Below are positions 1-52,269 of a DNA stretch of 52,269 nucleotides, piece by piece. Each line of letters starts with the position of its first letter. Positions within the stretch are counted from its first letter, which is position 1. The notes under the pieces were generated by a model. It did no database searches and was not told the DNA's origin. It saw only the letters and a program-made list of their open reading frames with translations. A program made the position numbers and the translations under genes. Location of the stretch: assembly GCA_905620445.1 (NCBI GenBank), contig CAJQTP010000009.1, positions 1 through 52,269 of the forward strand. Reading direction: 5' to 3'. This DNA comes from an uncultured Candidatus Thioglobus sp. (lineage in GTDB: Bacteria > Pseudomonadota > Gammaproteobacteria > PS1 > Pseudothioglobaceae).

Positions 1-197
1 ATGCCCCGTCCTGGTTATGGACAATATGAGTGCTCATTAATTTATCGTAGAGTGTTTGAGACATTCTTAGTTAGTAATACTTGATAAAATGACTATTTTA
101 CATTTCTAAGTTAGCCTCAATTATAGAAATACATAACAAGTGGGTATATTTGTAGGTTGTTCAGAAGTGTTAATTTTAAAGTTTAAGGGTTAAATTT

Positions 198-1970
198 ATG
201 TGTGGTATTTGTGGCCAATTTCGATTTGATGGGGAGTTTGTTTCTACAAAATCTCTAGATCATATGATGAGTAAACTTGCAAGAAGGGGGCCTGATTCAA
301 AAGGAAAGTGGCTTGAAGGAGAGGTTGGTTTTGGACATCAGCGATTAAGTGTTATTGATTTGTCGAATTTAGGATCTCAACCAATGGTCGATGATCTTCT
401 TAAATTAACATTAGTATTTAACGGAACGATCTACAACTATAAGACACTTCGAGCTCTATTAATAGGCAAAGGGTATGATTTTTTCTCAAACTCTGATACA
501 GAAGTAATAATAAAGGCATATCACTTTTGGGGCGAAGATTGCGTTAAACTCCTTGATGGAATGTTTGCTTTTGCTATTTGGGACCATTCTTCTCAGCAAC
601 TTTTTGTTGCAAGAGATAGGATGGGCATTAAACCTCTATACTTTAATATCACTCCTAAAGCATTTACTTTTGCATCAAATTCTCAAGCCTTGCTTACTCA
701 AGAGCTTGATAGAAGTATTAATCCTGTTGCCTTGCACCAGCAGTTATCTCTTCATGGGGTCGTTCCAGCGCCAAATACAATTATTAATGGAATTCATAAA
801 TTAAAGCCGGGTACATTTGTTACGTTACGTTCTAATGGTGAATTACGCGAAACAACATATTGGCATCCAAGCGCAAAAAGGCTGGAAGAAAATATTTCAG
901 ACCAGGACTATATTGAAAGAACGCATGAGTTATTAACTGCAGCAGTTATGAAAAGAATGTCTGCATCTGACGTGCCAATAGGGGTTTTACTTTCTGGGGG
1001 ATTGGACTCATCGCTTATCGTTGCCCTTCTAAAAGAAGCTGGGCATGAAGATATTCGCACTTTTTCAATAGGATTTGAAGACATCGGTGATGAGGTTGGG
1101 AGTGAATTTGAGTACTCCGATCAAATTGTATCAAGATTTAATACCCAGCATAAAAAATATCAAGTGAGTAATAAAGAAGTACTTCCACGATTATCAGAAG
1201 CAGTTATGAATATGTCAGAGCCAATGGTAGGTCAAGATGCTGTAGCTTTTTATTTGCTCTCTGAGCAAGTTTCAAAGCACACTAAAGTTGTCTTATCTGG
1301 ACAAGGAGCTGACGAAGCTTTTGCTGGTTATTTTTGGTATTCAAGAATGGTGAATGAGCAAGGTAATGAAGTAGAGCGCTTTTCAAAGCATTATGTTGAT
1401 AGGCCGCATAATGAATATTTACAAACAGTATCATCAATATATCAGGGTGAGAATCATACTCATAATTGGCTAAATAAGGAGTTTTTAAAGCCAGGGGCCG
1501 ACTCTTTTATTGATAAAGTATTTCGAACTGATATGACAAGATTAATTGTTGATGACCCAGTTAAACGAGTCGACAATATGACTATGGCATGGGGTTTAGA
1601 GGCAAGAGTGCCATTTATGGATACTGACCTAGTTGAATGGGCGCTTAGTATTCCACCTTCATTGAAAATGCGAGATGAGGGAAAGTATCCTCTTAAACAA
1701 ATTTCAAGAGGACTCCTGCCAAATTCTGTAATAGATCGAAAAAAAGGTTATTTTCCAATGCCGGCTCTAAAGTATATTCAGGGTGATTTTTTGGAATTTA
1801 TGTCTGATATACTTTTGTCCAGTGCTTGTCGTAATAGAGGTATTTTTAATCAACAATATATTGATAAAGTGATTAATTCTCCTAAAGACTATATGACAGC
1901 TTTGAATGGATCAAGACTGTGGCATTTAGCTTTGCTTGAGTATTGGCTTCAACTTAATGTAGATAACTAG
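198..1970 (+). CDS. Asparagine synthase-family amidotransferase, probably N-acetylglutaminylglutamine amidotransferase (AsnO-like)
   Basis: N-terminal MCGICG class-II glutaminase Cys; 'LLSGGLDSS' PP-loop; 590 aa and 'GVVPAPNTIINGIHKLKPGT' resemble the NAGGN-pathway subfamily. Confidence 0.85.
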   Translation: MCGICGQFRFDGEFVSTKSLDHMMSKLARRGPDSKGKWLEGEVGFGHQRLSVIDLSNLGSQPMVDDLLKLTLVFNGTIYNYKTLRALLIGKGYDFFSNSDTEVIIKAYHFWGEDCVKLLDGMFAFAIWDHSSQQLFVARDRMGIKPLYFNITPKAFTFASNSQALLTQELDRSINPVALHQQLSLHGVVPAPNTIINGIHKLKPGTFVTLRSNGELRETTYWHPSAKRLEENISDQDYIERTHELLTAAVMKRMSASDVPIGVLLSGGLDSSLIVALLKEAGHEDIRTFSIGFEDIGDEVGSEFEYSDQIVSRFNTQHKKYQVSNKEVLPRLSEAVMNMSEPMVGQDAVAFYLLSEQVSKHTKVVLSGQGADEAFAGYFWYSRMVNEQGNEVERFSKHYVDRPHNEYLQTVSSIYQGENHTHNWLNKEFLKPGADSFIDKVFRTDMTRLIVDDPVKRVDNMTMAWGLEARVPFMDTDLVEWALSIPPSLKMRDEGKYPLKQISRGLLPNSVIDRKKGYFPMPALKYIQGDFLEFMSDILLSSACRNRGIFNQQYIDKVINSPKDYMTALNGSRLWHLALLEYWLQLNVDN

Positions 1971-1973
1971 TCC

Positions 1974-2411
1974 ATGGAAAAAATTGTAATTTATACAGAT
2001 GGTGGTTGCCGAGGAAATCCTGGAATTGGTGGATGGGGCGCATGGTTGAGATACAAAGATCATGACAAGAAATTAAAAGGCTCAGAGTTAAATACTACAA
2101 ACAATAAGATGGAGCTAACAGCCTCTATCAAAGCCCTTCAAGCTCTCAAATCAAGTGATATTACTGTTGATTTATATACTGATTCAAAGTACGTTATACA
2201 GGGCATAAATGATTGGATTGAAGGCTGGAAGGCAAAAGGCTGGAAGACTGCTAATAAGAAGCCGGTTAAAAATGTAGAGCTCTGGAAGCAATTAGACGTC
2301 CTAAATAAGGAATTTTCTGTAAATTGGCACTGGGTTAAAGGCCATAGTGACGATCCAGGTAATGACATGGCGGATCTGTTGGCAAATCAAGCCATGGATG
2401 AAATTAGTTAG
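1974..2411 (+). CDS. rnhA: Ribonuclease HI
   Basis: [34 protein letters not shown] motifs. Confidence 0.97.
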
Positions 2412-3207
2412 TTTCTAGTAATTCAGGGTGCTCGAGATAATCTAATTCATTTTGACTAAAATTTGATAAAAGCCTTGCTTCAATGTTAAATGGCCCACGC
2501 AAGTTAGACCCAATGTGTTTTTTTATTAACAAGTCAAATGTCTTAATTGGGTCAAGATCTCTTTTATGGCAAAGGTATTGATACCAATAGTTCCCAATTT
2601 TTACGTGCCCAATTTCATCTTTAAAAATAATATCTAAAATTTCAACCATCTTATGCAGTTTTGAATCTTTAAATTTTTTTCTAATCCTTGGGGTAACGTC
2701 TAAACCTCTCGCTTCTAAAACTCTAGGAACTAAAGCCATTCTTGATAAAACATCATAATCTGTGTCAACTGTCATTTGCCACAAACCATTGTGAGCATCA
2801 AAATCACCATAACTATATCCAATAGACTCAAGGTAATTCTTGAGAAGTGAGAAGTGCGTTGTCTCCTCGCTGGCCACTTGAATCCAGTCTGCATAATATT
2901 TATGGGGCATTTCTTGAAATCTGTAGATTGCATCTAAGGCTAAATTTATTGAATTAAATTCAATATGACAAATCGCATGGATATTTTTTATCATGCCTAA
3001 ATCTGAACGATCTCTTTTTGGGGTTCCTTTGAAGTCAACTAAGCTTGGTTTCAAAGGTCTCCCTGGGGAAGGGATTTTAATTACATTGACTTTAAATTCA
3101 TTGATATCAAGTGGAATATGGTATTTTTTTAAATCATTAATTAGTAAAATTTTTCTCTCTACATCGTTGCAAATTAGGGCTTCATAAGCAAGTTTAAAGA
3201 GTGACAT
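2404..3207 (-). CDS. DUF455 family ferritin-like protein
   Basis: '[15 protein letters not shown]', 'EETTHFSLL', '[12 protein letters not shown]' di-iron-like motifs. Confidence 0.85.
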
Positions 3208-3748
3208 AAGATCCTGAGGGTATATCCTTTAAGTCCCATTTATCAATTCTTGTTCTAATTAGCCTGAGCGTGGGAAATCCAACACTTGCAGTCATTCTGC
3301 GTACTTGGCGATTTCTTCCTTCGCTAATTGAAATTTCAATCCATGAGGTGGGAGTATTTTTTCTTATTCTTATTGGAGGCATTCTTACCCAAAGCCAGCT
3401 TGGCTCTTTAATTATTTTAACGACGGCAGGCTTAGTATTTCCATCCTTAAGTTGAACGCCTTTATGCAGAGAGCTAACTGCATCATCGCTCATCGCACCT
3501 TCAACTTGAACAATATAGGTTTTGGTTTTGTTATATTTTGGATTAGATATTAAATTTTGTAACTTACCATCATCTGTAAGAATAACTAATCCTTCTGAGT
3601 CTTTATCAAGCCTGCCTGCTGGATAGACGTTTGGTATGTCTATATAGTCTGATAATGTATTTTGATCCCCACTAAACTGGCAAATAACACCAAATGGTTT
3701 GTTTAAAGCAATAAGTTTAGCCATAAATATATTTCGCTCTTTCAACAA
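3194..3748 (-). CDS. rluE: 23S rRNA pseudouridine synthase, RluE-like
   Basis: 'LNKPFGVICQFS', 'AGRLDKDSEGLVILTDDG', 'EGRNRQVRRMTA'; start may be the internal Met ([10 protein letters not shown]). Confidence 0.85.
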   Translation of the reverse strand: MLKERNIFMAKLIALNKPFGVICQFSGDQNTLSDYIDIPNVYPAGRLDKDSEGLVILTDDGKLQNLISNPKYNKTKTYIVQVEGAMSDDAVSSLHKGVQLKDGNTKPAVVKIIKEPSWLWVRMPPIRIRKNTPTSWIEISISEGRNRQVRRMTASVGFPTLRLIRTRIDKWDLKDIPSGSYVTL

Positions 3749-4148
3749 AAGAATCTAATTGTGAATTCGCTATATTTTTAAAAACAGGTGAAAGAGTCAT
3801 ATCAATGAGCATTGATTTGAACTTAAATTGAAGATCTAAATGAATTTTTGCAGCATTATCACCAAGCGGTTCAAATCGCCATTCACCCGAAAGCACGTCA
3901 AATGGTCCATCAACTAACTCCATAGCAATTGATTTGTATGGAGTTAAAGTATTTAGTGTTGAAAACGTTTGTTTAATGCCGCCTTTATTTATCTCGACTG
4001 ACGCAGTGATTTGGTTGTCAGATTGATTTAAAATAGAGGAAGAGTCACACCAGTTTAAAAATTGAGAGTAGTCATTAATATTGTTAACTAACTCAAACAT
4101 TTGCTGGGGTGTATATGGAACAATTGCGCTTTTTGAAATACGATGCAT
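3717..4148 (-). CDS. ratA: RatA/coenzyme Q-binding START-domain protein
   Basis: '[25 protein letters not shown]', adjacent to smpB as in many gammaproteobacteria. Confidence 0.9.
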
Positions 4149-4623
4149 GGCAAAAAATAAAAAAGATAATTCAAATACTATTGCTTTAAATAAAAAAGCA
4201 AGGCATGACTATTTTATCGAACAAAGTCTTGAAGCAGGTTTAAGTTTGCTCGGCTGGGAAGTTAAAAGTCTTAGAGATGGTAAAGTTCAAATTACTGAAA
4301 GCTATGTGATTTACAAAAACAATGAACTCTTTCTTTTTGGCGCTCATATATCACCACTAAATTCTGCTTCTAGCCACGTCGAATGTGATCCAATAAGAAC
4401 TAGAAAATTACTTTTAAATAGACTTGAAATTAATAGGCTTCGAGAAAAGATTACTCAGAAAGGCGCCACAGTTGTACCTTTAAAACTTTATTGGGCGAGA
4501 GGTAGAGTCAAATTAGAGATTGGCTTAGCTAAAGGAAAAAAAGGCCATGATAAGCGTCAGGATATTAAAGAAAGAGATTGGAAATTGGATAAAGCGAGGG
4601 CGCTTAAGGACAACAATCGATAG
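4147..4623 (+). CDS. smpB: SsrA-binding protein SmpB
   Basis: '[40 protein letters not shown]', '[17 protein letters not shown]'; internal Met at 4147 preferred over the ORF start 4081. Confidence 0.96.
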
Positions 4624-4814
4624 AATATAATATTTTTTTTAATTATTTTTCAAATAGCTTTATTTTGATAGTACAATAAGCTCTAGATGCAGCGTTGGAG
4701 GCAGATGGTTTCTTTTGATTCTTTCCTCCTGAAATAGGTTCAAAATTTACCTCGTTCGCTTGGTCTTATGTTTAAAAAACTTTTATTAACAAACTTTTAT
4801 TGGAGAGAATTAAA

Positions 4815-5087
4815 ATGAATAAATCAGAATTAATTGATGCAATTGCTTCAGGTGCTAACTTATCTAAAGCTGATGCTGCAAGAGCGCTAAACGCAACAAC
4901 TGGTGCTATTACTTCAGCAATGGCAAGCGGTGATGGAGTCCAACTAACTGGCTTTGGTAGCTTTGTAGTTAGAGCTCGTGCGGCTCGCAGTGGTCGTAAC
5001 CCACAAACTGGTGCGACGATTCAAATTAAAGCTTCAAATGTTGCTGCATTTAAAGCAGGTAAAGCATTGAAAGACGCATGTAACTAG
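4815..5087 (+). CDS. HU-family DNA-binding protein
   Basis: '[27 protein letters not shown]', '[21 protein letters not shown]'; start at ATG 4815. Confidence 0.95.
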
Positions 5088-5103
5088 TATTAAATTAGTT
5101 ATT

Positions 5104-5130
5104 AAAAAGGCGCCTTTGGCGCCTTTTTTT
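5104..5130 (+). terminator. Rho-independent terminator after HU gene
   Basis: AAAAAGGCGCC TTT GGCGCCTTTTTTT perfect hairpin plus T-tract. Confidence 0.93.
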
Positions 5131-5150
5131 ATATTTGCTGAAAAGATATT

Positions 5151-6149
5151 ATGAAAAAGTTGTATGTTAAATTAGGCTTCACGTTTATTGGAGTCATAGT
5201 ATTTATTGCTTTGGTTTATATAAGTATTGGATACTTTATATATTCAACCCTTGCTAAGGCTGATCCTGGATGCTCTGCTGATTGTATTAATACTCCTGGT
5301 AGCTACAGAGATAATTCAAAAGAGAGTGACTTTCCTTTTGATAAATATACGGTTGATTATTGGGAGTCGCATCAATATGCTGTGGGAGATGAGGGCATAA
5401 ATATAGAAGCATGGTGGATTCCAATAAGTAAAAATGGCGCAGGCGAAGCTCCAGTTATTATTCTGGCACATGGCTTAAGATCAAGTAAGTATGATTCCGA
5501 TATCTTGTTAGTTGCAGCTATATTACATAAGGCTGGCTTCAATACCCTTTTGTTTGATCAGCGTGATCATGGCATGTCAACCATTGAAGATGGAAGAATC
5601 AGTATTGGTACTAAAGAATACCGTGACGTTATTGCTAGTGTAGATTGGCTAGTAAACATTCAATCTATTATTCCTGAACGGATTGGAATCTATGGTTTAT
5701 CTATGGGTGCTGGAACTGCAGCGATTGCTTTTGGTGTGGACGATAGAATACAGGCTGCTATTTTAGATTCTGGATATTCTGATTTAAATATTATAGTTAA
5801 GGAGGAGCTTCAAAGAGAAGGGTATCCACCATGGCTTGTTAATGGAGCTATTTGGGCAGCATTTTTATTTGGTAATGAAACATTGCTTGAGCCTTCACCA
5901 AAACTTGCATTTATAAATCATGGTGACCGTCCAATATTTGCAATGCATGGAACTTCTGACACTAGAGTTCTGCCTCATAATACATCTGACATGATCATTC
6001 TTGCAAAAAAATATGGAGCTAACTTAACAATTTGGTTGGCTGAAAATGCCATACATTCTGGAGTTAAATTTATGTACTTAGATGAGTTTTCTACTAGAAT
6101 AGTCGAATTTTTTAGAAGTAATCTAAAAGGTTTACCCAAAGAAAATTAA
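5151..6149 (+). CDS. Alpha/beta hydrolase, membrane-anchored
   Basis: N-terminal TM helix; 'LAHGLRSSKYDS', 'GLSMGAGTA' nucleophile elbow. Confidence 0.85.
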   Translation: MKKLYVKLGFTFIGVIVFIALVYISIGYFIYSTLAKADPGCSADCINTPGSYRDNSKESDFPFDKYTVDYWESHQYAVGDEGINIEAWWIPISKNGAGEAPVIILAHGLRSSKYDSDILLVAAILHKAGFNTLLFDQRDHGMSTIEDGRISIGTKEYRDVIASVDWLVNIQSIIPERIGIYGLSMGAGTAAIAFGVDDRIQAAILDSGYSDLNIIVKEELQREGYPPWLVNGAIWAAFLFGNETLLEPSPKLAFINHGDRPIFAMHGTSDTRVLPHNTSDMIILAKKYGANLTIWLAENAIHSGVKFMYLDEFSTRIVEFFRSNLKGLPKEN

Positions 6150-6246
6150 GAATATTGTAAATCTAATAACGTAGATTGGTAATATGTATTTTTGTATTCA
6201 AATGCTTGATATACTACTTTTAAGGTTTTTATTTTAATGCTCTTAA

Positions 6247-7563
6247 ATGACTAAATTTACACCATTCTGGTGGGATGACCAGCCACAATTTGAAAATACT
6301 GATGAGCTCCCATTAAGTGCAGATATTGTTATTGTTGGCGCTGGATATACTGGATTAAGCGCAGCCTTAACATTGTCAAAATCTGGAAAAAATGTCATTG
6401 TCTTAGATTCAGAGATGATTGGTTTTGGAGCAAGCACTAGGAATGGGGGGATGCTCGGGTCTGGTCACAAGGTTTCAACAGATCAGGCAAAGAAAAAATA
6501 TGGCGAAGTTATTGCAGCAGAAATTCATATAGAGGCTAATGCTTCACTAGCTTTTACATCTAACTTGATTGAAGAAAATAATATTGATTGTGAATTTCAA
6601 ATTTGTGGAAGATTAAGAACTTCATGGCTGCCTCAAGATCAAGTCGATATGTCAGATAACTTAAAAAAATTAAAAGCTATTGATCACTTTAATTCCAAAA
6701 TGATTAGTCCTGATAGAATGTCCAAATCTATAAAAACAGATTTATATTTTGGAGGTCAGTTTTATCAAGATCACGGTTCTGTCCATCCTCGTAAATTTCA
6801 TTATGGTTTGTTAAAGCTTGCATTGGAGGCGGGAGCAAAAATTTTTGGAAATAGGCCTGTTATAGAAGTTAATAAATCATCAAAAATAAAACAGAGTGGC
6901 TTTGATGTTGTAACTTCAAGCTCAACAATTCAATGTAAGCAAGTTCTTATGGCAACTAATGGATATACGCAATCAAATCTTTCTAAGTACTTGTCAAGGC
7001 GCATATTACCAGTCCCAAGCTTTGTAATAACAACAGTAGATATTGGTAAAGATAAAGTGCAGTCTTTATTGCCGGGCGGTCATTGTATGGTTGAAACTCG
7101 CAAGCGCTATTGTTATTATAGGCCAACCCCTTGCGGTAAAAGAATAATGCTAGGAACTCGGGCAGCTATGCATTCAATTTCTGCTGAGGAGGCATTACCA
7201 ACTCTTCGTAAGATGTTGATTGAAATTTTTCCTTCCTTGGTTGATGTAGAGATTAGCCATTGCTGGACAGGATTTACAGGATTTAGTTTTAGCCAGTTGC
7301 CAAATCTTAGTATAAATAAAGGGATTTATTCAGCGCTAGGCTACTGTGGAAATGGGGTTGCAATGGCACCCTATTTAGGTCATATGGCTGCTTTGAAAAT
7401 GTTAAATCCCGATCAGAAAGTTACTATTTTTGAACAAACACCTTTACAAACCAGACCTTACTATTTTGGAAAGCCATGGTTTCTTCCAATTGTCAGTTTG
7501 TATTTCAGAGGCTTTGATATATTAGATTACTATCGCCGCAAAAAGTCAATTAAGAAGATTTAA
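6247..7563 (+). CDS. FAD-dependent oxidoreductase (DAO family)
   Basis: 'ADIVIVGAGYTGLSAALTLSKSGKNVIVLDS' Rossmann motif; 'GFGASTRNGGMLGSGHK'. Confidence 0.88.
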   Translation: MTKFTPFWWDDQPQFENTDELPLSADIVIVGAGYTGLSAALTLSKSGKNVIVLDSEMIGFGASTRNGGMLGSGHKVSTDQAKKKYGEVIAAEIHIEANASLAFTSNLIEENNIDCEFQICGRLRTSWLPQDQVDMSDNLKKLKAIDHFNSKMISPDRMSKSIKTDLYFGGQFYQDHGSVHPRKFHYGLLKLALEAGAKIFGNRPVIEVNKSSKIKQSGFDVVTSSSTIQCKQVLMATNGYTQSNLSKYLSRRILPVPSFVITTVDIGKDKVQSLLPGGHCMVETRKRYCYYRPTPCGKRIMLGTRAAMHSISAEEALPTLRKMLIEIFPSLVDVEISHCWTGFTGFSFSQLPNLSINKGIYSALGYCGNGVAMAPYLGHMAALKMLNPDQKVTIFEQTPLQTRPYYFGKPWFLPIVSLYFRGFDILDYYRRKKSIKKI

Positions 7564-7679
7564 CCCAATAAAGAAAGATTTTTTCATAAATAATCATATC
7601 TTATTTTTTTATCTCTAAGTATTAGAAATAGCCAGCTGCATGGTAAAATACCCGCTTTTTAAATAACTGGAGATTGTTC

Positions 7680-8105
7680 ATGGAACAAACTTTATCAATA
7701 ATTAAGCCAGATGCTGTAGCTAAAAACGTAATTGGTCAAATTTACTCTCGTTTTGAAGATGCTGGTTTTAAAATTGTTGCGTCAAAAATGATTCACTTGG
7801 ATGAAGCAATGGCTGGTGGATTTTATGCCGTTCATCAAGAAAGGCCTTTTTTTAACGACTTAGTCAGTTTTATGACTTCTGGCCCCGTGATGGTTCAAGT
7901 CCTAGAGGGCGAGAATGCAGTTGCAAAACATCGTGAAATTATGGGCGCGACTAATCCAAAAGATGCTGATGCAGGTACTATTAGAGCAGATTTTGCAGAA
8001 TCTCTGGATGAAAATGCGGTTCACGGTTCAGATTCTCAAGAAAATGCTGCAATTGAAATTGCCTATTTCTTTGGCGATGATGGTGTTTGTCCGAGAACTA
8101 GATAA
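7680..8105 (+). CDS. ndk: Nucleoside diphosphate kinase
   Basis: '[15 protein letters not shown]', '[17 protein letters not shown]', '[13 protein letters not shown]'; ATG at 7680. Confidence 0.98.
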
Positions 8106-8128
8106 GTAATATAAAAAGAGACTTACTG

Positions 8129-9211
8129 ATGCTTGAAAAACAAAACTTATTAGGGCTTACTCAAAGCAAACTTAAGAAGTTTTTTTCTGATTTAAACGAA
8201 AAGCCATTTCGTACAAAACAAATTATGCAATGGATCTATCACCAAGGTGCTTCTGATTTTGGTGATATGCATAACTTTTCAAAAGATTTAAGACAAAAGC
8301 TTGAAGCAATTGCTTCTATTGAATTGCCTGAGGTGAGCTCCATCAACCACTCAAAAGATGGCGTAATTAAGTGGGTAATTAAGCTTAGTGAAGAAAATCA
8401 TATTGAAACAGTCTTCATACCTCAAAAAAATAGAGGAACTCTTTGCATATCTTCACAAGTCGGCTGCTCTTTAGCTTGCACATTTTGCTCAACCGGATAT
8501 CAGGGGTTTAATCGTAATCTTCAAAGTCATGAGATTATTGCACAGGTACTAATTGCTCAAAACCATTTACAAGACAAAGATAAGCGAATTTCTAATGTAG
8601 TTTTTATGGGTATGGGTGAGCCATTACTTAATGAATCTCCTGTTTATGATGCGTGTGATATTCTTTTAGATGATTGGGCATTTGGACTCTCTAGAAGAAG
8701 AGTTACCGTTTCTTCATCTGGAATTGTTCCCGCATTAAAGAGAATGTCCGACACAGTTCCAGTTAGTTTGGCTATCTCCTTGCATGCCCCTAATGATGAA
8801 TTAAGAGATATACTTGTACCAATTAATAAAAAATACCCTATAAAAGAGCTGATGAAAGCTTGCCATTACTACTTAAATGCAGGAACTCAAGAGAGGCATG
8901 TAATGTTTGAGTATGTTATGCTTGAAGGTGTTAATGACTCTCTTGAGCAGGCTCGCTCCCTATCAAAACTAATAAATTTTTGGTTTCAGGGAGAATCGGC
9001 TAAAGTTAATTTAATTCCTTTTAACCCATTTCCTGAGACTGAATATAAAACCTCAAATGATGCTACTATTGATAAGTTTCAAGATATTTTGTATCGATCA
9101 GGAATTCGAACTACCACGAGAAGAACAAGAGGTGACGATGTTGATGCGGCATGTGGTCAGCTAGCTGGAAAAGTCGTAGATAAGAGCAGAAGAAGTGCTG
9201 GACGGGATTAA
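8129..9211 (+). CDS. rlmN: 23S rRNA/tRNA adenine methyltransferase RlmN
   Basis: 'CISSQVGCSLACTFCSTGYQGFNRNL', 'VFMGMGEPLLN', 'CGQLAGK'. Confidence 0.97.
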   Translation: MLEKQNLLGLTQSKLKKFFSDLNEKPFRTKQIMQWIYHQGASDFGDMHNFSKDLRQKLEAIASIELPEVSSINHSKDGVIKWVIKLSEENHIETVFIPQKNRGTLCISSQVGCSLACTFCSTGYQGFNRNLQSHEIIAQVLIAQNHLQDKDKRISNVVFMGMGEPLLNESPVYDACDILLDDWAFGLSRRRVTVSSSGIVPALKRMSDTVPVSLAISLHAPNDELRDILVPINKKYPIKELMKACHYYLNAGTQERHVMFEYVMLEGVNDSLEQARSLSKLINFWFQGESAKVNLIPFNPFPETEYKTSNDATIDKFQDILYRSGIRTTTRRTRGDDVDAACGQLAGKVVDKSRRSAGRD

Positions 9212-9488
9212 TTATTATCCTAAAAAGAAAAAACCTATAAAGGGAAGACTGCTCTGGTTATTTTTGTTATTTTTAATTTTTGGCGCTATGTGGTATTATT
9301 TTCAGGGAGAAGATACTAATAAAAGTAAATCAAATTCAATCATAATTAGTCAGCCAATTCTTGATGAAGAAAGTGAGAATATAGTAGTTGATAATAGTGA
9401 TGATGTAATTTTTCCTGATGAAGTTCAGGAGACAACGGAGAGTCTTGACGAAGTAATAAGCACCTATGAAGCAAGTACACAAAATTAA
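9195..9488 (+). CDS. Small single-pass membrane protein (basic N-term, TM, acidic C-term)
   Basis: GTG start overlapping rlmN end and ispG start; '[27 protein letters not shown]'. Confidence 0.55.
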
Positions 9489-10548
9489 AAGAAGAGTTTC
9501 TAGGAAAATTTTTGTCGGCAATGTTGCTGTTGGCGGCGATGCTCCGATTAGTGTCCAAAGCATGACTAACACCGAAACATGCGATGTTGACTCTACAGTG
9601 TCACAAATCTTATCTCTTGAAAACGCTGGAGCTGACCTTGTTAGAGTTTCAATCCCTACTATGGAAGCAGCCGAGGCGTTTAAAGAAATAAAAAAACGCG
9701 TTAATATCCCTCTAATTACGGATATTCATTTTGATTATAAGATTGCCCTAAAGGTTGCAGGATATGGCGCAGATTGCTTAAGAATTAATCCTGGCAACAT
9801 TGGTAAAGAGGATCGCATACGAGAGGTCGTTGCAGCTGCAAAAGATAATGGAATACCTATTCGTATTGGTGTTAATGCTGGATCTCTTGAAAAAGATTTA
9901 CAAAAAAAATACACCGAGCCAACTCCTGAGGCAATGGTAGAGTCTGCATTTAGGCATATTGATATTTTAGATAGACTCAACTTTGACAACTTCAAAGTTT
10001 CACTAAAAGCTTCTGAGGTTTTTATGACGGTATTCGCCTATCGGCAATTAGCCTCTCAGATTGACAACCCACTGCACTTGGGAATTACTGAGGCTGGATC
10101 ATTTCGCTCTGGAACTGTTAAATCTTCAATCGGAATGGGACTACTTTTAAGCGAAGGTATTGGTGATACTATTAGAGTGTCACTTGCATCAGATCCAGTT
10201 GATGAAATAAAGGTTGGCTTTGATATTTTAAAGTCACTTCATTTAAGAAAGAAAGGTGTTAATTTGATTGCATGCCCATCATGCTCTAGACAAAAATTTG
10301 ATGTAATCTCGGTTGTTAATGAACTTGAAGCTCGTCTTGAAGATATAACAGAGCCAATTGATGTTGCTGTTATTGGTTGTGTTGTTAATGGGCCAGGGGA
10401 GGCTAAGGAAGTTAGCGTAGGCCTCACTGGCGGTTCTCCAAATCTACTATATATAGATGGCAAACCTCATAGCAAGGTAAACAATGAATCATTAGTTGAT
10501 ACTTTGGAAGCTAGCATAAGAAGGCGCATAGCTATTTCCAACGTTTAA
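9466..10548 (+). CDS. ispG: (E)-4-hydroxy-3-methylbut-2-enyl-diphosphate synthase
   Basis: '[14 protein letters not shown]', '[11 protein letters not shown]', '[14 protein letters not shown]'. Confidence 0.98.
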
Positions 10549-11017
10549 TTCTTTTGAGTGCTCTGTATTTATATATTGAAATAATTGAAAAATACCCCAA
10601 TGTTGAGGCTACAATTGAGGTGATTAATCCTCCAATCCATAAGGCTAGTGTCGCAGACCAAAAATTAGCCATCAAATAGCCAAATGAAAATTCAAATTCA
10701 GGATCAATCTCCACTCCAATAATGGATGCACCTAATTTATAAGTAAAGTAAATAATTGGCACTATTGTAATTGGGTTATTTACCCAAACAATTAGCAATG
10801 AAAGCATAATGTTTGCAGAAAAAGCAACTGCAAGAATGCCAGCTAATAGCATATGAATTGGAACTGGAAGGAAGGCACAAAAAAGTCCAATTGCAAAGGC
10901 TTTAGCAATAGATTTCTTGTTCCATTTCCAAAGCTCTGGATCGGTTAAGTGTTTATTGAGCCATCCTAAATTTATATTTTCACGTTTTGGGCTATATTTT
11001 TTTAAGGTTGACTTCAT
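10532..11017 (-). CDS. DUF2062 domain membrane protein
   Basis: '[25 protein letters not shown]', '[19 protein letters not shown]'. Confidence 0.85.
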
Positions 11018-12819
11018 TAGATTTTAGAAGCATTAATGATACTTTCTTCATTTAATCCATAAAGTTCATAAAGTTCATCTTGCGAACCGTGCTCAGTTAC
11101 AAGGTCAGGAACGCCAATGATATGGAAGGGCGTTTTAATATTTTTTGATTGGAGTAATTCATTAATAGCACTTCCAGCACCACCGCTTGCTGTGTTGTCT
11201 TCAATGGAGATAAGTTTTTTATAGTTGTTGGCAGTATCAATAATTAAATTTTCATCTAACGGTTTAACAAATCTCATATCAATAACGGTTGCATTAATCT
11301 TTTCAGATGCTTTAAGTGCAGGCTCAAGCATATTGCCAAATGCAAAAATAGCAATATCTTTGCCAGTTCTCACAATATTTCCTTTACCAATTTCTATTGA
11401 CTCATCTGTGACGAACTCTTCAATAGCTGACTTACCTCTTGGAAATCGTACACAAACTGGACCATCACAATTACGAGAAAAATTAAGGGCCATGTACATT
11501 TCAATTGAAGAGCTTGGCGTCATAATAACAATATTTGGTATGCATCTCAAAAAGCTTAGATCAAAAATACCAGCGTGTGTCGCACCATCCGCGCCAACAA
11601 GCCCTGCACGATCAATAGCAAAAATAACATTTAAATTTTGTAATGCGATGTCATGAATAAATTGATCATAACCACGCTGTAAGAATGTTGAATATATTGC
11701 AACAACTGGCTTTAATCCTTTGGTCGCCATGCCTCCAGCAAGGGTGACAGCATGTTGTTCTGCAATAGCAACATCTATGAAGCGATCAGGAAAGTTTTTT
11801 TCAAAATTAACCATGCCAGATCCTTCAGACATTGCTGGGGTTATACCAATTATTCTCCCATCATTTTTGGCGCTATTACATAACCACTCTCCAAAAACCT
11901 TGCTGTAGCTTGGAAAGTTGTCAGTTGAGCTTGATGGTGGTGAAATTCCATGAAACTTTAATGGGTTTTGCTCAGCAGCCTCTAAGCCGTGCCCCTTTTT
12001 AGTAATGATATGAAGAATTCGAGGGTTTTCGATCTTTTGTAAATTTTGTAAAGCTTTAATTAATACAGGAATATCATGACCATCAATTGGCCCAAAATAC
12101 TCAATTCCAAGCTCTTCAAATAACGTTCCTGGAAGAAACATCCCTTTTAAATGCTCCTCTGAGCGTTTAGCAAATTTTTGTACACGTGGCAATCTTTCTA
12201 AAAACTCAAGAGACTTTGACTTCATAGTTGAGTATATTTTTCCAGAAATAAGTCTAGTTAGATATTTACTTAAGGCGCCAACATTTTGAGAAATCGACAT
12301 GTCGTTGTCATTTAGAATGATTAACAGATTAGCATCAGTATCTCCCGCATGATTCATAGCTTCAAATGACATGCCTCCACTTAGAGCTCCATCTCCAATA
12401 ACTGCTATTGATGTGTCAGGTTTTTGTTGTAATTTGTTTGCAATTGCAATACCAAGGGCCGCACTTATTGAGGTTGACGAATGACCAGCTCCAAAAGCGT
12501 CATGTTCACTTTCACTTCTTTTTGTAAAGCCAGATAAGCCATCTTTCTGACGCAGAGTAGACATTAAATCTTTTCTGCCAGTTAGAATTTTATGGGTGTA
12601 AGCCTGATGACCAACATCCCAAACGAAAGTATCGTTAGGGGTGTCAAATACATAATGCAGTGCCAGGGTTAATTCAATAGTTCCAAGGTTTGAGCTTAGG
12701 TGCCCTCCAGTTTTTTCAATACTATCTATTAAAAATAATTTAATCTCTTGGGCAAGTGCATTTAATTCCTCAATACTGAGTTTTTTTATGTCGCTTGGCT
12801 TGTGAATATTATTTAGCAT
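11017..12819 (-). CDS. dxs: 1-deoxy-D-xylulose-5-phosphate synthase
   Basis: 'GHLSSNLGTIELTLALHYVFDTP', 'VWDVGHQAYTHKILTGR', 'AIAEQHAVTLAGGMA'. Confidence 0.97.
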   Translation of the reverse strand: MLNNIHKPSDIKKLSIEELNALAQEIKLFLIDSIEKTGGHLSSNLGTIELTLALHYVFDTPNDTFVWDVGHQAYTHKILTGRKDLMSTLRQKDGLSGFTKRSESEHDAFGAGHSSTSISAALGIAIANKLQQKPDTSIAVIGDGALSGGMSFEAMNHAGDTDANLLIILNDNDMSISQNVGALSKYLTRLISGKIYSTMKSKSLEFLERLPRVQKFAKRSEEHLKGMFLPGTLFEELGIEYFGPIDGHDIPVLIKALQNLQKIENPRILHIITKKGHGLEAAEQNPLKFHGISPPSSSTDNFPSYSKVFGEWLCNSAKNDGRIIGITPAMSEGSGMVNFEKNFPDRFIDVAIAEQHAVTLAGGMATKGLKPVVAIYSTFLQRGYDQFIHDIALQNLNVIFAIDRAGLVGADGATHAGIFDLSFLRCIPNIVIMTPSSSIEMYMALNFSRNCDGPVCVRFPRGKSAIEEFVTDESIEIGKGNIVRTGKDIAIFAFGNMLEPALKASEKINATVIDMRFVKPLDENLIIDTANNYKKLISIEDNTASGGAGSAINELLQSKNIKTPFHIIGVPDLVTEHGSQDELYELYGLNEESIINASKI

Positions 12820-12996
12820 TATTGAGTTAAACTGATTAATCGATGCTTAAGAAGCAAAAGAAAAATATTATACACTTGTCGGTATTAAGAATAGTGGAGC
12901 CCTAATGGAGTTTTTATGTTTACTCAAAGGTTAAATAAGTGAAAAAAAATACAACTGACTAGTAAAATCGAAATACTACTTTTATATTAATGAAAT

Positions 12997-13944
12997 ATGC
13001 TCACTATTTGTGCTTTATATAAGTTTACTCGGTTGGATGACTTTGAAGAAATTCAAAGTTCTTTAAAATTATTTTTAGACTCTCTAAATATTAGAGGTAC
13101 TTTATTGTTAGCTAGGGAGGGAGTCAATGGAACGATTGCTGGAGATAACGATAGCATTATGAAATCGCTTGATTACCTTCAAAAAGATGGGAGACTGGCT
13201 GGCTTAGAGTATAAATTATCTTATAGTGAGAAACCTCCATTTAAAAGACTTAAGGTTAAGTTAAAAAAAGAAATAGTTACTTTAGGTGTGTCAGATATTG
13301 ACCCGACGCATTCTTCTGGCACTTATGTTAAGCCTGCTGATTGGAATGAGCTCATCAATGACCCTGACGTTGTTTTAATTGACACTCGAAATAACTATGA
13401 ATTTGAAATAGGTAGTTTTAAGGGCTCTATTAACCCAAATACTGAGACTTTTCGAGAGTTCCCAGCCTATACTAAAAATAATTTAGAAAAATACCGAGAT
13501 AAAAAAATTGCCATGTTTTGTACGGGCGGTATACGCTGTGAAAAATCTACAGCTTATTTAAAATCAGAAGGCTTTGAAAATGTTTTTCATCTTCAGGGCG
13601 GAATTTTAAAATATCTTGAAGAGGTTAAAGAAGATGAAAGTTTATGGGAAGGCGAGTGTTTTGTTTTTGATGACAGAGTAGCTGTTAAGCACAATCTCGA
13701 GCTTGGAAAATATGACCAATGCCATGCCTGTAGATTTCCAATTACTGAAGAAGACAAAGAGCATCCGCATTATGAAAAAGGAGCCTCTTGCTCGAGATGT
13801 TATGGAACAAAAAACTCGTCACAAGTTAATCGCTATCGTGAAAGAGAAAAGCAGGTACAGCTTGCAAAGGGTCGTGGAGAGTCTCATATAGGTGATGATG
13901 CTAATAAAATAATTACAAAAAACAATAAAAAAAACTTAAATTGA
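12997..13944 (+). CDS. trhO: tRNA uridine(34) hydroxylase, rhodanese family (TrhO/YceA)
   Basis: '[13 protein letters not shown]', '[22 protein letters not shown]', '[16 protein letters not shown]'. Confidence 0.93.
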
Positions 13945-14013
13945 TGCTGTTGTTAGCATTGCATCGATTTTTTATAGTTCTATATAATTACCACTACTAA
14001 ATAGGGTTGACTA

Positions 14014-14604
14014 ATGTTTGAGCGCAAAGACATTGCTAAATTAAAAAAAGATATAGTTCTTGATATAGAGCTATTTGATTCGAATCTAAAACTACATACT
14101 CGATGGGGTACTTTTAGTCCTCGAGCAATTGATGATGGTACTAAGCTTCTGATGAAGTATTTTAGTGCTGATGTTGATGATGTTTGTTTAGACCTAGGGT
14201 GCGGTTATGGTCCAATTGGGCTTGCTCTAGCAAAGCATTGCTCTAAGGGCGAGGTTCATATGGTTGATAAAGATTTTGTATCAGTTGAGCTTGCAAATTA
14301 CAATGCAAAACTTAATAATATTGATAATGCAAAAGCTTACCTTTCTGATGCTTTTTTGCAGGTGCCTAGTGATGTCAAGTTTAATCAAATTGTGTCAAAT
14401 ATTCCTGCTAAAGTTGGGCGTGAGCAACTATCCATAATTCTTTATGATGCTTTGGATGCTTTAAAGCCTGGCGGCGTTATTACAGTTGTAACAATTAACG
14501 GATTGAAGGATTTTATAAAAAATAATTTTAAATCAGTTTTTGGTAATTATAAAAAAATTAAACAAGGGCAAAAGTATGTGATTTCTCAGGCAATTAAGCA
14601 ATAA
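14014..14604 (+). CDS. RsmC-like class I SAM-dependent methyltransferase
   Basis: 'VCLDLGCGYGPIGLALAK', 'IVSNIPAKVG'. Confidence 0.85.
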   Translation: MFERKDIAKLKKDIVLDIELFDSNLKLHTRWGTFSPRAIDDGTKLLMKYFSADVDDVCLDLGCGYGPIGLALAKHCSKGEVHMVDKDFVSVELANYNAKLNNIDNAKAYLSDAFLQVPSDVKFNQIVSNIPAKVGREQLSIILYDALDALKPGGVITVVTINGLKDFIKNNFKSVFGNYKKIKQGQKYVISQAIKQ

Positions 14605-14675
14605 TTGTTTTTACGAATCTTTGTAGCCTTGTAAATACTATACTAAAATAGTAAAAAAACATTTGGAGTATTAAA

Positions 14676-15002
14676 TTGGACGTATTAGAAAAAATTCAAA
14701 AGCAAGTTGATAGTGCAGCAATAGTTATCTATATGAAAGGGACGCCTCAATTTCCTCAGTGCGGTTTCTCAGCTCGCGCATCTCAAACATTGGCTTCAAC
14801 AGGTGTTGAGTTTGCATTTGTTAATATTTTTGAAGACCAAGAGGTTTTCCAAAGCCTACCTGATTTTGCTGACTGGCCAACATTTCCCCAAATCTATTTC
14901 AATTCTGAATTAGTTGGTGGCGGTGATATTATTCTTGAAATGGCAGAGCAAGATACATTGAAAGAGGCTATGGAAGAGGCCGTAGAGAAGTATAACGGCT
15001 AA
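14676..15002 (+). CDS. grxD: Monothiol glutaredoxin Grx4-type
   Basis: 'VIYMKGTPQFPQCGFSARASQTL', 'WPTFPQIYFNSELVGGGDII'; TTG start. Confidence 0.95.
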   Translation: MDVLEKIQKQVDSAAIVIYMKGTPQFPQCGFSARASQTLASTGVEFAFVNIFEDQEVFQSLPDFADWPTFPQIYFNSELVGGGDIILEMAEQDTLKEAMEEAVEKYNG

Positions 15003-15016
15003 ATATAAATAATTGT

Positions 15017-15694
15017 CTATAAGGCTCTTAACTTATAGCCATTTTCCTTAAGCCAGTGCTTAGCTTCTTTGTAGTTAGGCATAATTACCTCAACTGCATT
15101 CCAGAAATTCGCTGAATGATTTTTATGGATAGTATGAACCAATTCATGAATAATGACATAGTCTATTACTTTTAGTGGCGCCATAATGAGCAAAAAGTTT
15201 AGGTTAATGTTGTTTCTTGAAGAGCAAGATCCCCAGAGGGTTCTTTGTTCTTTGATTCTCACTTGATTGACCTGTAAATTATGCTTATCGGCAAAATAGA
15301 ATAGACGAGGGACTGCGACTTCTTTAAATTTATTTTTGTACCAAGTTTTTAAAGATATAGTACTTTTTTCCTTATCTTCGAAGTTGGCTATAAATTCCTT
15401 GCCATTAAATGTGATCTTTTTAGAGTCTTTATCAGTTTTTGTTACTGGGAAAAGTGTACCAAGATACAGAAGCGTATTTTGATCTTCTAATGTGTCTTTA
15501 AGGCGAGCCTTTATTAACGACTGATTTCTCTTAATCCAATTCTCTTTTTCATTAATAAAGTCTTGAATTTTTTGAACTGACATTCGATTTGGTGCACGCA
15601 CTACTAATTCTGCATTTTCATTGATAGAAATACTTAAAGTTTTTCTGTTGCTTCTAATAATTTGATTAGTTAACATAGATGTAAGTGTTTTCAA
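15017..15694 (-). CDS. YgjP/SprT-like zinc metallopeptidase
   Basis: 'TLWGSCSSRNNINLNF', 'YVIIHELVHTIHKNHSANFW' HExxH motif. Confidence 0.9.
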   Translation of the reverse strand: MKTLTSMLTNQIIRSNRKTLSISINENAELVVRAPNRMSVQKIQDFINEKENWIKRNQSLIKARLKDTLEDQNTLLYLGTLFPVTKTDKDSKKITFNGKEFIANFEDKEKSTISLKTWYKNKFKEVAVPRLFYFADKHNLQVNQVRIKEQRTLWGSCSSRNNINLNFLLIMAPLKVIDYVIIHELVHTIHKNHSANFWNAVEVIMPNYKEAKHWLKENGYKLRAL

Positions 15695-15700
15695 TATATA

Positions 15701-18700
15701 TCAATCAATCCACTTTCTAGCATTTTCAAACATCCGCATCCATGGTGACCTTTCTTGCCAATCGTCTGGATGCCATGAGTTTTGAATTGCTCTAAAAACT
15801 CTTTCAGGGTGAGGCATCATAATTGTAATTCTTCCAGAGTCGTCACAAATGCTTGCAGTAGCATTCTCTGATCCATTTGGATTGTGTGGATAAGTTTGTG
15901 TTGAATTTCCCGAATAGTTGACGTATTGCATAGCAATATTACCTTTGCTTTGCTTAGTGCTAAAATTAGCTTTTCCTTCTCCATGCGCAATTGCTATTGG
16001 CATAATAGAGCCCTCCATTCCATTAAAAAATATAGAATTAGTTTTTTCAATTTTAACGCTTGTAAAGCGGGCTTCAAATTGCTCTGAAATATTTCTTTCA
16101 AATGAAGGCCATTTTTCCGAGCCAGGAATAATTTCTTTTAGATTTGAAACCATTTGACAGCCATTGCATACACCAAGAGTAAAGCTGTCGGTTCTGGAAA
16201 AATACTCAGAGAATTCATCTTTTGCTTTACCATTTAAAAGAATAGAGTTAGCCCATCCTCTTCCTGCGCCTAAAACATCCCCATAAGAAAAACCACCGCA
16301 TGCCGCTAAACCTTGAAATTGTGCTAATGACGTTTTTCCAGAAAGAATTTGGCTCATATGAACATCACTTGCATCAAAGCCAGCCTGTGTAAAAGCTGCA
16401 GCCATTTCAATATGACCATTAATGCCTTGCTCTCTTAAAATAGCAATTTTTGGCCTTGCCCCTCTATTTAAATAAGGAGCACTTATCGATTCATTGATGT
16501 CATAAGTTGTCTTTACTTTTAAGCCATCTGAAATTTTTGCCAGTTCTATATTCTCTGATTCTGAACATATTGGATTGTCACGAAGTTTGGAAATTTCAAA
16601 AGAGGTCGACGACCAAACATTATGAAGATCCCCTCTCTTTTTATGAAACACTAGTTTATCTTTTTGGTAAATTAAAATTTCATCAGTATTATTTATTTTA
16701 GCAATAGGTAGAGTGAATTCTTTTAGCCCTATGTCCTCTAACTCTTTGAGAACTTTAGATTTATTAATAATTGGGACTTGAATAACACAGCCTAACTCTT
16801 CATTAAAGAGTTCATTTATAGTGTTAGAGCCACGAATCTCCATGCCGCAATGAGATGCAAAAGCCATTTCAAATAAAGTTGTAATTACTCCCCCATCTGA
16901 TCGGTCATGATAAGCGCTGATTAACTTCTCTTTATTAAACTTATTTATCAATGCAAAGAATTTAGCAAATAGAGTTGGATCATCAAGGTCTGGAGAAGTT
17001 CTTCCAACTTGATTATAAACTTGCGCTAAGCAAGACCCACCCATTCGATTTTTTCCCAAGCTTAAGTCTATTAAAAAGAGCTCTGAATTAACTTTGGTAT
17101 CGAGCAAAGGTGTGACTTGGATTCTTGCATCTGGAATTTTTGAGAATGCGCTGATTATTAAAGATAGCGGCGCAGTAACTGATCTTTGATCTCCATTTTC
17201 ATTCCATGTACTTTTCATTGACATGGAGTCTTTACCAACAGGTATTGTTAGACCTAGCTTTGGACAAAGCTCCATGCCGATTGCTTTAACGGCTTCATAA
17301 AGTTTGGCATCTTCTCCTGGGAATCCACTTGCGCACATCCAATTTGCCGATAGATTGATATGACTTATGTCTTCTATATACGCACAGAGCAAGTTAGTTA
17401 ATGCTTCTCCAACACTCATTCTTGCTGCTGCTGCTGCATTAATAAGGGATAAAGGCGTTTTTTCACCAATTGACATGGCTTCACCTTGATAGCCGGAATA
17501 GTCTGATAATGAAATGGCGCAATCTGCGACTGGAACTTGCCATGGTCCGATCATTTGATCTCTAGCAACGAGGCCAGTAACAGAGCGGTCAGCAATAGTT
17601 ATTAAGAAATTTTTACTTGCAATTGTTGGAAGTTTTAAAAGACGATCAATAGCTTCATCAAGTTTTATTGGACCGCTATTAAATTCTTTCTCATTATTTG
17701 GAAGTGATGAAACATCTTTAACGGTTTTTGGAGTTGAGCCAAAAAGTAAAGACATTTCAAGATCAATCGGTTTATTCTTAAAATAAGAGTCTTCAAGAGT
17801 TAAATGCTGATTATCAGTTGCATTTCCTAAGATGGCAAAAGGCGCCCTTTCTTTTGTGCATATTTGACAAAATAATTCAACGCTCTCATTTTTAATCGCA
17901 AGAACATATCTTTCTTGAGATTCATTGCACCATACTTCAAGGGGAGACATCTTTTTTTCGTCATTTGGTATCGACCTTAATTGAAGATTGGCACCTTTTT
18001 GAGAGTCATTCACTAGTTCTGGAATGCCATTTGAAAGCCCTCCAGCACCAATATCATGTATCGAAACGATTGGATTTTTTTTGCCTAAATTGACGCAGGC
18101 ATTGATAACTTCTTGGGCGCGTCTTTGCATTTCTGGGTTTGCTCTTTGAACTGAGGCAAAGTCAAGCTCTTGACTTTGGTCTCCGCTGCCTACACTTGAC
18201 GCAGCGCCACCACCTAACCCAATTAGCATTGCTGGGCCTCCAAGAACTATGAGTACGTCTCCATCTGAAATTAATCCTTTTTCAACATGATCTTCTCTAA
18301 TATTCCCAATTCCGCCAGCAAGCATAATTGGCTTGTGATAGCCTCTTACTTCGTTATTGGCAGTTTTTTGCTCGTATGTCCTAAAATACCCACAAGTATT
18401 TGGCCTTCCAAATTCATTGTTAAATGAAGCGGCGCCAAGAGGGCCATCAATCATAATTTCAAGTGCTGATGCAATTAGACTCGGCTTGCCGTAATCTTTT
18501 TCCCAAGGATTAATTGAATGAGGTATTTTTAAGTTTGAAACGGAAAATCCGCTAAGTCCCACTTTTGGTTTTGAACCTCTTCCCGTTGCGCCTTCATCCC
18601 TAATTTCTCCACCCGATCCAGTAGCAGCTCCTGGGTCAGGAGCTATTGCTGTAGGATGGTTATGAGTTTCAACTTTAATTAATATGGCTTTTTCTGCAGT

Positions 18701-19540
18701 TGATGAGGTGTAAACACCTTCATGGTTGGGTTCAAAAAAACTTGATTTATAGCCGCTCATAACTGCTGAATTATCACTATAGACTGATAAAAGACCTTCT
18801 GGATTTTGATGGTAAGTATTCTTAATCATGCCAAATAGTGAGGTTGCTTGCTTTTCTGAGTCGATAGTCCAGTCTGCATTAAAGATTTTATGCCTGCAAT
18901 GCTCTGAATTAGCTTGCGCAAACATCATTAGTTCAATATCTCTAGGATTTCTCTTTAAGTCATTAAAGCTATCGTATAAGTAATTAATTTCACCATCACT
19001 TAGCGCAAGACCTAGCTCAATATTTGCTTTAAGGATTGCAGATTTTCCCTTTTTAAGGATATCTATGCTGTTGTAGGAGTTCGGTTTTAATTCGTCAAAT
19101 AATAAGCTTGAATCAGTAATATTTTTAAGATTAGACTCAGTCATTCTATCCATTACAAAGCTTAGAATAGCCTCTAACTCTCCATCTTTAATTTCTTGAC
19201 TGAAGTGATAAATAATTCCTCGCTCAATTCTTTTAATTTCAATAAGACCACAAAGCTGGCAAATATCAGTCGCTTTTGAGGACCAAGGAGATATGGTTCC
19301 AATTCTAGGGACAACAATAATTTTTTGAAGTGAGTTTGAAGTGTCTACCGCAGGAGAGTAATTTAATAGATCATCAAGAATTAATTGATTTTTATTACTA
19401 AGCTTATTTTCTGTTTCAATAAAGTGAGTATATTCAGAAGATAGCAGGCTTATATTTGGAAATTCAGAATTGATTTTTTCATTGAGGTCTCTGACTTTAA
19501 AATTTCGAAGTGCTTGAATTCCCGAATGAAATGAAATCAT
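15701..19540 (-). CDS. purL: Phosphoribosylformylglycinamidine synthase
   Basis: 1279 aa; '[30 protein letters not shown]'; C-terminal glutaminase 'GVCNGCQM'. Confidence 0.98.
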
Positions 19541-20277
19541 AGTTCAGACATTAGTTCGTCTGAAATTTCAGCGTTATGGTAGACCTCTTGAGTGTCATCA
19601 AGGTCTTCAAGCCAGTCAATGAGTTTGATAAATTTCTCAGCATCCTCCATATTAAGCTCAATGCGACTTGCTGGCTCCATTGTGATTTGAGAGTGATCAG
19701 GTGTTAAGTTGCTAGCAATAAGAGCATCTTTAACTGGAAAAAAACTATCTGGACTGGTTACTACGTCAATTGATCCATCATCATTGACAATAATATCATC
19801 AGCTCCAGATTCTAAAGCAACCTCCATGATTTCGTCCTCATCTCCTGAGGCAAAACTTATAAAACCTTGCTTTGTAAACATATAGGCGACTGAGCCATCT
19901 GTGCCTAAATTACCGCCATGCTTCGAGAAAGCATGCCTAACATCGGAGACAGTACGATTTTTATTGTCTGTAAGACAATCTACCATGATGGCTGTTCCTC
20001 CTAATCCGTACCCCTCATAACGTATTTCTTCATAATTATCACCCTCTAGGTCACCAGATCCTCTCTTTACGGCATTTTCGATAGTGTCTCGCTTCATGTT
20101 TGCTGCTAGCGATTTATCAATTATGGCGCGCAGAGAGGGGTTGTTTTCGAGAACGCCGCCACCCTTCTTTGCCGCAATAACTATCTCTTTAATTAGCTTG
20201 GTGAATACTTTTCCACGCTTGGCATCCTGCGCGCCTTTCCTATGCTGAATGTTATGCCATTTACTATGTCCTGCCAT
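19537..20277 (-). CDS. yebC: YebC/PmpR family transcription/translation factor
   Basis: '[32 protein letters not shown]'. Confidence 0.97.
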
Positions 20278-20300
20278 ATCTCTTTAATTTCTCCAAAAAA

Positions 20301-21269
20301 TTACTTAGTAAATTCCAGTAAGCGATGAATAGAGTGCTGAGCTTTCTCTATGATTTGACTGTTTATTTGAATTTCATTTTTACCAGTACTTAAAGTGTCA
20401 AGGCACTTTTCAAGTGTATTCATTGCCATCCAGTTGCAATGAGCACACGATTCACAGTCTGCTCCTTCGCCCATAGTTGGGGCCTCAATAAATTTTTTAT
20501 TTGGCGCAATTTCTCTCATTTTGTGAAAAATACCATTGTCAGTGGCAACAATAAACATATTCTCAGGCCTTGAGGCTGCTGCATTAATTAGTTGGGTTGT
20601 AGAGCCAACAACATCTGCAAGTGCGATAACTTCTTTTGGTGATTCAGGGTGAACGAGAACTCCAGCTTCTGGATGAAGCTGCATTAATCTTTTAAGACCT
20701 TCCGCTTTAAACTCTTCATGAACAATGCATGCGCCATCCCACATGAGCATTTCTACTCCAGTTTTAGACTGCACATAATGTCCTAAGTGCTTATCTGGAG
20801 CCCAGAGAACTTTTTTTCCTTCTCTATGTAATTTTTCAACAACTTTAAGTGCGCTTCCTGAAGTTACAACCCAGTCAGCCCGAGCTTTAACCTCTGCTGA
20901 TGTGTTTGCATAAACAACAACAACATGATCTGGGTTTTGATCACAAAATTCTGAAAATTCGTTAATTGGGCAGGATAGGTCAAGAGAACATGTGGCTTGA
21001 TCATCTAAAACAAGCACTCTTTTATCGGGCGATAATATTTTGGCAGTCTCACCCATAAATTTAACGCCAGCAACAATAATTGTTTCAGCGTCACTATTTT
21101 GCCCAAACCTTGCCATTTCTAAAGAATCTGAAACGATACCACCAGATTCTTCAGCTAATATTTGTAAGTCTGAGCTGACGTAATAATGAGCAACAAGAGT
21201 TGCATTATTCTCCTTTAAGGCTTCTTTAATTAAATTTTCTATCGGACGATCAATTACTATATCTTGCAT
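20301..21269 (-). CDS. nadA: Quinolinate synthase
   Basis: '[13 protein letters not shown]', '[19 protein letters not shown]', '[13 protein letters not shown]'. Confidence 0.97.
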
Positions 21270-21273
21270 TTTT

Positions 21274-23028
21274 TTATGGCTTAGCTGGAAGACTAACTTT
21301 AATATTTAATTCTTTAAGTTGAGATTTAGAAACACTTGACGGGGCATCAGTTAATAGGCATGCCGCTGTTTGAGTTTTAGGAAAAGCGATGACGTCTCTA
21401 ATAGATTCCGTCTTAGTTAAGGTCATAACAAGTCTGTCTAGTCCAAAAGCAATTCCTCCATGAGGTGGGCAGCCATAATCAAGAGCATCAAGAAGGAATC
21501 CAAACTTTTCTCTTGCCTCATCATCGCCTATTCCAAGTAGTTTTAAGACAGTTTTTTGCATATCACTTTTATGTATTCGTATTGAGCCACCGCCTACTTC
21601 AGAGCCGTTTATTACCAAATCATAGGCACGCGAAAGTGATTTTTCAGGGTTTTCTAAAAGTGTTTTAGTATCATCACTTGGAGCTGTAAATGGGTGATGA
21701 ATTGCATTTAGTGAGCCATCATCTGATACATCAAACATTGGAAAGTCAAGCACCCAAATTGGAGCCCATTCTTTATCGAAAAGACTTAAATCTTTCCCTA
21801 GCTTTTCTCTAAGATTTCCTAGAGCTTCATTTACAATTTTAGACTTATCTGCACCAAAAAAGATGATGTCACCTTTTTTTGCTTCTGTTAAATTAATAAC
21901 TTGTTGTGTTACATCATCACCAAGAAATTTAATAATTGGTGAGGATGGGCCGTCATCATTTATTTTTATATAAGCTAAGCCTTTTGCGCCATAAATACTG
22001 ACAAATTTTGTGTAGTCATCAATCTGTTTGCGGCTTATTGATGCACCTCCAGGTACTTTAAGTGCAGCTACTCTTCCCTTTTCACTATTAGCTGGCCCAG
22101 AAAAAACTTTAAATTCAACGTCTTTCATGATTTCATTAACATCAATTATATTTAGAGGAATTCTTAAGTCAGGTCGATCAACGCCATAAAGCTTGATCGC
22201 ATCATCATAGCTAATTGTTGGAAATTTTTTAGGTAAATCAATACTTCCTACTTCTTTAAACAGGCCTCTTACCATCTCTTCCATTAGCGATGTTATTTCA
22301 TCTTCATTCATAAATGAAGTCTCAACATCCAGCTGGGTAAATTCTGGTTGACGGTCGGCTCTTAAATCTTCATCTCTAAAGCATTTAACTATTTGATAGT
22401 ACCTTTCAAAGCCAGACATCATTAATAGTTGTTTAAAGAGCTGAGGGGATTGTGGTAATGCAAAAAAACTACCTTCGTGAGTTCTTGATGGAACAAGGTA
22501 ATCCCTAGCCCCTTCTGGTGTTGCTTTTGTTAAAAAAGGCGTTTCAATATCTAGGAAGTCGTTTTTATCCATAAAGTCACGCATAAAGTGCGTAACCTTA
22601 GACCTTAGACGTAATCTTTGTTGCATTTCGTCTCTTCGAAGGTCTAGATAGCGATATTTAAGTCTTACCTCTTCAGAGGTCTCCATTGAGTCTAGCTGAA
22701 ACGGAATAGGTTTTGATGCATTTAAAATTTCAATTTTATCTGCAAGAACCTCAACTTCACCAGTAGGAATCTTTTTATTAATCATTTCGCCATCTCTAGC
22801 TAGAACCTTTCCCGTAACCTTAATTACAAATTCATTACGAATTGTTTCCGCTAATTTAAAAGTATCTGCAGTTTCGGGGTTGATTACTATTTGTGCGAGT
22901 CCTTTTTTATCTCTTAAGTCTAGAAAAATAACGCCACCATGATCGCGCCTTCTATTAACCCAACCGCAGAGAATAACCTCCTCGTTAAGATTGGCTTTAT
23001 TTAACTCGCCGCAAAAATTTGTTCTCAT
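21274..23028 (-). CDS. aspS: Aspartyl-tRNA synthetase
   Basis: '[23 protein letters not shown]', '[19 protein letters not shown]', '[11 protein letters not shown]'. Confidence 0.98.
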
Positions 23029-23642
23029 TAACCTTCCTTGATTTTTAAAGTTTTTGGCGTAACTACGCCAGCAGATATAACTAGTTTAAAAGCCTCTTCA
23101 ACAGACATTTTTAATTCTATTGCGTCTTTTTTTGGGATTATCACAAAAAACCCTGAAGTTGGGTTAGGCGTTGTTGGAACAAAGAGGTTTATGACATCCT
23201 CTCCAATAATTGACTCAATTTCCCCTTTGTAGTCGCCTGATTGAAATGCAACTACCCAGATGCCTTTGCTAGGATATTGGATTAAAAACGCCTTTCTAAA
23301 GCTTTCACTTGATGTGTTTAGTACCGTTGAAGATATTTTTTTAAGGGCATTATAAATATTTCTAAAGCCTGGGATTTTATTAAGAGCTCTTTCCCACAAG
23401 TCTACAAGCTTTCGCCCTAATATATTTGTAATCAAGGCCCCAGTTACAAGGAGAATCAGAACAACAAAAACAAAGCCTGAGTAAGGAATAGAAGTGTCTA
23501 AGTTAAGTAATGTTTCTGGTAGGAGTCTAGCAGGGACGAGGTTATTAACAACTCCTAAAAAGAATTTGATAACTAAAACAGTTAATGCTAGCGGTATCCA
23601 GAATAAAAGTCCAGATATAAGATAATTTGTTAAGCGCTTCAC
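23028..23642 (-). CDS. DUF502 family membrane protein
   Basis: '[16 protein letters not shown]', '[17 protein letters not shown]'. Confidence 0.88.
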
Positions 23643-23727
23643 AGGCCCAATAAGTAAGTCAAAAAAAAGGATATTTTAACACAAGCTTAATTAGCAGTTT
23701 GCGCCTCGAAGTCTTAATCTAGTTAAG

Positions 23728-24507
23728 TTATGAATTTTCTTCTTCTTCTCGGAGCGTTAAAATTTCATACCCATTTTCAGTAACTAAAATTGTATGCTCC
23801 CATTGAGCGGAAAGAGAGCGATCTTTAGTTGTTACTGTCCAGCCATCAAGTCTTGATGTAATAACTTCATAACCACCTAAGTTGATCATGGGCTCGATAG
23901 TAAAAGTCATTCCAGGTTCTAATATTGGGCTTCGATCAATTTTTCCATCGTTATAGTGAATAACTTGAGGGAGTTCGTGAAATACTTCTCCAATGCCATG
24001 ACCACAGTAATCTCTAACAACCGAGCAGTTTTTGCTCTGGGCATGAGCTCCAATGACTTTTCCAATCTCACCTAAATGTATTCCAGGTTTAACTTGTTCG
24101 ATTCCAAGCATCATGCATTCTTGAGCTACTTGGCAAATTTTTGTTGCCTTTACGCTAGGTTTCCCGACAATGAACATTTTAGATGTATCGCCATGAAACC
24201 CATCTCTAATGACTGTAATATCGATATTTATTATGTCGCCTTTTTTTAACTTCTTATTGCCCGGTATCCCATGGCAAACGACACTATTTACGGATGTACA
24301 TATAGATTTAGGAAAACCATTATAGTTAAGTGGTGCTGGGATACACTCTAAGTCATTGACTATGAAGTTATGACAAATTTGATCAAGCTCCTCAGTAGTT
24401 ACGCCAACCTTTACATGTTTACCAATCATTTCTAATACACTAGACGCAAGTTTCCCAGCAACACGCATCTTATTAATTTGATCAGGATTTTTTATAGATA
24501 TTGACAT
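23728..24507 (-). CDS. map: Methionine aminopeptidase type I
   Basis: 'PLNYNGFPKSICTSVNSVVCHGIP', 'DYCGHGIGEVFHELPQV'. Confidence 0.97.
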   Translation of the reverse strand: MSISIKNPDQINKMRVAGKLASSVLEMIGKHVKVGVTTEELDQICHNFIVNDLECIPAPLNYNGFPKSICTSVNSVVCHGIPGNKKLKKGDIINIDITVIRDGFHGDTSKMFIVGKPSVKATKICQVAQECMMLGIEQVKPGIHLGEIGKVIGAHAQSKNCSVVRDYCGHGIGEVFHELPQVIHYNDGKIDRSPILEPGMTFTIEPMINLGGYEVITSRLDGWTVTTKDRSLSAQWEHTILVTENGYEILTLREEEENS

Positions 24508-24514
24508 TTAAACC

Positions 24515-25408
24515 TTACTTAGAGTTTCCTGCTCTTTTTTCTAATGCTTTTATCCTGTCTTCTAAAGGAGGGTGAGAAGACCAAAGTTCACGCCATCCAG
24601 TTTTAGGTTTTTCACCAATCCCAAAGGCTGCTAACTGCTCAGGAAGAGCTTCAGGTTCTTTTTGACCGAGGCGCTTTAAAGCATTTATCATATTTTGATT
24701 GCCTGCAAGATCAGCGCCACCTGTATCTGCAACATATTCTCTTTTTCTAGAAAAATACATAACAATTACGCTTGCTAAAATTGATAGAATGATTTGCGCA
24801 AAAATTGTTGTTACAAAATATCCGATGCCATGGCCGCGTTGATTTTTTAGAATAACTCGGTCTACAACATGGCCAATGACCCTTGAGAAGAAAATAACGA
24901 AAGTATTAACCACTCCTTGGATCAGAGTTAAGGTGACCATATCTCCATTAGCAACATGACTCATTTCATGACCGACGACTGCCTCGATTTCACCTTGAGT
25001 CATACTATCAAGTAAGCCTTGGGAGACTGCAACTAAGGCTTTATTTTTACTTGCTCCCGTTGCAAATGCATTCATTTGAGGAGAAGGGAAGATAGCAACT
25101 TCAGGCATCTTAATGCCAACAATCTTGGATTGCTTTGCGACTATCTCTAAAAGCCATTTTTCAACATTATTAGAAGGACTTTCAATGACTATTGCTCCTG
25201 TCATTCTTTTGGCCATCCATTTGGATATTGCCAGTGAAATAAAGGCGCCTCCAAATCCAAAAATTCCAGAAAAGATGACCAAAGCGTTTAAATTAAGGTC
25301 ACTTCCATTTTCGGCTAAAAGACTTTCTACACCAAGAATTCTAAGAGTTACACTTAGAATTACCATGATAGCAATGTTGGTTAATAGAAAGAGAAATATT
25401 CTTTGCAT
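24515..25408 (-). CDS. htpX: Protease HtpX homolog
   Basis: 'VVGHEMSHVANGDMVTLTLIQG', four TM segments, 'SSHPPLEDRIKAL'. Confidence 0.96.
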   Translation of the reverse strand: MQRIFLFLLTNIAIMVILSVTLRILGVESLLAENGSDLNLNALVIFSGIFGFGGAFISLAISKWMAKRMTGAIVIESPSNNVEKWLLEIVAKQSKIVGIKMPEVAIFPSPQMNAFATGASKNKALVAVSQGLLDSMTQGEIEAVVGHEMSHVANGDMVTLTLIQGVVNTFVIFFSRVIGHVVDRVILKNQRGHGIGYFVTTIFAQIILSILASVIVMYFSRKREYVADTGGADLAGNQNMINALKRLGQKEPEALPEQLAAFGIGEKPKTGWRELWSSHPPLEDRIKALEKRAGNSK

Positions 25409-25535
25409 TATTGGTTCCTTAACTTATTAATTTTTAAGAGCTATATTATAGAAAGAATAGCGTTAGATTATTAAGATATTCTGAGATTTAGTAATGAATT
25501 TCAGAATTTTAAGCTATGCCTTGATCAAGAGCAAA

Positions 25536-26042
25536 TTATTTACCTGGCCACAACATTCGAGTCTCTGTCATGGTGCAGCCAGTTTCGCCTAGCGTAGTCA
25601 GAATTATTTGATAGTTATTGTCTTTAGGGGTAATAATAGTGAAGTCTCCATCAGCGTAACTAGAAACTTGCAGCTCTGGATCGACCTCAAGCTTCAGCTG
25701 AGAGATTTCGGTACAAGTTTGATTATTGACAGATGTAACTAAAACTGTCGAAATATGGCAGTATTCTTCATCAGGAGTGAGAGTTGCTGAAAAAGTCGAT
25801 GATCCATTATTATATTTTTGAGATGATATATGAAGCGATGGAAGTAGCTCAGGATTCGCAGGATGAGCAAATGTAATATTTAAACCATTTAAGTTGTAAG
25901 ACTGCTCGACCTGGTTTAAGTATGATGAGCACGTTTGATTTATCCCTCGCTCGATTGCATCATCAGATAAGCTAGATGCGGAAGCATTCATTGAGAGTAA
26001 TAGAAGTGTTGTTAGTATAATTTTTTTAATGTGCTTCTCCAT
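25536..26042 (-). CDS. Secreted hypothetical protein
   Basis: N-terminal signal peptide 'MEKHIKKIILTTLLLLSMNASA'; no recognised domain. Confidence 0.55.
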   Translation of the reverse strand: MEKHIKKIILTTLLLLSMNASASSLSDDAIERGINQTCSSYLNQVEQSYNLNGLNITFAHPANPELLPSLHISSQKYNNGSSTFSATLTPDEEYCHISTVLVTSVNNQTCTEISQLKLEVDPELQVSSYADGDFTIITPKDNNYQIILTTLGETGCTMTETRMLWPGK

Positions 26043-26198
26043 ATCAAATGCTTATTAGTACTTTGAGTTAACAATATACCCTGTCTTAGAATAATAGAGT
26101 TGATTTATAAATCTAGAGAAATAAATTCTAGAATTTGACTGAACAACCAATTTAAAGTACTTTATAATAAAATTTCAATTAATTTGGGAGTTCTAAAA

Positions 26199-26345
26199 AT
26201 GAAGTTAAGATTATTATTTGTTGCTATGATGGCATTATTAGTTAGTGGTTGTATGGATACTATGATGGCCGTTCCAGCAGCTGCAGTTAGTGGAGTAGGT
26301 ACAGTAGTAGGTGGGATATGGAGCGCTGTAACAAGTATTTTTTAA
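26199..26345 (+). CDS. 48-aa small lipoprotein, entericidin-like in architecture
   Basis: MKLRLLFVAMMALLVSGCMDTMMAVPAAAVSGVGTVVGGIWSAVTSIF; lipobox LVSGC; RBS-like GGGAG upstream; strong terminator downstream; below the ORF-track cutoff. Confidence 0.75.
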   Translation: MKLRLLFVAMMALLVSGCMDTMMAVPAAAVSGVGTVVGGIWSAVTSIF

Positions 26346-26369
26346 AAACTCCCTACATTAGCTAAAATT

Positions 26370-26411
26370 TCCCACAAATGAGCATGTGCTTATTTAGTGG
26401 GATTTTTTTTT
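26370..26411 (+). terminator. Rho-independent terminator after small lipoprotein ORF
   Basis: TCCCACAAATGAGCA TG TGCTTATTTAGTGGGA + T-tract. Confidence 0.85.
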
Positions 26412-26429
26412 GCGTAATCTAAAATTAAT

Positions 26430-26813
26430 TTAATCTTTGTTAGTTAATTCAATTGCAGTTTTTTTATTATCAGCTTGAACTGAGTAAGCGAATTCGTAGC
26501 CTTTTTTTTGTAAGTTTTGCGCGGTCCACTCATTTCCTTTAAAGCCTGGTAATGTAAAAATAATAATTTGAATGATTAACCATAACCAGTGAAGATCCGA
26601 AGCAATTGAAAAATTAAAAAAACCTAATTCACCATAAATTTCGTAATCTACTCCAGCTAAAAATAAGATTATTATAATATATGAGAAAAAAACCTTCCAT
26701 AGGCCTCTAGATATAAACCAGCCAAGGTTTAATGGTATAGCAAGCCATGCGAAGCCAACTTTGACGGGTTTGATTTCTTTTGTCTCGTGTTTGAAGACTC
26801 TATACGAATTCAT
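26430..26813 (-). CDS. DUF2628-like membrane protein
   Basis: 'YRVFKHETKEIKPVKVGFAWLAIPLNLGWFISRGLW' plus TM helices. Confidence 0.65.
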   Translation of the reverse strand: MNSYRVFKHETKEIKPVKVGFAWLAIPLNLGWFISRGLWKVFFSYIIIILFLAGVDYEIYGELGFFNFSIASDLHWLWLIIQIIIFTLPGFKGNEWTAQNLQKKGYEFAYSVQADNKKTAIELTNKD

Positions 26814-26903
26814 TTTGAAATAAGGTTACTAAACTTATAAATAGTATACCAAGAAGAGTGTCAAATTTAAACTTCAAAATCAATACTTTCTGAATAGTGG
26901 GTA

Positions 26904-27860
26904 TTACAAATCTCCTTTAGAGTTTTGCTTCCTGAGAGCCGTAATTGGCTTAAGTGAGTTTGCAGCTTTTGCTTCTCGATGACTTATATATATTGTAGAC
27001 ATAAATATTATTAAGCCTCCAACCCAAGTCCAAGTACCAGGAATTTCAGAAAAAATCATCCATCCCAAAAGAGCCATAATTGGCAGCTTTATAAATTCAA
27101 TAGCCTGCAGGCTAGTAATTTCAACCATTGAGCAAGATTTAGTCCATGAGTAATGGGCTAATGTTCCTAAAATTGCAATTCCCCATAGGTATAGCCAGGT
27201 TTCAAAACTTGGCCACTGCCAAACCGCAACAGCCGGAATAAAAGTAATTGGAATAAGTATTATTACCATCCATGTAATAATTGCTTGTGGCGTGTCAGTA
27301 ATAGTAAGTTTTTTAACGATTAAGGCGTTAAGTGAATGTGCTAAAGCGGCAATAATTGCAAGCATTATTCCAAATGAAAAGCTATTAACCCCAGGCTGGA
27401 CAATTATTAGCATTCCAATAACGCCAAGAATAATTCCAGCGATTCTTCGGGCCTTAATGATTTCACCTAAAAAAATAGTGGCCCCAATCGTTATAAATAT
27501 TGGTTTTGAGAAGCTAATTGCAGTAGCCTGTGCAAGTGGGATGAGAGTTAAGCATGTAAATCCGGCAAGCATTCCAATAGCACCAAAAAAACCTCTCACA
27601 AAAAATAACTTAGTATTATTCATCTTTATTGCCGCTAGGCCAGTAGAAGTCAATATTGGCAGCATTACAATAAAAGCTAGCAGATTTCGAAAAAAAACAA
27701 CTTCAAGAATATGTAAGTTTTCTGATGCTTTTCTAATAAAAATAACCATTATTGAAAAAAAAACTATAGATAAGATGTTTAAAAATATTGCCTTAGTTTG
27801 AGAACTATGCAAATTAAAATATCGAATTATCCAGAGGTTATTAAATAGTTTTTTTATCAA
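26904..27860 (-). CDS. EamA/DMT family transporter
   Basis: Ten hydrophobic segments, duplicated EamA architecture. Confidence 0.88.
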   Translation of the reverse strand: MIKKLFNNLWIIRYFNLHSSQTKAIFLNILSIVFFSIMVIFIRKASENLHILEVVFFRNLLAFIVMLPILTSTGLAAIKMNNTKLFFVRGFFGAIGMLAGFTCLTLIPLAQATAISFSKPIFITIGATIFLGEIIKARRIAGIILGVIGMLIIVQPGVNSFSFGIMLAIIAALAHSLNALIVKKLTITDTPQAIITWMVIILIPITFIPAVAVWQWPSFETWLYLWGIAILGTLAHYSWTKSCSMVEITSLQAIEFIKLPIMALLGWMIFSEIPGTWTWVGGLIIFMSTIYISHREAKAANSLKPITALRKQNSKGDL

Positions 27861-27884
27861 TTGGTGAGATTTCCATATATTTAA

Positions 27885-27905
27885 TATTAGGCTATAACCC
27901 TAATA
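27885..27905. repeat. Third copy of the tRNA-His-flanking hairpin (putative old att boundary)
   Basis: TATTAGGCTATAACCCTAATA, 19/21 identical to TATTAGGCTGAAACCCTAATA at 37751-37771. Confidence 0.6.
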
Positions 27906-28062
27906 AAAGGTGGTTTAACAACTGGAAATATAATCTAGGTTGATGTAATTAATACTAATTATAGTGGTAATATATTCAGTTAATCATGATTTTTTATAGT
28001 TTACAATAATAGCAAAATAGATTTATTACATGCCATTGAAGACTTAATTAAAGATCAGACTA

Positions 28063-29151
28063 ATGAAGCACAAGTTTTATAATATAAGAGGCAAGAGATA
28101 TGCTAAGTTAGGTCAATTAGATGCTGCAATTATTTGCTATGAGAAAGCGATTTCTATTAAGCCAAAATATGTTGAGGCCCATTATAATCTTGGTTTCACG
28201 CATCATAAACTTGGTCAGTTAGATGAGGCTATAAGGAGTTATAAAAAAGTTGTGGCTATTAATCCCGCCTATGCTGAGACTCATAATAATCAAATTCTTA
28301 CCGTTATCTATTTTTTTTCAAATGGGCAGGTTCCTGATGCAATTGATACACTTAAATTACTGATCAAAGATAGTCCTGACGATGCACTTCTCTTTAATAT
28401 GATGGGTGGATGCTTTGTTAGTCTAGGGCAGATTGATATGGCAATTAAGAACTATGAGAAGGCGCTTAATTTATATCCAAATTATGCTATTCCTCAACAT
28501 ATGCTTAATTCATTGACAGGCAATACAAGTAAGGAGCCCCCAAAAGAATATGTAAAAAACCTATTTGATGATTATGCGGAAAAATTTGATGATTCTTTAG
28601 TAGGAGGTTTGCAATACCAGCTTCCATTTATTATCAAAGATATAATCCAAAAAACATCTTCTTCTAAATCTAAGTTTTTAAAAACTATCGACCTCGGTTG
28701 CGGGACTGGTTTATCTGGGAAAGATTTGAGAGAGATTAGTAAGAATTTATCGGGTGTTGATATCTCTGAAAATATGATTTCTAAGGCAAAAGAGCTAAAT
28801 ATTTATGATAATTTATTTGTTGGAGATATTGTTGAAGTTCTTAGCTCAGTTCGGGAAAAATATGACTTATTTGTAGCTCTAGATGTTCTTATTTATGTTG
28901 GTGATGTTGAGTCAATTTTTAAGGTAGTTCGTGAATATTGTCATAGAGAGTCATTATTTGTTTTTTCGATTGAAGTTCAAGAAGAAGATGGCTATTCCCT
29001 TCTAAAAAGTTCAAGATATGCACATTCTGATAGCTATATTATGAACCAAGCTTCTGGTAGTTTTGTATTGATTGATTCGCAAAATGTAAGGCTAAGAAAA
29101 GAAGGTAATAATTGGATCAATGGAAAAATTTATATTTTTAAGGCTTCATAA
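28063..29151 (+). CDS. TPR-repeat protein with C-terminal SAM-dependent methyltransferase domain
   Basis: TPR units 'GQLDAAIICYEKAISIKPKYVEAHYNLGFTHHKLGQ'; 'KTIDLGCGTGLSGKDL' motif I. Confidence 0.88.
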   Translation: MKHKFYNIRGKRYAKLGQLDAAIICYEKAISIKPKYVEAHYNLGFTHHKLGQLDEAIRSYKKVVAINPAYAETHNNQILTVIYFFSNGQVPDAIDTLKLLIKDSPDDALLFNMMGGCFVSLGQIDMAIKNYEKALNLYPNYAIPQHMLNSLTGNTSKEPPKEYVKNLFDDYAEKFDDSLVGGLQYQLPFIIKDIIQKTSSSKSKFLKTIDLGCGTGLSGKDLREISKNLSGVDISENMISKAKELNIYDNLFVGDIVEVLSSVREKYDLFVALDVLIYVGDVESIFKVVREYCHRESLFVFSIEVQEEDGYSLLKSSRYAHSDSYIMNQASGSFVLIDSQNVRLRKEGNNWINGKIYIFKAS

Positions 29152-29171
29152 ACAGTTTTACATCGGCCCAA

Positions 29172-29207
29172 CTGTACGCAAAAGTGTACGTTTTTCTGTA
29201 CCTAAAA
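29172..29207. repeat. Three tandem 12-bp motifs (CTGTACGCAAAA GTGTACGTTTTT CTGTACCTAAAA), candidate integrase arm-type sites
   Basis: Same 12-bp period and pattern as the motifs next to the integrase and pseudo-tRNA. Confidence 0.5.
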
Positions 29208-29216
29208 ATGACTATG

Positions 29217-29248
29217 AAGAGAGGGCGGAACCCCCCTCTTTTTTTGTA
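29217..29248. terminator. Terminator-like hairpin
   Basis: AGAGGG CGGAACC CCCTCT followed by TTTTTTT. Confidence 0.75.
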
Positions 29249-29321
29249 TAACTAGTTAATTGGAGAAACTGAGTTAGATGTGAAATTTAGAAATTCCATT
29301 TAATGTGTGAGGGAGAGTTTA

Positions 29322-30815
29322 TTACTGACCAAGTTCAGCTGCCAGTTCGGCTTCAAACGCCACAAGTTCATCTTCTATCGCTTGCTCTTCTGCCTTTTGT
29401 TCTTCACTGACAGATGTGGGAGCTTTGAAGTCAATTGTTACATACTTTTTAGCAACTTTAGGGAGTAATAACTCAAAAGCAAAATTACCCTGATTCAGCA
29501 AAACCATACCATTAGTCTTTTGTGACATAGAGCTCGATAAATATAAATCGATATCTCCATCTTTATCTAGGTCTCTAAATCGAATATCCTCAATAAAATC
29601 ATTCCATTCATTACCTTCATGGGTTGGTATAAAGTCATCTGGTGCTTCAACTAAGGGAAATATTCCGTGGTCTTTAAACTTCTTGTTACCTAAGTTTTCT
29701 ATGACTTGTATTGCTGTCCCTACATATAAAACACCGGCTCTGCTGTATACAATATCTAGATCACCATCATTATCCAAATCAGCCGCTGAAACTTCAGGAA
29801 CTGAGCCCCATTTCTTTTTATGTTGAGGTAAGCGGGTATTGTTATGCTTGTTAAAATTACCCCTACCATCATTCCAAACAATACCAGTGAAGTCTATACT
29901 CTTCTCAAATTCGTGTGCTCCCAGTAATACGTCTAAATCACCATCACCATCGATATCAGCAAGCTCTAGAGCAAAAGAAAAAATACCTCCACACTTACGT
30001 TTATTTAGATAACCTGTTCCATCATTTATTAAACACCATAAAGCTGTGCCTGTTTTCCAGTTAGTTTCAGTAATAACAACGTCCATATCGCCATCATTAT
30101 CAATATCACCTGTTGCGGCCCCGTGGTTAAATACTTCAAAATTAGAGTGGCTTAGGTGTGTTTTTGATGATTCCAGCCAAGTGCCATTGGATTGGCTTAA
30201 AAAATAGCTATCCCTAAAACCGTTATGGGTACCAACTGCAGTATCAGTGATATAAAAATCAAGAATACTATCATTATTATAATCAGCAACAAGAAGCTGT
30301 CTTCCTAGTGACATTCCACTATCTTCACGTTTATCAATTAGTAGCTGAGGTACGTAAGTAAGTTTGCCTTTTGCATCACCCAAAAACAATGATGGTAATG
30401 GCTTATTCCCTTTACAAGCTCCACCACCACAAAGCCCACCAGTATCCTCCCCAGTCCACTCAACATTATTTGGATTCATAGTGCCTATATAAAGTACATC
30501 ACTGTAACCATCTTTATTGAAGTCTGCCATCTGCCACATCCTTCCAAACCAGTATAACTTTCCTGTTGGATATGGTTTTTGTGGTGGTTTAAAAAAGTCA
30601 ATATTAGGGTCATTTTCAATATCAATACCCGCTAATACTTTTGTGTTTGAACTAGAAGAAGTTGATTGCTCATTATTAGCATTGCCACAGTGGAAGACGA
30701 AATAAGTACCATCCTCAGAAATACTTTTAACTGGCTCACTGCCATCAGGACACGACCCCGCAAAGCTTTGTACTGATAAGAAGGATAAGGCTAAAAGAAG
30801 GCATAGTTTCTTCAT
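29322..30815 (-). CDS. Secreted FG-GAP/VCBS repeat protein
   Basis: Signal peptide 'MKKLCLLLALSFLSVQSFA'; repeated 'DxDxDGDxDxxxx' motifs. Confidence 0.88.
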   Translation of the reverse strand: MKKLCLLLALSFLSVQSFAGSCPDGSEPVKSISEDGTYFVFHCGNANNEQSTSSSSNTKVLAGIDIENDPNIDFFKPPQKPYPTGKLYWFGRMWQMADFNKDGYSDVLYIGTMNPNNVEWTGEDTGGLCGGGACKGNKPLPSLFLGDAKGKLTYVPQLLIDKREDSGMSLGRQLLVADYNNDSILDFYITDTAVGTHNGFRDSYFLSQSNGTWLESSKTHLSHSNFEVFNHGAATGDIDNDGDMDVVITETNWKTGTALWCLINDGTGYLNKRKCGGIFSFALELADIDGDGDLDVLLGAHEFEKSIDFTGIVWNDGRGNFNKHNNTRLPQHKKKWGSVPEVSAADLDNDGDLDIVYSRAGVLYVGTAIQVIENLGNKKFKDHGIFPLVEAPDDFIPTHEGNEWNDFIEDIRFRDLDKDGDIDLYLSSSMSQKTNGMVLLNQGNFAFELLLPKVAKKYVTIDFKAPTSVSEEQKAEEQAIEDELVAFEAELAAELGQ

Positions 30816-30860
30816 AAAACCACTATACCTAAGTAAGATTTAGTTTGAACTACTATTAGG

Positions 30861-30884
30861 GTGCACGCAAAAGGGCACGCAAAA
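30861..30884. repeat. 12-bp tandem direct repeat GTGCACGCAAAA GGGCACGCAAAA
   Basis: Read directly; matches motifs at 37701 and 31142. Confidence 0.7.
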
Positions 30885-30937
30885 GGACTTTTTGTCTTCT
30901 TTTTAGTTCAGTATTAGGCTGAGTCCCTAATAGGAGA

Positions 30938-31053
30938 TGGGGCGAGAAACGGGGCTCGAACCCGCGACAACCGGAATCACAATCCGGGGCTCTACCATCT
31001 GTTCACTTCGTTCACATCCTATTTCACTGCGTGAAAAGGATGGGCTATCCCAC
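30938..31053 (-). pseudogene. tRNA-His pseudogene/att copy interrupted in the D-arm by ~40 nt
   Basis: About 60 nt identical to intact tRNA-His from the 3' CCA to the D-loop ('tggggcgagaaacggggctcgaacccgcgacaaccggaatcacaatccggggctctacca'); then hairpin insert 31002-31041, then acceptor-like 'gggctatcccactata'. Confidence 0.85.
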
Positions 31054-31141
31054 TATAGCAACTAAAAAGGACAATTAGTCCTACAAAACACCAATAATTG
31101 TAACATGCCGGATTGTGCTTTTCAGCGATATTTTGGAGACA

Positions 31142-31163
31142 AGGGCACGGAAAAGGGCACGGA
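31142..31163. repeat. 12-bp tandem motif GGGCACGGAAAA GGGCACGGAT, candidate integrase arm-type site
   Basis: Matches motifs at 30861 and 37701; lies inside the element next to the pseudo-tRNA. Confidence 0.6.
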
Positions 31164-31196
31164 TTTTCCAAGTTGAAAGTAGGGCGGGTAGATTTT

Positions 31197-31457
31197 TCAT
31201 TTAATAACTTCTGCTTCTTGCTCTTCTAACTCCTGTTCTTCAATATCATCTAGATTGCTCTGATGAATGTCCTTGAAGAAATAGTAAGCAATCATAATCC
31301 ACATAGGTGATGTAAGTAGTAAAAATATCCAGTATGCCAATTCAAAAGGCTTTTGAACACCTGCAAATTCTAAACCAATTGCAACAATATATAGTAAGGC
31401 AATTGGAAGTAGTACTGCGGGTATGAAGATTAATATGTCTATGATTTTTTGCTTCAT
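31197..31457 (-). CDS. Small membrane protein, two predicted TM helices, acidic C-terminus
   Basis: Hydrophobicity pattern; 9 nt from next ORF on the same strand. Confidence 0.5.
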   Translation of the reverse strand: MKQKIIDILIFIPAVLLPIALLYIVAIGLEFAGVQKPFELAYWIFLLLTSPMWIMIAYYFFKDIHQSNLDDIEEQELEEQEAEVIK

Positions 31458-31465
31458 ACTAAATA

Positions 31466-31840
31466 TTAGCCTTGAAAACTCACGGCTAAGATAGTAACAA
31501 AGAATAAAGGTACAAATACAAGCAACATCGCCTGTAAAAATGGACTTAATTTACTTGTTTCTCTGTCTTGAGTTAACACATCTGACCTCTGGTTCTTTTC
31601 TAAAGATGCTAGGTCAGACTTAAGCTTTTTTTCATTAAGTCTTTCTTCATCTATAAGAGTTTGAACTCTATATTTGATATACAGAGAATTTGCTTTACCT
31701 CCATCACCCATGCTATCAGCAATAGCTTTAGCATGTATCCCATCCCTGTACCCAATTGATTTAATCTCGTCTAGTACTTTCTTGTACAAGACCTCCTCTT
31801 CGAGTGAAGGAGCCTGATTAAATACGTCTTTAATTCCCAT
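31466..31840 (-). CDS. Hypothetical protein with C-terminal membrane anchor
   Basis: 'YRDGIHAKAIADSMGDGGKANSLYIKYRVQTLIDE' soluble domain then 'FLQAMLLVFVPLFFVTILAVSF' TM. Confidence 0.55.
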   Translation of the reverse strand: MGIKDVFNQAPSLEEEVLYKKVLDEIKSIGYRDGIHAKAIADSMGDGGKANSLYIKYRVQTLIDEERLNEKKLKSDLASLEKNQRSDVLTQDRETSKLSPFLQAMLLVFVPLFFVTILAVSFQG

Positions 31841-31896
31841 AAGCTAATTATAGCTCAAGTAGGAGTAGTTTCTTCATAATAGGATTGTATATCAAC

Positions 31897-31912
31897 TTGG
31901 ACTAAAGTCCAA
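31897..31912. promoter_or_regulatory. Palindrome TTGGACTAAAGTCCAA, possible operator
   Basis: Perfect 7+2+7 inverted repeat between divergent ORFs 31466..31840(-) and 32087..33331(+). Confidence 0.4.
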
Positions 31913-32086
31913 ACTTCGTTTCATCTGTGAGTGAGAGTTTATTAATACTAGTAGCTACATTTTGGGTCCCCCTACCGCCTATCTCTATGTAAATGTATGG
32001 ATGAGGGTGCTACTAAATTAGTATTTAATAATAGTAATTAGTTTAACTTTGAACTATAATTAGTAGTACATAATTAAGTCTTTTTA

Positions 32087-33331
32087 ATGCCTAAACTTAA
32101 CCTCTTTCTTAGCTCCAATAACAGCCATATTAGCGACTCTTGTGAGCTCTTAAGAAAAGAGATTGCTCTCATTAGAAAAGAGCAAACAAAGGCGCTTAAG
32201 CTGCTCTTATGTAACCTTTGTATCCATCCCAATCAATCCATTAGAGTCTCACGAAGTAGAAATTCTTTGGGCACTAAAAGAGGTAATCCTCTAAGTGTTG
32301 GATTTGATGCTTTTAGAAAGGCTTTGGACACTTTGGAGTCAGGTGGATATATCATTCAAGATATTGGCTCCAAGCTTGAAAACAAACAAACCACCATCAT
32401 AACAACGCCCAAGCTTATTGAGTGGTTTCATGCCAATAACTGGACTGAAGATGATATCAAGGTGTTTGATGGACAGTATGTTAGGCTGAGATTGAATGAA
32501 GATAAGAGAAGTTCTATCGATTATGAAGATACTGACTACTCTAGATGGTTAAGCAGCGAGCTCGAGGAATACTCTCACCTTCTAAACAGATGTGACCTAC
32601 ATCTAATGGATGAGGATGGTAATTTAGAGAAAGAGTTTAAAAACCATTGCATTGTAAGAGCCTTTATCAAACATAAGCATCACCCTATCAACGGTGAGTT
32701 TCTATTTGGCGGACGAATGGCGCCGCCTTGGGTTAATCTTTCTAAAGAAGCAAGGAAAAGAATCATCATTAATGGTGAGCCTACTGTTGAGCTCGATAGA
32801 CCCGCGAGTCACATCAATGCGATGTATGAAGTAGTTACCGGAAAGCCCTACCAGGATGGTTATCCCTATGAGTTATTCATTAATGACAGCTTAGTCCCTA
32901 AGCACATTGTAAAGAACCTTGCTTCTTTTATGCAAGGCTCTAAAAGTCCCTTGGGAACTGCGATTTCGGTAGGTAATCATTATAAAAGAGAAGCGGCTAA
33001 ACCAGGTGCTGCTGCTAAAGATATTTTCCAGCATGAAGAATGGTTATCTTATAAGAAGAAGGTAAGCGCCTCCATCATAATTGATAAGTTCCTTACTAAG
33101 CATTCTCTAGTTAAAGACTACTATATGAGAGGTAAGCAGTATGGTGATATGATTCAGTGTTGGGAATCTGATATTGTCTTTGAAGTGGTGATTGAGCTAG
33201 TTAAAAGACGTATTCCAGTGTTGACAGTCTATGATTCATTCATTGTGCAGCTGAGCTACTTAAGTGTACTTGAGGAGCTAATGGATAATGTTAAGTTCAT
33301 TAACAGAAGGAAGCTAGTTGCTCTAGCTTAG
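32087..33331 (+). CDS. Mobile-element protein with family-A-polymerase-like palm motifs (putative replication protein)
   Basis: 'INGEPTVELDRPASHINAMYEVV' resembles motif A; 'PKHIVKNLASFMQG' possible motif B; 'IPVLTVYDSFIV' resembles motif C; N-terminal wHTH-like region. Confidence 0.5.
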   Translation: MPKLNLFLSSNNSHISDSCELLRKEIALIRKEQTKALKLLLCNLCIHPNQSIRVSRSRNSLGTKRGNPLSVGFDAFRKALDTLESGGYIIQDIGSKLENKQTTIITTPKLIEWFHANNWTEDDIKVFDGQYVRLRLNEDKRSSIDYEDTDYSRWLSSELEEYSHLLNRCDLHLMDEDGNLEKEFKNHCIVRAFIKHKHHPINGEFLFGGRMAPPWVNLSKEARKRIIINGEPTVELDRPASHINAMYEVVTGKPYQDGYPYELFINDSLVPKHIVKNLASFMQGSKSPLGTAISVGNHYKREAAKPGAAAKDIFQHEEWLSYKKKVSASIIIDKFLTKHSLVKDYYMRGKQYGDMIQCWESDIVFEVVIELVKRRIPVLTVYDSFIVQLSYLSVLEELMDNVKFINRRKLVALA

Positions 33332-33461
33332 GGGGACATAGAGAGCGTAAGGAGGGGGTTTCGGTCTCTGATTATTTCTAGCTCCTTTTATAGTGTTCTG
33401 CAATCTAAGTATATGGGGGAAGGATGGTAATTAAATTATCAGTCTTTTCGATTACTAAGCC

Positions 33462-36233
33462 TTAAAAACTAGTACCCGTATTAAAGCTAAAACTATTGCT
33501 ATACTTTGAAGCTTGTCCAGAACCAAAAGGCTGCTCTCTGGTGTAACTTACAGAGCTATTCCAACCAGACTCCGTTATTAGGTCTGCGCCCAGCTTTAAC
33601 TTCCAATTCTTGATTTGTTTATTAAGGTTCGCTGTATAGGTATAGGAACTAGCATCCTCATTGTTGTAATGCATCGGTGCCGATGTCTTTGATGATAATC
33701 TAGTGTACTCAAGTTTAGCATATGGGTTAATCGTTGCATTATTAACAGTAACAGTAGAGTTTATATCCATACCAACACTTAATCCAGCATCTCTAATCTC
33801 TTGTTTATTAAATGTCAGTGCAGTAGCACCGCCACTCTCACTAAAGCTGTTTAAACGAGTATTGGCTAATAACACTTTACTGTAGGGTGAGACCTTCCAG
33901 TTGCCAACGTATCTAGTGTCTTCTGGTTTAAAGGTAGTTGATAGGAACAGCTGCTTAGCCTTTCTTTTGCCTGTTAAGATATCTGAGCCATCACTGCGAA
34001 GGGTATCAAACTCAAGATGACCAAAACCAAAGACATTTTCTATTTTTGTGTTGTTGTTTAATTTAATTACATTGTAGTTCGAGAGACTATAGTTGTCTGA
34101 TTTAACATTGGTTGAGGCGGTTCCTATATCGTTATTGTTCTGTCCGATACTGAGGACAAAACCCATTAGTTCATCATCACCTACAGGCTTGTCAAAACCG
34201 AGTGAAATCGATTGAGCATCTATCTCTTGTTTAGAGGCAGTAGTCGAGGCATCGGTCTTACCAATAACAATCCTGCCCTTAGTCCACACTGACCAGTCGC
34301 CAATGACTGGTCCAAAGCTAGGGTTAAGTGAGCCTATGAGAGCCTCTCTGAGTCTTGCGGCTTCATTAATGGCAATATCATTGGCTTTTGATTCAGCATT
34401 GTCACTCACCTCATCTAAGGTAGCATTACTGCCTCCTATCATTGAGGCGGCGGTATCAACAGCGTCAATATCACGGAGTGCTGTACCGGGTAAGTTGTTC
34501 ATTATTTTATCAATAAGCGTATCGACAAAACTCAGCTTAATGCCTTGATGTGAAGTTTGATTTGAGCCTCGCTGACGATTTAACCAATTGATTCTATCAA
34601 ATGCATTGTCGATATTGAATTTTATCCATTCAGATGAGATATTACTCCAAGCTTCTATTGAGCCTATGACATCTTTTTTATCAAGGGGGGATGGTAAATT
34701 AGTAGCTACAGTTGTGAAGTTTAGAGTTGTCGAATCAGTGATTCCAGCATAGGAGTTACTCGAGTCATCATCAAAGGCGGTAGCAGCAATGGTGATGTAA
34801 TAGCCTGTTTCTCCATCCAGAGTTGTTGATGGATTAATAGTAATCTCTGTCGTACCCGTTCCAGTGACTAATGAGCCAGTAACATCGAAGGTCTCAACGG
34901 TTGAGTCATCGGATGACTTTTTAATGACAATGTTACCGCTCTCAACATCCACAGCTTCACTGAAGGTCAGCACAATATTGGCATCTACTGCTACCCCAGT
35001 TGCCCCATCAGAAGGGGAGGAGGAAGATAGGGTTGGGTCACCAACATCAGCAGTTGTAAAGTTTAGCGTTGTCGAATCAGTGATTCCAGCATAAGAAGCA
35101 CTGTCAACATCATCAAAGGCAGTAGCAGCAATGGTGATGTAATAGCCTGTTTCTCCATCCAGAGTTGTTGATGGATTAATAGTAATCTCTGTCGTACCCG
35201 CTCCAGTGACTAATGAGCCAGTAACATCGAAGGTCTCAACGGTTGAGTCATCGGATGACTTTTTAATGACAATGTTACCGCTCTCAACATCCACAGCTTC
35301 ACTGAAGGTCAGCACAATATTGGCATCTACTGCTACCCCAGTTGCCCCATCAGAAGGGGAGGAGGAAGATAGGGTTGGTGCAGTGCTGATTAATTCAAAG
35401 CCTGTAGTTAACGTATATTCGTCAATAGTATTATCATCATTACCTGAAACAAACAATTTAGTTCCATCGTTATTAAAAACTATTGCTTCAGCACCTGTAT
35501 CAAAAGAAGGAAGACTAATACTATCATTATAAGTGTTAGTAGAAATATCATACCCTGTGCTTAACTTCCAACTATGTACTTTGTCATTTTGTTGACCATG
35601 GAAAAACAATGTTGTTCCATCATCATTAAATGCCATTCCTCTAACACCAGTGTCGTAAGAAGAAACATCCAAACTATCAACGTAAGATGCAGTGGAAACA
35701 TCAAAGCCAGTGCTTAAAGTATATTCATTAATATCATTGCCAATATCACCTGAAATAAACATCTTTGTTCCATCTGTGCTAAATGTTAATCCCCTTGGCT
35801 CTGTGTCTTGAGATGAAACATCAAAACCATCTGTATAAGAGGCAGTGGAAACGTCCCAACCTGTGCTTAATGCATATTCATGAACTTGGTCACTGCCATA
35901 ACTCATAACAAACATCTTTGTTCCATTTGTGTTAAAGGCTAAACCACTTACACCAACTCCAGTTTGGCTACTAACAATAAAAGCATCTGTATAAGATGCA
36001 GTAGAAACATCCCAAGCAGTGCTCATACTGTATTCACCAACATCAAAACCTTGATAACCTGTAACAAAGAATTTAGTTCCATCACTGCTAAAGGCTATTT
36101 CTCTGGGACCTGTTTCTTGAGCAGAAACATTGTAACCATCAACAAATGACACGCCAGAAAATGCTGAGTAACTCGTAAATAGGAGTAGGAGTGTTAGTAG
36201 TTTTTTCAGAATTGAATTAAAATGAAAGTTCAA
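33462..36233 (-). CDS. Secreted surface protein: N-terminal propeller-like repeats, two Big_5-like domains, C-terminal autotransporter beta-barrel
   Basis: Signal peptide; repeats 'LSTGWDVSTASYTDxFDVSSQDTxPRGLxFSxDGTKMF'; 'LSSSSPSDGATGVAVDANIVLTFSEAVD' x2; barrel-like C-terminus ending in Phe. Confidence 0.8.
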   Translation of the reverse strand: MNFHFNSILKKLLTLLLLFTSYSAFSGVSFVDGYNVSAQETGPREIAFSSDGTKFFVTGYQGFDVGEYSMSTAWDVSTASYTDAFIVSSQTGVGVSGLAFNTNGTKMFVMSYGSDQVHEYALSTGWDVSTASYTDGFDVSSQDTEPRGLTFSTDGTKMFISGDIGNDINEYTLSTGFDVSTASYVDSLDVSSYDTGVRGMAFNDDGTTLFFHGQQNDKVHSWKLSTGYDISTNTYNDSISLPSFDTGAEAIVFNNDGTKLFVSGNDDNTIDEYTLTTGFELISTAPTLSSSSPSDGATGVAVDANIVLTFSEAVDVESGNIVIKKSSDDSTVETFDVTGSLVTGAGTTEITINPSTTLDGETGYYITIAATAFDDVDSASYAGITDSTTLNFTTADVGDPTLSSSSPSDGATGVAVDANIVLTFSEAVDVESGNIVIKKSSDDSTVETFDVTGSLVTGTGTTEITINPSTTLDGETGYYITIAATAFDDDSSNSYAGITDSTTLNFTTVATNLPSPLDKKDVIGSIEAWSNISSEWIKFNIDNAFDRINWLNRQRGSNQTSHQGIKLSFVDTLIDKIMNNLPGTALRDIDAVDTAASMIGGSNATLDEVSDNAESKANDIAINEAARLREALIGSLNPSFGPVIGDWSVWTKGRIVIGKTDASTTASKQEIDAQSISLGFDKPVGDDELMGFVLSIGQNNNDIGTASTNVKSDNYSLSNYNVIKLNNNTKIENVFGFGHLEFDTLRSDGSDILTGKRKAKQLFLSTTFKPEDTRYVGNWKVSPYSKVLLANTRLNSFSESGGATALTFNKQEIRDAGLSVGMDINSTVTVNNATINPYAKLEYTRLSSKTSAPMHYNNEDASSYTYTANLNKQIKNWKLKLGADLITESGWNSSVSYTREQPFGSGQASKYSNSFSFNTGTSF
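34711..35378. repeat. Two near-identical 342-bp tandem units within the surface-protein gene
   Basis: 34711-35036 aligns to 35053-35378 at constant offset 342 with few mismatches. Confidence 0.9.
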
Positions 36234-36336
36234 ATTTCTAGTATATACCCTTTAAACACTATGGTTAATTTTAGCTCTCTTGAATATTATTGCTTTAGTT
36301 TAAAACAATGAGTCCTCATACCTCCAAAGTCTGAAA

Positions 36337-36414
36337 CTAAATGTCACCCATCACTTTATTAATAAGGTTCGACTTATGATTAATACAGAGGTGAGAATAT
36401 CGCATTGTAACCTC
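36337..36414 (-). pseudogene. C-terminal remnant of a second tyrosine integrase
   Basis: Frame through 36337 reads EVTMRYSHLCINHKSNLINKVMGDI*; intact integrase ends SVTKRYAHLCIEHKSSLINRVLGGI*. Confidence 0.85.
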
Positions 36415-36649
36415 TATTTGCTTTATCAGTGACAGATAAGTTGTAGACTGAAACCCATGGTATATCTGCCCATTGACCTCTACCCGCAGAACCCTCTACC
36501 TTATAGTCCTTTAGATTTCTTGGAAGGTTAGATTCAATAATCTTCTTACCTTCATCTCTGATTAACTGAGCAATAGGATGTTCTTTGTATATTTCAGGTC
36601 GTCCAGCTGATAGGAAGGATGAGGTTTTTTCTAGAAAATTCTTAAGCAT
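36380..36649 (-). pseudogene. Truncated MrcB-like N-terminal domain (DUF3578-like) ORF, 89 aa
   Basis: 'VEGSAGRGQWADIPWVSVYNLSVTDKANRGY' resembles the MrcB_N signature; then runs out of frame into the integrase remnant. Confidence 0.6.
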
Positions 36650-36674
36650 AAATCAATTGTAGTTTATTCTGAAT

Positions 36675-37682
36675 CTAAATACCACCCAACACTCTATTAA
36701 TCAAACTAGACTTATGTTCAATACACAGATGTGCATAGCGTTTAGTAACACTGATTTGTTTATGTCCTAGAACATCTGCTATCTCGAGCAAAGAAGCCCC
36801 TGATTGGGCTAAATACGAAGCACAGGAATGACGAAGGTCGTGGAATTTAAAGTCTTTAATTTCGGCGTCCTCGAGTGCCTTCTTCCAAGGCTTTGTAAAG
36901 CAATAAGCAACCTCTTCTTTAACCTTAGAGGCAAAGATTAGACTGTTATCTTTAGTATCAAATACTTGCAGCACTTTAATAACAGAATCAGTCAGAGGTA
37001 ATACCTTAGGCTGACCATTTTTAGTGGTAGCAACATAAGCCGTTCTTCTATCAAAATCGATGTCATTCCACCTAAGTTTAGTAAGTTCTCCCTTGCGTGC
37101 TCCAGTCGTTATAGCAAGCAGTACTAATAGGTACAATTTATCCCACTGAGAGGCTCTACAAGCCTTAAATAAGCTTGTTCTTTCAGCTTCGGATAAGAAC
37201 CTTATTCGCTCATTATTCTCTGGCAGAGAGGGGATATTGCGGACAGGGTTTGTGTGAAGTCCATACTGTCTACAGGCATAAGAAAAGACAACTGAAATAG
37301 CTGATATATAGCGGTTAATGGTGGCATTCTTAAAATGAGATGGAAGGGTACTTATAGCTTGATTAATATCTATAGTTGTAATATAAATTATAGGTTTATC
37401 ACCTAACGCCTCAAGCCAAAAACTGAGCTTACGTCTTTCATCATTTACCCTAGTTCCTTTGTACTCACTGCTTAGGTATTTATCTATTACTATAGAGAGT
37501 AATGTTCGAGACTTTGATTGAGTGTATGCAAGTAATTTATTTCTATCACTTTCAATAGCATTAGCAAATTGAACTGCAGCTCTTTTACTGTTAAAGGTCT
37601 TTGTTATTCTTTTTGAACCAGCCTTAATAAAGACACGATAGTTAATATCTTGTTTACGTTTAACTTTTTGAATGTAAGCCAT
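36675..37682 (-). CDS. Tyrosine recombinase/integrase of a tRNA-His-targeting element
   Basis: 'TGARKGELTKLRWNDID', 'HDLRHSCASYLAQSGASLLEIADVLGHKQISVTKRYAHL' catalytic motifs; adjacent to tRNA-His; internal Met (MAYIQKVKRKQ) preferred. Confidence 0.93.
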   Translation of the reverse strand: MAYIQKVKRKQDINYRVFIKAGSKRITKTFNSKRAAVQFANAIESDRNKLLAYTQSKSRTLLSIVIDKYLSSEYKGTRVNDERRKLSFWLEALGDKPIIYITTIDINQAISTLPSHFKNATINRYISAISVVFSYACRQYGLHTNPVRNIPSLPENNERIRFLSEAERTSLFKACRASQWDKLYLLVLLAITTGARKGELTKLRWNDIDFDRRTAYVATTKNGQPKVLPLTDSVIKVLQVFDTKDNSLIFASKVKEEVAYCFTKPWKKALEDAEIKDFKFHDLRHSCASYLAQSGASLLEIADVLGHKQISVTKRYAHLCIEHKSSLINRVLGGI

Positions 37683-37700
37683 AACACTTCTCCAAATAAA

Positions 37701-37724
37701 GTGCACGGAAAAGTGCACGGAAAA
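37701..37724. repeat. 12-bp tandem direct repeat GTGCACGGAAAA GTGCACGGAAAA at the integrase promoter
   Basis: Perfect duplication; homologous to 30861-30884. Confidence 0.8.
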
Positions 37725-37750
37725 GGACTTTTGACTTCTTTTTAGTTGAG

Positions 37751-37771
37751 TATTAGGCTGAAACCCTAATA
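37751..37771. terminator. Hairpin TATTAGG CTGAAAC CCTAATA just downstream of tRNA-His
   Basis: Perfect 7-bp stem, conserved at 30912-30932 and 27885-27905. Confidence 0.5.
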
Positions 37772-37776
37772 GGAAG

Positions 37777-37852
37777 TGGGGCGAGAAACGGGGCTCGAAC
37801 CCGCGACAACCGGAATCACAATCCGGGGCTCTACCAACTGAGCTATTCCCGC
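37777..37852 (-). tRNA. tRNA-His (anticodon GTG)
   Basis: Cloverleaf GCGGGAATAGCTCAGTTGGTAGAGCCCCGGATTGTGATTCCGGTTGTCGCGGGTTCGAGCCCCGTTTCTCGCCCCA; encoded CCA; G at -1. Confidence 0.97.
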
Positions 37853-37867
37853 CATAATATATAAAAG

Positions 37868-37944
37868 TGGTGCGCCCAATACGATTCGAACGTATGACCT
37901 ACGGCTTAGAAGGCCGTTGCTCTATCCAGCTGAGCTATGGGCGC
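37868..37944 (-). tRNA. tRNA-Arg (anticodon TCT)
   Basis: Cloverleaf GCGCCCATAGCTCAGCTGGATAGAGCAACGGCCTTCTAAGCCGTAGGTCATACGTTCGAATCGTATTGGGCGCACCA. Confidence 0.96.
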
Positions 37945-37994
37945 AATAACTTTGCTTTAATAAAGTTTAGGTCTTGCACTTTAATGATAAATTT

Positions 37995-38071
37995 TGGTCG
38001 GAGTGAGAGGATTCGAACCTCTGACCACCTGGTCCCAAACCAGATACGCTACCAGACTGCGCCACACTCCG
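37995..38071 (-). tRNA. tRNA-Pro (anticodon TGG)
   Basis: Cloverleaf CGGAGTGTGGCGCAGTCTGGTAGCGTATCTGGTTTGGGACCAGGTGGTCAGAGGTTCGAATCCTCTCACTCCGACCA. Confidence 0.96.
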
Positions 38072-38158
38072 AAGGTGTGTAATTATACTGTGATAGGAAT
38101 GTTAGTCAATGCCTAATTTAAGCCATATTTCATGTATTTTATTTGTACTATTTATTTG

Positions 38159-38830
38159 CTATTTAAAGTAGTTATTATGAAGCTCAGTTTCATTTTCATT
38201 TGCATAGATAACCTTGATATTGTCCTTATTAGCAATATTTTTTTTGATTAGCGCAGGGTCACTTATCTGAGACTCAATGTCAGAGCTTTCTTGAAATAAT
38301 ATAGATTGACCTCCAGTCATTGAAAGATAGACTTGGGCAAGGATTTGCGCATCAAGTAAAGCTCCATGCCTGGTTCTAGCGCTAGTATCAACTCCAAACC
38401 GCCTACACAATGCATCTAAATTATGCATAGTGCCTGGACGCTGCTCTTTAGATAATTCTAGGGTATCTATGATTTGACATATGTCTTTTATCTTTTTGTT
38501 AATGCCATTTATTTTTAATTCATTGTCCAGAAAGCCTAGATCAAATGGCGCATTATGAATAACTAAGGTTGCCCCTTCAATAAAAGATAATAAGTCATTA
38601 GAAATTTGATCAAACTGGGGCTTATTTATTAAAAATTTATCTGTAATGCCGTGGATATTGACAGAGTCACCAACTGTTCGATTTGGCTGAATATATTTAT
38701 GAAATTCGGTGCTTGTTATTTCTCTATTTAATATTTGTACAGCGCCAACTTCAATGATGCGATGACCCTCGTCTGGTCGAATTCCAGTTGTCTCAGTATC
38801 AAGCACAATAAGTCTTTCCATGTTAGGCAT
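38159..38830 (-). CDS. dnaQ: DNA polymerase III epsilon subunit
   Basis: 'IVLDTETTGIRPDEGHRIIEVGAV', 'VIHNAPFDLGFLDNEL', 'RHGALLDAQILAQVYLSMTGGQ'. Confidence 0.96.
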   Translation of the reverse strand: MPNMERLIVLDTETTGIRPDEGHRIIEVGAVQILNREITSTEFHKYIQPNRTVGDSVNIHGITDKFLINKPQFDQISNDLLSFIEGATLVIHNAPFDLGFLDNELKINGINKKIKDICQIIDTLELSKEQRPGTMHNLDALCRRFGVDTSARTRHGALLDAQILAQVYLSMTGGQSILFQESSDIESQISDPALIKKNIANKDNIKVIYANENETELHNNYFK

Positions 38831-38885
38831 ATTAAAGTAAAATTGCTTTATTTTATCATCTCATCAAAATAGGTTAACTAAGATT

Positions 38886-39230
38886 ATGGCAAGAGTAACA
38901 GTAGAGGAATGTTTAGACAAGGTTGAGAATCGATTTGAATTAGTTTTGGTTGCTGCAAAACGTGCTCATCAACTAAATTCTGGTGGATTTAGATCTACTT
39001 TAGATGTTGGTAAAGATAAGCCTACAGTGGTAGCATTGAGAGAAATTGAAGCAGGTTTAATTGATGCTTCGATTTTGACTGAAGAGTATGCAATGGAAGA
39101 AGAACTTAATGCACATGATAGACTTGCTCAAGAAGCTAAGATAAATGAAGTTTCAGCTGAGCTTTCGGATGTAAAGCTTGACGCAGAAGTAGAAAGTGAT
39201 GATCTAGCAATAAAAGAAGAGGAAGAGTAA
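38886..39230 (+). CDS. rpoZ: RNA polymerase omega subunit
   Basis: '[30 protein letters not shown]', '[13 protein letters not shown]'. Confidence 0.95.
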
Positions 39231-39250
39231 ATATTTCTTTTCTTAAAAAA

Positions 39251-39276
39251 AATGACGCAATGCGTCATTTTTTTTT
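39251..39276 (+). terminator. Rho-independent terminator after rpoZ
   Basis: AATGACGCAATGCGTCATT + T-tract. Confidence 0.88.
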
Positions 39277-39362
39277 GTAAGATTCAAAATATATCCTTTA
39301 AACTTCATTGAATGTTTTTTGGTAATATACATTTTTGCTATATCAATCTATAAAGGAATGAC

Positions 39363-41279
39363 ATGACATATCCAATAATGAAAAGTGATAGAGAGCCACT
39401 AATTAATGCTAAGACTTATGAGTCTATGTATGAACAATCAATGAGCAATCCAGATAAATTTTGGGCAGAGCAAGCCGAAATATTTGTTGATTGGGAAAAG
39501 AAGTGGAATAAAGTTTCTGACGTTGATTTTTCCAAAGGAAAGATTGCTTGGTTTGAAGGAGCAACTTTAAATGTTTCATATAACTGTTTAGATCGCCACT
39601 TACCTGAGCGTGCTGACCAAGTGGCAATTATTTGGGAGGGCGATGATCCTAGCTCAAGTGAATCGATAACCTATAAAGACCTTCACAAAAGAGTTTGTAA
39701 GTTTGCTAATGGCATGAAAGATTTGGGAGTTGTAAAGGGAGATCGCATATGCTTATATATGCCTATGATTGTTGAGGCAACTGTTGCTATGCTTGCGTGC
39801 GCAAGACTTGGAGCAATCCATTCAGTTGTTTTTGGCGGCTTTTCACCTGATGCTCTTCGAGATAGAATTTTAGATAGTGAATGCAAATTAGTCATTACAG
39901 CTGATGAAGGCGTTCGTGGCGGGAAATCGGTGCCTTTAAAAAGTAATGTTGATATAGCTACAAAAGATTGTGATTGTGTTGATTCTATTATTGTAGTTAA
40001 AAGAACCGGTGGGGAGGTTAGTTGGAACGATCGAGATGTTTGGTATCACGATCTAGTTGAAGATGCTTCAGATAACTTTCCATGTGAAATGTTCGATGCT
40101 GAAACTCCATTATTTATTCTATATACATCGGGCTCAACAGGAAAGCCAAAAGGCGTTCTTCATACCTCAGGAGGCTACCTTCTTTATGCCGCAATGACTC
40201 ACAAGTATACTTTTGATTATCAAGAGGGAGACATCTATTGGTGTACTGCTGATGTTGGCTGGGTTACAGGACACTCTTATATTGTCTATGGCCCGCTTGC
40301 AAATGGCGGAACTACGTTAATGTTTGAAGGAATCCCTACTTACCCAGATGCGTCAAGATTTTGGCAAGTTATTGATAAGCACCAGGTTAATATTTTTTAT
40401 ACCGCCCCAACAGCAATTAGAGCTTTGATGGGAGCGGGAAATGAACTCGTTCAGAAGACTTCAAGAACTAGCTTGAAGATTTTAGGCACCGTCGGTGAGC
40501 CTATAAATCCTGAGGCATGGGAGTGGTATTACAACGTAGTTGGCAATGCACGATGTCCAGTTGTTGATACTTGGTGGCAAACTGAAACAGGTGGACACAT
40601 GATTACCCCGATGCCTTTTGCAACACCTTTAAAGCCTGGGTCAGCCTCAAAGCCTTTTTTTGGTGTTGAGCCACAAGTGCTTAGTGAGGTAGGAGAGGTT
40701 TTAGAAGGTGAAGCTTCAGGCGTCCTGGCGCTTGCTCGCTCTTGGCCAGGTCAAATGAGAACGCTTTATAACAACCATGAGCGCTTTATTGAGGCCTATT
40801 TTTCAACCTATCCTGGGAAATATTTTGCTGGTGATGGGGTCAAGAGAGATGCCGATGGTTATTATTGGATTACTGGAAGGGTAGATGATGTGTTAAATAT
40901 TTCAGGCCACCGTATGGGGACAGCAGAAATTGAATCAGCACTGGTGCTTCATAGTGCTGTAAGTGAATCTGCAGTGGTAGGAATGCCTCATGACATTAAA
41001 GGTCAAGGTATCTATGCCTATGTCTCTCTTATGACTGGCGTTGAAGGTACTGAGGAACTTAAAAAAGACTTAGTGGCTTTAGTTAGGAAAGAAATAGGTC
41101 CAATTGCAACGGTAGATAAAATTCAATTTGCTCAGGGCCTTCCAAAAACAAGGTCAGGCAAGATTATGAGGCGAATACTAAGAAAAATAGCTGAGAATGA
41201 TTATTCAAATTTAGGCGATACCTCTACTTTGGCTGAGCCTGGTGTGGTTAATGATTTGATTGCAAATAGAGTCCAGTAG
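39363..41279 (+). CDS. acs: Acetyl-CoA synthetase
   Basis: '[23 protein letters not shown]', '[17 protein letters not shown]', '[17 protein letters not shown]'. Confidence 0.97.
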
Positions 41280-41312
41280 TCTTTTTCCTGCCAGTCTAAT
41301 AAATAATAAAAG

Positions 41313-42215
41313 ATGAATGCATTCCTATATTTTATTGTTCTCCTTGCATGGGGCTCTTCTTGGTTTGCTATTAGCTTTCAATTAGGTGATGTAGCTCCTC
41401 AAGTCTCAATAGTATGGCGTTTTCTACTCGCATCATTTATGCTTTTTATTTGGTGCTTTGCGAGAGGGCTTAAGCTATCTTTCTCATGGCGAGACCACTT
41501 GAACTGGATTATTTTAGGTTTTTTTCTATTCTGTGTTAATTATATTTGTGCCTACTTTGGAACCTCCTATTTAACAACGGGCGTGGTCTGCCTTATTTTT
41601 TCAACGCTCACTTTATTTACTGTCCTTAATGGCTTTATTTTTTTTAAAAAGCCCGTTAGATTACCTATATTATTTGGAGCACTAATTGGAATTGCAGGAC
41701 TATCAATTATATTTTCAAGTGAGATTAGTAGTGCTGACTGGTCACTAGACTCAGAAATTATAAAAGGCTTTTTATGGATGCTGCTTGCAACTTTCTTTGC
41801 ATCAATAGGAATGCTGCTTTCAGGTCAAATGCAGGCTAGAAAAATCCCACTAATTCAGAGCAATGCTTTTAGTATGCTTTATGGGTCGCTTATCCTTGTT
41901 ACTTATATATCTTTTAGCGACATTAGTTTCAGCTTTAGCACAAGCTATAGTTATGTTGCGTCCCTAATTTATTTAGCGCTAGTGGCATCTGTAGTTGGTT
42001 TTGGTGTTTATCTCAAGTTGGTAGGTAATATTGGCGCTGATAAAGCGTCCTATGTTAATATTTTTACGCCAACTATTGCCTTATTACTTTCAACTCTATT
42101 TGAGGACTATCAATGGAGTTTGATTGGGCTTGTGGGCGTTATTTTGATTATTATTGGAAATATAATAGTTCTTTATGCGAAACCAATAAAACCTAGGAAG
42201 AAAATAGAGAGTTAG
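41313..42215 (+). CDS. EamA/DMT family transporter
   Basis: About ten TM segments; 'AWGSSWFAISFQLGDVAP'. Confidence 0.88.
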   Translation: MNAFLYFIVLLAWGSSWFAISFQLGDVAPQVSIVWRFLLASFMLFIWCFARGLKLSFSWRDHLNWIILGFFLFCVNYICAYFGTSYLTTGVVCLIFSTLTLFTVLNGFIFFKKPVRLPILFGALIGIAGLSIIFSSEISSADWSLDSEIIKGFLWMLLATFFASIGMLLSGQMQARKIPLIQSNAFSMLYGSLILVTYISFSDISFSFSTSYSYVASLIYLALVASVVGFGVYLKLVGNIGADKASYVNIFTPTIALLLSTLFEDYQWSLIGLVGVILIIIGNIIVLYAKPIKPRKKIES

Positions 42216-42235
42216 ACTTTGATAGGGACAATCAG

Positions 42236-43090
42236 CTATTTGTCCGAATCATTTTTATTATTCATCTCAGATTCAATTTTATCCATCATAGCGTTATGCT
42301 CGTCATCAGCCCAATCATTTGCTTTGGTTTTATTGTCGTCACTAGTTGGAGTTTTATTATTTATCCGAACTTTGAAGAAAGCCGAGAAAATAAGACCAGC
42401 TTCAAATAATAGCCACATTGGAATTGCAATGAGAAACTGTGAAATAATATCTGGAGGCGTTAATATCATTCCGAGAACAAATGAACCAATAATTATATAA
42501 GCGCGATTTTTTTTCAGTTTCTCAGCTGTAGTAACTCCAAACATTATAAGAAGGATTGTTGCAATAGGAACTTCAAACGCAACTCCAAAAGCAAAAGAGA
42601 CCTTTATAATAAAATCAAGATAGTATTGAATATCTGGAGCAAAGTCTACTGAAGAAGGCCCTACAGTTGATAAGAAATTAAAGATAACAGGAAAAACAAT
42701 ATAGAAAGAAAAGAGCAAGCCTGTGTAAAAAAGAAGTGCTGATGATACTACGAGAGGAAGGATTAATTTTTTTTCATGTCGATAGAGTGCGGGCGCAGCA
42801 AATATCCATATCTGATAGAGTAAATACGGCATAGCAATATATACAGCGAGAATTAATGACATTTTTAAGGGAGTTAAAAATGGAGAAATAACCCCAATTG
42901 CAATCAGATTTGAGCCCGGGATCGCCTGAACAATTGGTGCAGCTATAAAGGTATATATCTCGTTTGCAAATGGAAACAGCATTAAGAAAAAAATTACTAT
43001 CGCAATAACCGAACGCAAAAGGGCACTTCTCAGTTCTACAAGGTGTTGAACTATGGGCATTTTTTTGAGTTTTACCGATTTTTCAGACAT
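42236..43090 (-). CDS. tatC: Sec-independent protein translocase TatC
   Basis: 'HLVELRSALLRSV', 'FAFGVAFEVP', 'ILTPPDIISQ'. Confidence 0.97.
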   Translation of the reverse strand: MSEKSVKLKKMPIVQHLVELRSALLRSVIAIVIFFLMLFPFANEIYTFIAAPIVQAIPGSNLIAIGVISPFLTPLKMSLILAVYIAMPYLLYQIWIFAAPALYRHEKKLILPLVVSSALLFYTGLLFSFYIVFPVIFNFLSTVGPSSVDFAPDIQYYLDFIIKVSFAFGVAFEVPIATILLIMFGVTTAEKLKKNRAYIIIGSFVLGMILTPPDIISQFLIAIPMWLLFEAGLIFSAFFKVRINNKTPTSDDNKTKANDWADDEHNAMMDKIESEMNNKNDSDK

Positions 43091-43115
43091 TTTTTTTAAT
43101 TGTTAGATTAGCGAT

Positions 43116-43499
43116 CTATTTCTTTTTTTTGAGCCCAGATTTAATGTGCTCTTCTAGTGTAAAGTCGATATTTTCAACCTCATCTTCTAATTCTTCTTTG
43201 GGTTGTGGCTCTGTTTCAGAGGCCTTAATAATTTCTTGTTTAGAGTCTTCTGAGCTAGCTTTAACATCATCTAGTGTTTCTGAAAGAGTTGACTTTTCAT
43301 CCTCGAAAGAGAGTTGATCTTTGAGTTCGTCGACCTTTATCTGTTCGTCAATATCGTATTTAATTTTTTTTACAAATTTATTGAGTTTTCCAGCATAAAC
43401 ACCAGCTTTTCGAGCTAGCGAGGGCATTCTTTCAGGCCCAACCACAATAAGTGTGATGACAGCAATAATAGCAATTTCCCAAAAACCAAAATCAAACAT
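43116..43499 (-). CDS. tatB: Sec-independent protein translocase TatB
   Basis: 'MFDFGFWEIAIIAVITLIVVGPERMPSLARKAG'. Confidence 0.94.
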   Translation of the reverse strand: MFDFGFWEIAIIAVITLIVVGPERMPSLARKAGVYAGKLNKFVKKIKYDIDEQIKVDELKDQLSFEDEKSTLSETLDDVKASSEDSKQEIIKASETEPQPKEELEDEVENIDFTLEEHIKSGLKKKK

Positions 43500-43532
43500 A
43501 GTGATCTATATTAGAATAAAAAAGATAAGCTT

Positions 43533-43760
43533 TTATTTGTTAACAGTATCATCATCTGTCGCTTCAACTTTAGCTTCAATGATGTCATCTTTATCATCTT
43601 TATCATCTTTATCATCTTTTTCAGATCCTTTCATGGAAGATTTAAAGCCTTTGATTGCTCCTCCAAGCTCTCCTCCGATATTCTTGAGGCGTTTGCCACC
43701 AAAAATAAGCAATACGATTACTAAAATAATAATCAGTTCAAATGGTCCTGGCATACCCAT
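43533..43760 (-). CDS. tatA: Sec-independent protein translocase TatA
   Basis: 'PFELIIILVIVLLIFGGKRLKNIGGELGGAIKGFKSSM'. Confidence 0.95.
   Translation of the reverse strand: MGMPGPFELIIILVIVLLIFGGKRLKNIGGELGGAIKGFKSSMKGSEKDDKDDKDDKDDIIEAKVEATDDDTVNK
43585..43620. repeat. Four perfect 9-bp units (tcatcttta) encoding (KDD)4 in TatA
   Basis: Read directly. Confidence 0.9.
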
Positions 43761-44039
43761 ATGTATTCTCCTTATTTAGTTGCTTGTGTTTAGTCTTAAT
43801 TATGACTAATTTTTTTAATAAATCTACCTTAATAATTATTGTTACTAATAACGCGTCAGAGGAAAAAAGATTTATTTAGTTAAAGGTTAACCTTTAATAA
43901 AATGATTTTATCACTATTTATTAAATTGCCAAGTGTTGATAGCGAAGTTCTTTATTGTCTAGAAATTCTTGAGCTGTTCCATCAAATATAATCAATAGTT
44001 TGTTAAACTAAATGCTTTATTTATATTAATGAGTAAGCA

Positions 44040-44723
44040 ATGTCAAAAAAACCATCTACATTGTCTAATGACGTGTTTAAGCAAATAAGAGATGACATTG
44101 TTGAGGGTGTTATTCAGCAAGGACAAAAAATCGTTGAAGTGAATTTAGCGAAGCAATACAACATAACTCGTGGGCCATTGCGTGAAGCACTTCATCAGCT
44201 TGAGTATATAAATTTAGTTATACGAACGCCGTACTCAGGCTCTAGAATTACAATCTTGGATTACACCAAAATCCGTGAACTTTATGAAATGCGTGAGGCA
44301 ACTGAGAGTTTTGCAACTCGTCTTGCTGCTATTAATATGACGCGAGCTGATATTGACGAAATGTATCGTTTAATAGATCATCATAAGGATTATATTAAAA
44401 CCTCAGGTGACCATCTATTTATTCAGCAAGAAGGTAACGAAGACTTTCATAGGTTTATTTATTCTAGATGTGGCAATGAATGGTTAAGTAATCATATTGA
44501 AGTAAGACTGTACTATTTAATCAGAATGTGTAAAAAATATATTCTGAAAACTCCTGCTAGAGCTGAGATAGCAATAGTTGAGCATACAGCTATAGCTAAT
44601 GCCATATCTAACAGAGATCCTAATTTTGCAGAAATGCTCATGAGGCATCATATTCAAGGCACCTGGAAAGCATTAAAAATCATCAGTGCTGAAGAAAGCC
44701 TAAAAAAATATGAAAACATTTGA
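44040..44723 (+). CDS. GntR family transcriptional regulator (FadR/FCD type)
   Basis: N-terminal wHTH 'LAKQYNITRGPLREALHQLEY'; FCD helical domain. Confidence 0.93.
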   Translation: MSKKPSTLSNDVFKQIRDDIVEGVIQQGQKIVEVNLAKQYNITRGPLREALHQLEYINLVIRTPYSGSRITILDYTKIRELYEMREATESFATRLAAINMTRADIDEMYRLIDHHKDYIKTSGDHLFIQQEGNEDFHRFIYSRCGNEWLSNHIEVRLYYLIRMCKKYILKTPARAEIAIVEHTAIANAISNRDPNFAEMLMRHHIQGTWKALKIISAEESLKKYENI

Positions 44724-44798
44724 TTGAAAATTAGTTCGTCAATTTAACCCTTTGTAATTAATTAAAGAGAGTCTTATTTATAGTAGTGGAGAAAAAGA

Positions 44799-45464
44799 AT
44801 GGATGTAAAACAGGCACTTTCAGAACGTAAATCAACTAGGTCTTTTCTGGATAAAGAGGTGCCGATTGAGATTGTGAATGCAATTATAGAGCAAGCAAAA
44901 ACTGCGCCTTCTGGTGTAAACACTCAGCCTTGGCAAATAGCAGTAATTACCGGCAACAGTAAAACAACACTTTGTAATAAGCTAGAAGAGACTTTTCGCG
45001 CTGGGAATAAAGGCACTATGGATTATAACTACTACCCCAGCGAATGGGCTGGCGAGTATAAAGAGAGGAGAAAGGCTTGTGGAATACTGATGTATTCCAC
45101 ATTAGAAATTAGTCGAGAGGATAAACAAAAAAAAATTGACCAGTGGGCTCTTAATTATCAAGCTTTTGGTGCGCCCGTTGTCCTTCTTTTTTTTATAGAT
45201 AGGTCATTAGAAAAGGGCTCTTTTATGGATTACGGCATGTTTTTACAATCCGTTATGCTATCAGCCGTTGAGCATGGACTTGCAACATGCCCACAGGCGG
45301 CTCTTGGTGAATATCCCGAAATTGTTAGGCAAGAGTACCCATTCTTTAAAGATAAGGTTGTTCTGTGTGGAATGGCTTTAGGTTACGAAGATAAAACTAA
45401 AGTCATTAATAGTTACAGAACTCCTCGAGAGGATTTATCTCAGATAGTTCAGTACTACTCTTAA
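44799..45464 (+). CDS. Nitroreductase family protein
   Basis: 'ERKSTRSFLDKEVP', 'APSGVNTQPWQIAVITG'. Confidence 0.93.
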   Translation: MDVKQALSERKSTRSFLDKEVPIEIVNAIIEQAKTAPSGVNTQPWQIAVITGNSKTTLCNKLEETFRAGNKGTMDYNYYPSEWAGEYKERRKACGILMYSTLEISREDKQKKIDQWALNYQAFGAPVVLLFFIDRSLEKGSFMDYGMFLQSVMLSAVEHGLATCPQAALGEYPEIVRQEYPFFKDKVVLCGMALGYEDKTKVINSYRTPREDLSQIVQYYS

Positions 45465-45484
45465 AAATATAAATTTGGAAGGTC

Positions 45485-45940
45485 TTATTTAGCTCTAAGA
45501 AGTGCTTCTGCAATTTCAAGATCAAATTTAATTGTTTGAATGTGCAGTTCGGATTTTGACAGCGCGCTCTTTAACTCTTTTAAAGTATTCTTATTTTTTA
45601 AAAGCTCAGCATTACTTTTTTTAAGGGATGCAACACTTAGGTTGTATGCACCTTCAATTGAGCTTAGCTCTCCTTCAAGACTCTGAATCTTGCCTGAAGA
45701 CAGGTTGAGTTTTTGTGAAGTTTTTTTGAGCCCGTCAAGCGATAATATAAGTTGATTATTAAGTTCTTCAAGTTGCAGTTGAAGACTTAAGATGCTTGAT
45801 TTATGTTTTTCAACCTCATCATTATTGTTGATAATAATAATTTCAGGCTTTGCAGGCTCTATATTGAATTGTGAATAGTTATAGCCAATAAAAAATATTG
45901 CAATTATTGAAAGCAAGTAGAAGGCTATTTTTTGGTTCAT
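45485..45940 (-). CDS. Membrane-anchored coiled-coil hypothetical protein
   Basis: N-terminal TM; heptad-rich Leu/Lys/Glu sequence. Confidence 0.6.
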   Translation of the reverse strand: MNQKIAFYLLSIIAIFFIGYNYSQFNIEPAKPEIIIINNNDEVEKHKSSILSLQLQLEELNNQLILSLDGLKKTSQKLNLSSGKIQSLEGELSSIEGAYNLSVASLKKSNAELLKNKNTLKELKSALSKSELHIQTIKFDLEIAEALLRAK

Positions 45941-45986
45941 TTGTATCTTCTATTTCATTAAGCTTGAGTATGTAAGGTTTATATAA

Positions 45987-46985
<999 letters not shown>

Positions 46986-46999
46986 TCAAGTAACTTTAA

Positions 47000-48883
<1,884 letters not shown>

Positions 48884-48893
48884 AGGATTATTT

Positions 48894-50156
48894 TTAAATA
48901 TCTGTAATATGCGGTGCAATTGCTTTAAATACTTTAGCTACAGCGCCGCGATTATTTTCAAAAGTAGCTCTTGCTCTCTGCCCAATTAATTTTCTCTTTT
49001 CATCATCTAAAAGTAGATCAGAAATACTTTTCATTAGTTCATCACTGCTATTAACCTTTATAGCAGATTCATCATCTAAAAGCTTCTTCGAAATTTCTTC
49101 AAAGTTAAATAGGCTTGGACCAAAAATGATTGGCTTAGATAATGATGCAGCTTCTAGCATATTTTGGCCACCATTATTTGAAAGGCTTCCACCTATAAAT
49201 GCTATGTCACTTATACTGTAATAAGACATCATTTCTCCCATACTATCTCCAATCAATATGTCTGTATTTTCTTCACAGTGATCACCCAATGATCTTCTTT
49301 TAACGTTAAGACCATTGTCTTTGGCGATATTAAAAACCTCATTAAATCTTTCTGGATGCCTTGGAATGATTAAAAGAAGTGCGCTAAATTTGCTTTTAAG
49401 GGCGAGATAGCTTTTGATTATTTGTAATTCTTCACCTTCCCTTGTGCTTGCAAAAACAACAATTTTTCGATCCCCTGTTATATTCTTTAATGCTTGAACA
49501 GTTTTTCGATTAGTAGACTCATTGGAATCAAACTTTAAACTTCCAGTAGTAATAATGTTTTTATTATTAGCGCCAAGTGAGATAAAGCGTTTTGAAGAGC
49601 TTTCATTTTGAGAACATATGATGCTTAACCTGTTTAGAGAAGAGCTAACTAGTTTAGATGAGAATTTATTATATTTTTTGAAAGACCTATCTGATAACCT
49701 AGCATTAACCAACATGATTGGGATATTTTTATTTTTAAGCTTAGTGATTAAATTTGGCCAAATTTCTGTTTCTAAAAGAATGCAGACAACAGGATTAATT
49801 TTTTTTACAAATGAATCGATTATGAAGGGTATATCTAAAGGAAAAAAACAATGAATGACTTGTTCTTTATAGAAGTTTTCAACGGCTGCAGAGCCTGTAA
49901 TAGTTGTTGTTGAAATGACAACTTGATGGAGTGGAAATTTAATAAATATCTTTTCAATTAGAGGCTTAGCCGCATTAAATTCGCCAACAGAAACGCAATG
50001 AAGCCAAATTACCTTGCCTGAGGTTTTAGGCACATAACCTAGTTGATTTTTTAGCTTACGTTTCCAAGATGAGCTTTCAGTGTCTTTTAATAGAATCCTT
50101 AAAAGAGCAAATGGCAAACTTAGAATAATTAAAACTGTATATATAAATCTATTCAT
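48894..50156 (-). CDS. waaA: 3-deoxy-D-manno-octulosonic acid transferase
   Basis: 'IWLHCVSVGEFNAAKPLI', 'ETEIWPNLITKLKNKNIPIMLVNARLSDRS', 'GGSLSNNGGQNMLEAA'. Confidence 0.95.
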   Translation of the reverse strand: MNRFIYTVLIILSLPFALLRILLKDTESSSWKRKLKNQLGYVPKTSGKVIWLHCVSVGEFNAAKPLIEKIFIKFPLHQVVISTTTITGSAAVENFYKEQVIHCFFPLDIPFIIDSFVKKINPVVCILLETEIWPNLITKLKNKNIPIMLVNARLSDRSFKKYNKFSSKLVSSSLNRLSIICSQNESSSKRFISLGANNKNIITTGSLKFDSNESTNRKTVQALKNITGDRKIVVFASTREGEELQIIKSYLALKSKFSALLLIIPRHPERFNEVFNIAKDNGLNVKRRSLGDHCEENTDILIGDSMGEMMSYYSISDIAFIGGSLSNNGGQNMLEAASLSKPIIFGPSLFNFEEISKKLLDDESAIKVNSSDELMKSISDLLLDDEKRKLIGQRARATFENNRGAVAKVFKAIAPHITDI

Positions 50157-50408
50157 TTAACCACTTAGTTATATTTTGTTTAATTGAACTTTTATTTCTC
50201 ATAAATAACAGTAAGCTAAAGTCTATGATTAAATAATTTAACTTGAATACTATTGCTTATCTTGAAGAGGGCTTTCGATAAGAAAAAAGGTATAATAATT
50301 GACTGATATTATAGCTTTATCATTTAACTTCTATTGCATCTATTTTGTTTTAGATTGATCCATTTTTTTTGGTCTTGGCTATTCATTTAATTATTAATCA
50401 TAAAAATT

Positions 50409-51425
50409 ATGAGATTTGTTGACTCTGCAAGCGTAATGGTCGAAGCTGGAAAGGGTGGTAGAGGCTGCCTTAGTTTTCGTCGCGAAAAATATATTCCAGA
50501 TGGTGGGCCAGACGGTGGTGACGGTGGTGACGGCGGTAGTATTTTTTTCCGAGGCCAAGAAGGGCTTAATACTCTAAGTGAGTTTCGTTATAACCGATTA
50601 TATAGAGCTAAAAATGGATTGCCTGGAGAGGGAAGTGATCGTAGAGGGAAGTCTGCTGTTGATCTATATGTTGAAGTCCCACTTGGAACTAAAATAATTG
50701 ACCTTTCAACGGACGAAGTGATAGGTGAAATCACATTACATGAACAAAATCTTTTGGTTGCAAAAGGCGGCTTTCATGGACTAGGTAATGCTCGTTTTAA
50801 ATCTTCAATTAATCGTGCACCTAGGCAAACGTCACCCGGAACACCTGGGGAGGTTAGAGAAATTGGGTTAGAGCTCAATGTAATGGCAGATGTCGGGCTT
50901 TTGGGTATGCCAAATGCTGGAAAATCTAGTTTAATCAGGCAAATCTCTGGCGCACGTCCAAAGGTGGCTGATTATCCTTTTACAACCCTTCATCCAAACC
51001 TTGGAGTTGTAAAGGCTGGCAATAATCACTTTGTTATGGCTGATATACCTGGTTTGCTTGAAAAAGCAAGTGAAGGCGTTGGCTTAGGATTTGAATTTCT
51101 CAAGCACCTTTCAAGAGCAAAAGCACTTCTTCATGTGATTGATATCTTGCCAGCTGATGGTTCAGATCCTGCTTCTAACTATTTAACTATTGAGTCTGAA
51201 TTAAAAAAATTTGATGATGAGCTTTTTGAAAAGCCCAGATTAGTTGCTATTAATAAAATTGACCTTATTCAAGAAGATATAAGAGACAAGGTAATTAAAG
51301 ATTTTCTTAAAAAAGTTAAATACAAAGGTAATGCGTTTAACATATCTGCATTAAATGGTATGGGCTGCAAGTCCTTGGTTTTTGGTTTGTATGACCTTAT
51401 TGAAGAAAAAGATGAAGAAGAATAA
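50409..51425 (+). CDS. obgE: GTPase ObgE/CgtA
   Basis: Gly-rich Obg fold; 'GLLGMPNAGKSSLI' P-loop. Confidence 0.97.
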   Translation: MRFVDSASVMVEAGKGGRGCLSFRREKYIPDGGPDGGDGGDGGSIFFRGQEGLNTLSEFRYNRLYRAKNGLPGEGSDRRGKSAVDLYVEVPLGTKIIDLSTDEVIGEITLHEQNLLVAKGGFHGLGNARFKSSINRAPRQTSPGTPGEVREIGLELNVMADVGLLGMPNAGKSSLIRQISGARPKVADYPFTTLHPNLGVVKAGNNHFVMADIPGLLEKASEGVGLGFEFLKHLSRAKALLHVIDILPADGSDPASNYLTIESELKKFDDELFEKPRLVAINKIDLIQEDIRDKVIKDFLKKVKYKGNAFNISALNGMGCKSLVFGLYDLIEEKDEEE

Positions 51426-52185
51426 GTGCTGGGTAGTTAAAATCGGATCTGCCCTCTTAACCAATAATGGTAAAGGGATTGATAAAAACTTAATCTCTGA
51501 ATGGGTTGAGCAGATTGTAGAACTGCAGTCTCATAATATTGATGTTGTTTTAGTATCAAGTGGCTCAATTGTTGAAGGTATGAAAAGACTTGGCTGGAAG
51601 GATAAGCCTAGCGATATTCATAAACTTCAAGCTGCAGCTGCTGTTGGCCAAATGGGACTAGTCCAGGCTTATGAATATCTATTTGCTAAGCATAATGTTC
51701 ATACAGCTCAGGTACTTTTGACTCAAGACAACCTTATAAATACTAAACATTTTGAAAATATCTCTGCAACCTTAGATAATTTACTGAAGTTTGGTGCAGT
51801 TCCAGTAATCAATGAAAATGATACAGTTGCAACCGAAGAGATAAAGTTTGGTGATAATGATACTTTGGCTGCACTTGTAGCAAACCTTTTGGGCGCAGAA
51901 AGATTAATCATATTGACAGATCAACACGGCGTTTTTGATGACGATCCTCGTTTAAATAAAGATGCTAGCTTGATTAAAGAAATTCATTTTGATGATGAGA
52001 AGTTAGAGCGAGTGGCTGGAAAAACTGGGGGGATTTTAGGTTCTGGAGGAATGTATTCAAAAGTTATGGCTGCAAAGCAAGCTGCAAAATCTAAAACGTT
52101 TTCAAATATAGCTTGGGGGCGAGAAGATAAAGTTTTAACAAGGATACACCAAGGTGAGCATATAGGAACCTTGGTTCATTGTTAG
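51412..52185 (+). CDS. proB: Glutamate 5-kinase
   Basis: 'WVVKIGSALLTNNGKGID', 'VVLVSSGSIVEGMKRLGW', 'FGDNDTLAALVANL'; ATG at 51412 preferred. Confidence 0.95.
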   Translation: MKKNKCWVVKIGSALLTNNGKGIDKNLISEWVEQIVELQSHNIDVVLVSSGSIVEGMKRLGWKDKPSDIHKLQAAAAVGQMGLVQAYEYLFAKHNVHTAQVLLTQDNLINTKHFENISATLDNLLKFGAVPVINENDTVATEEIKFGDNDTLAALVANLLGAERLIILTDQHGVFDDDPRLNKDASLIKEIHFDDEKLERVAGKTGGILGSGGMYSKVMAAKQAAKSKTFSNIAWGREDKVLTRIHQGEHIGTLVHC

Positions 52186-52269
52186 CTTATATTGGATTAG
52201 GTTCAAATTTAAAGAGTCCAAAAGCTCAAATTAAAAGAGCGCTTGCTTCTCTGAATGACAATAATGGAA
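52179..52269 (+). CDS. folK: Partial 2-amino-4-hydroxy-6-hydroxymethyldihydropteridine pyrophosphokinase (window edge)
   Basis: TTG start overlapping proB stop; LAYIGLGSNLKSPKAQIKRALASLND. Confidence 0.8.
   Translation, partial: MLAYIGLGSNLKSPKAQIKRALASLNDNNG

What the first reader, a model, noticed from the sequence alone, without database searches (positions are those of the whole stretch)
36337..36649. Deletion scar fusing a truncated MrcB-N-like gene to the tail of a second integrase
The 89-aa ORF starts 25 nt after the integrase and carries a DUF3578/MrcB_N-like signature (GSAGRGQWADIPW...RGY), then ends abruptly. From about 36414 down to 36337 another frame encodes EVTMRYSHLCINHKSNLINKVMGDI*, a divergent copy of the integrase C-terminus (SVTKRYAHLCIEHKSSLINRVLGGI*), and similarity continues past the stop (ATTTAGxTTCAGA). 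This suggests a deletion that joined a former defence (type IV restriction-like) cargo gene to a second element's integrase.
Basis: partly seen in the sequence, partly recalled or inferred. Interest (0 to 1): 0.78.

Follow-up and report, generated by a model that had tools for sequence, protein, structure and literature searches.

The report
Fused remnants of two tRNA islands
In a marine SUP05-group bacterium, a broken restriction-type gene is joined to the last 28 codons of a second, lost integrase gene; related genomes carry similar leftover integrase ends, which suggests that these tRNA-linked islands grow by stacking on one another and then losing the middle by deletion.

Summary
The 89-aa ORF (36380-36649, -) is a truncated MrcB_N/DUF3578 (ADAM) domain (PF12102, 1.9e-17, profile 11-77 of 183). 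It breaks right after the conserved "GY" and runs out of frame into the last ~28 codons and stop of a second tyrosine integrase. The join lies in a ~15-bp microhomology (36407-36421). The tail is nearer to integrases of other islands (80%) than to the adjacent intact one (73%), so it is not a local duplication. The locus is a 6.9-kb tRNA-His island with an attachment-site copy at 30861-30997. It is not a single accident: 5-8 further integrase-tail fragments lie in other genomes of the genus, two of them single-contig (G006, G040), often directly before older cargo, including an MvaI/BcnI R-M pair. The only other PF12102 gene in 83 family genomes, a full-length MrcB_N-nuclease, lies in one of these islands. 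No int-mrcB operon was found in relatives. Best reading: tandem accretion at a tRNA followed by microhomology deletion, leaving a composite island whose remaining integrase and outer att sites look intact. The process is known; this instance and its recurrence in SUP05 were not found in the papers searched.

The parts
37777..37852 (-). tRNA-His (gtg): island target and attL
   Evidence: ARAGORN; Rfam tRNA
37690..37776 (-). region between tRNA and integrase with TTTTCCGTGCAC repeats (putative integrase arm sites)
   Evidence: Sequence; recurs at the distal att
36675..37685 (-). Intact tyrosine integrase A (336 aa from ATG)
   Evidence: PF00589 4e-32; PHROG 1 integrase 2e-65; 85% identical relative at tRNA-His in G023
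36656..36674 (-). Conserved post-integrase leader ATTCAGAATAAACTACAAT, 6 nt before the ATG of the mrcB fragment (putative promoter, -10 TACAAT)
   Evidence: sigma-70 scan did not support it
36407..36649 (-). Truncated MrcB_N (DUF3578/ADAM) gene; homology ends at Gly-Tyr
   Evidence: PF12102 1.9e-17; alignment
36407..36421 (-). Junction microhomology GCAAATAGAGGTTAC shared by mrcB and integrase B
   Evidence: alignment score 16; maximum elsewhere in the fragment 9; 0 of 20000 shuffles reach it
36337..36421 (-). Orphan C-terminal tail (~28 codons plus stop) of integrase B, including the Tyr-nucleophile motif VTMRYSHL
   Evidence: 80% identical to G015/G006 integrases, 73% to integrase A
33462..36233 (-). 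Large Big_5/autotransporter surface protein (923 aa), cargo behind the orphan tail
   Evidence: PF03797 1e-25, PF13205 3e-29
32087..33331 (+). 414-aa PHROG 4756 protein (function unknown), a relative of which lies in an island of G002
31466..31840 (-). 124-aa cargo ORF
   Evidence: no Pfam or PHROG hit
31145..31163 (-). Second copy of the arm-type repeat inside the distal end
30861..30997 (-). Distal att: copy of the tRNA-His 3' part plus 75 nt of the pre-integrase region; implies a further element whose integrase is gone
   Evidence: 92.7% over 137 bp

Best explanation
The locus is a composite tRNA-His island. Shown: element A (intact integrase, then an mrcB-type gene) lies next to the tRNA; the tail of a different integrase B and further cargo follow; a displaced tRNA-His att copy closes the island. 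Inferred: element B was already in tRNA-His when A integrated beside it; then a deletion between a ~15-bp microhomology in mrcB and in int_B removed the rest of mrcB, the rest of A's cargo, the internal att and about 308 codons of int_B. The product has one integrase and two outer att sites, so it may still excise as one unit carrying B's cargo. The mrcB fragment and the integrase tail are probably non-functional. Similar integrase-tail remnants in relatives mark the start of older cargo segments. They tend to be the last 8-58 codons, perhaps because the cargo promoter lies right behind the integrase stop, so deletions reaching further would be selected against (inferred).
For: PF12102 truncation; tail homology; microhomology; tail closer to foreign integrases than to its neighbour (likewise both G040 tails); att and arm repeats. 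Recurrence in genomes held as one contig: G006 has an integrase and two tails inside one 13.7-kb tRNA-Arg island, one of them joined to a broken second pilin-type gene at GTTACT; G040 has one tail inside its 16-kb tRNA-Lys island before an MvaI/BcnI + C5-methylase pair and another just beyond the distal att. Shorter remnants with the leader in G023, G016 and, weakest, G042. Leader 6-7 nt before ATG in 10 of 12 sites that have a TANAAT box and an ORF.
Against: The intermediate (two intact tandem elements) was not seen. Some tails (window, G006 first tail, G083) lack the conserved leader, so the promoter argument does not cover them, and the sigma-70 scan found no promoter at the leader. Breakpoints vary, so no single mechanism is proven. 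The window's own genome is a fragmentary 54%-complete assembly; an amplification or assembly artefact cannot be excluded for this junction alone.
Confidence: 0.77

Rival explanations
1. Amplification or assembly chimera: the junction was made in vitro by template switching at the microhomology, and the living cell has two intact elements.
For: The genome is 54% complete in 52 contigs and several relatives are single-cell assemblies; a ~15-bp microhomology also fits template switching.
Against: Both sides belong to the same tRNA-His locus (att at 30861-30997). The same architecture occurs in two genomes held as single contigs.
Confidence: 0.1
2. Replacement rather than tandem accretion plus deletion: incoming DNA carrying int_A and the start of mrcB recombined by homology at the tRNA/att side and illegitimately at the microhomology inside int_B, swapping out int_B in one step.
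For: Gives the same final structure; the integrases share about 83% of nucleotides in their last 84 nt and the tRNA side is identical.
Against: Tandem att copies in the window, and a tail just beyond the distal att in G040, show that elements do stack at one tRNA.
Confidence: 0.12
3. The integrase tail plus leader is itself a functional junction, a recombination or promoter module used to slot in new cargo behind the integrase.
For: Different cargo genes follow the same leader in islands at His, Lys and Pro tRNAs; tails recur before cargo; three breakpoints (G040, G083, truncated G019) fall within about 5 bp.
Against: Tail lengths vary from about 8 to 58 codons; reading frames decay (stop lost in G016, disrupted in G023 and G042); breakpoint clustering is unremarkable once endpoints are confined to the last ~180 bp (own estimate, not a tool run); no common core sequence was recognised at the joins.
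Confidence: 0.08

Closest known systems
Tandem accretion of integrative elements and CIMEs (ICE/IME literature; PMC5704250, citing Pavlovic et al. 2004)
   Same: Site-specific stacking of elements at one target gene, decay by deletion, composite elements with several att sites
   Different: Here the deletion also appears to have removed the internal att and fused cargo of one element to the integrase tail of the next; no conjugation or mobilisation genes were recognised in the window's island
tRNA-targeting cargo islands of streamlined marine bacteria (tycheposons; PMC10872708)
   Same: Tyrosine recombinase beside a tRNA gene, variable cargo, small-genome planktonic bacteria, within the reported 4-200 kb size range
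   Different: Membership not established: tycheposon-specific recombinases were not compared; cargo here is partly restriction-type and surface proteins
McrB-type type IV restriction (ADAM/DUF3578; PMC11090510)
   Same: Start of the ADAM/MrcB_N domain, described as methylcytosine-binding in E. coli McrB
   Different: No GTPase and no McrC; only 67 of 183 profile positions remain. The G006 relative is fused to NucS_C/PDDEXK instead

Membership tests
MrcB_N / DUF3578 (PF12102) | Profile match above the curated cut-off | tested here: met
   63.9 bits against 25, E=1.9e-17
MrcB_N / DUF3578 (PF12102) | Complete domain (183 positions) | tested here: not met
   Positions 11-77 only; breaks after GY
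McrBC type IV restriction system | AAA+ GTPase fused to the domain, McrC next to it | tested here: not met
   ORF ends at 89 aa; the next gene is an autotransporter; no PADLOC hit
tRNA-site genomic island | Integrase beside the tRNA gene and a displaced tRNA fragment at the far end | tested here: met
Tyrosine integrase (PF00589) | Profile match and catalytic motifs in the intact copy | tested here: met
   4e-32; R...HDLRHS...LGHKQISVTKRYAHL read from the sequence
Tandem accretion / CIME | More than one att copy, and remnants of a second element without its integrase | tested here: met
   Distal att carries the pre-integrase region of a further element; orphan integrase tail
Tandem accretion / CIME | Excision or cis-mobilisation of the composite | not testable with these tools
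   Needs living cells or circle-junction reads
Tycheposon | Recombinase family as described for Prochlorococcus | not tested
   Reference recombinases not compared

The most novel reading that the evidence does not exclude
In SUP05-group bacteria the 3' end of the integrase gene plus the short conserved leader behind it works as a standing cargo slot: new cargo is joined behind it again and again, older cargo is pushed inward, and each old segment keeps an integrase tail as a marker, so an island's layered history can be read from its tails.
Probability: 0.15. Interest if true: 0.65.

Novelty: new member of a known kind. Interest (0 to 1): 0.4.

Why it matters
It gives a readable record of how small marine bacteria collect and lose restriction-type and surface genes at tRNA sites: leftover integrase tails mark the seams between successive islands. 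It also warns that short ORFs beside integrases can be gene fragments, and gives a simple marker (tail plus leader) for finding composite islands.

Tried and rejected
Local duplication of the neighbouring integrase: rejected, the tail is closer to other integrases. Stand-alone 89-aa gene: rejected. Viral origin of the mrcB fragment or of the tail: nothing in viral contigs. Plasmid relatives are distant Bacillota DUF3578 proteins. Integron-like cassette array around the genus-wide repeat CACACATCAAACGAAATTTGGACTTT: no integron integrase over the TIGR02249 cut-off in 29 genomes, and in the stretch read the repeat lies between ordinary chromosomal genes. A degenerate copy of that repeat right after the orphan tail: not supported by a profile. 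Sigma-70 promoter at the leader: not found by the consensus scan; the promoter idea rests on the conserved TACAAT-to-ATG spacing only. A solved structure of the domain: no meaningful hit.

Full report
What is there. On the minus strand, reading away from tRNA-His (37777-37852), an intact tyrosine integrase (36675-37685, 336 aa from its ATG; PF00589 4e-32) is followed after 25 nt by an 89-aa ORF (36380-36649). The ORF matches MrcB_N/DUF3578 at 1.9e-17 over profile positions 11-77 of 183. Aligned with full-length DUF3578 proteins from two plasmids, a gammaproteobacterial contig and G006, it follows them to the conserved Gly-Tyr, where the others continue YYIVYLF or similar, and then departs. From that point the DNA is, in another frame, the last ~28 codons and stop of a second integrase, ending at 36337. 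The tail-to-tail alignment scores 45; the maximum of 2000 shuffles was 19.

The junction. The 15 bases GCAAATAGAGGTTAC (36407-36421) read as mrcB codons on one side and as integrase codons on the other; the G006 integrase has 14 of these 15 at the same place. The alignment score at the junction is 16, the best elsewhere in the mrcB fragment is 9, and no shuffle of 20000 reached 16. This is the mark of a join at a microhomology. The tail is 80% identical to the integrases of G015 and G006 but 73% to its own neighbour, so it came from another element.

The island. A second copy of the tRNA-His 3' part, with 75 nt of the region that normally precedes the integrase, lies at 30861-30997 (92.7% over 137 bp), with an arm-type repeat at 31145-31163. 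Between lie a 923-aa autotransporter-type surface protein, a PHROG 4756 protein of unknown function and a 124-aa ORF. The att copy is followed by the pre-integrase region of yet another element whose integrase is gone; an FG-GAP repeat protein stands in its place.

Relatives. Named relatives of the integrase at 60% identity or more are SUP05-group bacteria (Ca. Thioglobus, Pseudothioglobus and uncultured gammaproteobacteria). The integrase family sits at or near His, Lys, Pro, Arg, Phe and Asn tRNAs. Remnants keeping the integrase 3' end occur in G006 (two, in one tRNA-Arg island), G040 (two, at tRNA-Lys) and the window, with shorter ones carrying the leader in G023, G016 and, weakest, G042. 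G083 (another genus) and a second contig of the window's genome have tail fragments without leader; G056 has decayed integrases. In the genus only two remnants keep the 5' end (G019 C6 to residue 304, G004 C9 to residue 173). If endpoints were uniform along the gene, seven tails all within the last 60 codons would have probability about 6e-6; this assumes independence and ignores the choice of query, so it is a guide only.

Cargo. The tail in G040 stands before a 159-aa ORF and an MvaI/BcnI endonuclease and C5-methylase pair. G006 carries the only other PF12102 gene of 83 family genomes, a full-length MrcB_N fused to a NucS_C/PDDEXK nuclease, between its two tails. So these islands do carry restriction-type cargo, but no int-mrcB operon was found in relatives.

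Leader. Many integrase stops and several tails are followed by (T/A)TTCAGAATRRACTACAAT and, 6-7 nt on, the ATG of a cargo gene (10 of 12 sites that have the box and an ORF). This looks like a promoter for a leaderless message, which could explain why deletions stop in the integrase tail. It is inference: the sigma-70 scan found nothing there, and three tails lack the leader.

Judgement. Stacking of integrative elements at one site followed by decay is described (PMC5704250), so the kind of event is known. DUF3578 (ADAM) is the methylcytosine-binding domain of E. coli McrB (PMC11090510), which makes a restriction-type role for the lost gene plausible but not shown. Recurrent integrase-tail seams in SUP05 islands were not met in the papers searched, but the library is partial.

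Noticed in passing
window 31904-31971 (-) and 29291-29326 (-): Copies of a ~95-bp intergenic repeat ending CACACATCAAACGAAATTTGGACTTT, present in 27 of 29 genomes of the genus with up to 32 copies each, often in the same orientation between ordinary genes and followed by a TACAAT-N6-ATG gene start. Nature unknown; no integron integrase goes with it.
   Followed up: partly
window 32087-33331 (+): 414-aa PHROG 4756 protein of unknown function; a relative lies in an island of G002 (L030), and a 63-aa ORF beside the truncated integrase of G004 (L029) begins like the G002 relative.
   Followed up: partly
window 28063-30815: FG-GAP repeat protein and a TPR/methyltransferase-like gene (by eye) beyond the distal att, probably cargo of a still older element that lost its integrase.
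   Followed up: no
L166 11482-13160: A different 403-aa integrase-like gene (by eye) in G042 is followed by a diverged copy of the same leader (ATTCAAATTAAACTACAAT) and a small cargo gene, so the leader may not be bound to one integrase family.
   Followed up: no
L047 (G041), about 1-15000: Island with many small membrane-protein-like genes; one gene resembles CapP (PADLOC 3e-21).
   Followed up: no
window 34709-35350: Two 300-nt repeats, 96% identical, inside the autotransporter gene (Big_5 domains), a likely site of length variation.
   Followed up: no
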